Assembly: GCF_001468285.1 (NCBI RefSeq)
Contig: NZ_LNSB01000030.1
Span: 1 to 64,000 of the forward strand
Length of the DNA stretch: 64,000 nt
Source: Sphingopyxis sp. HIX
GTDB taxonomy: Bacteria; Pseudomonadota; Alphaproteobacteria; Sphingomonadales; Sphingomonadaceae
Direction: 5' to 3'
The notes below the pieces were generated by a model. That model had not been told where the DNA came from and made no database searches. It worked only from the letters and a program-made list of their open reading frames with translations. The position numbers were made by a program, and so were the translations under genes. Below are positions 1 through 64,000 of the stretch, piece by piece. Positions within the stretch are counted from its first letter, which is position 1. Each line of letters begins with the position of its first letter.

Positions 1-75
1 CTCCACCGCCTTCGGCGGTCCCCCTCCCCACGGCTACGCCGCAGGGAGGATTAAGAACGTCTGCTCCCCACCCCA
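1..75. repeat. Dispersed palindromic repeat, family B (cut by window edge)
   Basis: The right part of a repeat whose full copy lies at 60578-60752. Both share a stretch of CCCCCTCCCC, then CAGGGAGGATTAAG and, after a short gap, GCTCCCCACCCC. The left end lies outside the window. The rest of 76-261 holds no gene that I can support. Confidence 0.75.
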
Positions 76-261
76 AAACTGCCGCCGTTCTAAAAAAAGG
101 CTTTCCTACATTATTCGGCTATGCAAGCATCGATCCCGACTCGTTCCCCCATCGACAAAATTGGCTGCTGAGACCCTGAGGGAAGGCGCACAGGGCTGAA
201 CTTTCCTGAACTTTGGAATAAGGAAAAGGCAGCTTTCCATCCCATAGCCGACGGTCCTCCG

Positions 262-921
262 CTATTCGATCGCGGGTTCGGCCTCGTAACGCACGAAGCG
301 CAGTTCGCCTTCCTTGCGGCGCATGACGACGCGGTCGCCGCGCGCCTCGATGCAGGCGCCGGTGAGGTCGATCAGCCCGAGATCGTTGGGGATCAGCCGC
401 ACGTGCAGCCGGCCCCGGTCGGCCTCGGTGAGCTCGTATCGCGGTGCGCGGATGTCGTAGATCGGTTCGACCACCTCGATCCAGCGCGGGATGCGCTTCT
501 CGTCGTCGGGCAGCGTCCAGCCATTATATTGCGTATAATCCTCGACCGGCTCGCCGCTGTCGAAGCCGATCCTGAAGGTCACGCCCGACACCGCTTCGCC
601 GTTCGGCCAGGTGACGAGGATGGTCGGGATACTGCCCTCGACCGCGAGTGGCTCGGCCTTTTCGAAGACCGGCGGCACCGGCTTGGGATCGGTGATCAGG
701 CAGATTGCCGCGCCCTGCCGCTCCCAGCGGCCGCGCGACAATTCGTCGAGCGCGCCCGCGGCGAGGCCATATTCATAGGTGCCGTCGGCCGAGATCAGCA
801 GGCCGCCGCCGACGTCGGGGCCTTCGGCGAGCTGATATTCGCCGGTGAGGTCGGGCGCCTGCGCCGAAGCGGGCAGGGCGAGCGCGGCAGCGAGCAGCGC
901 GGCGAGGAAGGACGATCGCAT
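262..921 (-). CDS. Secreted protein of unknown function
   Basis: A 219-residue protein that starts with a clear Sec signal peptide (basic MRSS, then an Ala/Leu-rich core) with a likely cut after SAQ near residue 21. The mature part begins with a DLTGEYQL segment and has no catalytic motif that I recognise. It contains only two Cys in the exported part, near residues 74 and 190, which could form a disulphide. It is transcribed away from the transglutaminase-like gene at 1034, with about 110 bp between them for two promoters. The function is unknown. The reading frame is convincing because of its codon use and signal peptide. Confidence 0.75.
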   Translation of the reverse strand: MRSSFLAALLAAALALPASAQAPDLTGEYQLAEGPDVGGGLLISADGTYEYGLAAGALDELSRGRWERQGAAICLITDPKPVPPVFEKAEPLAVEGSIPTILVTWPNGEAVSGVTFRIGFDSGEPVEDYTQYNGWTLPDDEKRIPRWIEVVEPIYDIRAPRYELTEADRGRLHVRLIPNDLGLIDLTGACIEARGDRVVMRRKEGELRFVRYEAEPAIE

Positions 922-1033
922 CGCGGCAATTTGCGCGCGTTCGGGCTGCGAATCCAGCCTTTCATTTCCTTTGACAGTCTGCGCGCCGGACGCGACGGTA
1001 AGGCGTGGCCTGGGAGAGGGAAATCAGCGCGCG

Positions 1034-2500
1034 ATGGTGATAGCGACGGCGTTCCGAAGCCGCCCCGGGTGCGCGGCCGCGCTCCTCGGGCTTATGCTCT
1101 GCGCAGCGACTTCGGCGGCGGCGCAAGGAGCGGCAACCGACGTCCGCTTCACGCTGCACGGCGAAAGCGGCCAGCTGATCGGCCAGCAGAGCGAACGCAC
1201 GGCCCCGGCCGCCGACGGGCAGGAAATCCTCCGGCAGGGCGAGAGCGCCTTCACGGTATCGGGGCATGACGCGACCGAGATCGACGAACTGTGGCGCCTC
1301 GCGCTGGGCGCCGACGGTTCGCCGCAGCGCTGGCAATGGCAGCGGCGCGTGAACGGCAAGTTGCTGAGCGTCGAGCTCGATCGCGACGGCGCGCTGCTCA
1401 AGGGACAGGTGACGAACGACGGTCGGCGCCATCCGGTCGCGGCGGCGATGCCCGCGCTGCCGATCGGCGATCCCGAGGCGCTGGCGCCGCTGCTGGGCGA
1501 GCCGGCGGGGACGAAAAGCTGGTCGATCGCCGAATTCGACCCGATCGCGCTGCAATTCCGCGCCGTCGAGATGCGCGTCGCGCCGCGCGGCGGACCCGGG
1601 CAGGGCTATGTGCTGACCGCCGCGGTCGGCGGGCGGCTACAGTCGGTGCGCTGGCTGACCTACAAGGACGGCAAGCTCGCCGAGGCGACGCAGCCGCTGC
1701 TCGGCAGTTCGCGCAGCTGGCGCCGCGACGACGGACCGCCGACATCGGAAAAATTGCTGTCGCGCGGCCGCATCGTCGCGCACGAACAGCATAAGCCCGG
1801 CGTCCATATCACCCAGCGCGCGGCGATGGCGCAGATCCGCTACGCCTTCGGTGGCTTTGCCGACATTCCCTTCGACTTTCCCGAGACCGGCGAGCAGCGC
1901 GCTCGCCGCGAGGGCGAAGGCTGGCAGGTCGATATCTGCGGCGACTGCGGGCCGAACACTGCCCCTACGGCGGAAGAGACCGCGCGCTGGACGCGGCCGA
2001 CGTCGTGGATCCAGAGCGGCGACGCGGCCTTTCGCGACAAGGCCGCAAACGCGCGGCGCGGCGCGCGGAACGACGAAGCGGTGATGATCCGCCTCGGCGC
2101 CGCGGCGCGCGCGCGGCTGCCGCGGATCGATTTCGAGGGCTATCTCTCGGCGCGCACCGCCTGGCGCCGCCACGCGGGCGATTGCACCGAGGATGCGCTG
2201 GTGCTCGCGGCGCTCGGCCGCGCGGCGGGCATCCCGGTGCGCGTCGTCCACGGGCTCGTCTTCTCGCCCGGCCGCTACCATGGCGCGAGCAACGCCTATA
2301 TGCCGCACAGCTGGGTGATCGCCTTCGTCGACGGGCGCTGGAAAAGCTTCGACATCTCGCTGAACGGTTTCGACGCAACGCATATCGCGCTGAGCCTCAG
2401 CGACGGCGAGCCCGAAGCGATGGTCGAGGCGCGGCAGGTCGCGGCGCTGCTCGAATGGCGCGCGATTTCCGAAGTCAGGAAGCGGCCGGACGATCCTTGA
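1034..2500 (+). CDS. Exported transglutaminase-like cysteine protease-fold protein
   Basis: A 488-residue protein with an N-terminal signal peptide (about residues 1-30, ending in SAAAQG). The last third is a transglutaminase-like domain. A triad can be placed at Cys384 (in GDCTED), His425 (in MPHSW) and Asp440 (in SFDIS), with the usual helix after the Cys. The roughly 350 residues before it form an extended domain of unknown role. The frame is open upstream to 845, but the ATG at 1034 gives the signal peptide and is preferred. The family includes peptidases and protein cross-linking or modifying enzymes; the substrate is unknown and action in the periplasm is inferred. Its 3' end overlaps the convergent gene at 2475 by 26 bp. 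Confidence 0.8.
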   Translation: MVIATAFRSRPGCAAALLGLMLCAATSAAAQGAATDVRFTLHGESGQLIGQQSERTAPAADGQEILRQGESAFTVSGHDATEIDELWRLALGADGSPQRWQWQRRVNGKLLSVELDRDGALLKGQVTNDGRRHPVAAAMPALPIGDPEALAPLLGEPAGTKSWSIAEFDPIALQFRAVEMRVAPRGGPGQGYVLTAAVGGRLQSVRWLTYKDGKLAEATQPLLGSSRSWRRDDGPPTSEKLLSRGRIVAHEQHKPGVHITQRAAMAQIRYAFGGFADIPFDFPETGEQRARREGEGWQVDICGDCGPNTAPTAEETARWTRPTSWIQSGDAAFRDKAANARRGARNDEAVMIRLGAAARARLPRIDFEGYLSARTAWRRHAGDCTEDALVLAALGRAAGIPVRVVHGLVFSPGRYHGASNAYMPHSWVIAFVDGRWKSFDISLNGFDATHIALSLSDGEPEAMVEARQVAALLEWRAISEVRKRPDDP

Positions 2501-2984
2501 CCAGCGGCTCGCGATCATCCTTCGGCGCGTCGGCCGGTTCGGCGGTGCTGGCCTTGGATGTCGTTGCAGCCGGCTCGTCGTCATAGACCACGGGCATTTC
2601 GGGCAGGTCGGTCTCGAGGTCGGCGGTCAGCCATTCGACCTCGCCGGGCTTTTTGAGCCCGCCGACGATGATCTCCTCATAACAATATTCGCCGCTCTCG
2701 GGCTCGGCGAGGTTGGTCGCAAGCAGTTCGTCGACCTGCGCATAGGCGGGGGTCGCCATACTCGCGCCCAGCGCCATCGCGGCGAGCGCCGATTTCGCAG
2801 AGACCTTGTAGCTCACGCAAATCTCGTCGCTGCATCCCGCGACCAGCGCCTGGCGCGCCGCGTTCGACAGGTCGGTGATGTCGTGCACCTCGCGGTGGCA
2901 GAGGCGGCAGATATCGCCGTCCATGATGTCGCTGAGCTTGCCCTTATAGGGGCAGGGGCTTTGAATCCGCGGGAACAGCGACAT
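2475..2984 (-). CDS. Small cysteine-rich protein with a membrane segment
   Basis: 169 residues. The N-terminal 60 residues carry Cys at SPCPYK, a CRLC pair, and further Cys at AGCSDEICVS, which looks like a small metal-binding (zinc or cluster) module. A hydrophobic Ala-rich stretch follows (about residues 61-80, SALAAMALG to YAQ) that may act as a membrane anchor or internal signal. The C-terminal tail is acidic and Thr/Ala-rich. The frame stays open far upstream, antisense to prfC. The chosen ATG has a GGAGG sequence 7 bases in front of it, which fixes the start. No function is known to me. It converges on the transglutaminase-like gene and diverges from prfC. Confidence 0.7.
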   Translation of the reverse strand: MSLFPRIQSPCPYKGKLSDIMDGDICRLCHREVHDITDLSNAARQALVAGCSDEICVSYKVSAKSALAAMALGASMATPAYAQVDELLATNLAEPESGEYCYEEIIVGGLKKPGEVEWLTADLETDLPEMPVVYDDEPAATTSKASTAEPADAPKDDREPLVKDRPAAS

Positions 2985-3092
2985 AGGTGCCTCCATCTCT
3001 CTCGCCCGCGAGGATGCCAGAGATGCGCGGCGCGGGCAATCGCCGAATGCCAGCCTCTTCCCACGTCGCGCCGCCGCTGCTAGGCGCGCGCC

Positions 3093-4691
<1,599 letters not shown>

Positions 4692-4695
4692 TTTT

Positions 4696-4859
4696 CTCGC
4701 ACAAAGCCACGAAGCCACAAAGAATCTCAGAACCCGTTCGCCCTGAGCCTGTCGAAGGGCCGTTCTTTGTTCGATGTCGTTAGAAGGGTAGTGCTTCGAC
4801 AAGCTCAGCACGAACGGAGTTGGGACAGCCCTCTTTGTGGCTTCGTGGCTTTGTGCGAG
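4696..4859. repeat. Palindromic repeat, family A, copy 1 (27-bp perfect terminal inverted repeats)
   Basis: About 164 bp. Positions 4696-4722 and 4833-4859 are exact reverse complements (27 bp, beginning CTCGCACAAAGCC). Inside are two arms carrying the widespread motif CTTCGACAAGCTCAG and its reverse complement. It sits between the ends of prfC and dinB, so a transcript from either side would form a very stable hairpin that could act as a bidirectional terminator. The second copy is at 58788-58947. Confidence 0.9.
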
Positions 4860-4873
4860 CCCGAATCGCGACG

Positions 4874-6013
4874 TCAGATCAGGCTCAACAGATCGGCCGG
4901 CCCCTTCGTCTCGGCGCCATCGTCGTCATCCTCTTCGCCCTCGAACTTGCTCAAGGTCAGCCCGAGCAGCCGGATTCCCTGCTCGGTCGGCAACAGCGGC
5001 GCCAGTATCGCCTCGCCCGCCGCAAGCAGCGCCGCGCCGTCGAGGATGGGGGAGGGCACCGACTTCGCGCGCGTGATCGTCTTGAAATCGGCGTAGCGCA
5101 ATTTCAGCGTCACCGTCCGCCCGCGCGCACCCTTCTTCGCGGCGCGGTCCCACACGACGGCGCAGACATGCGCGAGCGCCTCGCGGATTTCGGTGTCGGT
5201 GATCAGGTCGTTGAAGAAGGTGCGCTCGCCGCCGAGCGACTTCAGCGGCCGGTGCGACTTCACCCGCCGGTGGTCGATCCCGCGCGCCAGGTTGAACAGC
5301 CATTCGGCGCTGTTGCCGAAATTTTCGGCGAGCCATTGCGGATCCTTGCCCGCGAGGTCGGCGCCCGAGAAGACCCCGAGCCCTTCCATCTTCGCGGCCG
5401 TCACCGGCCCGATGCCGTGGAAGCGGCGGATCGACAAGGTCTGGACGAAGGTCGCGCCCTTGCCCGGCGGGATCACGGTCAGTCCGTCGGGCTTGTTCTG
5501 GTCCGACGCGAGCTTGGCGATGAACTTGTTGTACGAGACCCCCGCCGAGGCGGTGAGCCCGGTCTCTTCGCGGATGCGGCGGCGGATCGCCTTTGCCGCC
5601 GCGGTCGCGCTGCCGAGCCCCGCCTTGTCGGCCGAGACATCGAGATAGGCCTCGTCGAGCGACAGCGGCTCGACTTCGTCGGCATAGTCGCGGAAGATCG
5701 CGCGGATCTGGTGCGAGATGTCGCGATACACCTCGAAGCGCGGCGGCACGAAGACGAGGTCGGGGCATTGGCGCTTCGCCGTCACGCTGGGCATCGCCGA
5801 GCGCACCCCGAACTTGCGCGCCTCGTAGCTCGCCGCCGCGACCACCCCGCGCCGCGACGAGCCGCCCACGGCGACGGGCTTGCCCCGCAGGTGCGGCGCG
5901 TCGCGCTGTTCGACCGACGCGTAAAAGGCATCCATGTCGACATGGATGATCTTGCGAACGGGCGTGTCGGCGTCCGGCAGGGCCTGGTCTTCGGCGTCTT
6001 CCACGCCGTCCAC
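4874..6013 (-). CDS. dinB: DNA polymerase IV (Y-family translesion polymerase)
   Basis: 379 residues. It shows the Y-family core in order: IIHVDMDAFYASVEQRD near the N-terminus with the first catalytic Asp, PLSLDEAYLDVS with the acidic pair, then the helix-hairpin-helix region (FHGIGPVTAAKME) and the little-finger domain. These proteins copy past damaged template bases and are often SOS-induced; I did not find a clear LexA box. The C-terminal tail is acidic (EGEEDDDDG), and no clear clamp-binding peptide is visible. The start at 6013 adds about 20 residues before the core. A later start is possible. Confidence 0.93.
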   Translation of the reverse strand: MDGVEDAEDQALPDADTPVRKIIHVDMDAFYASVEQRDAPHLRGKPVAVGGSSRRGVVAAASYEARKFGVRSAMPSVTAKRQCPDLVFVPPRFEVYRDISHQIRAIFRDYADEVEPLSLDEAYLDVSADKAGLGSATAAAKAIRRRIREETGLTASAGVSYNKFIAKLASDQNKPDGLTVIPPGKGATFVQTLSIRRFHGIGPVTAAKMEGLGVFSGADLAGKDPQWLAENFGNSAEWLFNLARGIDHRRVKSHRPLKSLGGERTFFNDLITDTEIREALAHVCAVVWDRAAKKGARGRTVTLKLRYADFKTITRAKSVPSPILDGAALLAAGEAILAPLLPTEQGIRLLGLTLSKFEGEEDDDDGAETKGPADLLSLI

Positions 6014-6105
6014 CTAGCATGTTGCCACGATGTTCTCAACGCCGCGCATGCTTGCGGCGCTTGACGCCGCCCGGCCAAACTGGCAATCGCCGCGGCCTTG
6101 GCGAA

Positions 6106-6179
6106 GCGGGTATAGCATAGTGGTAATGCTCTAGCCTTCCAAGCTAGCTAGGCGGGTTCGATTCCCGCTACCCGCTCCA
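6106..6179 (+). tRNA. tRNA-Gly (anticodon TCC)
   Basis: The acceptor stem GCGGGTA (6106-6112) pairs with TACCCGC (6169-6175), and a genome-encoded CCA follows at 6177-6179. The anticodon arm is CTAGC-CTTCCAA-GCTAG with anticodon TCC at 6138-6140, reading GGA. The T-arm is GCGGG-TTCGATT-CCCGC. The 3' half serves as the integration site of the island that follows. Confidence 0.97.
6159..6172 (+). other. attL core of the genomic island
   Basis: CGATTCCCGCTACC, inside the T-arm and acceptor stem of tRNA-Gly, recurs exactly at 21104-21117. The 60 or so bases after each copy also align at roughly two-thirds identity by eye with one 3-base gap, including a shared TTCGTCTGGACA. An integrase gene starts 218 bp downstream. 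This is the normal geometry for a tRNA-targeting tyrosine integrase. Confidence 0.8.
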
Positions 6180-6290
6180 GGCCCCTGTCCGCTGACGTCC
6201 GCTTTCGTCTGGACACTTCCTAGAAAACCGCAGTATAGTAGGCATGTTGAGCCGCAAGCGTTCGCTCACGTTCGCCCACAGCCGTAGCTC

Positions 6291-6364
6291 GGTGGGGGTA
6301 TGATTGGGGGGTGTCGGTAAATCGTCAATGCGATACCCCCGCGCTTGGGGGTATTGGGTGGGGC
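6291..6364. promoter_or_regulatory. Cluster of GGGGGTA motifs, likely integrase arm-binding sites
   Basis: Positions 6291-6312 read GGTGGGGGTATGATTGGGGG plus GT, and 6347-6364 repeat the GGGGGTATTGGG theme. A hairpin ATACCCCC-gcgctt-GGGGGTAT lies at 6333-6354. Nearly the same TGGGGGTAGGATTGGGGGTA string occurs at 21027-21046 next to the other att site. Paired motifs at both ends of an island suggest binding sites for the integrase or its accessory protein. The int promoter must lie here too. Confidence 0.55.
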
Positions 6365-6390
6365 AGGCTCCGGGGAGGCTGAGCAAGCAA

Positions 6391-7608
6391 ATGGCTTTGA
6401 CTGACGTGGCAATTCGGAACGCAAAACCCGGCCCAAAGCCGATAAAGCTGACGGACGGCGCGGGCATGTTTCTGCTGGTGACGCCCGCAGGCGGGAAGCT
6501 TTGGCGGCTCAAATATCGCATCGATGGGCGCGAGAAACTCCTGTCTATCGGGGCTTATCCTGAGATCGGACTGAGCGATGCCCGCAAGCGACGCGATGAA
6601 GCGCGGGCGATGATCGCCTTGGGCAAAGATCCTTCCCGCGAGAAGCAGCGCGATAAAGTGCGTTCACGTATACAGGCGGCGGATACGTTCACCGCCATCG
6701 CTGACGAATATTGCGCCAAGCGCAGGCGTGATGGTGAGAAGGGGTGGGCGGCAGCGACGGCGACCCGGAGTGAATATCTCCTGTCTCTGCTCAATGGCAG
6801 CATTGGACGATTGGCCATTTCTGAGATTGAGCCCGCCGACATTCTGGGTGCAATTCGTAAGATCGAAGGCAAGGGCAATCTCGAAAGTGCGCGGCGTACC
6901 CTGCAATTGGCAAGCATGGTGTTCCGGTATGCTGTGGCGACCGCTCGCTTGGGCTCGGACCCCACTCGCGATCTACGCGGCGCACTCACCGCGCCAACGG
7001 TCACGCACTACGGAGCCATCACTGATGCACGCCGTGTCGGAGAACTGCTGCGTGCGATCGATGGCTATGATGGGCAGGGGCATACCCAGCTGGCAATGCA
7101 GATCGCGCCGCATGTATTCGTCCGCCCAGGCGAGTTGCGCCATGCTGAATGGAGCGAGATCGATCTAGACAATGCGCTTTGGACCATCCCGGCCGAAAAG
7201 ATGAAAATGCGCAAGGCGCACCTTGTGCCGCTGTCACGTCAAGCGTTGTCGTTGTTCAAAGAAATGCGATCGATCACTGGCCCGAGCGGGTACGTTTTTC
7301 CGTCGATACGGTCTCGATCGCGGCCAATGAGCGAAAACACTATCAATGCGGGTTTGCGGAGGCTGGGTTATACCAGCCGGGAAATGACCGCGCATGGGTT
7401 TCGGGCGATGGCTTCGACTCTCCTAAATGAATCAGGAAAATGGCATCCAGACGCCATTGAGCGGGCGCTGGCTCACGCGGATGGAGACAAGGTGCGCGCC
7501 GCTTATCACCGCGGCGCCCATTGGCAGGAGCGCGTTGAAATGGCGCAGTGGTGGAGCGACTATTTGGACTGCCTACGGCTAGAAGCGGGGGCTTCGGTCG
7601 TTGGTTAA
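6391..7608 (+). CDS. int: Tyrosine integrase, P4/DUF4102 type
   Basis: 405 residues. The N-terminal arm-binding domain (LTDGAGMFLLVTPAGGKLW, then SIGAYPEIGLSDAR) is typical of prophage P4-like and island integrases. A central core-binding domain and a C-terminal catalytic domain follow, with Arg245 (VRPGELR), His335-x-x-Arg338 (HGFR) and nucleophile Tyr372 (AAYHRG). It cuts and rejoins DNA at the tRNA-Gly att site. The frame is open from 6304, but the ATG at 6391, with GGGGAGG upstream at 6373-6379, gives the family's usual MALTDVAIRNAKP start. All catalytic residues are present, so it should be active. Confidence 0.95.
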   Translation: MALTDVAIRNAKPGPKPIKLTDGAGMFLLVTPAGGKLWRLKYRIDGREKLLSIGAYPEIGLSDARKRRDEARAMIALGKDPSREKQRDKVRSRIQAADTFTAIADEYCAKRRRDGEKGWAAATATRSEYLLSLLNGSIGRLAISEIEPADILGAIRKIEGKGNLESARRTLQLASMVFRYAVATARLGSDPTRDLRGALTAPTVTHYGAITDARRVGELLRAIDGYDGQGHTQLAMQIAPHVFVRPGELRHAEWSEIDLDNALWTIPAEKMKMRKAHLVPLSRQALSLFKEMRSITGPSGYVFPSIRSRSRPMSENTINAGLRRLGYTSREMTAHGFRAMASTLLNESGKWHPDAIERALAHADGDKVRAAYHRGAHWQERVEMAQWWSDYLDCLRLEAGASVVG

Positions 7609-7772
7609 GGGAAGCCATTGCCCAATCGGAATACTTCGAGGCCGATAAACCTCTATCTACACGGAGCTGTTTGCGACTTCATCAAAGGATAATCCATTGA
7701 GCCACTTTATTCGAGTGCATAGGATGGCACTGAGTAGGCTTGAGAAATTTGCTCGGTTTTTGGGGATAAAAA

Positions 7773-8555
7773 ATGGCTGCGCAACGGGAGATGATTGGCG
7801 CTTTGCAGGCAGTTCATCTCATATCTCCTTATGTCGGCGGCGACCGCGCCGCAAAAAGAGCTATAGTCGAGCGGCTAGTCGACTGTTCCATCAAAGCGGA
7901 CTGCTGGTGGTGTGCAATAGGGATCGATGTTGGAAGGCCCTATGTTGAGCCGCAACTTGTGGTGGAATGGGATGAGGAAGAACCTGCGCCGGTCATTACT
8001 GATGATTATTGGCATAAACTGCGCGTTGAAAAGACTCGGCCCGTTGTTTCCAGCACGCAATATGGCGACGCTTTAGCGGTCAGCGTCTCTCCGCCAGGTA
8101 TGTTGGGCGGAGCGATTTGGAAAGATATCAAGAAGTCGGACCTCAAGCGATGGGACTGGTATAACGGGCTGATCATCGTCAGTTATCCAGCCGGAGCGAG
8201 CGATATGGTAAAAAATGCCCCGCAACTTCCTATCCGGGTTTTTGCTCTAGGGGTTCGTTTCGCAAAAGAAGATATTCTTAAGATAGTGACTGGCTCAATA
8301 GAACCACAAGCCAATAAAAAATCGAAAAAAGGTGGACGAAAACCTTCAAGCTTATGGCCAGATTGGATCACTGAACTTTTGATATGTTATCATGATACGG
8401 GTTTCGAGGGCATAAGCGCAAATAGGCTAGTCGAAATTATCGATACGAAGTTAGCCGAAAAGCATGATTTGCCGTTGGCGCGGAGCACCGCTTATCCGGT
8501 TGCGCAAGCAGCGATCCATGCCGCCGAAAGGCTCCTTCTTAGAGATCAAGCTTAG
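7773..8555 (+). CDS. Island protein of unknown function
   Basis: 260 residues, no recognised domain. The N-terminal third is compact and hydrophobic-aromatic (residues near KADCWWCAIGIDVG), the centre has WKDIKKSDLKRWDWYNGLIIVSYP, and a basic linker (NKKSKKGGRKPSS) leads to a helical C-terminal part. That layout suggests a globular domain plus a nucleic-acid-binding tail, but this is inference. Codon use is less GC-rich than that of the host genes. It lies between the integrase and the AlpA-like gene, a place where island maintenance genes are common. GGGGAT precedes the ATG. Confidence 0.6.
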   Translation: MAAQREMIGALQAVHLISPYVGGDRAAKRAIVERLVDCSIKADCWWCAIGIDVGRPYVEPQLVVEWDEEEPAPVITDDYWHKLRVEKTRPVVSSTQYGDALAVSVSPPGMLGGAIWKDIKKSDLKRWDWYNGLIIVSYPAGASDMVKNAPQLPIRVFALGVRFAKEDILKIVTGSIEPQANKKSKKGGRKPSSLWPDWITELLICYHDTGFEGISANRLVEIIDTKLAEKHDLPLARSTAYPVAQAAIHAAERLLLRDQA

Positions 8556-8657
8556 CTCGTTTAGAGACATTGTCGGACATTGTCGTACAGGCAAAGTCGA
8601 ACATTCTGCCTAATTCTCCGGCGTCCAAGGGCACCCTGCCTGATAACGGAGGACGCA

Positions 8658-8846
8658 ATGGAAGATCCATTTTTCATATCAATACGCGAGTTTTGTCGTC
8701 GATTTGGGATCGCGCGCACAAAAACCTATCAGCTAATCAACAGAGGCGAACTTGAAACGGCTAAGATCGGCAGCCGAACTCTCGTTTCTTTCGAGAGTGC
8801 GAAAAATTTGCTGGAGCGATCTCTGATAAAAACCTCAGACTTCTGA
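8658..8846 (+). CDS. AlpA/excisionase-like helix-turn-helix protein
   Basis: 62 residues that form one MerR/AlpA-type winged helix-turn-helix: FISIREFCRRFGIARTKTYQ is the HTH, followed by the wing GELETAKIGSRTLVSF. Proteins of this size and shape act as excisionases or activators of the integrase gene in P4-like islands. The ATG at 8658 is favoured over the longer open frame by CGGAGGA at 8647-8653. A role with the integrase at 6391 follows from family and position. Confidence 0.8.
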   Translation: MEDPFFISIREFCRRFGIARTKTYQLINRGELETAKIGSRTLVSFESAKNLLERSLIKTSDF

Positions 8847-9006
8847 TCTTTCGAGATTCTCACGGGCTCAAAAAGCGCTCTCTTATCTGCTGCTTACCGA
8901 TGTTGTAGTAAGGGGTGGACAGGCTGAATGAAGTGCTGAGGCCCCCTCTCTTGACGACAGGGCGACATGCCTGCGTTGAATTCGCTTTGAAAAAATATCG
9001 AGGTTT

Positions 9007-10167
9007 ATGACGATGCGACACTTAGATGGTGTTTGCGCGATAGAAAAGTTGCGCAAATCTTATGCAGAATTCGAACGGAAGGTTTCGAGAGCCTTCGACA
9101 GTTGCGAGGTTTCAGAAAAAGGTCGCCTAGATTTCCAAGCGATCATTGGCAAAGATTATGCTCGCGAAAAGATCTTTCGATCCGACCTACGAGCCGGGTT
9201 AAAAGCAGGCACCATCTTTGTCAGCCTGATGTCGAAAATGTTCGGGCGCTCGGTGGAGCGCGCCGCGCGCGGGAAACAAGGCACATATTTTGCCCTCTCT
9301 ACGTTTATCAACAGCGATTGGAATTGTTCGGACAGGACTGCGGCGATCAACATCCAATCGATTCGTAATAAGGTTTCTAAATCCATAAGGGATGCAGGCC
9401 TGAACGGCATTGCTGTGATCGAGGTGCAAGCGCTCACCAACTATCCTGAGCAGGGTAAAGGAAAAACGCTGATGGCAAATGTGCATGCGCTCGTCTGGGC
9501 ACGTTCGCCAATTGATCACGCCGCATGGGAGCGTGCCGTAGCACAATCTTCTGCATGGAGAGCAGATTTTGGCTGTCCGCCGCTCGTCGTGCAAGGTCTG
9601 CTCGAAGACTCGCTTGAAGATAGGAGCAATATAGAGCGGGTTGCCGGCTACCTCATGAAGGCCCCGCACGACGCAAAATTTCGCAAACCTCAGAAAAAGA
9701 AGCCTGAGCATTTTATGTTTCAGCCCACGCAAAAGGGTTACTCAAACAGGCTGGCGCTTAGAATCCTTGAATGTTTGGCATATCTGCCGCTCTTTGAGAT
9801 GGTGTTTGGCGTCGGTCCTGAAGGAATTTGTTGGTGTAACAAATGGCGTCGCCAACTGAGATGTTGGCAGGCGCGGCGGTTCAAAAAGGAAACATCAGAG
9901 CGAGCGGTGAACATCACCAAGTTTTGGAAGAAATACCGCGTGAAGTCTGGCACGGAAAAATACGAGCCGTTTCGATTGCTACGCGGTGGCGAACGCCCAG
10001 AGCCTGTGTGGCACCCCGACGGTAACCGGGGTAGCACAAAGCGGCCGCCCATTCCGAAGCAGAGGCCCGTCACGCAAACTCGCCGTGCAAAGACGGTGCG
10101 GAAAAGATCACGCACGAGAGCGGGCGCGAAAATACTGCGGCCAGCTCGGGTGCGGACACGTCGTTGA
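9007..10167 (+). CDS. Unknown basic island protein, faintly Rep-like
   Basis: 386 residues. The middle holds a stretch with beta-strand and His character (LMANVHALVWARSP) and, further on, AGYLMKAPHDAK. A distant reading is motif 2 and the Y-x-x-K motif 3 of rolling-circle Rep or relaxase proteins, but the second metal-binding His is missing, so this is a weak inference. The last 60 residues are extremely Arg/Lys-rich (QTRRAKTVRKRSRTR), as in nucleic-acid-binding tails. The start could also be the ATG at 9013, with GAGG at 9000-9003 better spaced. A perfect 28-bp inverted repeat covers its stop codon. Confidence 0.55.
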   Translation: MTMRHLDGVCAIEKLRKSYAEFERKVSRAFDSCEVSEKGRLDFQAIIGKDYAREKIFRSDLRAGLKAGTIFVSLMSKMFGRSVERAARGKQGTYFALSTFINSDWNCSDRTAAINIQSIRNKVSKSIRDAGLNGIAVIEVQALTNYPEQGKGKTLMANVHALVWARSPIDHAAWERAVAQSSAWRADFGCPPLVVQGLLEDSLEDRSNIERVAGYLMKAPHDAKFRKPQKKKPEHFMFQPTQKGYSNRLALRILECLAYLPLFEMVFGVGPEGICWCNKWRRQLRCWQARRFKKETSERAVNITKFWKKYRVKSGTEKYEPFRLLRGGERPEPVWHPDGNRGSTKRPPIPKQRPVTQTRRAKTVRKRSRTRAGAKILRPARVRTRR

Positions 10168-10179
10168 CGACGTGTCCGC
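10152..10179. repeat. Perfect 13-bp inverted repeat with 2-nt centre
   Basis: GCGGACACGTCGT and ACGACGTGTCCGC are separated by TG and span the stop codon of the 9007-10167 gene. No T-run follows on either strand, so it is not a standard intrinsic terminator. It could be a transcription barrier or a protein-binding or nicking site. Confidence 0.7.
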
Positions 10180-10341
10180 GACGACAGGGACTAAAGCCCC
10201 ATCTGAGTTTAGGTGGACATCCTGCTTATGGCATAATTGGGCTTTTGCCCTAAGTAGCGTCTTCCATCGTCCCAACGCGCAATAACCGGCATTAGATATC
10301 GCGTGAGGACAGGCGCATCTAACAACTTTTGGAAAGATATA

Positions 10342-11106
10342 ATGGCAGAAACGTTCCGCTTCGCATTTCGCCAAGACCTCTTCGCGCGGGCGCCTGAGGA
10401 CACGCGGCTCGGCTATCTAATGATTGGGCAGTTGTGGAACGATTGCATCATACTTATCCGTCAGATGCTAGTCGCTAGGAACAAACCAAAATCGGGCCGT
10501 TCTCATTACGATATGGATGGTCAGATTGCGTTTGAGCTCCTCAATCTGCGCATGCTGTCAAGCCGCCTTCATGAGGGTTCCTCTTTGTTTAGGAAACTAG
10601 GCCAGTTCTCTCGTTCGTGGGAAACAGAGCTTGGTTCGGAAGCTGTCGAAGCAGTAGGACGGGTACGTCGCTATTTCTCAAATGGGAACGCGCCGCTCAG
10701 CATTTTGCGTAACAAGATGGGATTTCATAGCGATCACACTTTCGCGCGCTCTGCGATGGCACAGATCGGCGACGAGGAATTGGCAGACTATCACGGCCAG
10801 TTCTTCGCAACGACGTTATATATGAGTGCAGAGACGCTTCATCTCGGAGCATTAGCGCAGCTTTGCGGACTCGACTCCACTAAGGCAGCGCTCGCGCGGT
10901 TGATGGAGGACGTGCTTCAAATGATTGGTGACATACACATTGTCTGTCAGTCTTATCAGACATGGTTCCTTGAAACGTATATTGTTCCTCATCACCCGTT
11001 CACTAATGGCCAACGGATAGCACTCGATGATGCACCGCTTTCGGAGGAAGTTTTTACACCATTTTTTCTAAACTTCGACGATTTGCGAGCGAAGTTTCCT
11101 GGTTAG
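10342..11106 (+). CDS. Helical protein with HEPN-like RN-x4-H motif
   Basis: 254 residues, predicted largely helical from its composition. It contains LRNKMGFHSD: Arg123-Asn124 followed by His129. The signature of HEPN ribonucleases is Arg, then a polar residue (often Asn), then His 4-6 residues after the Arg, and such families often read RNK-hydrophobic-FH. HEPN proteins are common RNA-cutting effectors in defence and toxin systems. The motif is seen; the assignment is inference. The ATG at 10342 is chosen over the open frame from 10303 because GGAAAG precedes it. It ends 20 bp before the PD-(D/E)XK-like gene, so the two may be cotranscribed. GC is low compared with the genes that follow. 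Confidence 0.6.
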   Translation: MAETFRFAFRQDLFARAPEDTRLGYLMIGQLWNDCIILIRQMLVARNKPKSGRSHYDMDGQIAFELLNLRMLSSRLHEGSSLFRKLGQFSRSWETELGSEAVEAVGRVRRYFSNGNAPLSILRNKMGFHSDHTFARSAMAQIGDEELADYHGQFFATTLYMSAETLHLGALAQLCGLDSTKAALARLMEDVLQMIGDIHIVCQSYQTWFLETYIVPHHPFTNGQRIALDDAPLSEEVFTPFFLNFDDLRAKFPG

Positions 11107-11126
11107 CAGAGCAGGTAGCCGTTGGA

Positions 11127-12767
11127 ATGTTGGCCGAAAAGCTACTAATCGAGCAGCGCGACCGATACGTTGCGGCCGTCTCCGCAAGCTGGCTCGGCTA
11201 CGAACGCGAACTCCTGATATCGTTGGTCCGTGCGCTCGACGTCGCTGCCTATACCAATCGATACGCAAGGCGACCGGACACGACGCACGCCTGGCTTAGG
11301 TTGCGCGGCGCGGCTACATCCCTTCGCCCACTGCTCGGAGCCGTGCGCGGCATGCCAGGAACTATCCCATGGTTTCCCAGCAACCCTAACCTTTCTGCCG
11401 CATTCGACAACCATCTGTTGAATTGTGGGCGCTTCGCAGTGGCGATCCGGTGGGCAGCGATGGAGCGCTACGGCATTGCCACTGCGAGGGTCTTGGCGAG
11501 CGACAGGATCGCTATCGAGTTCTTGCCCAACGACGAGGAGATGGCCGAGACGGCCCTGGGGCACGCGGCTAAGAATCGTTCGCGGGAGGATGCCCGGGCG
11601 CTGTTTCCAAACCTCTCTGGCGAACTACCCGAAGTTCGCCGGAGGCTGAGGCGATACGGCAAGGCAGCGATGGGATGGTTCATCGGCTACGACAACGACG
11701 ATTTCCTGATCGGCCACTATCGATCGCAGGCCAGGATAGAGGCGGCCGGAATAATCGAAGCCGAAGCGTTGCCGCCGACCGGCGTCATCGGCGGTCGGCC
11801 ATTTGGGGAATGGACCGAGGCTTCGACCAACGCCCTCGGCACCGTCCTGCACCATATCGATGCCGCCGGCATGCTGCATCGACGCAAGCCGAAGCTCGAC
11901 ATGCGAAACCTCATGACCGTTTACGCGCGACGAGGCGACATTCTTGATGTGCTTGAGGAGCGGGGCGACGACGCGGCGCGCGCGCGCCAGTTGATGGAAG
12001 GGCTGACGCTCGACGCCGATGGGGCCGCCTATAGCGAGGCGCGGCACGAGATTCCGCTGCCCTACTACATCGATGCCGGCGAGGACTTCGTACTGCTGCC
12101 GATGTTCGGCGGGTTCTTGAATCCCCACGCTGGCCTGCTCGAGCACTTGCGCCGCAACTATCGCCGCGACTGGGACAGTATCGTCGACGGTCGCGAGAAT
12201 ATATTTCGAAGCGAGCTTCGGCAGCTTCTTCCGGAACCGAGATACATGGTACTCGGAACCGGCCTCAAGCTGCGTCGCAAGGACGGCTCGACGCTAACCG
12301 ATGCCGATGCGGTCGTGCTCGACCACGAGACCGGCGACGTCGTGTTCGTCCAGCTGAAGTGGTACGACGTCTACGGGTTCAGCCTTGCGGAGCGGGAAAG
12401 TCGCCGGGTCAATCTGCTGACGAAGGGCAACGAATGGGTCGCGAAGGTCCATGCCTGGATCGACGGGCGTACCTCAGCGGAGATTGCCAAGGCCTATGGA
12501 TGGGGCGAGGCCAGCGACGCTGTGCCCCGCATGCTGGTGATGGCTAGGCATTCCAGTCGATTTGCCGGCGAGGGGCGATATGACGCTCGCGCTTCGTGGA
12601 CGAGTTGGCATTCCTTGACCGAAGCAGTGCGCGATCCCGCTTGCGAGGGCTTCGTTGCCGCGATGTCGCGACCGCCGCACTGCGGTCCCAGCCAAGGGAA
12701 TCCCGATGGCGCTTCGGTCTTCGACCTTCCGGGGATCACCGTCGAGGTGCGGACGGCGCGCATATGA
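11127..12767 (+). CDS. Large protein with a PD-(D/E)XK nuclease-like C-terminal part
   Basis: 546 residues. The first 350 are helical with no domain I recognise. Between about 360 and 430 the pattern is Glu363, then Asp394 in DADAVVLD, a short hairpin, then Gln409-Leu-Lys411 in VFVQLKW. This is the Glu, Asp, (E/Q)xK order of PD-(D/E)XK nucleases with the Gln variant. The family covers restriction enzymes and repair nucleases. The assignment is by motif only; the gene is next to Vsr, GHKL and methyltransferase genes, where a DNA-cutting effector would fit. No separate restriction enzyme gene for the methyltransferase is visible elsewhere in the island, making this the best candidate. Confidence 0.6.
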   Translation: MLAEKLLIEQRDRYVAAVSASWLGYERELLISLVRALDVAAYTNRYARRPDTTHAWLRLRGAATSLRPLLGAVRGMPGTIPWFPSNPNLSAAFDNHLLNCGRFAVAIRWAAMERYGIATARVLASDRIAIEFLPNDEEMAETALGHAAKNRSREDARALFPNLSGELPEVRRRLRRYGKAAMGWFIGYDNDDFLIGHYRSQARIEAAGIIEAEALPPTGVIGGRPFGEWTEASTNALGTVLHHIDAAGMLHRRKPKLDMRNLMTVYARRGDILDVLEERGDDAARARQLMEGLTLDADGAAYSEARHEIPLPYYIDAGEDFVLLPMFGGFLNPHAGLLEHLRRNYRRDWDSIVDGRENIFRSELRQLLPEPRYMVLGTGLKLRRKDGSTLTDADAVVLDHETGDVVFVQLKWYDVYGFSLAERESRRVNLLTKGNEWVAKVHAWIDGRTSAEIAKAYGWGEASDAVPRMLVMARHSSRFAGEGRYDARASWTSWHSLTEAVRDPACEGFVAAMSRPPHCGPSQGNPDGASVFDLPGITVEVRTARI

Positions 12768-12801
12768 TCGTTAGACCGTAGCAGCGCCGGCGGAGCCGAA
12801 C

Positions 12802-13065
12802 CTATTCCCTGCGCTCCGTGATCGCGTCGACTATGGCGGCCCAAGTCGCCTGTGCGACCTCGCTTGCTCGGGCTTCTTCGGCACCTGAGATGGCGGAAGC
12901 GCCACGCGACAGCGCAACGTCGCCTATCTTGCGGATGCGCCGCAATGCTGTCCTTGCCTTCTCGATCGAGATGGTCCTTCGCGTTTGGATCTCGGGCGTG
13001 TTTTCCCACGCCTTCCAGGCCATCGGGTCGATTTCCCGGGCCATGAGTTCGAGTTCCCTGCCCAT
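12802..13065 (-). CDS. Small helical protein next to Vsr
   Basis: 87 residues, charged and probably all helical; no family recognised. It has a basic centre (EKARTALRRIRKIGD) and an Ala-rich amphipathic C-terminal half. AGGAGAG stands 8 bases before the ATG. It begins 12 bp after the Vsr stop codon on the same strand, so the two are almost certainly one transcript. It could be an accessory subunit, an inhibitor or an antitoxin-like partner. I cannot choose between these. Confidence 0.6.
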   Translation of the reverse strand: MGRELELMAREIDPMAWKAWENTPEIQTRRTISIEKARTALRRIRKIGDVALSRGASAISGAEEARASEVAQATWAAIVDAITERRE

Positions 13066-13077
13066 AGTTGTACTCTC

Positions 13078-13527
13078 CTAGCGGTCACCTTCGCTCGCAG
13101 TTCCGGACCCGAGTTGGCGGGCATTGCTACGTGATCTTAGTGCCGATTCCAGGGCCTCGGCAACGCGATCGATGTCTCGGGTTTCGCATTCCCAGACGAT
13201 GATGACCTGCCATCCCATCGCCTCGAGTTCGGAGGCGTTGCGGCGATCCCTCTGGATATTCCCTTCAAACTTTGCTTGCCAGAAGTCCTGCCTGGTCTTG
13301 GGAACGGTTGCGACCTTGCATCCCGCATGCCGGTGCCAGAAACAGCCGTGGACGAAGATGGCGGTACGATACTTAGGCAACGCGATATCTGGCTTGCCTG
13401 GAAGGCGGCCAACATGGATGCGGAAGCGGTACCCGAGCCGATGGAGTAAGCGGCGAACCGCTATTTCGGGCTTGGTATCCTGCGAGCGGAAGCGCGCCAT
13501 CAGGCGACGCTTCGCTTCAGGTTCCAT
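13078..13527 (-). CDS. vsr: Very short patch repair (Vsr) mismatch endonuclease
   Basis: 149 residues, the usual Vsr size. The family nicks next to T:G mismatches that arise when 5-methylcytosine deaminates, so it normally travels with a cytosine methyltransferase, as here (16795-18036). Visible landmarks are SQDTKPE near residue 15, LPGKPDIA with catalytic Asp47, FVHGCFWH (residues 58-65) with zinc-site Cys and His, Cys70, and VWECE (111-115). The frame also opens with an ATG at 13542, but GGCGGAG before the ATG at 13527 supports the shorter form. It diverges from the GHKL gene across about 50 bp. Confidence 0.93.
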   Translation of the reverse strand: MEPEAKRRLMARFRSQDTKPEIAVRRLLHRLGYRFRIHVGRLPGKPDIALPKYRTAIFVHGCFWHRHAGCKVATVPKTRQDFWQAKFEGNIQRDRRNASELEAMGWQVIIVWECETRDIDRVAEALESALRSRSNARQLGSGTASEGDR

Positions 13528-13578
13528 GCTCGACTCCGCCATCGTAGCTGCTATCGTATTGCTGGGAGGGAGTAGTAG

Positions 13579-15912
13579 TTGGCTAGGTACTTTCGCATCA
13601 GTTCGTCCCTCAAGGACATCATCGGTCGCGACCTCATTACGAATGATTTCGTGGCTGTCTTCGAACTGGTCAAGAACTCATTCGATGCCCATGCGCGCCG
13701 CGTGGATATCGTCCTAGCGGGTGGTACGCTGTGGATCGTCGATGATGGCAAGGGTATGTCCGAGGAGGACCTCCTCGAAAAGTGGTTGTTCGTTGCCTTT
13801 TCTGCAAAGGCGACGGGCGAAGAAGATGATGGGCTCTCGCAGGATTTCCGCGACAAGATCGCGGTGAGGCGCGGATATGCCGGAAACAAGGGCATCGGGC
13901 GCTTCTCTTGTGACCGCCTGGGCAAGTCGCTCGTCCTGCACAGCCGTCAGGAAGGGGAGCGAGCATGCAACCGGCTAATCGTCAACTGGGAGGACTTCGA
14001 GGGCCGGCCGGAAGACGAGTTCGGTTCGATCGGGGTTGCCGTGGAACCTGCCAGCGCACTGCCGCCGGTTCCGGACGTCTCCTTGCCCCGCGACGGAACG
14101 ACGATCCTTGAGATATCGTCGCTACGGGAGGTCTGGGACCGAAACAAGCTGCTCAAGCTAAAGGACTATCTGGCAAAGCTCGTCGATCCCTTTGCGCCGA
14201 AGGGCGAGATGGAGGTTTTTCTCCACGCTCCTGCCGAGCGTGAGGGCGACAAGGCTGCCAAAGGCAAGCCCGAGGCGATCGTCAATGGGCCGGTTGCAAA
14301 CACGATCCTCGACGTCCTCGAGGGCAAGACGACGCAGCTTTCGGTGCAGCTGGAGGGTGGTGTCATCCACTCGACGCTCCGCGACCGGGATCGGTTGATC
14401 TATAGGGTCAGGGAAGAAAATCCCTATCCCGAGCTGGAGGGCGCGCAGATCTCAGCCGATCTCCTCTACCTAAACCGGAGCGCGAAGGCGACCTTTACGC
14501 GCCGGATGGGGATAGAGCCCGTAAAGTTTGGTTCGGTATTCCTATTCCTCAATGGCTTTCGCGTCTTTCCCATTGGTGAGGAAGGCAATGACGAGTTCGG
14601 CATCGATCGGCGAAAAGCGCAGGGCTATGCCCGCTATCTCGGAACGCGCGACCTGCTGGGTCGCATCGACATCGTCGCTCCTCAGCGCTTCTTTATGGAG
14701 GCCTCGAGCCGCGACAACGGGCTGGTCGAGGGGCCTCGCACCGAGGCGTTGCAACAGTTGGTGCTACGCAACCTGCTCACGCGGCTCGAACGATATGTCG
14801 TCGACGTAACCTGGGCGGACTCGCTTGATGCCGAGCGTTCGGATGCAAGTGGATTGACCACCGACGATGCGCGGTCGCGCATTATTCAGGTCGTCAAGAA
14901 CCTCGTCGGTCGCAAGGGCGTCGAGTTGCTCGAATATGACACCGAACTGATCGATACCATCAGCGACCGCGCCGGGGAGTTCGAGCGGGCAATGGAAGGC
15001 CTCTCCGTCGTAGCAGAGCGCACTGGCGATGTGCGCCTGCTCGAGCGGATCGAACGCTCCAGACGCCGCTATGCAGAATTGAATGCGGCCGCCGCGGAGG
15101 CAGAGGCGAAGGCTAAGGAAGAAACTCGCCGGCGAGCTGCAGCGGAGGCACAGGCACGCGCCGAGGCGAAACGAGCCGATGATGCAGAACAAAAGTTCAA
15201 GGACGAGCAGCGGCGATCGCTTTTGCTCACGAGCTTGGAAGCGCGCGATAGCGAGACGCTCACGCTTCTCCACCACCAAGTCGTGATCTACGCGACTGCC
15301 ATCCAAGACGCGGTAGCGAACAATCTCCGCGCTATTGCCGATGGCGATCCCATAGATCCGGTAGAACTAGCTGCTGACCTCGAACACATCAGCTTCCAGA
15401 ATAGCCGCATTCTGGCCGTTACGCGATTTGCGACGCAGGCGAATTTCAAGCTCGATGCCGACCAGGCGAACATCGACATCGTCCAGTACATGTCCGAATA
15501 TGTCATGAATGTTGCCTCGCTCTTCGAGGGCGAGCGATTTGCCACGTTTGATGACGGCGGCAACGCGATTGTATCGAAGTTCAAACCGATCGATATCGCG
15601 ATCGTCATCGATAACCTCATGAGCAACGCGCGCAAGGCGAAGGCCACCAAGATTCACTTCGAGGTGCGTCGCGTCCACAAGTCATCCGCGCTCGAGATGC
15701 TCATCGAGGACAATGGCCGTGGCATTGGCGATCGCGTCGATCGCGCCCGGATTTTCGACAAGGGATATAGCGGCGCAGAGTCCGGCTCCGGTCTAGGGTT
15801 GTACCATGCAGCTCAAGTCCTGTCGCAGATGGGGGGCTCGATCGCGCTCGATCCCGAACACGAGGGTAGGGGAACAAGATTCATCGTCAGGCTTCCGCGG
15901 CAGAAGGATTGA
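13579..15912 (+). CDS. Double GHKL ATPase: MutL/Hsp90-like N-terminus, coiled coil, histidine-kinase-like C-terminus
   Basis: 777 residues with two separate GHKL ATP-binding domains. The first is MutL/Hsp90/MORC-like: ELVKNSFDA with Asn33, DDGKGM (55-60) and GNKGIGRFS (102-110). An S5-like region follows. Residues about 493-547 are a charged Ala/Glu/Arg coiled coil. After LHHQV (His565/566), which resembles the phospho-acceptor helix of a kinase, comes a histidine-kinase-type ATPase: Asn679/Asn683, DNGRGIG (711-717) and SGSGLGLYH (735-743). The TTG start is backed by GGGAGGGAG at 13564-13572. The receiver-like gene begins 16 bp downstream. Role inferred: an ATP-driven switch or sensor in a defence module. 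Confidence 0.85.
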   Translation: MARYFRISSSLKDIIGRDLITNDFVAVFELVKNSFDAHARRVDIVLAGGTLWIVDDGKGMSEEDLLEKWLFVAFSAKATGEEDDGLSQDFRDKIAVRRGYAGNKGIGRFSCDRLGKSLVLHSRQEGERACNRLIVNWEDFEGRPEDEFGSIGVAVEPASALPPVPDVSLPRDGTTILEISSLREVWDRNKLLKLKDYLAKLVDPFAPKGEMEVFLHAPAEREGDKAAKGKPEAIVNGPVANTILDVLEGKTTQLSVQLEGGVIHSTLRDRDRLIYRVREENPYPELEGAQISADLLYLNRSAKATFTRRMGIEPVKFGSVFLFLNGFRVFPIGEEGNDEFGIDRRKAQGYARYLGTRDLLGRIDIVAPQRFFMEASSRDNGLVEGPRTEALQQLVLRNLLTRLERYVVDVTWADSLDAERSDASGLTTDDARSRIIQVVKNLVGRKGVELLEYDTELIDTISDRAGEFERAMEGLSVVAERTGDVRLLERIERSRRRYAELNAAAAEAEAKAKEETRRRAAAEAQARAEAKRADDAEQKFKDEQRRSLLLTSLEARDSETLTLLHHQVVIYATAIQDAVANNLRAIADGDPIDPVELAADLEHISFQNSRILAVTRFATQANFKLDADQANIDIVQYMSEYVMNVASLFEGERFATFDDGGNAIVSKFKPIDIAIVIDNLMSNARKAKATKIHFEVRRVHKSSALEMLIEDNGRGIGDRVDRARIFDKGYSGAESGSGLGLYHAAQVLSQMGGSIALDPEHEGRGTRFIVRLPRQKD

Positions 15913-15927
15913 TAGGAAGGGAGGGGG

Positions 15928-16860
15928 ATGCGGCTCGAATTCAAGGTACTCTGGTTCGAGAACCAGATGGACGGCGTCCAGCAAGCCGTTACCGGCATGC
16001 GACGCGAACTCGCCAAGCACGGCCTGTTGCTCGAACTAGACCAGCAAGGAGACGCGTCCAGGCTCGATGAGCTGTCTGCCTATCAGGAAAAGTTCCACGA
16101 CTATGACTTGGTCGTCGTCGACTGGGACCTGGGTGAAGGCCAGCCGAAGGGGGACGAGGTCGCCAGGCGCATTCGCAACAGCTTCGGGTTCACCGACATC
16201 ATCTTCTACAGCGGCCAGGCCACCGACCGGCTCCGCGACATGGTCAAGGATCAGGCCATCGATGGCGTCTATTGCGCACGGCGCAACGAACTCCGGGCCA
16301 AGCTGATTGACCATGTCAATCATGTCGTCGAGCGCCTCTCACGGCTCGAGGCCATGCGGGGGTTAGCTGTCGTGTCGGCCGGACGGGCGGATGACCAAAT
16401 GCGCGAGGTGGTTCGGCTCGCCCATGCGAAGATGGATGCCAAGGCACAATCCGAACTGGTTGCTGCCATCGATACCAAGGTAGCGGGTGCCGCTGGGAGC
16501 CACGCCAAAGCCTATGGCAAGCTCAAGGACCTTGAGGGTCGCTTGGGTAGTCGCGCACTTAACAGCGGAATCCTGCACGAGGTCGCGACCCTCTCGGTGC
16601 AGAAGGTCGTTGCGGTCCATCCTGCATGCGAGTCGCACCTCGCAGTCTTGGGAACTTATGTCGAGGAAGTTATCCAGCCGCGGAACGCGCTCGGCCATAT
16701 CGTCGAGACGCGGGATGTCGATGGGTGGGTGATCAATTACGCAAGTGGCAAGCAACTCAACAAGGTCGGGCTATCGAAGATGCGGAAGGATCTTTCACGC
16801 CATCTCGACAACTTCGCTGCGATCTCCGCCGTTCTGAGCGAGGCTGCCGAGGGCAAGTAG
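15928..16860 (+). CDS. Receiver-like (REC) protein with unknown C-terminal domain
   Basis: 310 residues. The first 125 or so look like a response-regulator receiver: LWFENQ replaces the acidic pair (Glu11-Asn12), VVVDWDLG gives a candidate phospho-acceptor at Asp65 or Asp67, and FYSGQ gives the Ser/Thr position (Ser95). The conserved Lys seems replaced by Arg (VYCARR). The C-terminal 185 residues are helical with no DNA-binding motif I recognise, so this is not an ordinary transcription factor. It is cotranscribed with the double-GHKL gene. The last 66 bp overlap, on the opposite strand, the end of the methyltransferase gene. Confidence 0.75.
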   Translation: MRLEFKVLWFENQMDGVQQAVTGMRRELAKHGLLLELDQQGDASRLDELSAYQEKFHDYDLVVVDWDLGEGQPKGDEVARRIRNSFGFTDIIFYSGQATDRLRDMVKDQAIDGVYCARRNELRAKLIDHVNHVVERLSRLEAMRGLAVVSAGRADDQMREVVRLAHAKMDAKAQSELVAAIDTKVAGAAGSHAKAYGKLKDLEGRLGSRALNSGILHEVATLSVQKVVAVHPACESHLAVLGTYVEEVIQPRNALGHIVETRDVDGWVINYASGKQLNKVGLSKMRKDLSRHLDNFAAISAVLSEAAEGK

Positions 16861-18036
16861 GACTTCGCCTATCGCCTCGCCAAGCAGGGGCGGGACTGCG
16901 TTTCCGACTTGCGTATATCGAGGGCACGCTTCGCGGCGCCGATCTCCACCGGTCGTGTATGGACCGAGGAATTCGAACGAGTCAGGGAAGGACTGGAGGC
17001 GCGCGCATTCTCGCACCGTCAGGATACGCGGTTCCTGATAGTGTACCATGTCATCTGGTAGCGTCGTGACCGTGCAGGAAGGCTTGTCGGCCGCCAACAA
17101 GGTGAGCGAGCGCTTCTGCATTCCAAGACGGCTCCGATCTTCGGACGAGAGCGGAACGCCTGAGCGGCACGTCTTCAGGATCTTGTTGAACCGCTCGGTG
17201 ACGATCCTCGAATGCCGTGGGAGGCGAAGCCCCGTTGGACTACCGGACGCACCGTTCCGCATTAGCGCGAGATAGCCGGTCGCGGCAGGGGGTACAGCGT
17301 AGTCGATCTCCATGAATCCGCCGTCGCCGCCGCGATAGGGGACGAGGGTGGCGCCTCTTGTCTTGAGGTCGCCAATTGCCTCCGCAACGCCAACTTCCTT
17401 GTCGATGGGCAGCCCGCGCGATTCGAGGAATTGGCGACGGCCGACCCGCATGCGCAGGAACGGATCTATGCCCTCTAGCCCCTTGTCGCGCGAGGCAACC
17501 ACGAAGAACCTCGGCCTGCGTTGCGGAACGCCCCATTGAGAGGCGACGAGCATCTCACTCCAGACTCGATATCCCATTCCCTCGAGTTCCTTGGTGACGT
17601 GCGCGGCATAACTACCTGCATCGTCAAGTTGCATCGTCATAAAGCCGCGGACATTCTCGAGCAGCACGAGTCGCGGTTCGACGAGGCGAAGGAAATCGAG
17701 ATAGTGCCGGACCATGCGGTTTCTTGGATCGTCAGCCCGACGCCGGCCCGCGGTCGAGAATCCCTGGCAGGGTGGGCCACCGGCGACCAGATCTACGTGG
17801 CCCCTAAGCTTCTTGAGGTTCCGGCGGTGGTCGCTGATCAGCTGCTCAATGCGCATGGCTTCATGGGGAAGCCATTCCGGCCACGCGCCGGCCTCGCGAA
17901 TCAAGTTGTGCGAATAGGTAGCGAAGGCGTCAGGGTGCGCTTCAACGGCGAATAGCGAGGTCCATCCTGCCCTTCGGAGGCCGAGCGACAGTCCCCCGCA
18001 ACCTGCAAACAGGTCTATGAATGTCTGCGTACCCAT
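16795..18036 (-). CDS. dcm: DNA (cytosine-5-)-methyltransferase
   Basis: 413 residues with the C5-methyltransferase motifs in order: motif I FIDLFAGCGGLSLGL (6-20), motif IV GGPPCQGFS with catalytic Cys90, motif VI LLENVRGF (125-132), motif VIII QRRPRFF (172-178), a target-recognition region, then RLQSFPDSF and motif X QVGNAVPPLL. It methylates cytosine in a sequence I cannot predict. The ATG at 18036 is preferred to a TTG at 18048 because GGGGGA precedes it. Vsr at 13078 is the matching repair enzyme. No dedicated restriction enzyme gene is adjacent. Confidence 0.93.
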   Translation of the reverse strand: MGTQTFIDLFAGCGGLSLGLRRAGWTSLFAVEAHPDAFATYSHNLIREAGAWPEWLPHEAMRIEQLISDHRRNLKKLRGHVDLVAGGPPCQGFSTAGRRRADDPRNRMVRHYLDFLRLVEPRLVLLENVRGFMTMQLDDAGSYAAHVTKELEGMGYRVWSEMLVASQWGVPQRRPRFFVVASRDKGLEGIDPFLRMRVGRRQFLESRGLPIDKEVGVAEAIGDLKTRGATLVPYRGGDGGFMEIDYAVPPAATGYLALMRNGASGSPTGLRLPRHSRIVTERFNKILKTCRSGVPLSSEDRSRLGMQKRSLTLLAADKPSCTVTTLPDDMVHYQEPRILTVRECARLQSFPDSFEFLGPYTTGGDRRREACPRYTQVGNAVPPLLGEAIGEVLLALGSLAQNGGDRSEVVEMA

Positions 18037-18260
18037 GCGTTCCCCCAACTGCGGCGAGCACCAAGCGCCACGGCGCCCTGGTGTCCAGGAGCGATGGGGT
18101 ACAAGTCAAGCGAAAAATGAAGGGCGTGCGCCAAATCTCTTACCGCCGGGGGCGAAAGCTGCCGGACGGCAAACGGCCAGTCGTATGGCAAAAGTGCCGT
18201 TATACCATGAGCGCTGCGTAAGGTCGTTTTGCCGAGTTTGCTGGTACAGCCGGCCTCTGT
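18037..18260. other. Noncoding gap upstream of the methyltransferase gene
   Basis: 224 bp that must hold the methyltransferase promoter (minus strand) and the end of the lipoprotein transcript. I looked for a second copy of the C-box-like element of 18909-18943 and did not see one. A 66-residue open frame on the plus strand (18021-18221) has no start signal or homology cue. Confidence 0.5.
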
Positions 18261-18878
18261 TCATTCATCGGGTAGGACCGCTTCGTCGGCCGCCTCGGCC
18301 TTTACCCGGCGTTGGAACTCCTCGACCTTTTTGTCCTCCTCCTTCATAAGTTCTTGCCAGTTTCTCGGACCTTGTGGATCGACTTTCGGAAGAGGTTCCG
18401 GATACGGTCCGACATCTCCTTCAACCAACTCGGTCTCAGCCGGGGCGGCAAAGGGTGCCGGCGCGGGTGCAGGCGCCATCGCGACAGGCGTGCCACCTAT
18501 GTCCGCCCAGGTGATGAACCTGTCCGGACGAGCCATGTCCACCGCCTGTTCCCCAATCTTGCGGATGTCGCCATGCTTGGTCACGCAGAAGTGCATCTCC
18601 CGGCCCGAGGTCATGTTGTCGCCGAACTCCGAAAAAATTCTCGCTTTGATGGTCCGATCTTCGGCATCGTTGTTGCAGAAGGTCAGTGACTCCGATTCCA
18701 TGCTCGCGAGGTGGTTTTTCACCAAGCCGGCGCGCGCCACCAAGTCGTTGCGCGTGAGGATGTCGCTTGCGATCCGCTTGGCGGGTTCGTCCGTTTGAAA
18801 ATCGACCGCGGAATCGGGAGGGCCTGAACATCCCGATATCATCACGACGACCGCTAACGACCAAATGTATCTGTTCAC
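18261..18878 (-). CDS. Predicted lipoprotein of unknown function
   Basis: 205 residues from the GTG at 18878. A hydrophobic leader ends in the lipobox VMISGC (Cys near residue 17), so it should be lipidated and held at the inner or outer membrane. The centre has Cys in TFCNND and HFCVTK, a likely disulphide pair. A Pro/Ala-rich linker leads to a charged helical tail. An ATG at 18884 touches the Shine-Dalgarno AAGGAG directly, whereas the GTG is 6 bases away, so GTG is the better start. It diverges from the XRE gene over the C-box-like operator. Unknown role; its presence between methyltransferase and regulator is odd. Confidence 0.65.
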   Translation of the reverse strand: MNRYIWSLAVVVMISGCSGPPDSAVDFQTDEPAKRIASDILTRNDLVARAGLVKNHLASMESESLTFCNNDAEDRTIKARIFSEFGDNMTSGREMHFCVTKHGDIRKIGEQAVDMARPDRFITWADIGGTPVAMAPAPAPAPFAAPAETELVEGDVGPYPEPLPKVDPQGPRNWQELMKEEDKKVEEFQRRVKAEAADEAVLPDE

Positions 18879-18908
18879 TATCATCTCCTTCAGTGTCTGC
18901 CCGCACTT

Positions 18909-18943
18909 TGTTGAGTATACTCCGTGGATGAAAAGTCTACACT
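18909..18943. promoter_or_regulatory. C-box-like operator upstream of the XRE regulator
   Basis: GAGTATACTC (18913-18922, perfect palindrome) runs into CCGTG, followed by AAAGTC and TACACT. The spacing and the central CCGTG resemble the paired C-boxes of restriction-modification controller genes (two GACT-n3-AGTC repeats). TACACT (18938-18943) could be the -10 box, giving a very short leader for the ATG at 18961. Confidence 0.45.
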
Positions 18944-18960
18944 GGCATCAGGTTGCCGGT

Positions 18961-19182
18961 ATGGCTTTGAGGACCATATTGGCTCGGAATCTGCGCAGCC
19001 TGCGGTCGGCCGAAGGGCTGTCGCAGGAAGAGTTGGCGCATCGCGTCGGGATTGACCGGACCTATGTGAGTGCGCTGGAGCGGGAACGCTACGCCGCTAC
19101 GATTGACATGGTTGAGCGTTTGGCCGCGGCGTTGAACGTCGAACCGCTGCAGCTTCTGGACGTTGGTTCCAGCGCACGATGA
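18961..19182 (+). CDS. XRE-family regulator, C-protein-like
   Basis: 73 residues, almost entirely one XRE helix-turn-helix domain: NLRSLRSAEGLSQEELAHRV, then the recognition helix IDRTYVSALERER. Small XRE proteins of this length are the controller (C) proteins that time restriction-modification gene expression, and also generic repressors. The frame is open from 18865, and ATG 18928 is possible, but 18961 gives the usual C-protein start and leaves the palindromic operator outside the gene. It is divergent from the lipoprotein gene and convergent with the DUF3768 gene. Regulation of its own promoter and the divergent one is likely. Confidence 0.8.
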   Translation: MALRTILARNLRSLRSAEGLSQEELAHRVGIDRTYVSALERERYAATIDMVERLAAALNVEPLQLLDVGSSAR

Positions 19183-19188
19183 CCGCCT

Positions 19189-19548
19189 TCAATATTCTGA
19201 AACCAGCATCACCGTCAGCACGCGAGACGTAACGGCCTCGTCCGCTGGGTCAGGGGATCCGAACTTTCTTTCCAGATCATAATAATCGATCTTCCAAAAC
19301 ATATCCTCGCCGAACAAGCGCAGGTCTCCGAAATCGCGCTCGCCGTGGGGGTCATTTTCCTCATCGAACGCCGTGTATTTCGACAGCGCCAATGCAAGAG
19401 CGAGCGGGTCGAAGTCGGGAAGGGCGCTCACGCCCGCGGTGACCATCAGGCTCCCGCCTTCGCCGCGTTGTCGCAGCCTGTCGTTGAGCCTCGCGATCCG
19501 TTCTGCTCGCGGCGGCGTCGCGCATGTGCAGCCGTTCTCGGAATCCAT
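19189..19548 (-). CDS. DUF3768-family protein
   Basis: 119 residues matching the DUF3768 pattern as I know it: RIARLNDRLRQ at the start, MVTAGVSALPDFD, NDPHGERDFG, FWKIDYYD and a closing TSRVLTVMLVSEY. The family is common on alphaproteobacterial plasmids and islands and has no assigned function. AAGGAG stands 9 bases before the ATG. It lies downstream of the glycosylase gene on the same strand, so it may be the last gene of a recombinase-glycosylase-DUF3768 unit. Confidence 0.8.
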   Translation of the reverse strand: MDSENGCTCATPPRAERIARLNDRLRQRGEGGSLMVTAGVSALPDFDPLALALALSKYTAFDEENDPHGERDFGDLRLFGEDMFWKIDYYDLERKFGSPDPADEAVTSRVLTVMLVSEY

Positions 19549-19611
19549 AGTCCGTACTCCTTCTTCTGCTGATGAAATGTCTGCCGCAAACTCGGCGCTC
19601 AGTTGACGACG

Positions 19612-20232
19612 CTAGCCTTCGTCCCGTGGAACCAGCTTGCTGGGATTGAATGCTGCCTTCCAGCCGATGCGCTCGTAGGTGGTGGAGTTGAGCAAGCCTT
19701 CGGCACATGCTCGCCACAGCACCGTATCGATTGTCGCGACCCGATAACCCGTCTCGCGAGAGAGGCGCTGGCACAGCCGGTGGGTGGTAGTGCCGTCTCG
19801 GCGGGCAAGGCGTTCCAAATGCACGTCCGGCTTTGCGACATCCGCGCCGAGATTCTTCGCCAAGTGATAGCTGGTGACGGGACCGATCCAGGGGATCCGC
19901 TGCAAGAATTTGATCGGGTCTGTTGCAAACAGATAAGCAACGAACAGACGCTCGCGATCACGCCAAATCTTTTGAATGGCTTTGGCTTTTCCGGGATGCC
20001 CGAAAACGCGCCTTACGCGCTTGCCGCTCAGCAGCGCCGCCATGCAGGCTTCGTAGATCGGCTCTGCGACACTGTTCTTCATACCCGAATTGCAAATCAC
20101 GTAGATCGCATGATCAGCAAATTCTTCTGGGCTCGTGGCCGGCGGAACGGTTTCCGACCAGTCGATGTCGTGGGCGAAGCCGGCATTTCGCAGATGCAAT
20201 TCCATCCGGCGAAATCGCTTCAAGGTGATCAC
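19612..20232 (-). CDS. HhH-GPD-type DNA glycosylase
   Basis: 206 residues from a GTG start. The second half has the helix-hairpin-helix signature FLQRIPWIGPVTSYHLAKNL followed by KPDVHL, where the Asp matches the catalytic Asp of the HhH-GPD family (Nth, MutY, AlkA, TAG). There is no Cys cluster for an iron-sulphur centre. These enzymes remove damaged or modified bases; the target here is unknown. GTG at 20232 overlaps the recombinase stop (GTGA), so the two are translationally coupled. An internal ATG at 20205 is an alternative start. It is unusual to find a base-excision enzyme coupled to a recombinase in an island. Confidence 0.7.
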   Translation of the reverse strand: MITLKRFRRMELHLRNAGFAHDIDWSETVPPATSPEEFADHAIYVICNSGMKNSVAEPIYEACMAALLSGKRVRRVFGHPGKAKAIQKIWRDRERLFVAYLFATDPIKFLQRIPWIGPVTSYHLAKNLGADVAKPDVHLERLARRDGTTTHRLCQRLSRETGYRVATIDTVLWRACAEGLLNSTTYERIGWKAAFNPSKLVPRDEG

Positions 20233-20807
20233 AGCATCTGGATCAATTTGCGCTGCGCCTCTCGGTCGCCTTCGATGTAGCGCTCGGTGGTAGTAAGGGC
20301 GCGATGGCCCGCAAGCTCCTGGATGTCGCGTAACGACCCGCCGGCCTTGGTCAGCAACCTTGCAGACTGCGTAATGAAGGTTCGGCGCCCCGAATGCGAA
20401 GAGCATCCATCAAAACCGAGTTGGCGGTACAGGGCGGTGAACCAGTTTACGATGCTCTTGGCCGACATATGACCGCCTCGCTGCGATCGCACGACCGGCC
20501 CCGCCGTTGGGCGTCCCTGAGCAGCTCGAAGTGTAGCCAGGACTGCTTTCAATTCCGAGTGAAGCGGTACGTTGCGCCCCCGACCGTTCTTCGCGATGGA
20601 GCCGCTGACCGCGATGATGGTAGAGATACGACCGTCGGGTCCGGTCACCATGTCCCAGCTCAAGCCTGCGATCTCGCAGGCCCGAAGTCCTGCCCTAAAG
20701 CTGAGCAAGACGATGCATCTATTTCGCTGCGCCGCGCCTCTTTGCCCTACATGCTCCAACACACGGCCAAGCTCTCGCGGCGTCAGCACCTTCGCTGACG
20801 TTCCCAT
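20229..20807 (-). CDS. Tyrosine recombinase, short XerD-like form
   Basis: 192 residues that form only the catalytic domain: Arg42 (GLRACEIAGLSW), His138-S-G-Arg141 (HSGRRTF), His168 (GHRALTTTERY) and nucleophile Tyr177. The N-terminal core-binding domain found in Xer proteins is missing, so it resembles the small catalytic-domain-only integrases of islands and plasmids. The ATG at 20807, with AAGAG ahead of it, is preferred to the frame opening at 20861. All active-site residues are in place. It sits at the right border of the island and might act with the P4-type integrase or on its own element. Confidence 0.85.
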   Translation of the reverse strand: MGTSAKVLTPRELGRVLEHVGQRGAAQRNRCIVLLSFRAGLRACEIAGLSWDMVTGPDGRISTIIAVSGSIAKNGRGRNVPLHSELKAVLATLRAAQGRPTAGPVVRSQRGGHMSAKSIVNWFTALYRQLGFDGCSSHSGRRTFITQSARLLTKAGGSLRDIQELAGHRALTTTERYIEGDREAQRKLIQML

Positions 20808-21103
20808 AACATGCTCTTGTTCTGAAATTGCGGGCCAAATGCCGCGCAGGCAGTATAGCAAATTTCTGTAGGGCGGTCAAATTATATCAATTTATCAATA
20901 TGTTAGTTTCAGATTCGTACGGGTGATCGCGCGTTGAGCACTTGATATTGTAGGCGTGACGTGGAAGGAGGCGGCCAAAGCTGCGTTCGTCAACGGCCGT
21001 CTTAGTCCGCCTTCATTCAGCAAGTTTGGGGGTAGGATTGGGGGTATTTTGATTCATCGTGCTTGTGATTGTATAGGATAATTGGGGTTTGTAGCAGGGA
21101 ACG
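20808..21103. other. AT-rich right border of the island
   Basis: No gene seen. It contains an AT-rich stretch (20880-20915, with TTATATCAATTTATCAATAT) that should carry the recombinase promoter on the minus strand, and the GGGGGTA motif pair at 21027-21046. Confidence 0.6.
21027..21046. promoter_or_regulatory. Right-end GGGGGTA pair, candidate integrase arm site
   Basis: TGGGGGTAGGATTGGGGGTA matches the left-end string at 6293-6312 (TGGGGGTATGATTGGGGGGT) in 17-18 of 20 positions, in the same orientation. It lies about 60 bp from the attR core. Confidence 0.55.
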
Positions 21104-21117
21104 CGATTCCCGCTACC
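21104..21117 (+). other. attR core of the genomic island
   Basis: CGATTCCCGCTACC, identical to 6159-6172. The preceding GTAGCAGGGAA can pair with TTCCCGCTAC, so the T-arm-like hairpin is kept although the flanking bases differ from the tRNA. TCCA follows directly, as at the tRNA end minus three bases. Confidence 0.8.
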
Positions 21118-21198
21118 TCCAAGCTTTCATCCCATGATGTTCGTATTCGTCTGGACATGGCCCGGAAATTCGCCATATTCTGCGATAATCAGACCGTA

Positions 21199-21519
21199 GG
21201 CGTTCCATTCAGCGTCTATAGCGCGACCAAGGCGGCGATCCGCAACGTCGCGCGCGGCTGGATCCTCGACCTCAAGGATCGCAAGATCCGCGTCAACGTC
21301 CTCGCCCCCGGCGGCACGCGGACCCCTGGCCTGCACGGGGTCGCGGGCGGCGATGCCGGCTGGGACGAGTTCGAGGCGGGGCTCGCGGCCGGCGTGCCGC
21401 TCGGTCGCCTCGCCGAACCGCGCGAGATGGGCAAGGTGGCGGCGTTCCTCGCGTCGGATGCCGCGAGCTATGTCCACGGCGTCGAACTCTTCGTCGACGG
21501 CGGTTTCGCTCAGATTTAA
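21199..21519 (+). pseudogene. 3' remnant of a short-chain dehydrogenase/reductase gene
   Basis: Only the C-terminal half of a classical SDR remains: the active-site YSATKAAI (Tyr-x3-Lys), then IRVNVLAPGGTRTPG, the region LGRLAEPREMGKVAAFLASD, and the closing VHGVELFVDGG. The NAD-binding TGxxxGxG half and the catalytic Ser strand are missing. The open frame runs upstream through the att site to 21082, but that part is not SDR-like. It begins within 100 bp of attR, so loss of the 5' half may be linked to island insertion or an earlier rearrangement. Confidence 0.8.
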
Positions 21520-21678
21520 GCCCGCGTGAATTGGAAAGCTCTGTCGTCCGGATGGGACGGCGGGGCTTTCGATTCCGGATGCCCAGCGACTTCCGCTGTC
21601 CGTTCCGTTTGGGTCGAAGCGGACAGTCGCCAAACGGCCAGCAGAAGCGATCGACTAGACATGCGGCGGATTTGCCGT

Positions 21679-22467
21679 ATGGAAAACGGCGTGACCACCG
21701 ATATTCCATCGATTTCGACCTTTTCGGACCAAGGCGTATCGGGTCCGTTCGATCCTGCACAAAATCCTTCGAAAGCTGCGGCTTTTTGGCTGCGGCGAGA
21801 TATCGTGCGCGGCGTGTTCGAGCCGCACGAGCGGCTGAAGGTCGAGCATCTCGTCCAATTCTACGGCGTCGGACACAGTCCGATCCGCGAAGCGATCCTG
21901 CTGATGTCCGAGAGCGGACTCGTCGTGCACGAGCATCAGAAGGGTTATCGAGTCGCGCCGGTGTCGCTCGCCGATTATGATGATGTTCTGTCGGTGTACC
22001 AGCGGCTGTACAAACTCGCGATCGAGATGGCGATCGACCTCGCCGACGACGAATGGGAAGAGCGCGTCGTCGTCCAGCTGCACCGCGCGTCGAAGGCGAA
22101 GGTCGTCGAACCCGACGGCGAGCCCGAGGCGCGCGAGCAATGGCAGCGCGCCTATTGGGAATTTCACGGCGCGCTCGTCTCCGGCTGCCGCTCGCCGCTG
22201 CTGATGCAATTGCTCGGCGACATCGGCTTTCGCCTCGAACGCTATGTGAATCTGTTCGCCGATCCGAGCGAGGATCGCCGCAGCGCCGACGGCGAGGTGC
22301 TGACGATGCACCGCACGATCGTCGACGCGCTGGTCGCGCGCGATACGGGCCGGACGCTGGCGCTGATCGACGATTATTTCGCCGCGAGCCAGCCGGTGCG
22401 CGATGCGATCAAGGGCAAATTGCGCGGCAGCGCGAAGAAGAAGCGCGGGCGACCGCGCGCCGTCTGA
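21679..22467 (+). CDS. GntR-family (FadR/FCD-type) transcriptional regulator
   Basis: 262 residues. The winged HTH shows RDIVRGVFEPHERLKVEHL, HSPIREAILLMSESGLV and HQKGYRVAPVS, typical of GntR proteins. The helical C-terminal part (WEFHGALVSGC, MHRTIVDAL) is an FCD effector domain whose members bind sugar acids, fatty acyl groups or other carboxylates. The tail KKKRGRPR is basic. The frame is open from 21526; the ATG at 21679 is chosen because GGCGGA precedes it and the domain starts soon after. It is divergently placed at the end of the catabolic cluster 22468-35319 and is the likely regulator of that cluster. Confidence 0.85.
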   Translation: MENGVTTDIPSISTFSDQGVSGPFDPAQNPSKAAAFWLRRDIVRGVFEPHERLKVEHLVQFYGVGHSPIREAILLMSESGLVVHEHQKGYRVAPVSLADYDDVLSVYQRLYKLAIEMAIDLADDEWEERVVVQLHRASKAKVVEPDGEPEAREQWQRAYWEFHGALVSGCRSPLLMQLLGDIGFRLERYVNLFADPSEDRRSADGEVLTMHRTIVDALVARDTGRTLALIDDYFAASQPVRDAIKGKLRGSAKKKRGRPRAV

Positions 22468-24423
22468 TCATCCCGCGGGCAGGATTTCGATCCGCATCGG
22501 CCCGCTTGCGGTCGCGCGGATCGCCGCGCGCTGGCCGGCCGGATCGAGTTCGACCTCGGCGGGCACGCCTTCGCAGCGTAGGACAAAGCCTGCCGGATAA
22601 TGGACAAGCGGGACATAGAGGTCGGTGACGCCGCCGATGCCGGCATCGGCGTCGATCTCGGCGGTGAAACGGCGTGTTTCGAGCGCGAACGCCACGCCGC
22701 GGATGCGTCCCTGGGCGCGGCGCACCCAAGGGCGGCTGAAGCCGGGTACCGCGCGACCCCCGTCGCTGGGATCGCCGCTGCCGGTCTGCTGGTCGATCGA
22801 CCAGATCGACAGATCTTCCTGGTTCCAGCCGTCGCCGACGGCGAGGTCGTTGCGGTTCGAGGCGGTGTAGTTCCACTGCGTCGAATGGAGGCCGAGCGCG
22901 TCCATCGCGTCGTACATCAGTGTCAGCGCGGCCTCGTGCTGGTCCCACACGGCGCGTTCGCCCGCCGCCCAGCGATCATAGGCCTCGCCGTCGTCGAGGT
23001 CGTAGGGGATGCCGAATTCGCCGATCAGCGTCGGGGCGCCGCCGCCCGCAAAGTCCGCGCCTTCCGAGGCGAAACCGCCGAGTTGGCGCTGATAGCGCGC
23101 GCTGATGGCGCCCAGCGAGGTTTCGGCGCGGCCGGTCGCGGCGTCGCGGTGGTTCGCGGGGTCGAAGCGCTTCAGATAGAGCATGCCCATGTCGTACCAG
23201 TGGCTGGCGTTGACCGTGCGGTCGGGCAGGTCGGCGGGGAAGCGGCGACCCGCCAGATGCGCGAAGACGTCCATCTCGGCGAAGAGCGACCAGCCGGGCT
23301 GGTGCGCGCGGATCGTGTCGGCGACCTTGTTGAAAAAGGGGCGATAGATATCGTCAGTGGGGTCGATCGCGGCGATCACGTCGGCGCCGGTCGCGACCGC
23401 GGCGCCGTCTTCGATGCGATAGCGGCCGGCCGTCTCGAACGGACAGCTCGCCCCCTCGCGCCAGATCGAGACGCCGCCCGGATTGAAGAGCTGCGTCGTC
23501 GTCGGCACCGCCGCGCCGGCGGCGTCGCGCGTGAGCACGGGGACCTCGACGCTAAGCCCACGCGCCATCGCCAGCCCGTCCAGCGGCGCGAGCGCGGGGC
23601 CGATGCGCGGGCGTTCGGGGTTGGCGTCGGACGCCGCGAGGTGGCGATAGGCGATCGGCTGTCCCGCCCAGCCGAGGCTGGGTTCGTTGAGGCTGTCGAA
23701 GCCCAGGACGTGCGGCATCGCGGCGAGCCGCCGCGCGACCTGGTCGACCGCGCCGAGATAATGGCCCTGCAGATAGTCCTGCACATTGACGCCGTCGATC
23801 AGGAAGTCGGGAGTCACCGTCCGCCCGGCCCAGAACAAGGTCCACATGATGCCGTTGGCCGGCAGGCGATAGTTCGACCCCCAACTCATCCGCGGATAGG
23901 CGGCCTGCAGCTTTTCGGGCGAGGCATAGTCGTAGCGCGCCTGCATCACGTGCGCGGCGCCCGCGGCGTCGAATTTGGCGAAGTCGAGCCCGACCGCCTC
24001 GAAGGTCCAGCCGGGGGCGCCGTCGCCGCCCGACATGCGGCTCCACACGTCCTGGTGGAAGTCGACGAAGAGGTGGAGGCCATGCTCGCCCGCCTTGCGC
24101 GCGACCTCGGCGAAATAGTCGAGATAGGCGGTGTCGTAGAGGCCGGGCCCGGCATGCTCGACCGCCTCCCATGTGGTCAGCAGCCGCAGCGTGTTGAACC
24201 CCCAGCGGGCGATGCGGCCGAGATGCTCGTCGGCTTCTTCGAGAGGGAAGGGGCGGCCGATGAAGGATACCGTCCGGTGATCGGCGAAGTCGCTGAAGAC
24301 ATGGGTGCCTTGGCCGGGGGGCACTTTGCAGTCGCCGCCGAGGTTGACTCCGCGCAGCATCACCTGCCCGCCGTCGGCGTCGAGGAAGAGCGGACCGTGC
24401 TGGCGGATCGGCAGGCGCGTCAT
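22468..24423 (-). CDS. Glycoside hydrolase family 5, endoglycoceramidase-like
   Basis: 651 residues without a signal peptide. The TIM barrel opens with a GVNLGGDCK segment and WGFNTLRLLTTWEA. The acid/base is Glu247 in DSLNEPS and the nucleophile is Glu469 in LIGEFGIPY. A roughly 100-residue beta domain at the C-terminus matches the endoglycoceramidase layout. Endoglycoceramidases and related GH5 enzymes release sugars from glycolipids or aryl/terpenoid glycosides; the substrate here is not certain. Lack of a leader suggests it acts on an imported compound. ATG overlaps the stop of the dioxygenase gene upstream (ATGA). Confidence 0.85.
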   Translation of the reverse strand: MTRLPIRQHGPLFLDADGGQVMLRGVNLGGDCKVPPGQGTHVFSDFADHRTVSFIGRPFPLEEADEHLGRIARWGFNTLRLLTTWEAVEHAGPGLYDTAYLDYFAEVARKAGEHGLHLFVDFHQDVWSRMSGGDGAPGWTFEAVGLDFAKFDAAGAAHVMQARYDYASPEKLQAAYPRMSWGSNYRLPANGIMWTLFWAGRTVTPDFLIDGVNVQDYLQGHYLGAVDQVARRLAAMPHVLGFDSLNEPSLGWAGQPIAYRHLAASDANPERPRIGPALAPLDGLAMARGLSVEVPVLTRDAAGAAVPTTTQLFNPGGVSIWREGASCPFETAGRYRIEDGAAVATGADVIAAIDPTDDIYRPFFNKVADTIRAHQPGWSLFAEMDVFAHLAGRRFPADLPDRTVNASHWYDMGMLYLKRFDPANHRDAATGRAETSLGAISARYQRQLGGFASEGADFAGGGAPTLIGEFGIPYDLDDGEAYDRWAAGERAVWDQHEAALTLMYDAMDALGLHSTQWNYTASNRNDLAVGDGWNQEDLSIWSIDQQTGSGDPSDGGRAVPGFSRPWVRRAQGRIRGVAFALETRRFTAEIDADAGIGGVTDLYVPLVHYPAGFVLRCEGVPAEVELDPAGQRAAIRATASGPMRIEILPAG

Positions 24424-25292
24424 GCGCGCTTGGGGATGATGCCGAGCCGCTCGGCGCGCTCGCGCCATTCGAGGCCGGTCGCCTCGGGCCACGGCTCGGG
24501 ATCGGGAATGCGTCCGCCTGCGAGCGGCCAGGTCACGGGGGTCGCGCCGCCGTCGATGACCCCGCCGTCGGGAATCGCGTCGCGGTCGACCGACGGGTGC
24601 GGCCGCGGGCCGCCGCGGTGCGATCCGTCGGCGAAGTAGATCGCGGTGTAGACGCGGCGCGTCTGGTCGGAGCGGTTCGCCTTGGCCATGTGCGTGGTGT
24701 AACCGTTGTGGAAGATCACGTCACCCGGCGCGCATTCGATGAAGACCGGCGGGGTATCGGCATATTTGTCGACCAGCCGCTTGCCGTCGCCGGGGGTGCC
24801 GAAGATGTCGACATATTCGGCCTCGCCGCGGTGCGAGCCGGGGACGTAGCCCATGCAGCCCATCGCTGCGTCGACCTTCATCAGCGGAATCCACGCGGTC
24901 GCGGTGTCGCGCTCGACGATCGGCCAATAGGGCTGGTCCTGATGCGCCTCGGTCTCGCGCCCGCCGGCTTCCTTGTAGAGCGCCTGGTCGTGCCAGAGCC
25001 GCACGCGCTCGGCGCCGAGCAGCGCGGCGGTGACTTCGCCGACGTTCGGGTGGAAGGTGAGCGGGCGCACGCCGGGGAAATCCTCCCAGATATATTGGCA
25101 CTGGAGGAAGCTCTGCTCGTAGGGCGATTTTTCGTCGAGCGTGCGCGTATCGTTCGCCTTGCGTTTGGCTACCGCTTCGTCGACCGCGGCGGCATAGGCG
25201 GCGAGCTCGTCCGCGGGGATCACGCCGGGGACATGGACAAAACCGTCGCGGCGGAAGGCTTCGGCATAGGCGTCCAGTTCGTCGCGGGTCAC
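24420..25292 (-). CDS. Phytanoyl-CoA dioxygenase-like Fe(II)/2-oxoglutarate oxygenase (paralogue 1)
   Basis: 290 residues from a GTG that overlaps the preceding stop (GTGA). The double-stranded beta-helix fold shows the iron facial triad: His-x-Asp in EAHQDQPYW and the distal His in GYTTHMAKAN, with an Arg in RRVYTAIYF to bind 2-oxoglutarate. N-terminal GFVHVPGVI is the family start. Members hydroxylate lipids, alkaloids, halogenated or other small molecules. It is one of three tandem paralogues that are only distantly alike, so each probably handles a different position or substrate. Confidence 0.88.
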   Translation of the reverse strand: MTRDELDAYAEAFRRDGFVHVPGVIPADELAAYAAAVDEAVAKRKANDTRTLDEKSPYEQSFLQCQYIWEDFPGVRPLTFHPNVGEVTAALLGAERVRLWHDQALYKEAGGRETEAHQDQPYWPIVERDTATAWIPLMKVDAAMGCMGYVPGSHRGEAEYVDIFGTPGDGKRLVDKYADTPPVFIECAPGDVIFHNGYTTHMAKANRSDQTRRVYTAIYFADGSHRGGPRPHPSVDRDAIPDGGVIDGGATPVTWPLAGGRIPDPEPWPEATGLEWRERAERLGIIPKRA

Positions 25293-26107
25293 GGGCGTTT
25301 CCCGCCCTTCAGGATCGGGAACTGGCGGTCGGGGTCGGTCTGCGGCACGCGGTCGCCCTCGCGCGTCCACGCCTCGGCGCCGTCGGGGGCGTATTGGAGG
25401 ATATAGGCCTTGCGCACAGTCCCCGCCTTGAGGTTCGGGCCGGTGCGATGCGGCGCGAGCGACGAGAAGATGATGATGTCGCCGCGTTTGCCCGGCGCGG
25501 GGACGGCGTCCTCGGCCTCCTCGAGGCATTTGAGCCCGATCGGGGTGATCCAATGCTCGAGCGTGCCGAGCTTGTGCAGCCCCGGCGCAATCCACGGGCA
25601 GCCGTTCTCGACATCGACATCGACGAGCGGGATCCAGAAAGTGAGATATTGCTGCGGCTCGATGAAGGTATAACCATTGTCCTGGTGCCACGGGAATTCC
25701 TGCGGCACCCCCGATTTCTTGTACACCGACTGGTCCCAATAGAGGCGCACGTCGGGGCCGATCAGGTCGTGGCAGACGTCGGCGATGACCTCGTGCGCGG
25801 CGAAGGATTTGAGGATCGGCGACTGCTTGACGATATGACCGGTGAAGGTGATCGCGTCGGCGGTCGAAATCCCCTCGCGGCCTTCCTCCTTGGCGCGGAT
25901 CGCGCGCTCGTGCCGATGCTCGAGCGGGTCGATCGCCGCCTCGACGGTGTCGAGCTCGGCGTCGGTGAAGGCGCCCTGCAGGATGAAATAGCCCTGTTCG
26001 TCGAACTGCCTCTTCTGTTCGGGCGTCACGCGGCGCAGCCCGGCGTCGGGCGCGTCGGTCCAGGTGAAATCCTTGTTCTGCGGATGGATGCGATAGGGGG
26101 CGTTCAT
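25289..26107 (-). CDS. Phytanoyl-CoA dioxygenase-like oxygenase (paralogue 2)
   Basis: 272 residues. The start EQGYFILQGAF and the iron ligands in FPWHQDNGYTF and LAPHRTGPN mark the PhyH family, and WIPLVDVDVENGC is the conserved strand before the distal part. It keeps both His and the Asp, so it should be active as an Fe(II)/2-oxoglutarate enzyme. Start and stop overlap the neighbours by 4 bp each (ATGA, GTGA), so expression is coupled along the unit from paralogue 3 to GH5. Confidence 0.88.
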   Translation of the reverse strand: MNAPYRIHPQNKDFTWTDAPDAGLRRVTPEQKRQFDEQGYFILQGAFTDAELDTVEAAIDPLEHRHERAIRAKEEGREGISTADAITFTGHIVKQSPILKSFAAHEVIADVCHDLIGPDVRLYWDQSVYKKSGVPQEFPWHQDNGYTFIEPQQYLTFWIPLVDVDVENGCPWIAPGLHKLGTLEHWITPIGLKCLEEAEDAVPAPGKRGDIIIFSSLAPHRTGPNLKAGTVRKAYILQYAPDGAEAWTREGDRVPQTDPDRQFPILKGGKRP

Positions 26108-26910
26108 GCGGCCTCGGCCTTTTTGCGGCGGATGGGAATCCAGCGGTTGACGGGAGCGAGCGACGCCGCGGCTTCGGCGTTCACCGGCTGGGTGCCGGAG
26201 CGGCCGTAGTGATAGACCATCGCCGCGCGGCGCTCGTCGGCGACATTGTCGGTCGACATGTGCATCAGGAAGCTGTGGAAGAAGAGCACGTCGCCGGGCT
26301 CCATCAGCGCGGGTTCGCGTGCGCTGTCGTCCTCGCTGACGATCTCGGTATAGGCGCGGTTCGCGGCGGGGCGGCGGTCGGGGACATGCTCGTGGATCGA
26401 GCCCCGGTGCGACCCCGGCAGCACCCACAGGCAGCCATTTTCGAGCGTCGCGCGGCTGAGGGCGAGCCAGACGCCGACCTGCGGCTGGCGGTCGAAGCGG
26501 AAATAATAGCTGTCCTGGTGCCAGGGCTGGCCGATGACCCCGGGGTTCTTGAAGATGAACTGGCTCTGGAAACAGTCGATGTCGGGACCGAGCAGGCCCT
26601 CGACGACGTCGGCGACCGCCGCGCTCTCGGCGATGCGCCGCGTCGCGCCCTCGCTGTGGCAGTTGAAGACCTTGGCGATGCGGTCCTCGGGGTTCACCGC
26701 GCCGGGGCTCGGTTCCTTCTCGGGGAAGATCGCATAGTCGCTCGCCCCCGCCTGGTAGAGGGTCTCGCCCGGATGATCTTCGGGCGGATGCGCGCGGATG
26801 TGCGCGATCACTTCGTCCTCGACCGCCTTGGCCTCGGCCGGATCGACGAGGCCGCGGATCACGAAAAATCCATGCTCGTTCCAGGCCTTCAGGCGCGCTT
26901 CGGCATCCAT
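26104..26910 (-). CDS. Phytanoyl-CoA dioxygenase-like oxygenase (paralogue 3)
   Basis: 268 residues, first gene of the four-gene unit ending with GH5. Iron ligands are His131 and Asp133 (PWHQDSYYF) and His217 (FLMHMS). WLALSRATLENGCLWVLPGSHRGS is the family's central signature in part. GAGGAG sits 6 bases before the ATG at 26910, so the longer frame from 26934 is less likely. The 66-bp AT-rich gap upstream (26911-26976) must carry the promoter. Confidence 0.88.
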   Translation of the reverse strand: MDAEARLKAWNEHGFFVIRGLVDPAEAKAVEDEVIAHIRAHPPEDHPGETLYQAGASDYAIFPEKEPSPGAVNPEDRIAKVFNCHSEGATRRIAESAAVADVVEGLLGPDIDCFQSQFIFKNPGVIGQPWHQDSYYFRFDRQPQVGVWLALSRATLENGCLWVLPGSHRGSIHEHVPDRRPAANRAYTEIVSEDDSAREPALMEPGDVLFFHSFLMHMSTDNVADERRAAMVYHYGRSGTQPVNAEAAASLAPVNRWIPIRRKKAEAA

Positions 26911-26938
26911 GACTATCTCCTCGTGAGGCGTCATAATA

Positions 26939-26979
26939 TATCTAATAGATCAAATAAAGGCTATTTTCGATCTAATTTA
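26939..26979. promoter_or_regulatory. AT-rich promoter/operator region of the dioxygenase-GH5 unit
   Basis: Contains the palindrome ATCTAATAGAT (26939-26949) and TTCGATCTAATTTA (26966-26979), the latter matching TTCGATTTAATCTA at 33343-33356 in 12 of 14 bases. The second site overlaps the stop codon of the transporter gene. A shared site in front of both arms of the cluster suggests a common regulator, perhaps the GntR protein at 21679. Confidence 0.45.
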
Positions 26980-28344
26980 TGCATCCGGCGCAGTTGGGGC
27001 GGCTCGGCGCGCCGCCAGCTCCTCGACGATCGCCTCGTGGGTGCCCTTGCGGATCGGGTAGAAGATCATCGCCAGGCCCGCGAGCACGAAGCCGAGGCCC
27101 GGCAGCCAGATCATGATGTCCTTGATCCCGGTGATCGTTTCGGGCGACTGCTGTGCATTGGCGACATAGCCGACGCGTTCGAGCAGCCAGCCTAAGAGGC
27201 CGGCACCGACCCCCAGGGCGACTTTCAGGAAGAATTGGAACAGGCCAAAGATGAAGCTTTCGGTCCGCTGCCCGGTCTTCCATTCGCCGTATTCGACCGT
27301 GTCGGGCAGCATCGACCAGAAGGTCAGCGCCAGCCCGAGCGTGCCGAGGCTCCAGACGAGCAGCCATATCGTCATGACGAGCGGCGTGTCGAAATCGAAG
27401 AGCCCAAAGATCGTGAGCAGAACAATGCCGATTGCAGTGCCGGCGAACCACGCGTTGCGCTTGCCGATATATTTGGTGATCCACACCCATAGCGGGATGG
27501 CGACAAGCCCGGTCGCCGACATGCCGATCAGCGCGGTGCGCGAGGCGGGTTCGTCCTCGAGAACATATTTGAAATAATAGAGCACCGACTTGCCGAGCGC
27601 GACCGAGCACACGAACGCCGCGACCGTCGCCGCGATCAGCGCCCAAAAGGCGGTGTTCGGCGCGAGCGCGCGCCAATAGCCGGGCATGTCGAGTTTCGCT
27701 TCGTCGCCGCCGCTTTCGGGCGGCTCGTGGGTGATGCGAAAAACGAGCGGATAGATTGCCGTGGCGATCACCGCGAACGCCGCGGCCGCCCAAGTAAAGC
27801 CCGTCGTGGCGTTGCTGCCGCCGAAGCGGGTGACGAGCGGGAAAGTGAAATAGATGATCGTGAGCGCCGCGAGCACGCCGAAGATCATCCGCCAGCCGGC
27901 GATCGTCGAGCGTTCGTCGCTGTTGTCGGTGAGCCGCGCGTTCAGCGAGGTGTAGGGGATGGTGACCACGGTATAGGCGGTGCGGAACACGACATGGGTG
28001 AACAGCATCCACAGGATCAGCGCGGTACCTTCGAAAAAGGGCGGGCGCCAATAGAGCAGCACGAAGGAAAGGCCGAGCGGCACGCAGCCGAACAGGATAT
28101 AGGGCCGGTAGCGGCCCCAACGGCTGCGCGTGCGGTCGGCGATCGACCCCATCACGGGATCCTGTAGCGCGTCGATGATCGAGGCGACCATGTAGATGAG
28201 CCCTGCGGTCCCCGCGGGAATGCCTACGGCGTCGGTGTAGAAGAAGAGCAGGAAGATCGAGACGCTCTGCCAATAGAGGTTGCTGGCATAGTCGCCGAGG
28301 GTGAAGCCGATCTTCTTGGCAGTGCTCAGCTTGTGCTGCGTCAT
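26977..28344 (-). CDS. GPH-family glycoside/cation symporter
   Basis: 455 residues, twelve predicted membrane helices, MFS-type. The start KIGFTLGDYASNLYWQSVS with DPVMGSIADRTRSRWGRYRP is the signature of glycoside-pentoside-hexuronide:cation symporters (MelB, XynP, UidB group). It should import a sugar or glycoside across the inner membrane, after TonB-dependent uptake through the outer membrane. ATG overlaps the stop of the esterase gene (ATGA). The C-terminal cytoplasmic tail is short and Ala-rich. Confidence 0.9.
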   Translation of the reverse strand: MTQHKLSTAKKIGFTLGDYASNLYWQSVSIFLLFFYTDAVGIPAGTAGLIYMVASIIDALQDPVMGSIADRTRSRWGRYRPYILFGCVPLGLSFVLLYWRPPFFEGTALILWMLFTHVVFRTAYTVVTIPYTSLNARLTDNSDERSTIAGWRMIFGVLAALTIIYFTFPLVTRFGGSNATTGFTWAAAAFAVIATAIYPLVFRITHEPPESGGDEAKLDMPGYWRALAPNTAFWALIAATVAAFVCSVALGKSVLYYFKYVLEDEPASRTALIGMSATGLVAIPLWVWITKYIGKRNAWFAGTAIGIVLLTIFGLFDFDTPLVMTIWLLVWSLGTLGLALTFWSMLPDTVEYGEWKTGQRTESFIFGLFQFFLKVALGVGAGLLGWLLERVGYVANAQQSPETITGIKDIMIWLPGLGFVLAGLAMIFYPIRKGTHEAIVEELAARRAAPTAPDA

Positions 28345-29891
28345 GGCGTGCTCTTCTCCCTGGCGCGGCGCATCGCGGCCGCGCGTTCGACGGCGTCGAG
28401 GCGCGCGGCGTCGCGCCGCTGTTCGATCGTCGCGGACCCGTTCCGGATCAGCAGCAGATTGTCGCGGCTGCCGAGCTGCGGCCAGTCGGGCAGGCCCGCG
28501 CCGTTCGGACGGCCGTGCCGTGCGAAATTGACCCAATAGTCGCCCATCAGCTTTGCCGCCGCGCGGTCCGACGGCCCGGCGGTCGCGGGCAGGTTGCCGA
28601 ACAGATAGGCGAGGTCGGAGGCGTGCGCGGCCCCTTTTCGCGTGGCCTGGTCGGCCTCGGCGACATGGTCGAAGACATAGAGCCACGCGGGCGCGCCATG
28701 GCGGTGCATGATCCGCGCGAAGCCGCGCGCGCCCTCGGTGAAGAAATAATGGTCGACGAGTGCCGGCGGCAGCGGGTCGCCATAGGCGCGGACGAGCTCG
28801 GCGATCGCCGCGGCGTCGTTCTGGCTCTTCAGATATTCGATCATCGCCGGGGCATAGGGCTGCTCGCTGAGCTCGGCGCCGGTCGAACCGACCATGAAGG
28901 GGATCAGCGGCACCGCGCCCGTCTCGAAGCGCTCGACCGGATCGGCGAGCACGGTGCGGCCGTCGATGATCGGGCCGTTGAAGCGGTCGGCCTGCATGTC
29001 CCACATCGCGAGCTGGCCCTGCACGACGTCGGCGGAAAGCGCGCGGAGCGTGGCGGGATCGGGGTCGGTCAGCCCCGCCTTGGCGGCGAAGGCGGCGCCC
29101 GCCTTCTCACCCGAAATGCGCGCGGCGCGGTCGGCGTTCAGCCGCGCATAGGGTTCGCGGTTGGCGCCCGACATGACGATCGCCTTGTGGAACAGGCCCT
29201 GCGCCGCGGGCGAGGCCATCAGGAAATCGACCGCCGCGCCGCCCGCCGATTCGCCGAAGATCGTGATGTTGCGGGGGTCGCCGCCGAAGGCCGTGGCGTT
29301 CGCCTGCACCCACTTCAGCGCCGCGATCATGTCGAGGAAAGCGAAATTGGCGTCGGGTTTGCCCCCGGCCTCGGCGGTGAGCGCGGGGTGCGCGAAGAAG
29401 CCGAAGCGGCCGAGGCGATAGTTGAAGCTGACGACGACAGCGCCGCGCCGCGCAAGGTTCGCACCGTCGGTGGTCGGCGACGCTGACGATCCCGCGACGA
29501 AGGCGCCGCCGTGGATATAGACCATCACCGGCAGCTTGCGCGCGGCCTTGGCAGGGCGCCAGAGGTTGAGGAACAGGCAGTCCTCGCTCATCGCCTGGGT
29601 CGAGGGCGTCGCGTCGCCGTCGAAACGCACCTGCGGGCAGTCGTTGCCGAAGTCCGCGGCGGCGCGCGTGCCCGTCCAGGCGGGCGCGGGGGCGGGGGGC
29701 CGCCAGCGGAGGTCGCCCACCGGGGGCGCCGCATAGGGAATGCCGGCAAAGCCATCGACGCCGTCGTGGATGCGGCCTTCGAGCGATCCCGCGGGGGCCG
29801 TGACGGTCACCGGCTCGCCGCCCAGCGAGCGGGCCTGGACGGGCTGCGATACCAGCGCGGTGAACATCAGCGCCAGCGCCGCACGGATCAT
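28341..29891 (-). CDS. Secreted type-B carboxylesterase
   Basis: 516 residues with a signal peptide (MIRAALALMFTALVSQPVQA). It has the carboxylesterase/lipase type-B marks: GIPYAAPPVGDLRWRPP, SEDCLFLNLWRP, the oxyanion IHGGAF and the nucleophile elbow FGESAGG with Ser at about residue 214. It hydrolyses ester bonds in the periplasm, which would fit removal of acyl groups from a glycosylated substrate. It overlaps the TIM-barrel gene before it and the symporter gene after it by 4 bp. Confidence 0.9.
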   Translation of the reverse strand: MIRAALALMFTALVSQPVQARSLGGEPVTVTAPAGSLEGRIHDGVDGFAGIPYAAPPVGDLRWRPPAPAPAWTGTRAAADFGNDCPQVRFDGDATPSTQAMSEDCLFLNLWRPAKAARKLPVMVYIHGGAFVAGSSASPTTDGANLARRGAVVVSFNYRLGRFGFFAHPALTAEAGGKPDANFAFLDMIAALKWVQANATAFGGDPRNITIFGESAGGAAVDFLMASPAAQGLFHKAIVMSGANREPYARLNADRAARISGEKAGAAFAAKAGLTDPDPATLRALSADVVQGQLAMWDMQADRFNGPIIDGRTVLADPVERFETGAVPLIPFMVGSTGAELSEQPYAPAMIEYLKSQNDAAAIAELVRAYGDPLPPALVDHYFFTEGARGFARIMHRHGAPAWLYVFDHVAEADQATRKGAAHASDLAYLFGNLPATAGPSDRAAAKLMGDYWVNFARHGRPNGAGLPDWPQLGSRDNLLLIRNGSATIEQRRDAARLDAVERAAAMRRAREKSTP

Positions 29892-30793
29892 GCGGCGCAA
29901 AGCGCGGCTTCGGCCTCGGCGAAGCATTGGCGCGCGACCGCGATCAAAAAGGCCGACTCGGTCCATCGATCGCTCTCCTCGCGCCATTCGCCGTCGGGTC
30001 CCCGGACCATCTTCGGATAGAAGGCGCGCGCGGGCAACAGTTCGGGGTGTACCGCGAAATAGTCGCCGGGCGCGGCGCTGCGCAGGAAACCCTCGAAGCT
30101 CGCGGTCCACATGCGGCGGTAATAGTCGAGGTGGCGGACCTCGGCGGGGTCGCTCGCGGTGAGCTGGCCGAAGGCGTTGGACGAGACGCGCAGGTGCATG
30201 AAGCGCGTGCGTTCGAACACCGGGCGCATCGCGTCGAACTTCATGTCCATGTCGCCATAGGTCAGCTCGTGGCCGATGTACCAATGGCCGAAATCGCCGT
30301 TGAAGCGCAGTTCGGGCAGGTCGGCGATCAGGTCGAGCGTGCGGCGGATGTCCTGCGTCATCGTCGCGCGGTGCGTCTCGAGATAGATGGGGTGGCCGAG
30401 TTCGTGCGCGATCGCCAGCAGCGCCCCGGCAAGACGGCGCATTTCGGCGTCGCTTTCGAGCCCGGTGCCGAGCTGGACGGTCGAGCAGTCGCAGCCCGCG
30501 TCGCGCCACCGCATCGCCTGGTCGCGCATCTGGCCGATATCGTCGAAGATGCGCATCATCCCCGTCGGGATCAGCCCCGCGTCGATCGCCGCTTGCGGTT
30601 CCAATGTCTGGATCGCTTCGTAACCTGCGGCCTTGAGCGTCGCATAGATCGCCGCGCGGTCGCCGCGCGGGCCCGCGGACCAGTCGGGCAGCTCGGCCGG
30701 CGTCAGGAAGCTGATACCGGCGAGCAGCCGCGGCGGCGCGGTGCTGCCGTCGCGGGTGTTGGGTGGACTGGAAGGGCTCATCGATTGTACCAT
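29888..30793 (-). CDS. Sugar isomerase/epimerase-like TIM-barrel protein
   Basis: 301 residues of the xylose-isomerase-like TIM-barrel superfamily. Visible are IYLETHRATM, FNGDFGHWYIGHEL and FMHLRVSSNAFGQ, which supply the Glu, Asp and His metal ligands expected in this fold. Members include sugar isomerases, epimerases and inosose dehydratases. ATG 30793 gives a short gap to the receptor stop at 30799; ATG 30781 is also possible, and the frame is open to 30829 inside the receptor gene. Part of the catabolic operon. Confidence 0.75.
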   Translation of the reverse strand: MVQSMSPSSPPNTRDGSTAPPRLLAGISFLTPAELPDWSAGPRGDRAAIYATLKAAGYEAIQTLEPQAAIDAGLIPTGMMRIFDDIGQMRDQAMRWRDAGCDCSTVQLGTGLESDAEMRRLAGALLAIAHELGHPIYLETHRATMTQDIRRTLDLIADLPELRFNGDFGHWYIGHELTYGDMDMKFDAMRPVFERTRFMHLRVSSNAFGQLTASDPAEVRHLDYYRRMWTASFEGFLRSAAPGDYFAVHPELLPARAFYPKMVRGPDGEWREESDRWTESAFLIAVARQCFAEAEAALCAA

Positions 30794-30798
30794 GAGGC

Positions 30799-33270
30799 CT
30801 AGAAACTCGCGTCGAGCGTCAGGCCCCACACGCGATAGGAATCGATCGTGAGGAACTGGACGAACGAGCCGCCGACGGGTGCGGGGCCGCCGGGGGTGGC
30901 CGGCGTGAAGGCGCCGTTGAAGCCCGCGAAACCGTCGAAGGTGGTGGTGATCGGATAGCGCTTGTCGAGGCAGTTGCGGCAGAAGGCGGCGACGCCGAAG
31001 CGGCCTTCGCTGAAGCGCAATCCGCCGCGCAATCCCAGCAGATAGCGCGACGGCGAGGTCGGATTACCGGGGCTCGAGCCGTAATTATATTTGTCCGAAT
31101 AATCGAGGTCGAACTGGGCGAAACCCTCGATATTCTTGGTAATCGCGCGCTTGTATTCGCCCGCGAAGGTCGCCTTCCAGCGCGGTGCGAAGGGCAGCTG
31201 GCGGAGCGCGGGGCAGACGCCGCTCGGATCGGTCGTGCAGGGCACGCGGAAGTCCTTGCCGTAGCTCGCCTCGTTGTAGATGATGCCGCCCGACAGGCTG
31301 AAATTGGGCGTCAGATTGCCGTAGAAGGACGCCTCAATCCCCTTGGTGGTCGTGCCGTCGGCGTTGCCCTGGATGAAGTTGATGACGACCTGCGGCGGAA
31401 CCGGCGGGACATAGATCGTCGTCTGATAGCCGTCGAACTTACTGTAGAAGGCGCTGAGGTTGAAGGCGAAACGATCGAAGAGCCGGGTCTTGATGCCGAG
31501 GTCGATCGAGTCGACATATTCGGGATTCACCTTGAGCGGCTGCTGCGCGAGGCTGGGCGTGTAGGTCACCGATTCGTTGAGGAACGGCCCCTTGTAGCCG
31601 CGGGCATAGCGCGCGAAGAGCATCGTATCGGGGCTGAGCTCATAGGTGATGCCGGCGGTCCCGCTGAAGCCGGTCTTCTTGACCCGCGCGGGCTCGGTGA
31701 GGCTGGTGCCCGCGGGGCAGGGGACCCGCTGCGCCGGTGTGAGCTCGGCGAAGGGAAGGCCGCCGGCGAGCGTGCAGCTGTTGACCGGAAGCACCGAGAA
31801 GAAGCCGGTGTCGCCGGTATAGATATAGGGGCCGCCGACGGTGACCGAACGATCGAAGGAGTTGAAGCTATAGTCCTTCAGGTCGTTGTGGGTCACGCGC
31901 CCGCCGATGAAGACCTTGAGCGCGGGGGTGATTCGCCAGTCGATCTGTCCGAAGGCGGCATAATCGCGCTGGTTGATGATGAAGGTGGGGTTGCGGCGGA
32001 ACTCGAGCCCGCCGAGATTGAAGCCGAGCGTGCCGCTCTGATCGATCACGTCGAGCGTGTCGGTTTTCGCATAATAGACGCCGGCGACGAAGCTCAGCGC
32101 ATTGGCGGTGGAGGAGGCGATGCGCGCCTCCTGGCTCCAGGTCTTGGAATTATAGGGGATCAGGTTGCGGTCGAGCAGGTTCGCCGGGACCGTATCGGCG
32201 AACTCGCCGGCGAGGTCGGCGTCGACGCCGAATTCACCCTTGCGCGTCTTGCGCAGCGCGGTGATCGAGGTGAAGGTCAGCCCGTCGGCGAACTCCCAGT
32301 CGATCGCGAGCGATCCGCCGTAGTTTTCGCGGCCATAGGTGTCGCCCTCGTCGACCCCCGCGACGCGCAGGCTGTCGCCGCAGGTCTTGTTGTTGCGCGG
32401 GCTCGCGACGATGCCGCACGCCGCGAGCGTGGCCTCGAGCGCCGAGCCCTTCGGCGCTTCGACCTGGACCCCGACGCCGGCGAAGTCGGCCGAGCCGTTG
32501 ACGCCGTTGCTCGCGAGGCGCTGATAGTCGCCCGACAGGTCGATGGTCAGCCGATCGCTCGGTTGCCAGCGGAACCGCGCGCGCACGCCGTCGTCGGTGT
32601 TGCGGTCCCATTCGTCGTAGAATTCGTTGAAGACGACTTTCCCCGTGCGGGTATGGCGATAGCTGATGCGGAGCGCCGCCGTATCGCCGAGCGGCAGGTT
32701 CGCGATCGCATAGCCGTGGATATAATCGCGATTGCCGATGTTGAAATGGCCGATGAACTCGGTCTGGCCCAGCTTGGGCGCCTTGGTGGTGACGTTGATC
32801 AACCCCGCGTTGGAGTTCTTGCCGAACAAGGTGCCTTGCGGCCCTGACAGGACCTCGACGGTTTCGACGTCGTAGAGCGCGTTGGTCAGCCCGCGGCCGA
32901 GCACGACCCCGTCCATCACCACCGACACCGATTGCTCGGCCGACCGTCCGAAGCCGCGCGTGCCGATGCCGCGGACCTGGAAAACCCCCTGGTCGGTCGC
33001 GGTCAGCGCCGGCACCGCGCGGACGAGATCGGTGGTCGTGGTGACGTTCTGGATGTCGAGCTGGCGCTGGGTGGCGACGGATACCGTGATCGGCACGTCC
33101 TGGACATCCTCGGCGCGCCGTTGCGCGGTGACGATGATGACCGCCTTGTCGGCGTCGCTATCGCTGGCTTCGGGCTGGTCCTGCGCCGCGGCGGAAACCG
33201 GCGCCAGCGCGAGCAATGCGAGCGGCATCGCCGTCGCGCACGCAAAAATCCTCCGCATTCTCGGCATCAT
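30799..33270 (-). CDS. TonB-dependent outer-membrane receptor
   Basis: 823 residues. A signal peptide (MMPRMRRIFACATAMPLAL and on) is followed by the TonB-box/plug start IIVTAQRRAEDVQDVPITVSV, typical for sphingomonad receptors. The plug has VRGIGTRGFG and LSGPQGTLFGKNSNAG, and a 22-strand barrel follows, ending in LTLDASF with a terminal Phe. It takes up a substrate too large for porins. GAGAGGG before the ATG at 33270 sets the start; the frame is open to 33339. First gene of the minus-strand operon; PhyH paralogue 4 diverges from it. Confidence 0.93.
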   Translation of the reverse strand: MMPRMRRIFACATAMPLALLALAPVSAAAQDQPEASDSDADKAVIIVTAQRRAEDVQDVPITVSVATQRQLDIQNVTTTTDLVRAVPALTATDQGVFQVRGIGTRGFGRSAEQSVSVVMDGVVLGRGLTNALYDVETVEVLSGPQGTLFGKNSNAGLINVTTKAPKLGQTEFIGHFNIGNRDYIHGYAIANLPLGDTAALRISYRHTRTGKVVFNEFYDEWDRNTDDGVRARFRWQPSDRLTIDLSGDYQRLASNGVNGSADFAGVGVQVEAPKGSALEATLAACGIVASPRNNKTCGDSLRVAGVDEGDTYGRENYGGSLAIDWEFADGLTFTSITALRKTRKGEFGVDADLAGEFADTVPANLLDRNLIPYNSKTWSQEARIASSTANALSFVAGVYYAKTDTLDVIDQSGTLGFNLGGLEFRRNPTFIINQRDYAAFGQIDWRITPALKVFIGGRVTHNDLKDYSFNSFDRSVTVGGPYIYTGDTGFFSVLPVNSCTLAGGLPFAELTPAQRVPCPAGTSLTEPARVKKTGFSGTAGITYELSPDTMLFARYARGYKGPFLNESVTYTPSLAQQPLKVNPEYVDSIDLGIKTRLFDRFAFNLSAFYSKFDGYQTTIYVPPVPPQVVINFIQGNADGTTTKGIEASFYGNLTPNFSLSGGIIYNEASYGKDFRVPCTTDPSGVCPALRQLPFAPRWKATFAGEYKRAITKNIEGFAQFDLDYSDKYNYGSSPGNPTSPSRYLLGLRGGLRFSEGRFGVAAFCRNCLDKRYPITTTFDGFAGFNGAFTPATPGGPAPVGGSFVQFLTIDSYRVWGLTLDASF

Positions 33271-33312
33271 CCCTCTCCCGACAAATTTATCGTTATTTTT
33301 AATATGCCATAG

Positions 33313-33356
33313 ATTCGACCGAATATTGCATTTTGTCAATGGTTCGATTTAATCTA
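33313..33356. promoter_or_regulatory. Divergent promoter region between TonB receptor and PhyH 4
   Basis: AT-rich, with ATTCGACCGAAT (33313-33324, palindromic but for the centre) and TTCGATTTAATCTA (33343-33356). The latter recurs with two changes at 26966-26979. Confidence 0.45.
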
Positions 33357-33406
33357 AAGAGGGGCGGCGGTGGCCGTTCGGGTACGTCGCCGAGAGAGGA
33401 TGAGAG

Positions 33407-34117
33407 ATGCAGCAGATCGATGTCGAGCGGTTCCGGCGCGACGGATTCCTGGCCATTCCGAAGCTCGCGGGCGCAGCAGCGGTCGCGGAGATCGCGCGCG
33501 TCTATGACGCGATGCTGGGCGGCGAGATCGACGTCAGCGCGACCGACCATCCGCTGGGGCTGACGACGCGCCAGATCATGATTCCCTCGGCCTATCACTC
33601 GATCTTTCGCGACAATGAAGCGCTGGGTGCCGCGCGCGACATCGCGCGCGCGCTGCTCGGCGTCCCCGACCCCAAGCCGGTGTTCGACATGCTGATCTAC
33701 AAGGAGCCCGGACAGCTGGCGACGACGCCCTGGCACCAGGATTACAGCTATGCCGAAATGCCCTTCACCCCCGCGGGAACGGCGATCCCGGCGGACGAAT
33801 ATGTCCAGTTCTGGGTCGCGCTCGACGACGTCGACGAAAAAAACGGCTGCATGCATTTCATCCCCGGCGCGCATCGTGCGCCGCTGCTCGACCATTATAT
33901 TGCCGGCGGCGACGCCGATTACAGCCAGCGGCTGCTCGCGATTCGCGATCCCGAGGCGGCGCTCGACCTAGACACGGCGGTCGCCTGTCCGCTGAAGGCG
34001 GGGGGCGCGACGGTGCATAATTACGGGACGCCGCATTTCACCTCGGGCAACCGCACGACCGACCGGCCGCGGCGCGCCTATATCTTCAATTTTTCCAGCC
34101 GCGATCCGCGCGCATGA
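33407..34117 (+). CDS. Phytanoyl-CoA dioxygenase-like oxygenase (paralogue 4)
   Basis: 236 residues, shorter than the other three. Iron ligands are His110 and Asp112 (TPWHQDYSY) and His210 (GTPHFTSGN). The central strand VQFWVALDDVDEKNGCMHF is conserved in part. GAGAGGA precedes the ATG. It diverges from the receptor gene and its stop overlaps the GH1 start (ATGA), so oxygenase and glucosidase are made together. Confidence 0.88.
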   Translation: MQQIDVERFRRDGFLAIPKLAGAAAVAEIARVYDAMLGGEIDVSATDHPLGLTTRQIMIPSAYHSIFRDNEALGAARDIARALLGVPDPKPVFDMLIYKEPGQLATTPWHQDYSYAEMPFTPAGTAIPADEYVQFWVALDDVDEKNGCMHFIPGAHRAPLLDHYIAGGDADYSQRLLAIRDPEAALDLDTAVACPLKAGGATVHNYGTPHFTSGNRTTDRPRRAYIFNFSSRDPRA

Positions 34118-35319
34118 CCGGACGCCTGCCGCCGCACTTCCTGTGGGGCACCGCCACCGCGGCGCATCAGGTCGAGGGCAACAACGTCCATTCGGACTGC
34201 TGGGCGCTCGAACATGCCGCGCCCTCGCTGTTCCTCGAGCCGTCGGGCGACGCCGCCGACCATTATCACCGCTATGCCGAGGACATCGCGATCGTCGCCG
34301 ACTTAGGCCTCAACGCCTATCGCTTTTCGGTCGAATGGGCGCGGATCGAGCCCGAACGCGGCCATGTGTCGGAAGCGGCGCTCGATCATTACCGGCGCAT
34401 GGTCGAGGCCTGCCTGACGCGGGGCATCGCGCCGGTGGTGACGCTCCACCATTTCACCCAGCCGCGCTGGCTCGCGCGCCGCGGCGGTTTCGCGGCGCCC
34501 GATTTCCCCTCGCTGTTCGCCGAGCAGGCGGCGCGCGTCGTGCGTGCGCTCGACGACATCGCGCTGGTCTGCACTATCAACGAGCTCAACCTGCCCGCGA
34601 TGGCGGCGCCCTATTTCCAGGCCCGCGCGACCGCCGCGCAGCGCGCGGCGGCGGAGCGCGCGCTCGGCGGACCGCTTTCGGCCTTCTTCCTCTACGCCGA
34701 TGCCGAGGCGATCTTCGGCAACGGGCTCGCCGCGCACCGCGCCGCGCGCGCAGCGATCCGCGCCGAGCGCGCCGAACTCGCGGTCGGCATGACGCTGGCG
34801 ATCCACGAAGAGGCGGCCGAGCCGGGCGCCGAGGCGATGCGCGACCGGCGGCGCGAAACCTGGTACGCGCCCTTCCTCGACGCCGCGCGCGAGGATGATT
34901 TCGTCGGCATCCAGACCTATTCGCGCATGACGAGCCGCGCCGACGGCAGCGTCGGCATCGCGGCGGGCGGCGTGCCGACGACGATGGGCTGGGAGGACCG
35001 GCCCGAGGCGATCGGGGCGGTGTGCGATTGGATCGCAGGGCGCTGGAAGGTGCCAATTATCGTCACCGAGAACGGCTATGTGGGCGAGGACGACGCCCGG
35101 CGCGCCGCCTTTATCGAGTCTGCGATCACCGGCGTCCGGCAAGCGATGATACGCGGCGCCGATGTGCGCGGCTATTTCTACTGGTCGCTGCTCGATAATT
35201 TCGAATGGATGCTGGGCTATGGCCAGAAATTCGGGCTAGTGGCTGTCGAAGGCGAGAGCAAGAGGCGGCAAATTAAGTCGTCCGCGGGCGTGATGGCGAG
35301 CCTCAATCCCAACCGCTGA
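34114..35319 (+). CDS. Glycoside hydrolase family 1 (beta-glucosidase type)
   Basis: 401 residues, a little shorter than most GH1 enzymes, with no signal peptide. FLWGTATAAHQVEG opens the barrel, NAYRFSVEWARIEP follows, acid/base Glu157 is in TINELN (Leu in place of the usual Pro), and nucleophile Glu319 is in IVTENGY. YFYWSLLDNFEWMLGYGQKFGL is the C-terminal signature in part. It would cleave beta-glucosides, or similar, in the cytoplasm after import by the symporter at 26977. Second gene of the rightward pair with PhyH paralogue 4. Confidence 0.92.
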   Translation: MTGRLPPHFLWGTATAAHQVEGNNVHSDCWALEHAAPSLFLEPSGDAADHYHRYAEDIAIVADLGLNAYRFSVEWARIEPERGHVSEAALDHYRRMVEACLTRGIAPVVTLHHFTQPRWLARRGGFAAPDFPSLFAEQAARVVRALDDIALVCTINELNLPAMAAPYFQARATAAQRAAAERALGGPLSAFFLYADAEAIFGNGLAAHRAARAAIRAERAELAVGMTLAIHEEAAEPGAEAMRDRRRETWYAPFLDAAREDDFVGIQTYSRMTSRADGSVGIAAGGVPTTMGWEDRPEAIGAVCDWIAGRWKVPIIVTENGYVGEDDARRAAFIESAITGVRQAMIRGADVRGYFYWSLLDNFEWMLGYGQKFGLVAVEGESKRRQIKSSAGVMASLNPNR

Positions 35320-35760
35320 AAGAGCATTCGGCTTCAGCGCTGCCTCAACGCGGACGGTCGCGGCGGGGGCCTTGTGGCCGGCCGGTGGTGGCGGGAAGCC
35401 GGCACAAGCGATCGTCGGCGCGGCAAAAAAATCGCGTTCGCGGGAACCAACGGCATTCCCTAGCGTTTCATAGGCCTACTTGATCGAAAGAAAGAGTGGA
35501 TTTGGTTCTCGTCTCAGGACGGAACCTAGGGAGCCCCGCCGCAGAAATGCGACGGGGCTTACCTGTTTCTGGCCTGTTTCTGGCGCCGCCACCCGCCGAT
35601 ACGGTACCCCGACGCCCAGACCGGCATGCCCGCGCGCCCTGTAATTGGTCGAAAATGCGCTACGGAAGCGTCGCAATTAGGGTTACCGAAGCGTGACGAC
35701 GCATGGTAACGGGCAATCAGGTCGCGCAAAGCGTCCCGGCAAAGGGGCAAGTCGTTTGGA
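35320..35760. other. 441-bp noncoding region with one strong hairpin
   Basis: No gene that I can support. AGCCCCGCCGC (35532-35542) pairs with GCGACGGGGCT (35549-35559) around loop AGAAAT, and CTGTTTCTGGC is repeated in tandem just after it. It could be a terminator for the GH1 unit or part of a small RNA. An A-rich tract at 35425-35431 may belong to a promoter. Confidence 0.5.
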
Positions 35761-36345
35761 ATGACACGAGATTCGCATCCCGACAGCGATGCCAAGCGGT
35801 TGATCGAAAGCCTCGGCGAGGGTGAGATCGAATGCCTGCGCCTGGTGGGCGAAGGGCTGGGGTCGAAAGCGATCGCGCGCGAACTCGGCCTGTCGCCGCA
35901 CACCGTCGATGCAAGGTTGAAGGCGACTTGCCGCAAGCTCGGCACCAATTCGCGCTTCGTCGCCGCCAAGATGCTCGCCGACAACCCCCCGATCCCCCTC
36001 GATAATCCGCCGGCGTCGTCCGATACCAATTTGGTATATGAAAATGTGAGCCTTCCCAGCGGGCCGATTGCCGCCGACAAGGGGGCATCGGCGGGGGAAG
36101 GCGACGGCCCCGGCGATCTCGAACCCTCCATGCCTCGAAAGACCGGATCGATTGCCGATTCCGGGAGCGGGGGGGCTTGGCTCGAGCCGGATCATCCGAT
36201 CGCCAAATTCTTCGGGGGCGAAAACAGGCTTTCGGTCTGGCAACGGCTGCTGGTCACCCTTGCCATCGCGATGGGATCGGTCATCGCGTTCGGCGTGCTC
36301 GTCAACGGGCTCGTCGGAATCTCGAGGCTCATTTCGTCTCCCTGA
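35761..36345 (+). CDS. LuxR-type HTH protein with a C-terminal membrane anchor
   Basis: 194 residues. The N-terminal 70 form a LuxR/GerE helix-turn-helix (GEGEIECLRLVGEGLGSKAI, ELGLSPHTVDARLK, CRKLG). A long unstructured Ser/Gly/Pro linker follows, then one membrane helix at about residues 163-188 (LLVTLAIAMGSVIAFGVLV). There is no sensor domain, so it is a membrane-bound one-component regulator, presumably signalling through the short periplasmic tail or through partners. The two small genes downstream on the same strand may encode those partners. Confidence 0.8.
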   Translation: MTRDSHPDSDAKRLIESLGEGEIECLRLVGEGLGSKAIARELGLSPHTVDARLKATCRKLGTNSRFVAAKMLADNPPIPLDNPPASSDTNLVYENVSLPSGPIAADKGASAGEGDGPGDLEPSMPRKTGSIADSGSGGAWLEPDHPIAKFFGGENRLSVWQRLLVTLAIAMGSVIAFGVLVNGLVGISRLISSP

Positions 36346-36379
36346 ACGGCCGCGATCGGGCGGTCCGGGGAGTGGGAAC

Positions 36380-36751
36380 ATGCTCAAGGAACGCATCGCC
36401 GCCGCGAACGAGGTCGCGGACAAGCTGCACCAATATGAAAAGGCGATCGACGAGGCGATCGCGCGCGCTGGCGAACTCGTCAGCATCTTGCCGCAGGCGC
36501 AGGCATCGGCCAAGCTGTCGTCCGTAATGGGCGATACGAGCTTCAACCTGTTGCACGCCTCGGTGACCGGGCTGTTCGAAGGGCGCGCGCGCGTCGTCGC
36601 GCTGCACCACGAACTGACCAGCGTGAAGGACAGGATGGGGCTGCGCAACCGTATCGTCGGTGTCGGCGACCTCGGAAAGACATTGCCGCCGGCGGGGACC
36701 CTCGCCGAAGCGGATCCGATCCTCGCCGTCGACAGGACAGCGACGGCCTGA
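36380..36751 (+). CDS. Small helical protein of unknown function
   Basis: 123 residues with a coiled-coil-like helical first half (ERIAAANEVADKLHQYEKAI) and no recognised family. The ATG at 36380, with AGTGGGAA ahead, starts inside a frame that is open much further up but is out of phase with the LuxR-type gene. It lies 35 bp after that gene on the same strand, so the two are probably cotranscribed. Unknown role; a partner of the membrane regulator is possible. Confidence 0.6.
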   Translation: MLKERIAAANEVADKLHQYEKAIDEAIARAGELVSILPQAQASAKLSSVMGDTSFNLLHASVTGLFEGRARVVALHHELTSVKDRMGLRNRIVGVGDLGKTLPPAGTLAEADPILAVDRTATA

Positions 36752-36802
36752 GGGCATTCCCCCAGGTCGTGATCACAACATGTCTATTGAGAGGACGTGA
36801 AC

Positions 36803-37234
36803 ATGATCTGGGGGGTGCTTTACCTGGTGGCGCTGGCCACGGTGCTGGTCGTCGTGCTGCGCATCGGGGACGGCGAGAGCCGCTTTGCGATCGTCGTGCT
36901 GGCGATCGCGTCGGTGATGACCGCGGTCGCGCTGTACCTGTCGCGTACCCGGTTCGAGATTTTCAGCCTGTCGGTCGTTTCGGTCGATCTGGTGCTGCTG
37001 GCGATCTATATGGCGCAGGCGCTGCGCAGCCGGCGCTACTGGCCGATGTGCCTGCCGGCCTTTCAACTGATCAACGTGATCACCCATATGGCCAAGCTCG
37101 CCGCCCCCGAAATCGTGCCGCGCGTCTATTCGGCGGGGCAGGGCTTCTGGGCCTATCCGATGCTGGCGGTGATCCTGGGCGCGGCGCTGTGGAATCGCGC
37201 CGACCAAAAGGCGCGCGCCGCCCGCGGCGGTTGA
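36803..37234 (+). CDS. Small integral membrane protein
   Basis: 143 residues with four hydrophobic segments (about 4-20, 28-45, 54-72 and 110-130) and no recognised family. GAGGAC at 36791 stands 8 bases before the ATG at 36803, so that ATG is preferred to the GTG at 36797. Third gene in the row after the LuxR-type protein. Function unknown. Confidence 0.65.
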   Translation: MIWGVLYLVALATVLVVVLRIGDGESRFAIVVLAIASVMTAVALYLSRTRFEIFSLSVVSVDLVLLAIYMAQALRSRRYWPMCLPAFQLINVITHMAKLAAPEIVPRVYSAGQGFWAYPMLAVILGAALWNRADQKARAARGG

Positions 37235-37335
37235 CGCGCCTTGCGCCGCCATGAACGGCGCGGCGATCCTGCGACAATTTGCGACAAAATTGCGCCGATC
37301 CGGCATGCCGCTGGGACAGACGGCGCCTAGACCGC

Positions 37336-37374
37336 CCTCATCGCAGTCCTTTCCCTTTCGGACTGCCCATGAGG
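37336..37374 (+). promoter_or_regulatory. Leader hairpin covering the ribosome-binding site of the EF-hand gene
   Basis: CCTCAT (37336-37341) pairs with ATGAGG (37369-37374), and CAGTCC (37344-37349) pairs with GGACTG (37360-37365), around a TTTCCCTTTC loop. The GAGG of the Shine-Dalgarno GAGGAG (37371-37376) is in the outer stem. The GTG start is at 37385. Confidence 0.6.
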
Positions 37375-37384
37375 AGTTCGTTAC

Positions 37385-38008
37385 GTGAAGAAGATTTCGC
37401 TTCTGACTTTGGGCGCCGCATTGATCGCCGTGCCCGTTCTCGCCGCGCCCGGCGGCGCCAGGGCCGATGCCGACGGCAACGGCGTTTTGACGCGCGCCGA
37501 GGTGCAGGCGGGCGCCACCGCGATGTTCGCCAAGATGGACGCGAACGGCGACGGCAAGCTCGACCGGGCCGACCGCGCCGCCAAGCGCGCCGAGATGCAG
37601 GCCAAGGCCTTCGAACGTTTCGACGCGAACAAGGACGGCCAGATCAGCAAGGCCGAATGGGACCAGCACGCCGCCGATCGCGCCGCGAAACGCGCGGAAC
37701 GCGGCGAGAAGCGCGCCGAGGCGGGCGAGCCCGGCAAGCGCGGCCCCGGCATGCGCGGCCATCACGGCAAGCGCGGCGGCCACCACGGCATGCGCGGTGG
37801 CATGATGAAGGCCGATACCGACGGCGACAAGGCGATCAGCGCCGCCGAATTCCAGACCGCGGCGCTCGCACGCTTCGACGCGGCCGACGCGAACAAGGAC
37901 GGCCAGGTCACCGCCGACGAGCGCCAGGCGCAGCGCGCGGCGATGAAGGAAAAGCGGGCCGAATGGCGCGCCAAGCGGGCCGCGCCCGCGGCGACCCCCG
38001 CCAACTGA
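37385..38008 (+). CDS. Exported EF-hand protein
   Basis: 207 residues. A GTG start and a signal peptide (KKISLLTLGAALIAVPVLA) are followed by five EF-hand-like loops: DADGNGVLTRAE, DANGDGKLDRAD, DANKDGQISKAE, DTDGDKAISAAE and DANKDGQVTADE. Between loops 3 and 4 is a Gly/His/Arg-rich stretch (MRGHHGKRGGHHGMRGG) that could bind transition metals. It should bind calcium in the periplasm. It stands 131 bp before a two-component pair on the same strand, so that pair may sense a related signal. Confidence 0.85.
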   Translation: MKKISLLTLGAALIAVPVLAAPGGARADADGNGVLTRAEVQAGATAMFAKMDANGDGKLDRADRAAKRAEMQAKAFERFDANKDGQISKAEWDQHAADRAAKRAERGEKRAEAGEPGKRGPGMRGHHGKRGGHHGMRGGMMKADTDGDKAISAAEFQTAALARFDAADANKDGQVTADERQAQRAAMKEKRAEWRAKRAAPAATPAN

Positions 38009-38139
38009 ACTGGCGGGGTCGGCGGGCGAGGGCGGCTATCTCCCCCTCCCTGGCATTGCCTTTGCCCGCCGGCCCTGCCAGCTATCGCCCACCGGCTCCG
38101 CTGCCGGTGGGCGAACTATTTCGAAGCTATGGACGGCCG

Positions 38140-38874
38140 ATGACCGATAACGACGCGCCCCGCATCCTGCTGATCGACGACGAACCGTCGATCCGCGAGC
38201 CGCTGAGCGAATATCTGACCGCGCAGGGGCTGACCGTCACCGCCGCGGCCAATGCCGCCGAAGCGCGGTCGGTGCTACGCGCGCAGAGCGTCGACCTGGT
38301 CGTCAGCGACATCATGATGCCCGGCGAGGACGGGCTGTCGCTCACCCGTCATTTGCGCGAGACGAGCAGCATCCCGGTCATCCTGCTCACCGCGCGCGCC
38401 GAAGATACCGAAAGGATCATCGGGCTCGAGATCGGCGCCGACGATTATGTCGTCAAACCCTTCAACCCGCGCGAGCTGGTCGCGCGCATCCGCACCGTGC
38501 TGCGCCGGACGCAGGCGGGCGGGCGCACGCTCGACCCCGGCGGCGCGAGCTATGCCTTCGGGCCTTGGGTGCTGCGCGACGTCGAGCGCGTGCTCGTCGA
38601 CGCCGAGGGGCAGGAGGTCGCGCTGTCGTCGGGCGAATATCACCTGCTGCAGGCGCTGGTGCGTCACCCGCGGCAGGTGATGAGCCGCGACCGGCTGCTC
38701 GACCTCGTCCGCGGGCGCGAGGCCGACATCTTCGACCGCGCAATCGACAATCTGGTCAGCCGCCTGCGCAAGAAGATCGAGGTCGATCCCGCGCATCCGC
38801 AGCTGGTCAAGACCGTGTGGGGCGGGGGGTATACGCTCGCCTGCGAGGTCAAGCGGCTGGGCGGCGCGGCGTGA
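38140..38874 (+). CDS. OmpR/PhoB-family response regulator
   Basis: 244 residues. The receiver has Asp13-Asp14, phospho-acceptor Asp57 (SDIMMPGEDG), Thr in LLTARA and Lys106 (VVKPFNPREL). The C-terminal winged helix shows LSSGEYHLLQALVRHPRQV and AIDNLVSRLRKKIE with KTVWGGGYTL, the usual OmpR signature. It binds DNA once phosphorylated by the kinase encoded next. Its frame is open far upstream, but the ATG at 38140 begins the receiver cleanly. The stop overlaps the kinase start (GTGA). Confidence 0.93.
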   Translation: MTDNDAPRILLIDDEPSIREPLSEYLTAQGLTVTAAANAAEARSVLRAQSVDLVVSDIMMPGEDGLSLTRHLRETSSIPVILLTARAEDTERIIGLEIGADDYVVKPFNPRELVARIRTVLRRTQAGGRTLDPGGASYAFGPWVLRDVERVLVDAEGQEVALSSGEYHLLQALVRHPRQVMSRDRLLDLVRGREADIFDRAIDNLVSRLRKKIEVDPAHPQLVKTVWGGGYTLACEVKRLGGAA

Positions 38875-40211
38875 AACTGCGCCTCTGGCCCCGTAGCCTC
38901 GTCGGCCAGCTGGTGCTGGCTGTAGCGGCGGCGCTGTTCGTCGCGCAGGCGATCAACTACACCCTGCTCGTGCGCGGGCAGCGCCAGCAGGTACTGGCGA
39001 ACGGCGGCGGCATGGCGGTGGCGCGGATCATCGACGCGCTCGAACGCGACCGGCGCGGGGGCGCCCGGCCCGATGACGATGGGCCCAGGAAGCGTCTGCC
39101 GAAGATGCTGGTCGACGACCAGCCGTTCGCGCCGCCCCTGCGGGCGCAGCGCGCGCCACATCTGGCCGAGCATGTCGCGGGGCAACTCGCCGAGGCCGGG
39201 CTCGCGGCGCAGCACGTCGATGCATGGGTCGTCCCGCAGCGACCGCAGCAGGCGAAACTGCACGGTCCCGCCCGAACCGCGATCGTCTCGGCAAAGATTG
39301 GCGAGCGTTATGTCACCGTGCGCAGCTGGCTCCCCGCCGAGGGGAAGAGGCTGCAGGGTTTTCTGATCTGGCAGACACTGTCGCTCTATCTGCTGATCCT
39401 CGTCCCGATCCTGTTCATCGCCTGGCGCGCGGCACAGCCGCTGCGGACGCTGACCCATGCGGTGCGGCGCGATCCGATGGGCGACGGGCCGCCGCTGGTC
39501 GAGGAAGGGCCCTCGGATGTGCGCGACGTGATCGGCGCGTTCAACGCCTCGCGCGCGCGGATCGGCGCAATGCTCGCCGACAAGGACCGCATGCTCGGCG
39601 CGGTCGGGCACGACCTGCGCACGCCGCTCGCCAGCCTGCGCGTGCGCGTCGAGGCGGTCGAGGACGACAATCTCCGCGACAAGATGATCGCGACGATCGA
39701 CGAGATGACCGCTATGTTGAGCGACATATTGGCGGTGGCGCGCAGCGGCGCGGGCAAGGAAGCGCCCGCGGTCTATGACCCCGCGACGCTGCTCGCGCAG
39801 CTCGGCGAGGAATATCGCGCGATGGGCAAGCCGGTCGTCGGACCCGACGCGCTGCCGCCTTTGCCGCCGCTCACCGGAAGGCCGCTGCTGGTCCGCCGCG
39901 CGCTGCGCAATCTGGTCGACAATGCGCTGGCCTATGCCGGCAGCGCGACCTTGCTGGTCGAGGTCGCGGGCGGCGAACTGCGCTTCGTCGTGCGCGACGA
40001 GGGGCCGGGCATCGACCCCGCGCGCATCGGCGAACTCATCGAGCCCTTCGCGCGCGGCGAGGCGTCGCGCAACCGCGCCACCGGCGGTGCCGGGCTGGGT
40101 CTCGCGATTGCGCATGCGCTGGCCGAGGGCGAGGGCGGGCGGCTGGCGATCGCGAACCGCACCGACGCCAAGGGGCTCGGCGCCGCGATCGTGCTGCCCG
40201 TTCAGGCGTAG
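38871..40211 (+). CDS. Membrane sensor histidine kinase
   Basis: 446 residues. Two membrane helices (about 12-32 and 166-188) flank a periplasmic sensor region. A HAMP domain leads to the H-box AVGHDLRTPLASL with His247, then Asn351 (NLVDNALAYA), DEGPGID and GGAGLGLAIAH. This matches EnvZ/CpxA-like kinases. It starts with GTG inside the regulator stop codon and ends 10 bp into the convergent thioesterase gene. The signal sensed is unknown; the EF-hand gene upstream is a hint toward metals or envelope state. Confidence 0.92.
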   Translation: MKLRLWPRSLVGQLVLAVAAALFVAQAINYTLLVRGQRQQVLANGGGMAVARIIDALERDRRGGARPDDDGPRKRLPKMLVDDQPFAPPLRAQRAPHLAEHVAGQLAEAGLAAQHVDAWVVPQRPQQAKLHGPARTAIVSAKIGERYVTVRSWLPAEGKRLQGFLIWQTLSLYLLILVPILFIAWRAAQPLRTLTHAVRRDPMGDGPPLVEEGPSDVRDVIGAFNASRARIGAMLADKDRMLGAVGHDLRTPLASLRVRVEAVEDDNLRDKMIATIDEMTAMLSDILAVARSGAGKEAPAVYDPATLLAQLGEEYRAMGKPVVGPDALPPLPPLTGRPLLVRRALRNLVDNALAYAGSATLLVEVAGGELRFVVRDEGPGIDPARIGELIEPFARGEASRNRATGGAGLGLAIAHALAEGEGGRLAIANRTDAKGLGAAIVLPVQA

Positions 40212-41002
40212 ATCGCGATCCCCTGACTGCCGCTCATGACGGCCTCGCCCGCGCGGTTCCAGATCATCATGTCCTGCACCGAAAAGCCGCCGCGCGCATA
40301 GGCGGTCCTGGCCGAGAGCAGCCACCAGCCGTCGTCGGTCGTCGGCGTGCCGGTCAGCATATTGACCGTCCAGTTCATCGAGCTGATCGGCCCGAACTCG
40401 GTGAACAGCGCCATCGCCGCCGGAGGCAGCGCGTCGCCCATCGCGAGCAGCGCGATCATCGGATGGCACGCGGGCTCCTCCACGAAGCGCACCCAGGTCA
40501 GATAGTCGCCGACCTCGCTCTTCCAGTCGAAGCGCGGGCCGGTGGTCGGGCGCATGTCGAAATGGCGCGTGAAGGGCGGGCGCGCCTTGTGCTCGGGCAC
40601 CGGCGCCAGCGTCTCGGGGGCGGGCGCCGCGGGCATGGCCAGCCGGTCGTGGTCGATATGGCTTTGCCGGTCGCCCGAAAAGGCGAAGACCGCGGCGGTG
40701 CCGAAGCCCATGTCGCTCGACACCCCGGCATCGACGAACAGCGAGGATTTCGACTGGCGCAGCACGCGCGTCTCCACGCTGCAGTCGCCGCCGACGGGGC
40801 CGACGAAGCTGATCTGCGCATAGCGCAGCGGCGTTTCGGTGGGGTGCAATGCCATCGTCGCGGCGAGCGCGACGGCCGAGCTGATCCCGCCATAGGCGGT
40901 GCGCCCCTGCATCCATCCTTCGTCGATATGCGCGCTGGCCGCGCCCTCTTCGGTGCGCAGCGTCGAAAGCAGCGCGTCGAGCGCGCTGGGAGCGTCGGTC
41001 AT
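40202..41002 (-). CDS. Acyl-CoA thioesterase family protein
   Basis: 266 residues in the double hotdog layout of TesB-like/4HBT_3 thioesterases: GWMQGRTAYGGISSAVAL at the start with the N-terminal hotdog helix, and a second repeat with WLLSARTAYARGGFSVQDMM. They hydrolyse acyl-CoA to free acid. It follows the saccharopine-dehydrogenase-like gene by 7 bp on the same strand, suggesting a common lipid or branched-chain acyl-CoA role. Confidence 0.85.
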   Translation of the reverse strand: MTDAPSALDALLSTLRTEEGAASAHIDEGWMQGRTAYGGISSAVALAATMALHPTETPLRYAQISFVGPVGGDCSVETRVLRQSKSSLFVDAGVSSDMGFGTAAVFAFSGDRQSHIDHDRLAMPAAPAPETLAPVPEHKARPPFTRHFDMRPTTGPRFDWKSEVGDYLTWVRFVEEPACHPMIALLAMGDALPPAAMALFTEFGPISSMNWTVNMLTGTPTTDDGWWLLSARTAYARGGFSVQDMMIWNRAGEAVMSGSQGIAIYA

Positions 41003-41009
41003 CTGGTTT

Positions 41010-42182
41010 TTAGTCCTCGATCTGGAAAGTCAGTCCCGCGTTGGCGGTCAGCCGGTCGATCAGCGCCTCGCCGAGCAGAGCGCCCGGCGTCCACACCCCG
41101 CCGTCGCCCTTGTTCGCGAGCAGCGCGATCCCCGTTTCGGCAAGCATCTTCGACGTCGAGCCATAGCCGGGGTCGCGGTCGCCCTGCACGCTGGCGCGAA
41201 TGCTCGTCCCGTCGGGATATTCGCCGATGAAGAGGATGTCGTAGAAGCCGTTCTCGCGCTCTTCCTTGCTCGGCCCCTCGCCGGGCTGAAGCTTCGACTC
41301 GCCGAACGGATTGGCTTTCGCCATCGCTTCGGCCATCGCCTTGCCCGCGTCGCCGATCGTGGTCATCACCATCTCGTCATAGACCAGGTCGGCGCCCCAT
41401 TGGTGTCCGAGCAGGAAATTGGTGCGGTGGACATTCTTCGTGTTGATCGCCGCCATCACGAAGGGCGCGGTCCAGGTGCCGGTCGCGCCGTCATATTCGG
41501 GGATGAGCCCGCTCGGCTGCGACGGCCCCTCGAAGCCCGGGGTCAGCGCAAAGCTCGACTTGAGCAGCAGCGCGAGCGATGGCTTCCGGGCGACCGCCTT
41601 CAGCGTCTCGGTCAGGCTGGCGATCGTGCCGCCCGATGCGCTGCCCGCCATCTTGCGCACCCGGCCTTTGACGCGCGGCGCAGGCTTGCCGTGGCGCTTC
41701 ACCGCTTCGGCCTGCAGGAACAGCACGCCGAGGTCGAAAGGGATCGAATCGAAGCCGCAGCTGAAGGTGATCCGCGCGCCCGACGCCTTCGCCGCGTCCT
41801 GATGTGCGTCGATCATCTCGCGCATCCAGCCGGGCTCGCCGCAGAGGTCGGCATAAGCGGTGCCCGCCTTGACGCACGCCGCGACGACGTCGCTGCCGTA
41901 GAGCTGATAGGGGCCGACGGTAGTCAGCACGACCTTGGTGCGCGCCGCCATCGCGTCGAGGCTGGCGGGGTCGCTCGCGTCGGCGACCACCAGCGGTATG
42001 TCCTTGGGCGCGCCGATCAGGCCCTGCACCTCGGCCAGCTTGTCGGCGCTGCGCCCCGCCATCGCCCATTTGGGGGCGTCGGCCCGGCCGCCATAATGCT
42101 GCACCAGATATTCGGCGACGAGGCGCCCGGTGAAACCGGTCGCGCCATAGACGATGATGTCGAACTCGCGGCTTCCCGCCAT
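41010..42182 (-). CDS. Saccharopine-dehydrogenase-like (trans-acting enoyl reductase type) oxidoreductase
   Basis: 390 residues. The Rossmann start FDIIVYGATGFTGRLVAEYL has the GxxGxxG pattern; TTVGPYQLYG and ADLCGEPGW, then FSCGFDSIPFDLGV are typical of the saccharopine dehydrogenase NADP-binding group that includes mycobacterial trans-acting enoyl reductases. The exact reaction is uncertain; reduction of an acyl intermediate is plausible. GGGAGAG precedes the ATG, and a LiuR-like palindrome lies at 42196-42211. Confidence 0.85.
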   Translation of the reverse strand: MAGSREFDIIVYGATGFTGRLVAEYLVQHYGGRADAPKWAMAGRSADKLAEVQGLIGAPKDIPLVVADASDPASLDAMAARTKVVLTTVGPYQLYGSDVVAACVKAGTAYADLCGEPGWMREMIDAHQDAAKASGARITFSCGFDSIPFDLGVLFLQAEAVKRHGKPAPRVKGRVRKMAGSASGGTIASLTETLKAVARKPSLALLLKSSFALTPGFEGPSQPSGLIPEYDGATGTWTAPFVMAAINTKNVHRTNFLLGHQWGADLVYDEMVMTTIGDAGKAMAEAMAKANPFGESKLQPGEGPSKEERENGFYDILFIGEYPDGTSIRASVQGDRDPGYGSTSKMLAETGIALLANKGDGGVWTPGALLGEALIDRLTANAGLTFQIED

Positions 42183-42195
42183 GGCCAGCTCTCCC

Positions 42196-42211
42196 TTTAC
42201 GTAAACGTTAA
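42196..42211. promoter_or_regulatory. LiuR-like operator upstream of the reductase-thioesterase pair
   Basis: TTTACGTAAACGTTAA fits the MerR-family LiuR pattern TTTACGTTAACGTAAA, as I remember it, with a few changes. LiuR controls branched-chain amino-acid and acyl-CoA catabolism in many proteobacteria. The site is 14 bp before the start codon, where it could cover the promoter. Confidence 0.4.
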
Positions 42212-42254
42212 GTGGAGGCTAGCGCAGGGCGGTCGGCTTGCCAAGCGAAAGGCG

Positions 42255-42764
42255 TCAGCGCCGCCAGAAGGGCTTTCGGACCGGGACCGGCGCGCCCGCC
42301 GCCTCGGCACGCCCTTCGGCGCGCGCGGCGCGTAGTTCGGCTTCGGTCAGCCGCGACTGCGCCTGGTGCTTTGCCAGCTCGTCGCGGCGGCGCTGGCGCA
42401 GCGCGTCGTAGCTCCAGCGCGTGTGGCCGTAACCGAAGAGGCAGAGCAGCCCGCCGGCGATCGCGAGATTCTTCATCGCCGCCATCGCCTGCAGCGGATC
42501 GGTGAATTCGCGGTGGAAGAAGAGGATGGTGAGCAGCACGAAGCCCGCGAGCAGGATGGCGAACAGCCGCGTCGCGATGCCCAGCGCGATACACACGCCC
42601 GCGATCAGCTCGAACAGCCCGGTCGGGATCGCGAGTCCGCCGGGGAGCCCCGCGGCCGAAATCATGGCATTGGTGTCGGCGACGTGGATCAGCTTGTTGA
42701 TCCCCGACACGACGAAAATCACGGCGATGAACAGCCGTCCGATGAACACGGCAATCATGGACAT
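42255..42764 (-). CDS. DoxX-family membrane protein
   Basis: 169 residues with four membrane helices in the first 125. The start IGRLFIAVIFVVSGINKL, then GLFELIAGVCIALGIATRL and FHREFTDPLQAMAAMKNLAIAGG in parts, mark the DoxX/SURF4-like family. The C-terminal 45 residues are charged and cytoplasmic. The family is linked loosely to redox and thiol stress in some bacteria; no role can be fixed here. Confidence 0.88.
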   Translation of the reverse strand: MSMIAVFIGRLFIAVIFVVSGINKLIHVADTNAMISAAGLPGGLAIPTGLFELIAGVCIALGIATRLFAILLAGFVLLTILFFHREFTDPLQAMAAMKNLAIAGGLLCLFGYGHTRWSYDALRQRRRDELAKHQAQSRLTEAELRAARAEGRAEAAGAPVPVRKPFWRR

Positions 42765-42848
42765 GGATGATCCTCCACATGGGCCCCGTCCGCTTGTGCA
42801 GTCAGGACGCGTGGGGCCGCAGGAGGTTCCCGGGATCGGGCGGCGGCG

Positions 42849-43007
42849 TCAGGACAGGTCGTAAATGACGTCGTCGACATCGCCATTCTGTTCGCCGCTG
42901 CCGCCGCGCGTCCGGCGTGCCGGTACCACGCTGCGCAATTGCGGCGCAGTCCAGTTTTTCGGGTCGCGACGGCCTTCGCTGGTCCGATGGTCGCTTCGAT
43001 CTTTCAT
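42849..43007 (-). CDS. Small protein of 52 residues
   Basis: A short open frame, MKDRSDHRTSEGRRDPKNW at the start and GDVDDVIYDLS at the end. The first part is basic and the tail acidic. GGAGGGG lies 8 bases before the ATG, and codon use matches neighbouring genes (GC-rich third positions). It fills most of the gap between the DoxX and GH5 genes. No family recognised. Confidence 0.5.
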   Translation of the reverse strand: MKDRSDHRTSEGRRDPKNWTAPQLRSVVPARRTRGGSGEQNGDVDDVIYDLS

Positions 43008-43073
43008 GTCATGAACCCCTCCAGGACGGGGGGAACATGCCGGAAACCGGGCCGGGGATCAAGAAAGGGCGGA

Positions 43074-44795
43074 TTAGCGCGGTTCGAGCCGGATATCGGC
43101 GACTTGGCAGTCGCTGCAATCGACTGCGCGCAGTAGCAGCGCGCCGGTGTCCCCGCCGAGCGACAGATCGCCGACGGCGACATTCTGCCAGCCGCTGCCG
43201 GGCGCAACCGCGATTTCCTTGTTGCCGAGCGCGATACGCCCGCCTTTGGCCGAGCGGACGCGGACCATAGCGTTCCAGCGCCCCGGTGCAGCCGTATCGA
43301 GCGCGTAGCGCATCCATTCGCCGCTGACGAAGTCGGCGACATAGGGCGTCCCGTCGGCCTCGCGGGCGATGTCGACGCCGTCATTGCGGAAGGTCGTGCC
43401 GTTGTTCCACGGCGTGCGCTCGCCGCCGGTGGCGACATGGTAGTTCGCATCGACCGTGTCGTTGTACGCGACCGCCGCGGGCCCGAGGTCGTAGTCGACC
43501 GCGCGGATCGTCAGCGGCGTCGCGCCGAGCTTGCGCGACACGAAGGCCTTCGGGCTCGCATCGCGCGGCTGGCGGAACATGGCGTCGATCACGTCGGGCT
43601 TCGGAATGTTGTTGGTAAAGCGACTGTTCTCGGCGAGCTGCATCATCGCTGCAAAGGCCTCGTCGGCATCCGGCTTGGGGCCCTTACCGGTCGCCCACGC
43701 GACGATTTTCATCCAGCCGTCCCCCGCGACGATCTCGAGCGGCTGGTTGAAGCCGATCTTCTTCAAGGGCCAGAAGTTCCAGCCGATGCCTTCGCCCTCG
43801 ACCAGCGCGATCGCATCGCGGAACCAGACATTGCTGTTCTCGCCCGACTCGCCCAGCCACACCGGGCGGCCATAGCTGGTCCGCAGCTTGACGATGTCGG
43901 CGATGCTGGCGGCGTCGTTGCGGTTCCAATATTTGTGGAAGCTCAGCACCATATTGGCGTCCCACGCCGGCGGCAGGCCCTTGTAATTATTGCCCCAGCA
44001 ATTGCCCTCGACGATGATCATATGCCTGGCATCGACGCCGCGGATCGCCGCGGTGATGCGCCGTTGCAACTCCCAAACCGCCTTGCTCTCGGTCTCGTCG
44101 CAGCCATTGCCCTTGCCGGGCGTCGCAAAGCTCCAGTTCGGCTCGTTGATCAAATCGTAGCCGCCGATCCACGGCTCGTCCTTGTAGCGCGCGGCGAGCC
44201 TGGTCCACAGCGCCACCGTCTTGCGCTGATTCTCCTCGCTTTCCCACAAAGAGGGCTTGGCGGGGTCGCGGTCCGAGATCGCGAGGTCATTGCCCTGACC
44301 GCCCGGCGCAGCGTGGAGGTCGAGGATCAGGTAAAGCCCCTGCTTCTTGCTCCAGGCGAGCAATTTATCGATGCGCTCGAAGCCTTCTGCATGCCAAGTA
44401 TCGGTGCCGGCTTTCGGCTCCCGGTCGGCGGGCAGGGTGAGCTGGTCGAAATGGATCGGCAGCCGCACCGAATTGAAGCCCCACTTCGCCATCTGCGCAA
44501 TGTCGGCCTCGGTCGTGTGGTTGTCGAGCCAGGCGCGGTAAAACTCCGCGGTGCGTTCCTCGCCGACCAGTTCGACCAGTTTGGCGCGGATCTTGTGCTG
44601 CTGCCCGACCTCGCCGAGCTTCAGCATATAGCCTTCCTGCAGCATCCAGCCGCCGAGCCCCATGCCGCGCAGGATCACGGGCTGACCGCTGTCGTCGACG
44701 ATCTGCGTGCCCTCCACCCGCAGCCAGCCTTCGGCCTGCGCTGCGGTGGACGAAAAAAGCGCGACAAGCGCCAGAAAGACCGACCCGAATTTCAT
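43074..44795 (-). CDS. Secreted glycoside hydrolase family 5 with C-terminal carbohydrate-binding-like domain
   Basis: 573 residues. A signal peptide (MKFGSVFLALVALFSSTAAQA) is followed by the GH5 barrel: ILRGMGLGGWMLQEGYM, WGFNSVRLPIHFDQ, acid/base Glu218 in LINEPNWS and nucleophile Glu316 in WLGESGEN. The last 120 residues (after VIDAMFRQPRD) form a beta domain with WNNGTTFRNDGVDI and VADFVSGEWMRY like a CBM6-type sugar-binding module. It would cut a beta-linked glucan or related polymer outside the cytoplasm. The promoter region holds a LacI-type half-match at 44820-44833. Confidence 0.9.
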   Translation of the reverse strand: MKFGSVFLALVALFSSTAAQAEGWLRVEGTQIVDDSGQPVILRGMGLGGWMLQEGYMLKLGEVGQQHKIRAKLVELVGEERTAEFYRAWLDNHTTEADIAQMAKWGFNSVRLPIHFDQLTLPADREPKAGTDTWHAEGFERIDKLLAWSKKQGLYLILDLHAAPGGQGNDLAISDRDPAKPSLWESEENQRKTVALWTRLAARYKDEPWIGGYDLINEPNWSFATPGKGNGCDETESKAVWELQRRITAAIRGVDARHMIIVEGNCWGNNYKGLPPAWDANMVLSFHKYWNRNDAASIADIVKLRTSYGRPVWLGESGENSNVWFRDAIALVEGEGIGWNFWPLKKIGFNQPLEIVAGDGWMKIVAWATGKGPKPDADEAFAAMMQLAENSRFTNNIPKPDVIDAMFRQPRDASPKAFVSRKLGATPLTIRAVDYDLGPAAVAYNDTVDANYHVATGGERTPWNNGTTFRNDGVDIAREADGTPYVADFVSGEWMRYALDTAAPGRWNAMVRVRSAKGGRIALGNKEIAVAPGSGWQNVAVGDLSLGGDTGALLLRAVDCSDCQVADIRLEPR

Positions 44796-44819
44796 GACGG
44801 CATCCCCATTTATGATTTA

Positions 44820-44833
44820 TGGGAACGTTATCA
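44820..44833. promoter_or_regulatory. LacI-family operator-like site upstream of the secreted GH5 gene
   Basis: TGGGAACGTTATCA has the AACGTT centre of LacI-type sites, with one half like TGGGAACGTTCCCA and the other like TGATAACGTTATCA. It lies 25 bp before the start codon. Confidence 0.35.
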
Positions 44834-44875
44834 ATTTATGCGGTCAAAGCAAGCCGAGGCAGGTAAGTCGCGGTA

Positions 44876-45430
44876 TCAAAGCTTGGGCAGCGTCACGCCC
44901 TTCTGCCCCATATATTTGCCCGCGCGGTCGGCATAGCTCGTCTCGCACGGCTCGTTGCCCTGGAGGAAGAGGAACTGGCACGCGCCTTCGTTGGCATAGA
45001 TCTTCGCGGGCAGGGGGGTGGTGTTCGAAAATTCGAGCGTCACATGGCCTTCCCAGCCGGGCTCGAGCGGCGTGACGTTCACGATGATGCCGCAGCGGGC
45101 GTAGGTCGACTTGCCGAGGCAGATGACGAGCACGTCGCGCGGGATGCGGAAATATTCGACCGTGCGGGCGAGCGCGAAGCTGTTCGGCGGGATGATGCAG
45201 ACGTCGGTTTCGCGGTCGACGAAATTCTTGGGATCGAAGTCCTTGGGGTCGACGATCGTGCTGTCGACATTGGTGAAGATCTTGAACTCGGGCGCGACGC
45301 GCGCGTCATAGCCGTAGGACGAGAGGCCGTAGCTGATGCACCCGTCGCGGCGCTGCGCCTCGACAAAGGGTTCGATCATGCCCTGATTGAGCGCGGCGTC
45401 GCGAATCCAGCGGTCGGAAAGAATGGCCAT
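44876..45430 (-). CDS. dcd: dCTP deaminase
   Basis: 184 residues, the standard size. It deaminates dCTP to dUTP for thymidylate synthesis. Signatures are [43 protein letters not shown] with the catalytic Glu, and [11 protein letters not shown]. It acts as a homotrimer in the cytoplasm. It is followed upstream by the cytidine deaminase gene, another pyrimidine enzyme on the same strand, 39 bp away. Confidence 0.95.
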
Positions 45431-45469
45431 GTCCGTCTCATGTCGGTCCTGCGGCGCTTGCGCAAGCGG

Positions 45470-45919
45470 TCAGTCGATGAGGCCCAGATCCTTCGGCCCG
45501 AACGCCGCGGGCAGCAGTTCGCTGAGCTTGTAACTCTTCACCGCGCTGCCGTCGCCCGACGCGCAATGCACGAGCACGTCGGTCTGCGACCGCTCGGCGG
45601 CTTCGTTCAATATCTGGCGGCAGCGCCCGCACGGATTGACCGGGTCGCTGCCCAGCAGCGCATCGCCTTCGGGCCGCCCGCCGACGATCGCGACCTCGGT
45701 CAGCTCGCCGATCCAGCCCTCGTTGGCGATCTTGGCGACCGCCGCGGTCTCGGCGCAGAGCGTCAGGCCATAGCTCGCATTCTCGACATTGGCGCCGGTC
45801 ACGACGTCGCCGTTCTTGAGCAGCAGCGCCGCGCCGACATGAAAGCCCGAATAGGGCGCATAGGCCCGGCTCGCGGCATCGCGCGCCGCCTCGATCAGCG
45901 CGTCGCGGGTATCGGTCAT
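45470..45919 (-). CDS. cdd: Cytidine deaminase
   Basis: 149 residues, homotetrameric type. YAPYSGFHVGAALL opens the domain; zinc ligands and catalytic Glu are in LTLCAETAAV and NPCGRCRQIL. It converts cytidine and deoxycytidine to uridine forms in pyrimidine salvage. The ATG at 45919 overlaps the stop codon of the GH25-like gene (ATGA); the frame is open to 46003 but that part is not family-like. Confidence 0.95.
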   Translation of the reverse strand: MTDTRDALIEAARDAASRAYAPYSGFHVGAALLLKNGDVVTGANVENASYGLTLCAETAAVAKIANEGWIGELTEVAIVGGRPEGDALLGSDPVNPCGRCRQILNEAAERSQTDVLVHCASGDGSAVKSYKLSELLPAAFGPKDLGLID

Positions 45920-46674
45920 TTGATGTCTCCGTCGGGGCGCACGACGTTCCAGCCGATCGTGCCGTCGGCGCCCGAAATGCGCATATAGTCGTTCGCCTGC
46001 CACATCGCCCAGGGATGCGCGCCATAGTCGGGCGCGAAGAAATCGCGGCGCAGCCAGGCGGTGCGCGCGATGCCCTTGGTCACCTGATAGTCGGCGTCGA
46101 AGGCGGGGCTCGGCGCGATCATGCTCGGCTTGCCCATATGCGCCTCGATCTGCGCGAGGAAGGTCGCGAGTTCGCTGAGCAAAAGCGCGCGCGTCGGCCG
46201 GTCGGGGCAGCGGTCGTCATAGTCGAGCCACACCGCGGCGGGCAGCGTGTCGGTCCGGCGCGGCACGTGGCGGATGAAATTGGCGGCCTGGTCGGTTGCG
46301 AGGCTGCAGAGGTCGTAGCGGTGGATCGCGCCGGTCTGGACGTCGGCGAGCCGCGCCTCGCGCATGTTGCGGGCGAACATCGGGTCGCTGCGTTCGGCGC
46401 CATCGGTCGCGAGCAGATAGGCGAAATCGGCGCCCGCGGCCTTGACCGATCCCCAATGGACCTCGCCGTTGCTGGCGTCGATCGTCGCGCCCTGCCAGGG
46501 ATATTGGTCGCGCGCCGGCGCCCAGCGCGCCGCCCACCACAAAGCGAGCCCCGCCGCGAGCAGGGCGAGCAGCAATGTCGCACCCAGCCGCCGTAGCCAG
46601 CGCAGCAGCGCGGCGCGCCAGCCCGCTCCGGCCTTTGCCGGCTTCTTCTTCGTCCCTGCGGCCCCCGTCGCCAT
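45916..46674 (-). CDS. Membrane-anchored GH25 (lysozyme)-like protein
   Basis: 252 residues. A basic N-terminus and one membrane helix (about 27-48) place the rest outside the inner membrane. The barrel-like part has IDASNGEVHWGSVKAAGADF, then DPMFARNMREARLADVQTGA and WLDYDDRC. This is the GH25 pattern, but the Asp-x-Glu catalytic pair reads Asp-x-Asp, so muramidase activity is uncertain. Cys near 121 and 155 may form a disulphide. It is coupled to cdd by a 4-bp overlap and follows the UPF0262 gene by 2 bp. Confidence 0.8.
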   Translation of the reverse strand: MATGAAGTKKKPAKAGAGWRAALLRWLRRLGATLLLALLAAGLALWWAARWAPARDQYPWQGATIDASNGEVHWGSVKAAGADFAYLLATDGAERSDPMFARNMREARLADVQTGAIHRYDLCSLATDQAANFIRHVPRRTDTLPAAVWLDYDDRCPDRPTRALLLSELATFLAQIEAHMGKPSMIAPSPAFDADYQVTKGIARTAWLRRDFFAPDYGAHPWAMWQANDYMRISGADGTIGWNVVRPDGDIK

Positions 46675-46676
46675 GA

Positions 46677-47174
46677 TCAGCCCTTGATGTGCAGCACGCA
46701 GATCAGCGTGAACAGCCGTCGTGCGGTATCGAAATCGACCGCGATCTTGCCGTCGAGCCGGTCCATCAGCATCTCGGCCGCCTCATTGTGCAGCCCGCGC
46801 CGCGCCATGTCGACGGTCTCGATCTGCTGCGCGGTCGAGGTCTTGATCGCTTGGTAATAGCTGTCGCAGATCGCGAAATAGTCGCGGATCGGACGGCGGA
46901 AGCGCCCGAGCCCGAGGATGATCGCTTCCAGCGGCGAATGATCCTCGCGCGCGATCTCGAAGATCAGCCGACCGTCCTCGACGCGCAGTTTCAGCCGGTA
47001 GGGCCCGGCATAGCCGTCGGCGTGGCCGCGCTGGGGCACGAACTTATTCTCTTCGATCAGGTCGAAGATCGCGACGCGGCGTTCCTGCTCGACGTCGGCG
47101 TTGCGCCACACGATCGATCCCTCGTCGAGCTCGATCGAAATGATGCGCTGCAGGGCGGGGTCGGCGTCGGTCAT
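46677..47174 (-). CDS. UPF0262 family protein
   Basis: 165 residues, matching the alphaproteobacterial UPF0262 family from start (RIISIELDEGSIVWRN) to finish (AVDFDTARRLFTLICVLHIKG). The middle has GPYRLKLRVEDGRLIFEIARE and FRRPIRDYFAICDSYYQAI. No function has been fixed. First gene of a tight unit with the GH25-like gene and cdd. It diverges from dnaB. Confidence 0.9.
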   Translation of the reverse strand: MTDADPALQRIISIELDEGSIVWRNADVEQERRVAIFDLIEENKFVPQRGHADGYAGPYRLKLRVEDGRLIFEIAREDHSPLEAIILGLGRFRRPIRDYFAICDSYYQAIKTSTAQQIETVDMARRGLHNEAAEMLMDRLDGKIAVDFDTARRLFTLICVLHIKG

Positions 47175-47302
47175 ATCGTTCGGCTTCTACTTGGCCGGGC
47201 TTGAAGGGCAAGTGAGGACTTATGCACAGCAATCCCCAGATATGATATGCCGGAGCATATCGTCGGTTGCGCCGCTCCGGTGCCCGACGCATGAGGATGG
47301 CT

Positions 47303-48814
47303 ATGGCCGAATTAGCTCTCTTTCCCACCCCGGCGCCCGCCGGGGAAGACCGCCAACTGCCGCGCAATATCGAGGCCGAGGCCGCGTTCCTGGGCGCGAT
47401 CCTGATCGACAACCGAGTCGTCGAGGACCTGCCCGTCGCGCTCACCCCCGATCATTTCTTCGAGCCGCTCCACGGCCGCATCTTCCAGCAGACGATGGCG
47501 CTGATCGAGCGCAACAGCATCGCGACGCCTGTCACCTTGAAGCCCTTTTTCGAGGCCGACGAGGCGATGAAGGCGGTCGGCGGGCCCGGCTATCTCGCGC
47601 AATTGACCGGCAGCGGTGCGGGGCTGATCGGCGCGCGCGATTTTGCGCGGCAGATTTTCGACCTCGCGCTGCTGCGCGAGCTCGTCGGCGTCGGCCGCAC
47701 CCTCGTCGACAGCGCGCTCGACACTAGCGAGAGCGTCGACCCGCAGGCGCAGATCGAGGAGGCCGAGACCGCGCTCTACCGCGTCGCGGGCGGCGAGGCC
47801 GAGATGGGCACGGTCAAGAGCTTCAACGCCGCGAGCCTCGTCGCGCTGCAGGCGGCGGAACGCGCGCTCAATTCGGGCGGCCACCTCTCGGGGATCACCA
47901 CCGGCATCTCCAGCATGAACGCCAAGATCGGCGGCATGCACAATAGCGACTTGATGATCCTCGCGGGGCGTCCGGGCATGGGCAAGACCTCGCTCGCGAC
48001 CAACATCGCGTACAACGCCGCCGAGCGTTTCCGCCGCGACGAGGAAGACGGTATTCCGCCCGAGAAGAATATGGGTGCCAAGGTCGCCTTTTTCAGCCTC
48101 GAAATGTCCGCCGACCAGCTCGCGACGCGCGTGCTCGCCGAGCAGTCGGGGGTGTCGGGCGAGGCGCTGCGCATGGGCAAGATCAGCAAGGACCAGTTCC
48201 AGCAGCTCTCCCGCGCCGCGCAGGCGCTGCAGACTTTGCCTTTGTTCATCGACGACACCCCGGGCCTCACCATTGCGGGGCTGCGCACGCGCGCGCGGAG
48301 GCTTCAGCGCCGCCACGGCATCGGCTTCATCATCGTCGACTATCTCCAGCTCCTCCAGGGCTCGTCGAAGAGCGGCGACAATCGCGTGCAGGAAATCTCG
48401 GAAATTTCGCGCGGTTTGAAGACTTTGGCGAAGGAACTTAATGTCCCCGTGATGGCGTTGTCGCAGCTAAGCCGCCAGGTCGAAAGCCGCGAGGACAAGC
48501 GCCCGCAGCTCTCCGACCTTCGCGAATCGGGCTCGATCGAGCAGGACGCCGACATGGTGCTCTTCGTGTTCCGCGAGGATTATTATGTCGCGGCGCGCGA
48601 ACCCAAGCGCCCGATCGAGGGCGACGACGTCAAGATCCACGCCGCGCACGAGGAATGGGCGGCCGAAATGGAACGCGTCTTCGGCCTCGCCGAAGTCATC
48701 GTCGCCAAGTCGCGCCACGGCTCGACCGGCAAGATCCGCATGCACTTCGAGGCGAAGACGACCAAGTTCAGCGACCTTGCCGACGACAGCATGGCGTATG
48801 AGGATTATGAGTAG
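47303..48814 (+). CDS. dnaB: Replicative DNA helicase
   Basis: 503 residues, hexameric helicase that unwinds DNA ahead of the replication fork. The N-terminal domain opens RQLPRNIEAEAAFLGAILID; the RecA-like domain has Walker A GRPGMGKTSLAT, the B motif IIVDYLQLLQ and the DnaB signature LSQLSRQVESREDKRPQLSD. No intein is present. GAGGA at 47293 suits the ATG at 47303; two ATGs just upstream are possible. A hairpin GATATGC-cgga-GCATATC (47244-47261) is in the promoter region. Confidence 0.96.
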   Translation: MAELALFPTPAPAGEDRQLPRNIEAEAAFLGAILIDNRVVEDLPVALTPDHFFEPLHGRIFQQTMALIERNSIATPVTLKPFFEADEAMKAVGGPGYLAQLTGSGAGLIGARDFARQIFDLALLRELVGVGRTLVDSALDTSESVDPQAQIEEAETALYRVAGGEAEMGTVKSFNAASLVALQAAERALNSGGHLSGITTGISSMNAKIGGMHNSDLMILAGRPGMGKTSLATNIAYNAAERFRRDEEDGIPPEKNMGAKVAFFSLEMSADQLATRVLAEQSGVSGEALRMGKISKDQFQQLSRAAQALQTLPLFIDDTPGLTIAGLRTRARRLQRRHGIGFIIVDYLQLLQGSSKSGDNRVQEISEISRGLKTLAKELNVPVMALSQLSRQVESREDKRPQLSDLRESGSIEQDADMVLFVFREDYYVAAREPKRPIEGDDVKIHAAHEEWAAEMERVFGLAEVIVAKSRHGSTGKIRMHFEAKTTKFSDLADDSMAYEDYE

Positions 48815-48826
48815 GTCCAAAGCATC

Positions 48827-49177
48827 ATGATCGGATGGGGGTGGCTGATCGCGACGACCCTTGTCCTCCTGATCGTGATGAATCTGCATCTATGGATTCG
48901 GTCGAGAGTTATCGAGCGGCGGCTGGACGATGAGTATGACTATTTCCGCTACATCGAGCGAGAAAGCGCCGTCATGCGCTTCGTCAACGGCGTCTATACG
49001 AAAGACATGCCGAACCATTGGCTCACCGACTTTCTCGACAAGCATGTCGAGCTGGCCTTTGAAGACCCTCTTCTTGACGATCAGATCCGCCGTTACCGAG
49101 TGACGCGAGCCTCGTGGTTCGGGGGCTTCGGCATCTGGGTGGTCGTCGCGACCGCGCTAGCAATGACTACGGCTTAG
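48827..49177 (+). CDS. Small membrane protein of unknown function
   Basis: 116 residues with a membrane helix at each end (about 4-24 and 97-114) and a charged cytoplasmic or periplasmic middle rich in Asp, Tyr and Arg. No family recognised. It begins 12 bp after dnaB and its last 4 bp overlap the convergent cysH gene. Composition is slightly less GC-rich than its neighbours. Confidence 0.65.
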   Translation: MIGWGWLIATTLVLLIVMNLHLWIRSRVIERRLDDEYDYFRYIERESAVMRFVNGVYTKDMPNHWLTDFLDKHVELAFEDPLLDDQIRRYRVTRASWFGGFGIWVVVATALAMTTA

Positions 49178-49977
49178 AACGCCGGATCGTTCGCCGGATC
49201 GTCGTCGATCGGCGTCACCGCCTCGTGGATGCCGCATTCGGTCTTGTCCCAGCCGCGCCAGCGGCCCGAGCGCGGGTCCTCGCCGGGCTTGACTTTCGAG
49301 GTGCAGGGCGAGCAGCCGATCGAGGGATAGCCTTCGGCTTCGAGCGGGTGGCGCGGCAGGTCCTGCGCTTCAAAATAGGCGTCGAGTTCCTCGCGCGACC
49401 AGTTGGCGAGCGGGTTGAACTTCAGGCGACCGGTCGACCCGTCGAGCTCGAAGCGCGGCAGGCCGGTGCGCGTTGACGACTGGAAACCCTTGCGCCCGGT
49501 GATCGAGGTGTCGAAATCGGCCAGCGCCTTTTCGAGCGGCTTGACCTTGCGGATCTCGCAGCAGCCGTCGGGGTCGTAGGACCAGCGCAGCTCGGTCGCG
49601 TCCTTCTTCGCCAGATCCTCGGCATCGGGGGTCAGGTTGACGATGGTGAGCCCGAGCTTCGCCGCCAGTTCGTCGCGATAGGCCAAAGTTTCGGGGAAAT
49701 GCTTGCCGGTGTCGAGGAAGAGCACGGGCATGTCGGGCGCCACGCGGCTGACCAGATGTAGCAGCACCGCGCTTTCGGCGCCGAAGCTCGACACGATCGC
49801 GGTCTCGCCGAGCAGACCCGCGCCGATCACGCTCGCGACGACTTCGGCGGCGTCCTGGCCGCGGAAGAGGTTGTTGAGGCGGATGACGTCGGTGGGCGTG
49901 AAGCGCGGCGCGACGTCGATGCGGTCGCGCGTACGGTCTTCGCTACCTTTGGGGGAAAAGGCGGTCACCTCAGCCAT
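49174..49977 (-). CDS. cysH: Adenylyl-sulfate (APS/PAPS) reductase
   Basis: 267 residues. It reduces activated sulfate to sulfite. The PP-loop region is VSSFGAESAVLLHL; the reductase signature GCCEIRKVKPLEKAL and the later GCSPCTSKVKPGEDPR carry the two Cys pairs of a [4Fe-4S] cluster, which mark the plant-type APS-using form. KTECGIH near the C-terminus holds the catalytic Cys. Last gene of the sulfate-reduction operon; its start overlaps the DUF934 gene by 8 bp. Confidence 0.95.
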   Translation of the reverse strand: MAEVTAFSPKGSEDRTRDRIDVAPRFTPTDVIRLNNLFRGQDAAEVVASVIGAGLLGETAIVSSFGAESAVLLHLVSRVAPDMPVLFLDTGKHFPETLAYRDELAAKLGLTIVNLTPDAEDLAKKDATELRWSYDPDGCCEIRKVKPLEKALADFDTSITGRKGFQSSTRTGLPRFELDGSTGRLKFNPLANWSREELDAYFEAQDLPRHPLEAEGYPSIGCSPCTSKVKPGEDPRSGRWRGWDKTECGIHEAVTPIDDDPANDPAF

Positions 49978-50383
49978 GCCTCAGCTTCCAGATCGGCACC
50001 GCGCCGTCGGCGGCGCCCTGATAATGCTCGGGCCAGCGCGACAGCGCCGCCTCGACATCGGCCGGGTTGAGCTCCTTTTCGGGCGCGAAACTGTCGAAGC
50101 CGCAGCGCTTCATATAGGCGATCTGGTCGACGAGGACGTCGCCCTGCGCGCGCAGTTCGCCGGCATAGCCCGCTTCGCGCAGGATGCGCGCCGACGAATA
50201 GCCGCGGCCGTCGCGGAATTTGGGGAAGGCGACCTCGATCAGCGCGAGCCGGTCGAGATGCGGGATCAAGGCGCGCGCATCCTCGTCGGGTTCGAGCCGC
50301 ACCGCGGTCGCGTTCGACTGCGACAGAAAGGCGTCGAGAGTGACGCAGGGCTCCTCGCCCGGCTGAAGCGCGACGTCGGTCAT
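49970..50383 (-). CDS. DUF934 protein of the cys operon
   Basis: 137 residues of the DUF934 family, which nearly always sits between sulfite reductase and cysH. FPKFRDGRGYSSARILRE and GYAGELRAQGDVLVDQ, then MKRCGFDSF, are its landmarks. It is thought to help the sulfite reductase step, but no biochemical role is firm. Its ATG overlaps the RidA stop (ATGA). Confidence 0.9.
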   Translation of the reverse strand: MTDVALQPGEEPCVTLDAFLSQSNATAVRLEPDEDARALIPHLDRLALIEVAFPKFRDGRGYSSARILREAGYAGELRAQGDVLVDQIAYMKRCGFDSFAPEKELNPADVEAALSRWPEHYQGAADGAVPIWKLRHG

Positions 50384-50781
50384 TCATTTTCTCCCGGAAT
50401 TCGCGCGATCACCTTGATCTCGAAGGTGAAACCCGACAGCCAGGTCACGCCGACCGCGGTGATGTTCGGATAGGGCTTCTCGCCCCAATTGGCGCCGAGC
50501 ACGGGGAAGATCGTCTCGAAATGCGTGTCGGGATCGATCATGAACAAGGTCACGTCGACGACCTGGTCGAAGCTAGATCCGGCGGCCTTCAGGATCGCGT
50601 TGAGGTTGTCGAACGCCAGCTGCACCTGCGCCGCGAGATCGGGCTCGGGCGAGCCATCGACGCGCGCACCGACCTGTCCCGACACGAACAGGAAGCCGTT
50701 CGAACGGATCGCGGGCGAATAGCGATGCGCCTCGTAGAGCGCATGCGGCTCCGGCGGGAAGACGACGTCGCGCTCAACCAT
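50380..50781 (-). CDS. RidA/YjgF-family protein
   Basis: 133 residues of the RidA fold: LFVSGQVGARVDGSPEPDL, then QVQLAFDNLNAILKAAGSS and VVDVTLFMID, with the closing PNITAVGVTWL. Family members hydrolyse reactive enamines such as 2-aminoacrylate, which form during cysteine and serine metabolism. It lies inside the sulfate-reduction operon, overlapping sulfite reductase by 8 bp and DUF934 by 4 bp, so a role in cysteine-linked damage control is a fair guess. It may instead act on another substrate. Confidence 0.85.
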   Translation of the reverse strand: MVERDVVFPPEPHALYEAHRYSPAIRSNGFLFVSGQVGARVDGSPEPDLAAQVQLAFDNLNAILKAAGSSFDQVVDVTLFMIDPDTHFETIFPVLGANWGEKPYPNITAVGVTWLSGFTFEIKVIARIPGENE

Positions 50782-52405
50782 AGATCGCCTCCTTGAAGGG
50801 GGCCATGCCGACGCGGCGGAAGGTGTCGACGAAGCGCTCGCCCTCGCTCCGTTCGGCGAGATATTTGTCGGTGACGCGCTCGATCGCGTCGACGATGCCG
50901 TCCTCGTCGAAGCCGGGGCCGGTGATCGTGCCGAGCGACACGTCCTCCGCGCCCGAGCCGCCGAGCAGCAGCTGGTAATTTTCGGTGCCCTTGCGGTCGA
51001 CGCCGAGGATGCCGATGTGGCCGGCGTGATGGTGCCCGCAGGCGTTGATGCAGCCCGAAATCTTGAGCTTGAGCTCGCCGAGCTCCTTCTGGCGGCCGAG
51101 ATCCGAGAAGCGCGTCGCGATCTTCTGCGCGACCGGGATCGAGCGGGCATTGGCGAGGCTGCAATAGTCGAGGCCCGGGCAGGCGATGATGTCGCTGATC
51201 AGGTCGAGGTTCGGCGTTGCCAGCCCCGCGGCGTCGAGCGCCTGCCAGATCGTGTAGAGATCGGCCTTGCGGACGTGCGGCAGCACGATGTTCTGCGCGT
51301 GGGTGACGCGCAGCTCGTCGTGGCTGTACGTCTCGGCGAGGTCGGCCATCAGGTCGATCTGGGCAGAAGAGGCGTCGCCGGGGATGCCGCCGACGGGCTT
51401 CAGGCTGATGTTGACGATCGCATGGCCCGGCACCTTGTGCGCGGCGACATTCTGGTCGACCCAGACCGCGAAATCGGGGTCGCTGCGGTCGATGGCATCG
51501 AGCGCCGAGGCGTCGAGCGCGGGCGGTGCGAATTGCGCCGCGATGCGGTCGAACTCGGCCTTGGGCGGATCGATGCCCAGCGACTTAACATGGACGAATT
51601 CTTCCTCGACCTGGCGGCGATATTCGTCGGCGCCGAGCTCGTGGATCAGGATCTTGATGCGCGCCTTGTAGATATTGTCGCGGCGGCCGTAGCGGTTGTA
51701 GACGCGCAGGCACGCCTCGGCATAGCTCAGCATGTCATCGAGCGGCACGAAATCCTTGATCAGCGGCGCGATCATCGGGGTGCGGCCCATGCCGCCGCCG
51801 ACATAGAAAGCTGCGCCATGGACGCCGTCCTTCTCGACGATCTGGATGCCGATGTCGTGGAGGCGCATCGCGGCGCGATCCTCGTCGGCGGCGATGACGG
51901 CGATCTTGAACTTGCGCGGCAGATAGCTGAATTCGGGGTGGAAGCTCGACCATTGGCGTAGCAGTTCGGCCCAGGGGCGCGGATCGGTGATCTCGTCGGC
52001 GGCGGCGCCGGCCCACTGGTCCGAGCTGATGTTGCGGATGCAATTGCCGCTCGTCTGGATCGCGTGCATCTCGACCGACGCCAGATCCTCGAGGATCGCG
52101 GGGGCGTCCTCCAGCTTGATCCAGTTATACTGGATATTCTGGCGGGTGGTGAAATGGCCGTAATCGCGGTCGTACTTGCGCGCGATATGCGCGAGCATGC
52201 GCATCTGGCGGCCGTCGAGCGTGCCATAAGGCACCGCGACGCGCAGCATATAGGCGTGGAGCTGGAGATAGAGGCCGTTCATCAGCCGCAGCGGCTTGAA
52301 CTGGTCCTCGGTGATCTCGCCGGCGAGGCGGCGCTTCACCTGATCCGAAAATTCGGCAACGCGGGCGGCGACCATCGCATGGTCATATTCGTCATATTTA
52401 TACAT
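50774..52405 (-). CDS. cysI: Sulfite reductase hemoprotein (nitrite/sulfite reductase family)
   Basis: 543 residues. It reduces sulfite to sulfide with siroheme and a [4Fe-4S] cluster. Visible are the ferredoxin-like repeats (HFTTRQNIQYNWIKL, SGNCIRNISSDQW) and the cluster/siroheme Cys motifs CPGLDYC and SGCINACGHHHAGH. This single-subunit type with DUF934 and DUF2849 partners is common in alphaproteobacteria. It starts 1 bp after the DUF2849 stop codon. Confidence 0.94.
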   Translation of the reverse strand: MYKYDEYDHAMVAARVAEFSDQVKRRLAGEITEDQFKPLRLMNGLYLQLHAYMLRVAVPYGTLDGRQMRMLAHIARKYDRDYGHFTTRQNIQYNWIKLEDAPAILEDLASVEMHAIQTSGNCIRNISSDQWAGAAADEITDPRPWAELLRQWSSFHPEFSYLPRKFKIAVIAADEDRAAMRLHDIGIQIVEKDGVHGAAFYVGGGMGRTPMIAPLIKDFVPLDDMLSYAEACLRVYNRYGRRDNIYKARIKILIHELGADEYRRQVEEEFVHVKSLGIDPPKAEFDRIAAQFAPPALDASALDAIDRSDPDFAVWVDQNVAAHKVPGHAIVNISLKPVGGIPGDASSAQIDLMADLAETYSHDELRVTHAQNIVLPHVRKADLYTIWQALDAAGLATPNLDLISDIIACPGLDYCSLANARSIPVAQKIATRFSDLGRQKELGELKLKISGCINACGHHHAGHIGILGVDRKGTENYQLLLGGSGAEDVSLGTITGPGFDEDGIVDAIERVTDKYLAERSEGERFVDTFRRVGMAPFKEAIYG

Positions 52406-52406
52406 G

Positions 52407-52703
52407 TCAGATCACCCAGTCGCCGGCCGCGGGATCGGCGGGTTTCAACGTCAGGTCGGGACGCACGGTCGGGCCCAATGCGCGGATGCGGTCCTTGATA
52501 TGCGCGGGGCGCGGACCCTCGGCGGTCGCTTCGCCCGCGATGATGTAGGGCGCGTTGACGCGGCGCGCGGCTTCCTCGACCGCGAGGATCGCCTCGCCCG
52601 CTTCGCCGACGTCGGCGGCGTCCTCGATGTGCAGCGACCAGTCGGCGCCGGTCCACCAGGTGACGAAACCCGTTTTCAGGTCGTTGCCCGTGAGCAATTT
52701 CAT
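52407..52703 (-). CDS. DUF2849 protein of the cys operon
   Basis: 98 residues, DUF2849 family: KLLTGNDLKTGFVTWWTGADW at its start and APYIIAGEATAEGPRPAHIKD within. Always found between a siroheme-type methyltransferase gene and cysI in alphaproteobacteria, to my knowledge. It probably assists sulfite reduction. ATG overlaps the methyltransferase stop (ATGA). Confidence 0.88.
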   Translation of the reverse strand: MKLLTGNDLKTGFVTWWTGADWSLHIEDAADVGEAGEAILAVEEAARRVNAPYIIAGEATAEGPRPAHIKDRIRALGPTVRPDLTLKPADPAAGDWVI

Positions 52704-53509
52704 GTGAAGTCCCTTATATTTTCCATGTCTTGCGCGACGCCCGGCGCGCCGAGGCAGTCGAGCGCATCGGCGCGCGCCGCAACCTTGCCGACGATGATCA
52801 GCGCCGGGCTCGCGACTTTCTCGCGCGCGACGAGGTCGCCGAGGTCGGTGAGCAGGGTGCGGAGCACGCGGGCGTCGGCGGTGGTGCCGCGCTCGACCAC
52901 CGCAACCGGCAGATCGGGCGAAACGCCGTCGGCGATCAGCTTGTCGGCGATGGCGCTGGCGGTCGCGAGGCCCATGTAGATGACGAGCGTGCGGCCATGC
53001 CCCGCGAGCCCCGACCAGTCCTGGTCGGTCAGGTCCTTGCACTGGCCCGCGACGAAGCTGACCGCGCTGGCGTCTTCGCGGTGGGTGAGGGGCAGGCCCG
53101 CCTGCGCGGCGCAGCCCGCCGCGGCGGTGATGCCGGGGACGACTTCGCAGGCGACGCCGGCTTCGCGCGCCGCATCGAGTTCCTCGCCGCCGCGCCCGAA
53201 AATGAAGGGGTCGCCGCCCTTCAGTCGGACGACCTGCTTGCCCGCCAGCGTCTCGCGCACGAGCAGTTCGTTGATCAGCTCCTGCTTCATCGTGTGGCGG
53301 CTGCGCTGCTTGGCGACCGAAATCCGTTCGACATGCGCCGGGATCAGCGCGAGCACGCCGTCGCCGACCAGCCCGTCGTGCACGACGAGGTCGGCGCTGG
53401 CAAGCAGCCGCGCGGCGCGCAGGGTCAGCAGGTCGGGATCGCCCGGACCGGCGCCGACGAGCCACAATTTGCCCGGAGAAGGGAGACTCTTTTCCATGTT
53501 TCGGAACAT
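52700..53509 (-). CDS. cobA: Uroporphyrinogen-III C-methyltransferase
   Basis: 269 residues. It adds two methyl groups to uroporphyrinogen III, the first step to siroheme needed by CysI. WLVGAGPGDPDLLTLRAAR, HDGLVG, RLKGGDPFIFGRGGEE and VVPGITAA are the family signatures. It lacks the CysG dehydrogenase/chelatase part, so siroheme must be finished by another enzyme. Starts at ATG 53509 or 53497 are possible; the 16-bp palindrome CATGTTTCGGAACATG spans both. First gene of the sulfate-reduction operon. Confidence 0.93.
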   Translation of the reverse strand: MFRNMEKSLPSPGKLWLVGAGPGDPDLLTLRAARLLASADLVVHDGLVGDGVLALIPAHVERISVAKQRSRHTMKQELINELLVRETLAGKQVVRLKGGDPFIFGRGGEELDAAREAGVACEVVPGITAAAGCAAQAGLPLTHREDASAVSFVAGQCKDLTDQDWSGLAGHGRTLVIYMGLATASAIADKLIADGVSPDLPVAVVERGTTADARVLRTLLTDLGDLVAREKVASPALIIVGKVAARADALDCLGAPGVAQDMENIRDFT

Positions 53510-53582
53510 GGTTGGTGCGCCCTGAAAGCGCAAAGCAGGCTTTATTGACGGGGGTGAAGGTAAAATTGCGGGCGGGGACGCC

Positions 53583-55037
53583 CTACCGTTTGTCCCGCAC
53601 CAGCGGCAGCGGTTCGCTGTCCTTGTCGATGTCGCGCAAGCCCACGCCGATCGAGCCGCGCGTCGCCTCGCATTCGCTGCTCGCGACCGGATAGGCGCAA
53701 TAGTCGGCAGCATAGAAGGCGCTCGGCCGGTGGTTGCCCGACAGGCCGATGCCGCCGAAGGGCGCCGCCGACGACGCACCGTTGGTCGGGCGGTTCCAGT
53801 TGATGACGCCGGCCCGAGCGTTCGCCCAAAACTGGTCGTAAAGCTGCGGCGAACCGCCGATCAGCGCCGCCGACAGGCCGAAGCTGGTATTGTTCGCCTC
53901 GGCGATCGCCGCCTCGAAGCTGTCGACGCGCACGACCTGCAGCAGCGGGCCGAACAATTCGATGTCGGGGCGCTCCGCCATGTCGGTGACGTCGATGATC
54001 CCCGGCGTCAGGAATGGCCGGTCGCGCACCGGGCGCGTCATGTGGCGCACGACATGCCCGCCGTTCGACATCAGGATCAGGAAGCTTTCGGTCAGCCCGT
54101 CGGCGGCCTCGTTATCGATCACCGGCCCCATATAGGGTGCGGGGGCCGCAAAGGGTTCGTCGACGATCAGCCGGTTGGCGAGCCGCCGAACCTCGTCGAC
54201 CAGCCGGTCGGCCATGCTCTCGCGCACGATCAGCCGCCGCGCGTTGGTGCAGCGCTGCCCGGCGCTGAGGAAGGCCGACTGCACCACCAGGATCGCCGCG
54301 GTGTGCAGGTCGGGCGTGTCCCACACCACGACCGGATTGTTGCCCCCCATTTCGAGCGCCAGGATCTTGTCGGGCCGGTTCGCGAACTGGCGGTTGAGCG
54401 CGAGCCCGGTGCGCGCCGAGCCGGTGAACAGCAAGCCGTCGATCCCCGGATGCCCCGCGAGCGCCTTGCCCTCGTCGGGGCCGCCGATCACCAGCCGCAG
54501 CACCTCCTTGGGCACCCCTGCGGCCTGGAACAGGTCGACCAGCATCGCGCCCGTCGCTGGGGTCTTTTCCGACGGCTTGAACGCCACCGAATTGCCCGCG
54601 ATCAGCGCCGGGACGATATGGCCGCCCGGCAGGTGCGCCGGGAAATTATAGGGGCCCAGCACCGCGAGCAGCCCGTGCGGCTTGTGGCGCACCGCGTTGC
54701 GCAGCCCCATCGCGCCCTCGATCCGGCGGTTCGAGGTGCGCTCCGAATAGGCGTTGATCGAGATATCGACCTTGTTCGCGACCGATTCCACCTCGGTGCG
54801 CGCTTCCCAGAGCGGCTTGCCGGTCTCGCGCGAGATCAGCGTCGCCAGCGTCTCGGCCTCGGCCTTCACCCGGTCGGCGAAGCGGCGCATCGTCTCGGTG
54901 CGGAAAGTGAGGGGCTTTGCCGCCCATTCGGGCCAGGCGCGGCGGCCGATCTCGACCTCGTGGTCGACGTCGCTGATCGCGCGGCGCCAGACTTCGGTGC
55001 CCGTGGCGGGATCGTGCGAAACCAGTTCGGCGGTCAT
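53583..55037 (-). CDS. astD: N-succinylglutamate 5-semialdehyde dehydrogenase
   Basis: 484 residues of the aldehyde dehydrogenase superfamily. The AstD-type landmarks are GPYNFPAHLPGGHIVPALIA, LEMGGNNP with the general-base Glu, AGQRCTNARR with catalytic Cys, and NWNRPTNGASSAAPFGGIGL in part. It oxidises succinylglutamate semialdehyde in the arginine succinyltransferase pathway. The other ast genes are not adjacent here. Its promoter lies in the 55038-55180 gap, divergent from the hydrolase. Confidence 0.92.
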   Translation of the reverse strand: MTAELVSHDPATGTEVWRRAISDVDHEVEIGRRAWPEWAAKPLTFRTETMRRFADRVKAEAETLATLISRETGKPLWEARTEVESVANKVDISINAYSERTSNRRIEGAMGLRNAVRHKPHGLLAVLGPYNFPAHLPGGHIVPALIAGNSVAFKPSEKTPATGAMLVDLFQAAGVPKEVLRLVIGGPDEGKALAGHPGIDGLLFTGSARTGLALNRQFANRPDKILALEMGGNNPVVVWDTPDLHTAAILVVQSAFLSAGQRCTNARRLIVRESMADRLVDEVRRLANRLIVDEPFAAPAPYMGPVIDNEAADGLTESFLILMSNGGHVVRHMTRPVRDRPFLTPGIIDVTDMAERPDIELFGPLLQVVRVDSFEAAIAEANNTSFGLSAALIGGSPQLYDQFWANARAGVINWNRPTNGASSAAPFGGIGLSGNHRPSAFYAADYCAYPVASSECEATRGSIGVGLRDIDKDSEPLPLVRDKR

Positions 55038-55180
55038 GACGTCGCCCCGGCGCGGGCGATGATGGGGGACAGTCGCAGCATCGCCCCTGCTCTTATCGGC
55101 GAAAGGTTAACCGGGCAAGCCGAGGTCCCAAGCATCGCTTGCGCGCGCGCCCCGGGTTGGCGATAGATGCGGCGAATCCC

Positions 55181-56116
55181 GTGGGCGGCAGGCACGCAGC
55201 GGGCGCAAGGGGAACCGCGATTTCGGCACGGCAGGATCATCGCGAACGCTGGTGGGACCATTATTGGTGGTCGCCCGACGGCGTGCGCCTGCACGCGCGT
55301 GTCTATGACCCGCCCGAGCCGGTCGAGGCGATGCTGCCGATCCTCTGCCTGCCCGGCCTCGCGCGCAACGCCCGCGATTTCGAGGCGCTGGCGCCGCATC
55401 TCGCCGAGCGCCGCCGCGTCATCGTCGTCGAGTTCCGCGGCCGCGGCGAAAGCGCCTATGCCAAGGATCCGATGACCTATGTCCCGCTATCCTATGTGCA
55501 GGACGTCGTCGCTTTGCTCGACGATCGCGGCATCCAGCGTTTCGCGACGATCGGCACCTCGCTCGGCGGGCTCGTCTCGATGATCCTCGCCGCGACGCAG
55601 CCCGGGCGGCTCGTCGGTGCGGTGCTCAACGACGTCGGGCCCCAGCTCGAGGAGGCGGGGCTCGCGCGCATCCGCGACTATATCGGCACCGGCGGCAGCC
55701 AGCCGACGTGGATCCACGCGGCGCGCGCGGTCGCCGAACTCAACGCTACGGTCTATCCCGATTATGGCATCCACGACTGGCTGCGCCTCACCAAGCGGAC
55801 GCACAAGCTGACCCCCGAGGGGCGCATCGTCACCGATTACGACAAGCAGATCGCGGCGCCGCTCCGCGTCCCGCACGGCGGCGAGGCCGCGGCCGACCTC
55901 TGGCCCGCCTATCGCGCGCTCGGCGCCATCCCGCTGCTGATCCTGCGCGGCGCGCTGTCGGACATCCTCGCGCGCCCGGCCGCCGACAGGATGCTTGCCG
56001 AACTGCCCACCGCGCGGCTCGTCGAGATTCCCGGCGTCGGCCATGCGCCGACGATGGACGAGCCCGAGGCGCTGGCGGCGATCGACGCCTGGGCGGCGGA
56101 GCTGCCCGCGGCGTGA
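55181..56116 (+). CDS. Alpha/beta hydrolase
   Basis: About 311 residues. The fold is seen in YWWSPDGVRLHARVYDPP, LCLPGLARNARDFEALAPHL, the nucleophile elbow IGTSLGGLVSM with Ser, the acid in LRGALSDILA and the His in PGVGHAPTMDEPEA. The substrate is unknown; it is like esterases and haloperoxidase-type hydrolases. The start is uncertain: GTG 55181 is taken, TTG 55139 is the first in frame. The stop overlaps the glycosyltransferase start (GTGA), so the two are coupled. Confidence 0.82.
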   Translation: MGGRHAAGARGTAISARQDHRERWWDHYWWSPDGVRLHARVYDPPEPVEAMLPILCLPGLARNARDFEALAPHLAERRRVIVVEFRGRGESAYAKDPMTYVPLSYVQDVVALLDDRGIQRFATIGTSLGGLVSMILAATQPGRLVGAVLNDVGPQLEEAGLARIRDYIGTGGSQPTWIHAARAVAELNATVYPDYGIHDWLRLTKRTHKLTPEGRIVTDYDKQIAAPLRVPHGGEAAADLWPAYRALGAIPLLILRGALSDILARPAADRMLAELPTARLVEIPGVGHAPTMDEPEALAAIDAWAAELPAA

Positions 56117-57261
56117 GCGACGAGGCGCGTCCGGTCCGCATCCTGCACCTCCATTCGAGCTTCTCGCTCGGCGGCAAGGAAGCCCGCGCGACGCGGCTGA
56201 TGAACCTGATGGGGGCGCGAGCCGAGCATGTGATCCTCTCCGCGGTCCCCGACGCGCTCGGCGCGCGCGATGCGATCGGGCCCGGCATCAAGGTCGATTT
56301 TCCCGGCGAGGCCGCGCCGCCGCTCCACGGCAAGCCGGGCTTGCCGCGCTACCGCGCGCTCGCGCGCTATATGGCGGGGTTCGACCTGCTGCTCAGCTAT
56401 AATTGGGGCTCGATGGATGCGGTGATGGCGCACCGCCTGTTCGCGCGGCGGCGCGGCCTGCCGCCGCTGATCCACCACGAGGACGGCTTCAACGAGGATG
56501 AGAGCGTCCGCCGCAACTGGAAGCGCAACGCCTTCCGCCGCCTCGCGCTGCCGACCGCTGCGGCGCTCGTCGTGCCCTCGACGCTGCTTCAGCGCATCGC
56601 AGCCGACGAATGGCGCGCGGGCGAGCGCGTCCAATTGATCCGCAACGGCATCGACGTCGCCGCCTATGCCGCCGGGCCCAGTGCGCCGATCCCCGGCTTC
56701 GAGCGGCAAGCTGGCGAAGTCGTGATCGGCACCGTCGCGGGGCTGCGCAAGGTCAAGGACCTGCCGCGCCTCGTCCGCGCCGTCGCGCCGCTGCCCGCCA
56801 ATGTCCGCCTCGTGATCGTCGGCGAGGGGCCCGAGCGCGATGCGATCCTCGCCGAGGCGGCGGTGTGCGGCATGGCGGGCCGCCTCGTGATGCCCGGCTT
56901 CATGGCCGAGCCCGCGCGCTGGATCGGCCATTTCGACCTGCTCGCGCTCTCGTCGAAGAGCGAGCAGGCGCCGATCGCAGTGATCGAGGCGATGGCGGCG
57001 GGGCTGCCCGTTGCCAGCCCCGATGTCGGCGATGTCGCTTCGATGGTCTCGACCGAAAACGCGCCCTATGTCGCCGCCGACGAGGCCGGCTTCCGCGCCG
57101 CGCTCGCCGAACTCGCCGCCGATGCCGCGCTCCGCCGCGCGGTGGGCGAGGCGAACCGCCATGCCGCCGCAGAGCGCTTCGACGAATCAACCATGGTCGG
57201 CGCCTATGAAAGCCTCTATGGTCGCGCCTTAGACGGTCGCAGCCTTTTCTCCGGGGAATAG
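56113..57261 (+). CDS. Glycosyltransferase family 4
   Basis: 382 residues from a GTG. A GT-B fold: the N-terminal domain starts RILHLHSSFSLGGKEARATR, and the donor-binding domain has IGTVAGLRKVKDLPRLVRAV, IVGEGPERDAI, VMPGFM, and SSKSEQAPIAVIEAMAAGLPV with the Glu-x7-Glu-like sugar nucleotide site. It transfers a sugar to an unknown acceptor, perhaps an envelope glycan. Coupled to the alpha/beta hydrolase. Confidence 0.88.
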   Translation: MSDEARPVRILHLHSSFSLGGKEARATRLMNLMGARAEHVILSAVPDALGARDAIGPGIKVDFPGEAAPPLHGKPGLPRYRALARYMAGFDLLLSYNWGSMDAVMAHRLFARRRGLPPLIHHEDGFNEDESVRRNWKRNAFRRLALPTAAALVVPSTLLQRIAADEWRAGERVQLIRNGIDVAAYAAGPSAPIPGFERQAGEVVIGTVAGLRKVKDLPRLVRAVAPLPANVRLVIVGEGPERDAILAEAAVCGMAGRLVMPGFMAEPARWIGHFDLLALSSKSEQAPIAVIEAMAAGLPVASPDVGDVASMVSTENAPYVAADEAGFRAALAELAADAALRRAVGEANRHAAAERFDESTMVGAYESLYGRALDGRSLFSGE

Positions 57262-57359
57262 CGCGCGTCCATTGACTTTCATCGCCGCCTTCCGCTTACG
57301 GAAGCGGCAAATGGGGGCCTGAGCGCGAAACGCAGCCGGGCGAGAGAAAGAGGTTCCAC

Positions 57360-58763
57360 GTGTTCAAAGGTTTGAAGCCCATCCTGTATGGCGGCCGCGA
57401 AGTCTGGCCGCTGGTCGAGGGGGGCAAGGGCGTGTCGGCGACCAACCATATGTCGAGCGGCGCCTGGGCCGCCGCGGGCGGAATCGGCACCGTGTCGGCG
57501 GTCAACGCCGACAGCTACGACGCCGAGGGCAAGATCATCCCGCAGATCTACCGCGCGCTGACGCGCCGCGAACGCCATGACGAGCTGATCCAGTACGGCA
57601 TCGACGGCGCGGTCGAACAGGTGAAGCGCGCCTATGACGTCTCGGGCGGCAAGGGCGCGATCAACATCAACGTGCTCTGGGAAATGGGCGGCGCGCAGCA
57701 GATACTCGAGGGCGTGCTCGAACGCACCAAGGGGCTCGTCGCCGGCGTCACCTGCGGCGCGGGCATGCCGTACAAGCTCAGCGAAATCGCGCAGCGCCAC
57801 AATGTCATGTACCTGCCGATCATCAGCTCGGCGCGCGCCTTCCGCGCGCTGTGGAAGCGTGCCTATCACAAGGTCGCCGACCTGCTCGGCGCGGTGGTCT
57901 ACGAGGATCCCTGGCTCGCCGGCGGTCACAACGGCCTGTCGAACGCCGAAGATCCGCTGGTGCCGCAGGACCCCTATCCGCGCGTCAAGGCGCTGCGCGA
58001 GACGATGCGCGCCGAGGGCATCGCCGACAGCGTGCCGATCGTGATGGCGGGCGGCGTCTGGTATCTGCGCGACTGGGACAATTGGATCGACAATCCCGAA
58101 CTCGGCCAGATTGTCTTCCAGTTCGGCACGCGCCCGCTGCTGACCGAGGAAAGCCCGATCCCGCAGCCGTGGAAGGATCGCCTCCGCACCCTCGACGACG
58201 GCGACGTGCTGCTGCATCGCTTCTCGCCCACCGGCTTCTATTCGAGCGCGGTGCGCAACCCGTTCCTCCGCGACCTCGAGGCGCGCTCGGAACGCCAGAT
58301 TCCCTATTCGAAACAGGAAGCGGGCGATCATATCGTCCAGCTCGACGTCGGGGTGAAGGGCAAGAATTTCTGGGTGACCCCGCACGATCGGGCGCGGGCG
58401 CGCGACTGGTTCGCCGAAGGCTATACCGACGCATTGAAGACCCCCGACAACACCGTCGTCTTCGTCACCCCCGACGACAAGGCGATGATCCGCAAGGACC
58501 AGGCCGACTGCATGGGCTGCCTGTCGCACTGCGGCTTTTCGGCGTGGAAGGACCATGACGATTATTCGACCGGCTACCTCGCCGACCCGCGCAGCTTCTG
58601 CATCCAGAAGACGCTGCAGGACATCGCGCATGGCGGCGACGTCGAGCAGAATCTGATGTTCGCGGGCCACGCCGCGTTCAATTTCAAGACCGATCCCTTT
58701 TATTCGAACAACTTCACCCCGACGGTGAAGCAGCTCGTCGACCGGATTCTGACGGGGGATTGA
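57360..58763 (+). CDS. Nitronate-monooxygenase-like flavin enzyme with Cys-rich C-terminal part
   Basis: 467 residues from a GTG, longer than usual for this family. The TIM barrel has GGRGVWPL-like and SGAWAAAGGIGTVSAV segments at the N-terminus, then GVTCGAGMP, YLPIISSARAF and IVMAGGVW, the FMN-binding pattern of nitronate monooxygenase and related NAD(P)H-dependent flavin enzymes. After about residue 330 an extra domain carries DCMGCLSHCGF and later FCIQK: four Cys that could hold an iron-sulphur cluster or zinc. The substrate is unknown. Stands alone with its own promoter region. Confidence 0.85.
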   Translation: MFKGLKPILYGGREVWPLVEGGKGVSATNHMSSGAWAAAGGIGTVSAVNADSYDAEGKIIPQIYRALTRRERHDELIQYGIDGAVEQVKRAYDVSGGKGAININVLWEMGGAQQILEGVLERTKGLVAGVTCGAGMPYKLSEIAQRHNVMYLPIISSARAFRALWKRAYHKVADLLGAVVYEDPWLAGGHNGLSNAEDPLVPQDPYPRVKALRETMRAEGIADSVPIVMAGGVWYLRDWDNWIDNPELGQIVFQFGTRPLLTEESPIPQPWKDRLRTLDDGDVLLHRFSPTGFYSSAVRNPFLRDLEARSERQIPYSKQEAGDHIVQLDVGVKGKNFWVTPHDRARARDWFAEGYTDALKTPDNTVVFVTPDDKAMIRKDQADCMGCLSHCGFSAWKDHDDYSTGYLADPRSFCIQKTLQDIAHGGDVEQNLMFAGHAAFNFKTDPFYSNNFTPTVKQLVDRILTGD

Positions 58764-58787
58764 TCTGCGGGCGTCGGTTATTTGAGT

Positions 58788-58947
58788 CTCGCACAAAGCC
58801 ACGAAGCCACAAAGAAGCTCTCTATTCCGTTCGTGCTGAGCTTGTCGAAGCACCGTTCTTCTTCGACGTTCAAGGATAGAACGGCCCTTCGACAAGCTCA
58901 GGGCGAACGGGGCTAAAAGTCTTTGTGGCTTCGTGGCTTTGTGCGAG
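58788..58947. repeat. Palindromic repeat, family A, copy 2 (core inverted)
   Basis: 160 bp with the same 27-bp terminal inverted repeats as copy 1 (58788-58814 and 58921-58947). The two inner arms are swapped relative to 4696-4859: here the GTGCTGAGCTTGTCGAAGCAC arm is on the left and the CCCTTCGACAAGCTCAGGGC arm on the right. It again lies between two convergent genes. Confidence 0.9.
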
Positions 58948-58965
58948 TCCAATCAGGGGGTGAGA

Positions 58966-59964
58966 TCAGGCCCACCCCTCCAGCACCTGATCGGGCGGTC
59001 GGTGCCCGTCGCTCCACGCGCGGATGTTGGCGATGACCTTTTCGCCCGACGCCTCGCGCCCCTCGATCGTCGCCGAGCCCAGGTGCGGCAGCAGCACGAC
59101 ATTGTCGAGCGCGAGCAGCTCGGGGTCGACCGCGGGTTCGTGCGTATAGACGTCGAGCCCCGCGCCCGCGATGCGCCCGGTCTTGAGCGCCGCGATCAGC
59201 GCGCCCTCGTCGACGATCTCGCCGCGCGCGGTGTTGATCAGATAGGCGGTGGGCTTCATCGCCGCGATGCGCGCCGCGCTGACCATCTCGTGCGTCTCGC
59301 TCGTGTGCGGGCAGTGGATCGTCACCACGTCGCTGATCCGCAGCAGCGTATCGACGCTGGCATGATAGCTCGCGCCCAGTTCCTCTTCGATCGCTTCGGG
59401 AAGCCGCCGCCGGTTGTGGTAATGGATCGACAGGCCGAAGGCGCGCGCGCGCCGCGCGACCGCCAGCCCGATGCGCCCCATGCCGATGATGCCCAGCAAT
59501 TTGCCGCCGACGCGGTGCCCCAGCATCGCGCTCGGCGCCCAGCCTTGCCATTGGCCCGAGCGCATGAGCTTCTCGCCCTCTGCCAGCCGGCGCGGCACCG
59601 AGAGGATCAGCGCCATCGTCATGTCCGCGGTATCCTCGGTGAACACACCCGGCGTGTTCGACACCATGATGCCCTTGGCGCGCGCGGCGGCGAGGTCGAT
59701 ATGGTCGACCCCCGCGCCGAAATTGGCGATCAGCTTCAGCCGATCGCCCGCCGCGGCGATCACCTCGGCGTCGATCTCGTCGGTCACCGTCGGCACGAAC
59801 ACGTCGCAATCGGCGATCGCGGCCTTGAGTTCGTCCTTGCTGAAGGCATGGTCCTGCGCCGACAGCGCGACGTCGAACAATTCGGCCATGCGTGCCTCGA
59901 CATGCGGCATCAGCTGGCGGGTGACGATGACGCGCGGGCGCCGCGGGCGGGATGAATCGGGCAT
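58966..59964 (-). CDS. D-2-hydroxyacid dehydrogenase (glyoxylate/hydroxypyruvate reductase type)
   Basis: 332 residues. NAD(P)-binding GIIGMGRIGLAVARRARAFG, the substrate Arg in NTARGEIVDE, the Glu in THEPAVDPELL and the catalytic His in LLPHLGSAT are all present, and the order is that of GyaR/GhrB-like enzymes. It reduces glyoxylate or hydroxypyruvate, or a related 2-ketoacid. The ATG at 59964 is used; the frame stays open to 60039. Diverges from the SH3-domain gene. Confidence 0.92.
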   Translation of the reverse strand: MPDSSRPRRPRVIVTRQLMPHVEARMAELFDVALSAQDHAFSKDELKAAIADCDVFVPTVTDEIDAEVIAAAGDRLKLIANFGAGVDHIDLAAARAKGIMVSNTPGVFTEDTADMTMALILSVPRRLAEGEKLMRSGQWQGWAPSAMLGHRVGGKLLGIIGMGRIGLAVARRARAFGLSIHYHNRRRLPEAIEEELGASYHASVDTLLRISDVVTIHCPHTSETHEMVSAARIAAMKPTAYLINTARGEIVDEGALIAALKTGRIAGAGLDVYTHEPAVDPELLALDNVVLLPHLGSATIEGREASGEKVIANIRAWSDGHRPPDQVLEGWA

Positions 59965-60090
59965 GGCGCCGATAGAGCGCGCGCGCGCCGGGGGGTCAAG
60001 GGGGCGGTTTGCGCGCAACCTGTGGATGCCGCCGCGCATTGGCTATCGTCGCCGGTTGAAAAAGCGGGACGATTGCGACAAGGATCAGCG

Positions 60091-60549
60091 ATGACCAGCC
60101 GACATTTCGCCGTGATTTTGCTGAGCCTTGCCGTGGTGGGACCGGCAGCGGCGCAGTCCGACCCCGAACTCCCCTATTGGGCCTCGATCAGCGTCGACGA
60201 GGCGCGGATGCGCAAGGGGCCGTCGCCCGACGTGCCCGTGATCTGGGAATATCGCCGCAAGGACCTGCCGGTAAAGGTCGTCGCGCGGCACGAGACCTGG
60301 CGCAAGATCGAGGATCCCGACGGCACGCAGGGCTGGATGGCGGCGCGGCTGCTCAGCCGTACGCGCACCGCGATCGTCGTCGGCGACATCCGCCCGCTGC
60401 GCGAAGCCGCGAGCAGCGCGTCACCCGTCCTCTATCGCGCCGAACCCGGCGTCGTCGGCAAGATCAGCGACTGCGCGAACGGCTGGTGCATGCTCGACGT
60501 CAAGGGGCGTCGCGGCTGGATCGAAACCGATCATATCTGGGGCGATTGA
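60091..60549 (+). CDS. Exported protein with two SH3-like repeats
   Basis: 152 residues. A signal peptide (MTSRHFAVILLSLAVVGPAAA) is followed by two bacterial SH3-like units: ARMRKGPSPDVPVIWEYRRKDLP to GTQGWMAARLL, and ADIRPLREAASSASPV-like to KGRRGWIETDHIWG. Such modules bind peptidoglycan or other envelope ligands. No catalytic domain, so it probably tethers or modulates a wall enzyme. GATCAGCG precedes the ATG; a weak ribosome site. Confidence 0.82.
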   Translation: MTSRHFAVILLSLAVVGPAAAQSDPELPYWASISVDEARMRKGPSPDVPVIWEYRRKDLPVKVVARHETWRKIEDPDGTQGWMAARLLSRTRTAIVVGDIRPLREAASSASPVLYRAEPGVVGKISDCANGWCMLDVKGRRGWIETDHIWGD

Positions 60550-60577
60550 GGGGCGGCTTTCGGGCGGTTGCGGACAT

Positions 60578-60752
60578 CTTAATCCTCCCTGCGGCGAAGC
60601 CGTGGGGAGGGGGACCACCCGCAGGGTGGTGGAGGGGTGCGGGAGGTCATACGCCGAGTTCGGCTGCACGCACCCCTCCACCATGCTTCGCATGGTCCCC
60701 CTCCCCATCGCTTCGCGACAGGGAGGATTAAGTACGTCCGCTCCCCACCCCT
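60578..60752. repeat. Palindromic repeat, family B, full copy
   Basis: CTTAATCCTCCCTG (60578-60591) and CAGGGAGGATTAAG (60719-60732) are exact inverted ends. Inside are GGGGAGGGGGACCA and TGGTCCCCCTCCCC arms and the pair CACCCCTCCACC and GGTGGAGGGGTG. Bases 60733-60752 (to CCCCACCCC) are also shared with the copy at 1-75. It fills the gap between two convergent genes. Confidence 0.88.
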
Positions 60753-60781
60753 AAGCCGCGATTCGCCAAATCCACAGGAAA

Positions 60782-60809
60782 AGGGCCGGACGGCCACCCG
60801 TCCGGCCCT
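60782..60809 (-). terminator. Intrinsic terminator of the RcnB-like gene
   Basis: AGGGCCGGACGG (60782-60793) pairs with CCGTCCGGCCCT (60798-60809) around a 4-base loop. Read on the minus strand the stem is followed by TTTTCC, a normal intrinsic terminator 19 bp after the stop codon. Confidence 0.85.
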
Positions 60810-60827
60810 CCCCATGACCCGCTGGTT

Positions 60828-61304
60828 TTAGCGCCAGCGGAAGTGGTTGCGATAGACCTTGACCACCCGGCCGTTGCGCTCGTTGACGAGCAGCAAGTCG
60901 TTATAGTGGCGGACATAGGTCAGGTTACGGCCCGCGCGCGGCACGCCCCAGCGGCTGTCCCAGGTCGGACGATAGCTCGGCGCGTAATAGTTCGAGCGGA
61001 GCGTCGCGCCGACGCGGAACTGCTGATAGCGGAACGGCGCGCGATAATTCTGGTAGCGCGTGTCGCGGCGCCAGTCGCGCTGGCTGTCGCGCAGGTCGTG
61101 ACGCGCGTCGCGCAGTTCGCGGCGCTCCTCGCGGACGTCGCCGCGGCTGCCGTGGCGCTGGGCGTCGCGCAGCTCGCGCTGCTCTTCGCGGACGTCCTGG
61201 CGATCCTTGCGGATTTCGCGCGTCTGCGCCTGCGCGGCGACGGGCATGGCCGCCGGAACCATCATCGCGGCGATCAGGCCGGCGGTGAGAAATTTGCTCT
61301 TCAT
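60828..61304 (-). CDS. RcnB-family periplasmic protein
   Basis: 158 residues. Signal peptide up to about residue 27 (VAAQAQT), then an Arg/Asp/Glu-rich helical repeat region (REIRKDRQDVREEQRELRDA and similar), and a C-terminal domain ending RHYNDLLLVNERNGRVVKVY in part, the RcnB signature. RcnB modulates nickel/cobalt export in E. coli; in sphingomonads the role is open. The 5' leader can form a hairpin TTCAGTC/GACTGAA around 61318-61357. Confidence 0.85.
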   Translation of the reverse strand: MKSKFLTAGLIAAMMVPAAMPVAAQAQTREIRKDRQDVREEQRELRDAQRHGSRGDVREERRELRDARHDLRDSQRDWRRDTRYQNYRAPFRYQQFRVGATLRSNYYAPSYRPTWDSRWGVPRAGRNLTYVRHYNDLLLVNERNGRVVKVYRNHFRWR

Positions 61305-61510
61305 TGTGCCATTCCTTTTCAGTCGGTCAGGGGGAGGGGATCTGCCCGATGACTGAAGCCGGAATAGGCGAGTCGATTTGAACGGACGCGGAATGCCGCG
61401 TTTATTTTCAGGACATTAGTGTCGCAAATTGTCGCACCATAACGACGAACGGATGTCGCGGCGCGGCGAGGGCAGGGAACTTTCCCGCCCGCCGCGCCGC
61501 GGCCTCGCGA

Positions 61511-63388
61511 TCAGCTGCAGGTCATGCCCGGATAGTCGCAGCGTTCGGCATAGGTCCAGTCGCGGTCGGTAACCGGATCGTGCAGGATGAAGGGCAGCGG
61601 ATTGCCGTTCGCGTCGAGCTTGATCACCCCCTGGCCGTTGCGCGCGACCGAATAATAGACCGGCCAGTCCTGGAAGATTCGGAGCTTCATCGCGGCGATA
61701 TCGACGGTCTGCGTCGGCGACGCGATCACGATGCCATATTCGGCGAGCTTCGCCGCGATCGCGTCGCGCACCGTCTCGCTCGCCCCCATCCAGTCGGGCG
61801 TCGACCCCGCCGGGGCGAAATCGCCGTTCGCTGCGTCGGCGAAGATCGACGACAGGACCATCATGCTTTCCAGCCCCGACGCGGAAAAATTGTCCTGCGC
61901 GGTACCGGTCGTGGCATTGGCGCCGACATTGGTGAAATTGTTGTTGAACGACCGGATCGTCCAGCGGTCCGAGCGCGGGTCGAACAGATTGTTGGTCACC
62001 GCCCCGAATACCGAGGCGCGCGCGGCGATGTCGCCGCCATTGGCGACGACGCGCGCGTTGCGGTAAAAGGAATTGCGGTTGATAGTCACCTCGTCGATGC
62101 CGTTCAGCCCGACCCCGCTCTTGCCGTTATAGGCGAGGATATTGTCCTCGACGCGGATCTTGTTATCGAACGAGCCTGGGGTGACGTCGGTCACGCCCTC
62201 GTTCTGCAGCAATATCCCGGCGCCCTCGTCGACCTCCAGCTTGACATTGTTCTTCGCAAAGACGTGCGAGATGATCAGCGACTGGTTGCCGAACACCAGA
62301 TTGCCCTTGATGTTCACCGTCTCGAGATTCTCGTTGCCCGTGGTCGTGAACATCGACACCGACGAGATGCCGTTGGTGCCCGAGATCGTCCACCACGCAT
62401 TGTTGTAGACGATGTTGTTCTCGACGGTCAGGAATTCCATGTCGCGGTTGTTGATCCCCCCGTGCGGGAAATCATGGACGATATTGTCGCGGATCGTCAG
62501 GTGGTCGCTGCCGTTGTTCTGAATGCCGCCGGCGGTGATCCGCTTGGCGTCCTCGCCCTCGGTCCACCACAAAGCCATCGAGACATTGGTGTCGATCGCC
62601 TGCGCGCCACCCATGATTTCGAGCCCCTGGATTGTCCAATAGTCCGAATCCTGGATCGAGATGGCGGTGACGTCGCTGCTCAGCTTCGCATATTCGTTGC
62701 CGAACGGACGCAGCGTGTAGGGCAGGGTGCTCGTACCGTCCTTGTCCTTGATGCGGACCAGGCTCGACTCGCTTCGCGCGGTCCAGGGATCGCCAAATTC
62801 CTTGTTCTTATATTCGCCGCCGCGGACATAGATGGTGCGCGCCGATCCGCCCGCCGAGGTGCCGATCACTGCGACCGCCTTCTTCAGCGTCTTGTACGGA
62901 TTGGCCGCGGTGCCGGCGCCGCTGCCGTCGTTGCCGTTGGTCGCGACATAGATGCCCGCGGGATCGGCCGCCCCGGCATTGACGGTGACGGTCAGGTCGA
63001 TGTTCTCAGTCTGCGACCCGTTGCTCGCCTGTGCGGTGACGACATAGGGCTGGGTGCGTGCCTGACCCGCGGCCGGGGTCCAGCGGACCTGGCCGGACTT
63101 CGGCTGGATTCCCATTCCGATCGGCGCGTTGGCGACGAAGGACCAGGTGACCGTGCCGCTGAGCGTGCTCGTGAGCTGGCACGCAAGCGGCGAATTGGTG
63201 CCGAGCGTGGCGTCGCACGGCCCGCCCGACAGCAGCGACATCGTCCCGCCCGACCCCGATAGCAGCACCGGGCCGCCCTGCTGTCCGCCGCTACCGCCGC
63301 CGCCCCAGGTCCCCGCCGCAAATGCCGCCGCGGCGACCGCCGCCAGACCGACAAGAGGTACCCCGATTTTCACCTTCCGCATCGCCAT
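61511..63388 (-). CDS. Secreted right-handed beta-helix protein, polysaccharide-lyase-like
   Basis: 625 residues. A signal peptide and Gly/Ser-rich linker (GGGGSGGQQGG) lead to an Ig-like putative-binding domain (CQLTSTLSGTVTWSFVANAP, GIQPKSGQVRWTP). Then comes IYVATNGNDGSGAGTAANPY, the usual start of parallel beta-helix (PbH1) lyases, with Asn-rich turns such as LTIRDNIVHDFPHGGINN and LTVENNIVYNN. Catalytic residues cannot be assigned by eye. It likely binds or cuts an extracellular polysaccharide. Cys at the C-terminus (RCDYPGMTCS) may form a disulphide. Confidence 0.85.
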   Translation of the reverse strand: MAMRKVKIGVPLVGLAAVAAAAFAAGTWGGGGSGGQQGGPVLLSGSGGTMSLLSGGPCDATLGTNSPLACQLTSTLSGTVTWSFVANAPIGMGIQPKSGQVRWTPAAGQARTQPYVVTAQASNGSQTENIDLTVTVNAGAADPAGIYVATNGNDGSGAGTAANPYKTLKKAVAVIGTSAGGSARTIYVRGGEYKNKEFGDPWTARSESSLVRIKDKDGTSTLPYTLRPFGNEYAKLSSDVTAISIQDSDYWTIQGLEIMGGAQAIDTNVSMALWWTEGEDAKRITAGGIQNNGSDHLTIRDNIVHDFPHGGINNRDMEFLTVENNIVYNNAWWTISGTNGISSVSMFTTTGNENLETVNIKGNLVFGNQSLIISHVFAKNNVKLEVDEGAGILLQNEGVTDVTPGSFDNKIRVEDNILAYNGKSGVGLNGIDEVTINRNSFYRNARVVANGGDIAARASVFGAVTNNLFDPRSDRWTIRSFNNNFTNVGANATTGTAQDNFSASGLESMMVLSSIFADAANGDFAPAGSTPDWMGASETVRDAIAAKLAEYGIVIASPTQTVDIAAMKLRIFQDWPVYYSVARNGQGVIKLDANGNPLPFILHDPVTDRDWTYAERCDYPGMTCS

Positions 63389-63625
63389 CTCTCCCTGTTT
63401 CGTTGCCTTATGACAACATTGTCATTTTCCAAGACATGACTCGAAACGGAGGGATAAGCAAGGGGACGCCGATAAGGCGCCGGATATCAAGATGTTAAAG
63501 GAGCGTAGCGGCCCACGCGCCGGCATCGCCAAGGCGGCACAGACTGGGCGAAGCGCCGGACGATGGGCGAGTCGCCGGCTGGCCGCGCGTTCGCGCGCGA
63601 CCTCTGGCGAGGAGGTGATGGGTGG

Positions 63626-63650
63626 CCACCCCCGCCGCAACGGGGGGTGG
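63626..63650 (-). terminator. Likely terminator of the thiolase gene
   Basis: CCACCCCC (63626-63633) pairs with GGGGGTGG (63643-63650), 11 bp after the thiolase stop codon. No clear T-run follows on the minus strand. The rest of 63389-63625 shows no gene. Confidence 0.5.
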
Positions 63651-63660
63651 TGCCGTCCCG

Positions 63661-64000
63661 TCAGACCAGCTCGATCGCCACCGCGGTGGCCTCGCCGCCG
63701 CCGATGCACAGGCTCGCGATGCCGCGCGTCTTGCCGTGGCGCTGCAGCGCGGCGATCAGCGTGGTGATGATGCGCGTGCCGCTGGCGCCGATCGGGTGGC
63801 CGAGCGCGGTCGCGCCGCCATGCACGTTGATCTTCTCGCGCGGGATGCCGAGGTCGTGCATCGCGAACATCGCGACGCAGGCAAAGGCCTCATTGACCTC
63901 GAACAGGTCGACGTCACCGATCGACCAGCCGGCCTTGGCCAGCACCTTGTTGATCGCGCCGACGGGGGCGATCGTAAAATCCTTGGGTTCCTGCGCGTGC
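63661..64000 (-). CDS. Acetyl-CoA acetyltransferase (thiolase), C-terminal part
   Basis: Partial: the last 113 codons; the 5' end lies beyond the window. EVNEAFACVAMFA, GGATALGHPIGASGTRI with the catalytic His, and SLCIGGGEATAVA with the catalytic Cys are thiolase hallmarks. It condenses or cleaves acyl-CoA, in beta-oxidation or polyester precursor synthesis. The stop is at 63661. Confidence 0.95.
   Translation of the reverse strand, partial: HAQEPKDFTIAPVGAINKVLAKAGWSIGDVDLFEVNEAFACVAMFAMHDLGIPREKINVHGGATALGHPIGASGTRIITTLIAALQRHGKTRGIASLCIGGGEATAVAIELV

Follow-up and report, generated by a model that had tools for sequence, protein, structure and literature searches.

Results

The window analysed here is a stretch of 64,000 nucleotides from Sphingopyxis sp. 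HIX (contig NZ_LNSB01000030.1). Its 7-21 kb region is a mobile island, a reading based on a glycine tRNA, a P4-type integrase and a deviating base composition. The tRNA-Gly (TCC) gene (6106..6179, forward strand; ARAGORN) is the probable integration site, and next to it lies a P4-type tyrosine integrase gene (6391..7608, forward; Pfam Arm-DNA-bind_3, Phage_int_M and Phage_integrase). G+C is 48-64% over 7-21 kb, compared with 61-72% in most of the remaining window, and a 14-bp direct repeat of the 3' part of the tRNA-Gly gene (21104..21117, forward) may mark the far end of the island. Behind the tRNA and integrase, the open reading frames confirmed the six adjacent genes that the initial annotation had described, at 11127-18048. 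In order, they encode a 546-aa PD-(D/E)XK-type protein, here called P546 (11127..12767, forward); an 87-aa ORF downstream of vsr (12802..13065, reverse); the 154-aa very short patch repair endonuclease Vsr (13078..13542, reverse); a 777-aa double GHKL ATPase, GHKL2 (13579..15912, forward); a 310-aa receiver protein (15928..16860, forward); and a C5 cytosine DNA methyltransferase of 417 aa (16795..18048, reverse). The gaps between the first five genes are 34, 12, 36 and 15 bp, and the receiver and methyltransferase genes are convergent with a 66-bp overlap.

C5 methyltransferases mark host sites, and Vsr initiates repair of the T:G mismatches that arise when 5-methylcytosine is deaminated. The window Vsr matches Pfam Vsr (7.7e-28) and NCBIfam TIGR00632 (4.8e-42, over the cut-off); the methyltransferase matches Pfam DNA_methylase (2.1e-51) and, over the cut-off, NCBIfam TIGR00675, with PPCQ at residue 92 and ENV at 131. 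A TTG start at 18048 gives the 417-aa protein, and an ATG lies at 18036, where the initial annotation had ended the cluster. A methyltransferase gene and a candidate nuclease gene, the two kinds of gene that make up a type II restriction-modification (R-M) system, are both present. The 87-aa ORF, also proposed as a component, was rejected as part of the module: its Pfam match to DUF5817_CT (0.076) is at chance level, no family in Pfam, PADLOC or NCBIfam scored meaningfully, and tblastn across the compared loci found no relative except window copies. It could nevertheless be a genuine gene downstream of vsr.

GHKL2 has a HATPase_c_3 domain at residues 24-136 (3.8e-21) and a HATPase_c domain at 670-775 (1.4e-22) in Pfam, and the same N-terminal and C-terminal arrangement is found in all 12 aligned relatives. 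Its kinase half contains an H-box-like HHQ (His 565 and 566), with HQ rather than H-E/D in the window and in the four nearest aligned relatives. HEF_HK (PF19191) did not match the window protein at E up to 1 and matched two of 12 GHKL2 members weakly (best 0.0022). Residues 15-199 gave a match to NCBIfam restrict_BbrUII (4.7e-17) that falls far short of the curated cut-off of this model. PADLOC, a check that had been proposed at the outset, has no model for P546 or the receiver protein; on Vsr, the methyltransferase and GHKL2 it reported methyltransferase, Vsr and weak ATPase matches only. Pfam bears out the identities first assigned to Vsr, GHKL2, the methyltransferase and, under the cut-off, the receiver.

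The receiver protein scores 0.0019 against Pfam Response_reg, under the cut-off, and 0.007 against Response_reg_2 (PF19192; 16.9 bits vs a cut-off of 27), a family that its Rhizobium relative (L048) passes at 4e-17. D65 is conserved in six of six family members and the acidic pair in five, whereas the window protein carries E-N at this place; the beta-5 lysine, whose position is a placement read from the alignment, is present in none of the six. At its C-terminus the protein reads R252-N253-x-L255-x-H257. This RNxL(A/G)H motif recurs in all five full-length members and fits the HEPN signature given in PMC3710099, Rx4-6H with a polar residue after the arginine, suggesting that the C-terminal half is an HEPN RNase. 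We consider this assignment slightly more probable than its opposite, an estimate lowered because in the sixth member (L034; 151 aa, lacking the C-terminal half) a stop codon closes the reading frame with 110 bp of contig still to follow, so that the protein is not simply cut off by the end of the contig. HEPN models matched none of the six members at E up to 10, and a Pfam HEPN search of the host genome gave two matches elsewhere, not the receiver, and no HepT match. The single-sequence structure model of the receiver (pLDDT 38.3) was too poor for a fold search, and Pfam recognised no DNA-binding output domain in it.

The window P546 has no match among Pfam, PADLOC or NCBIfam models. Despite this, an alignment of 31 members and an AlphaFold2 model (pLDDT 83.0, pTM 0.82) agree with the original PD-(D/E)XK call. 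The alignment draws on 27 of 29 loci, three of which have two copies, with L077 and L079 left out; R356-E357, T391-D392, D394 and Q409-L410-K411 (RE, TDxD and QLK) are invariant throughout. In the model (helix 356-367; strands 380-383, 389-399 and 404-411; helix 420-446; strand 466-473), the E, D and QxK residues fall on a helix-strand core, in line with the E, D and (D/E/Q)xK residues on an alpha-beta core by which PD-(D/E)XK nucleases are recognised. Judged from alignment and model together, P546 is a PD-(D/E)XK family of its own, unmodelled and present in several phyla.

Its identification with a known family was rejected, as the 31 members gave only scattered, weak matches. In PADLOC these were PD_DExK in three of 31 (best 0.0083), RmrA in one (5.4e-4) and three further models in one member each; in Pfam, 13 families with at most three members each (best 0.0025); in PHROGs, two families with one member each. 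The 31-member profile found no PDB sequence up to E 10, and a five-member profile found two unrelated-looking ones (0.0086 and 0.79). A viral fold search returned PD-(D/E)XK nucleases among its weak matches, none at E <= 0.001. The top fold match was PDB 9wuf, 'Upx' (E 9.9e-4, prob 0.93), about which a literature search found nothing relevant; because the TM-scores are 0.21 and 0.12, with an rmsd of 26, we claim no homology.

The P546 family tends to follow methyltransferase/Vsr pairs. Of 28 distinct P546 loci, 16 have a C5 methyltransferase, Vsr or both at a distance of up to about 10 kb, and 13 have Vsr; neither gene occurs in any of 20 control stretches (Fisher p 2e-5). In this count L079 was merged with L066, to which it is 99.2% identical across 12.4 kb; among the P546 rows, L052 overlaps L083, H43 and H44 are the plasmid of one strain, and the phage match H46 was dropped. 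GHKL2 matches alone were not counted: the GHKL2 profile also matches three of the 20 controls. Further P546 loci, on plasmids and in whole genomes, are not part of the 28; of these, L048, L049, L050, L051 and L089 have Vsr close to P546 and L088 does not. One locus, L070, encodes another PD-(D/E)XK protein, DUF4420, besides. Scans of viral contigs found three P546 loci, all without methyltransferase, Vsr, GHKL2 or receiver, and relatives of neither GHKL2 nor the receiver.

In all six genomes of the receiver family, window included, the receiver gene has a double GHKL gene and a C5 methyltransferase gene as neighbours, and in three relatives the methyltransferase gene is convergent with the receiver gene; plasmid searches with three receiver queries gave no matches. 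Recurrence of the gene set, another check suggested initially, was found for five parts, P546 included, in three other loci: a Rhizobium plasmid (L048), a Pirellulales MAG (L057) and Sphingobacterium (L060). With the window, these four loci span different phyla or orders, and in L057 the five genes are consecutive and in one direction. The flanks fetched for the five closest kinase-receiver relatives contain no P546 (those of L028 and L034 end early), and 12 of the 28 P546 loci have neither methyltransferase nor Vsr; for these two reasons we conclude that P546 and the kinase-receiver pair are separable. What the analysis establishes is which domains are present, which of their residues are conserved, and that the set recurs.

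Discussion

The combination of a GHKL protein and a receiver with these other parts had initially been taken as uncharacterised. The pairing was in fact predicted in 2021, from 644 genomic regions, by Bellieny-Rabelo, Pretorius and Moleleki (PMC8011034), who tied a double-GHKL kinase-like protein and a receiver-like protein to C5 methyltransferases and Vsr; their Vsr-bearing genera include Sphingomonas and Rhizobium. Like their HEF_HK/Response_reg_2 elements, the window has HATPase_c_3 and HATPase_c in one soluble protein and an adjoining receiver gene, with Vsr and a C5 methyltransferase encoded close by. Unlike them, its kinase lacks a HEF_HK match and has HQ in place of H-E/D, and its receiver, which is without the beta-5 lysine, does not reach the cut-off of Response_reg_2. 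Sequence comparison thus places the window copy as a diverged relative of these published systems. What goes beyond the available part of that paper, where we found no mention of either, is the P546 family with its methyltransferase/Vsr link and the HEPN signature on the receiver.

Other known systems bear comparison with the cluster. In the paraMORC/MORC R-M operons (Iyer, Abhiman and Aravind 2008, PMC2292703), an SFII helicase occurs in about 70% of MORC neighbourhoods, whereas a scan of 16 proteins encoded from 6.4 to 20.9 kb of the window met with no helicase family. HEPN RNases attached to R-M systems, including fusions to paraMORC ATPases, have been proposed as a suicidal second line (Anantharaman et al. 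2013, PMC3710099). The window motif is the same Rx4H with N after R, but sits on a separate receiver beside the GHKL gene, an arrangement not found in the accessible portion of that work. For phage defence by the Shedu-type VcSduA (PMC12137116), a GHKL ATPase has likewise been proposed to regulate a PD-(D/E)XK nuclease; there, however, the two are one fused protein with DUF4263, and no methyltransferase, Vsr or receiver is described in the sections available.

Our working model, offered tentatively and at a little under an even chance, is that the cluster is a mobile, R-M-like defence module in which a phosphorelay may set an RNase free. We infer each of its functional steps. The methyltransferase would mark the sites of the host itself, and Vsr would start repair of the resulting deamination mismatches. 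P546 is likely a DNase against unmarked DNA. The MutL/MORC-like N-terminal ATPase of GHKL2 may sense or clamp such DNA, and the kinase-like C-terminal half would then signal to the receiver encoded beside it. Because of the HEPN signature in its C-terminal half, the likely output of the receiver is RNA cleavage, which would halt growth as a second line when restriction fails. Several observations weigh against the model: the separability of P546 and the signalling pair, the second PD-(D/E)XK protein of L070, the missing HEPN model matches, the short receiver of L034, and the atypical residues of the receiver and of the kinase half. A more detailed version is possible, though rather doubtful: an R-M system with a cytoplasmic histidine-kinase relay and an HEPN-RNase response regulator, in which a MutL-like clamp would sense foreign or failing DNA, phosphorylate the receiver and thereby set off RNA cleavage. 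The DNA would be cut by P546, a member of a new PD-(D/E)XK family common to bacterial C5-methyltransferase/Vsr systems and to one from an archaeon.

The separability of P546 raises the alternative that two independent modules lie side by side, the published kinase-receiver/methyltransferase/Vsr module being complete without its neighbour, a separate defence nuclease. The five relatives without P546 in their fetched flanks and the 12 P546 loci without methyltransferase or Vsr fit this idea, as does the position of the window P546, on the other strand and beyond vsr and the 87-aa ORF. Against it, P546 accompanies the set in the window, L048, L057 and L060, which differ in phylum or order, and the genes of L057 are consecutive and run in one direction; we regard this alternative as a conceivable but rather unlikely explanation.

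Two further readings concern the signalling pair itself. GHKL2 could itself be the restriction ATPase, as in enzymes of the BbrUII/HgiDII type or in paraMORC systems; the receiver would then be a switch that binds nucleotides or proteins and takes no part in phosphotransfer. The restrict_BbrUII match, the degraded acid pair and the missing lysine point this way, and kinase-free receiver domains have been proposed in other conflict systems (PMC8195603); yet the second ATPase domain and the H-box-like histidine are retained, and the invariance of D65 also speaks for a relay. We hold this reading to be unlikely. It is improbable, too, that the cluster is an epigenetic or solitary modification system that restricts nothing, the pair serving to regulate methylation or the activity of an R-M system. 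Control of R-M systems by the pair is a speculation of the authors of PMC8011034, and nuclease-free C5 methyltransferases with a Vsr-like protein are reported (PMC12907096), but no DNA-binding output domain was found in the receiver by Pfam and P546 retains all of its active-site-like residues.

In the part of PMC8011034 available, the published kinase-receiver pairs near C5 methyltransferases came without a known output. The HEPN-type site on the receiver predicts one, receiver-gated RNA cleavage; if this is true, two-component signalling would be joined to growth arrest inside an R-M system. P546, for its part, could supply the nuclease of cytosine-methylation systems that include Vsr. No Pfam, PADLOC or PHROGs model covers its family, and model-based defence finders would therefore miss it. 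Both the HEPN-like motif of the receiver and the standing of P546 as a separate family had been overlooked in the initial annotation.

The Cluster and Its Island

All six genes that the initial annotation had listed, encoding a 546-aa PD-(D/E)XK-type protein (P546), an 87-aa ORF, Vsr, a 777-aa double GHKL ATPase, a 310-aa receiver, and a C5 methyltransferase, were found in place (11127-18048) by ORF calling, and its list of parts was correct. Neighboring genes are separated by 12-36 bp, and one convergent pair overlaps by 66 bp. Vsr and the methyltransferase of the window were identified firmly by both Pfam and NCBIfam; in the GHKL protein Pfam recognized both ATPase domains, and it matched the receiver only weakly.

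The cluster is carried by a low-G+C island and is preceded by tRNA-Gly(TCC) and a P4-type integrase. Because a 14-bp piece of the tRNA is repeated at 21104, the island may extend from about 6.1 to 21.1 kb. Between the integrase and P546 (7773-11106), three proteins of 260, 386, and 267 aa matched no family at a meaningful score in Pfam, PADLOC, or NCBIfam. Near its right end (18865-20861), the island encodes an HTH_3 regulator, a DUF3768 protein, a second integrase, which is short, and a protein of 264 aa that matches no family.

The Kinase-Receiver Pair

The 777-aa protein used as a query found matches in 18 of 299 genomes of the phylum, many of them through one ATPase half only. For the receiver family, 385 genomes of the class and 298 of the phylum were searched, and six of them, including that of the window, matched strongly; in one of two receiver searches, seven further genomes gave weak matches spanning about 90-110 receiver positions. 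A double GHKL gene and a C5 methyltransferase gene adjoin the receiver gene in all six, with only the end of the GHKL gene present in L028, at a contig end. Vsr is nearby in three (the window, L032, and L033), and two of the other loci, L028 and L034, end early. As in the window, the methyltransferase gene is convergent with the receiver gene in L028, L032, and L033. The L032 module (7068-18918), comprising kinase, receiver, methyltransferase, and Vsr, appears to be carried by a Tn7-like element, because it lies beside TnsE, TnsD/TniQ, TniB-like, and Mu-type transposase genes.

The pairing itself had been taken as undescribed; it is already in print as a prediction. According to Bellieny-Rabelo et al. 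2021 (PMC8011034), a receiver-like and a GHKL protein are linked in 91.6%, over 644 regions, with C5 methyltransferases upstream and Vsr in 20 genera. The wider paraMORC restriction-modification context was described by Iyer et al. 2008 (PMC2292703), and DefensePredictor lists HATPase and REC among the domains of predicted systems (PMC13092281). Text searches of openly licensed PubMed Central papers turned up no experimental work on such a pair.

The published GHKL architecture is HATPase_c_3, HEF_HK, and HATPase_c (PMC8011034), whereas HEF_HK does not match the kinase protein of the window at E up to 1 and matches 2 of 12 aligned members weakly. The H-box-like stretch of the window's protein reads HHQ, of which HQ is common to the window, L026, L032, L033, and L034. 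Receivers in general, and the 2021 family, conserve an active-site Asp, an acidic pair, and a beta-5 Lys (PMC8011034). All six of our receivers keep D65; at the acidic pair the window has E11-N12, in contrast to two acids in the other five; and, as read from the alignment, no beta-5 lysine was seen in any.

In a Stenotrophomonas rhizophila plasmid (L043, 6658-13038), a gene annotated TnsA lies about 2-3 kb from a methyltransferase-GHKL pair. In the Sphingobacterium set, the receiver and vsr genes are separated by a gene (L060, 16085-16720) for a 211-aa protein that has no match in Pfam.

A HEPN-like Receiver C Terminus

Five of the six receivers are full length; the L034 member, of 151 aa, ends before the C-terminal half. 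The other C-terminal halves are 16%-24% identical to the window's, and the five share eight invariant columns, including R252, N253, L255, and H257. An invariant Rx4H arose in 0 of 20,000 shuffles; because shuffling destroys all homology, this shows conservation of the motif in the sequences, not catalysis. According to Anantharaman et al. 2013 (PMC3710099), the strongest HEPN feature is Rx4-6H, with N, D, or H following the R, and HEPN domains are proposed as a suicidal arm of restriction-modification systems. Counting against HEPN, no such family appeared among the Pfam matches of the six receivers at E up to 10, the predicted structure model was uninformative, and R[NDH]x3H and R[NDH]x5H were absent from 12 of 13 ORFs (three of them second genes) that lie shortly downstream of GHKL2 genes more distant from the window's, the one match being in L036. 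On balance we lean slightly toward a putative HEPN assignment.

As far as these searches go, the P546 family and its link to methyltransferase and Vsr are new, as is the HEPN-like receiver end in the window's clade. The mechanism we propose was chosen for drawing on all of the conserved features; beyond domain identity, we infer all of its functional steps.

Further Observations on P546

In two distant genomes (L055, 8419-9126; L062, 342-1040), P546 is preceded by a 232-235-aa protein with no Pfam match and a similar YCG...DHxPSK stretch. In Rhizobium sp. TAL182 (L048, 13794-18246), an IS66-family element interrupts the gene for P546. Records titled Roseovarius amoyensis (L066) and Enemella evansiae (L079) are 99.2% identical over 12.4 kb around P546, which is recent transfer or contamination. 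Finally, two divergent P546 copies lie back to back in three sphingomonad loci (L080, 7689-11248; L081, 7596-11149; L082, 7590-11149).
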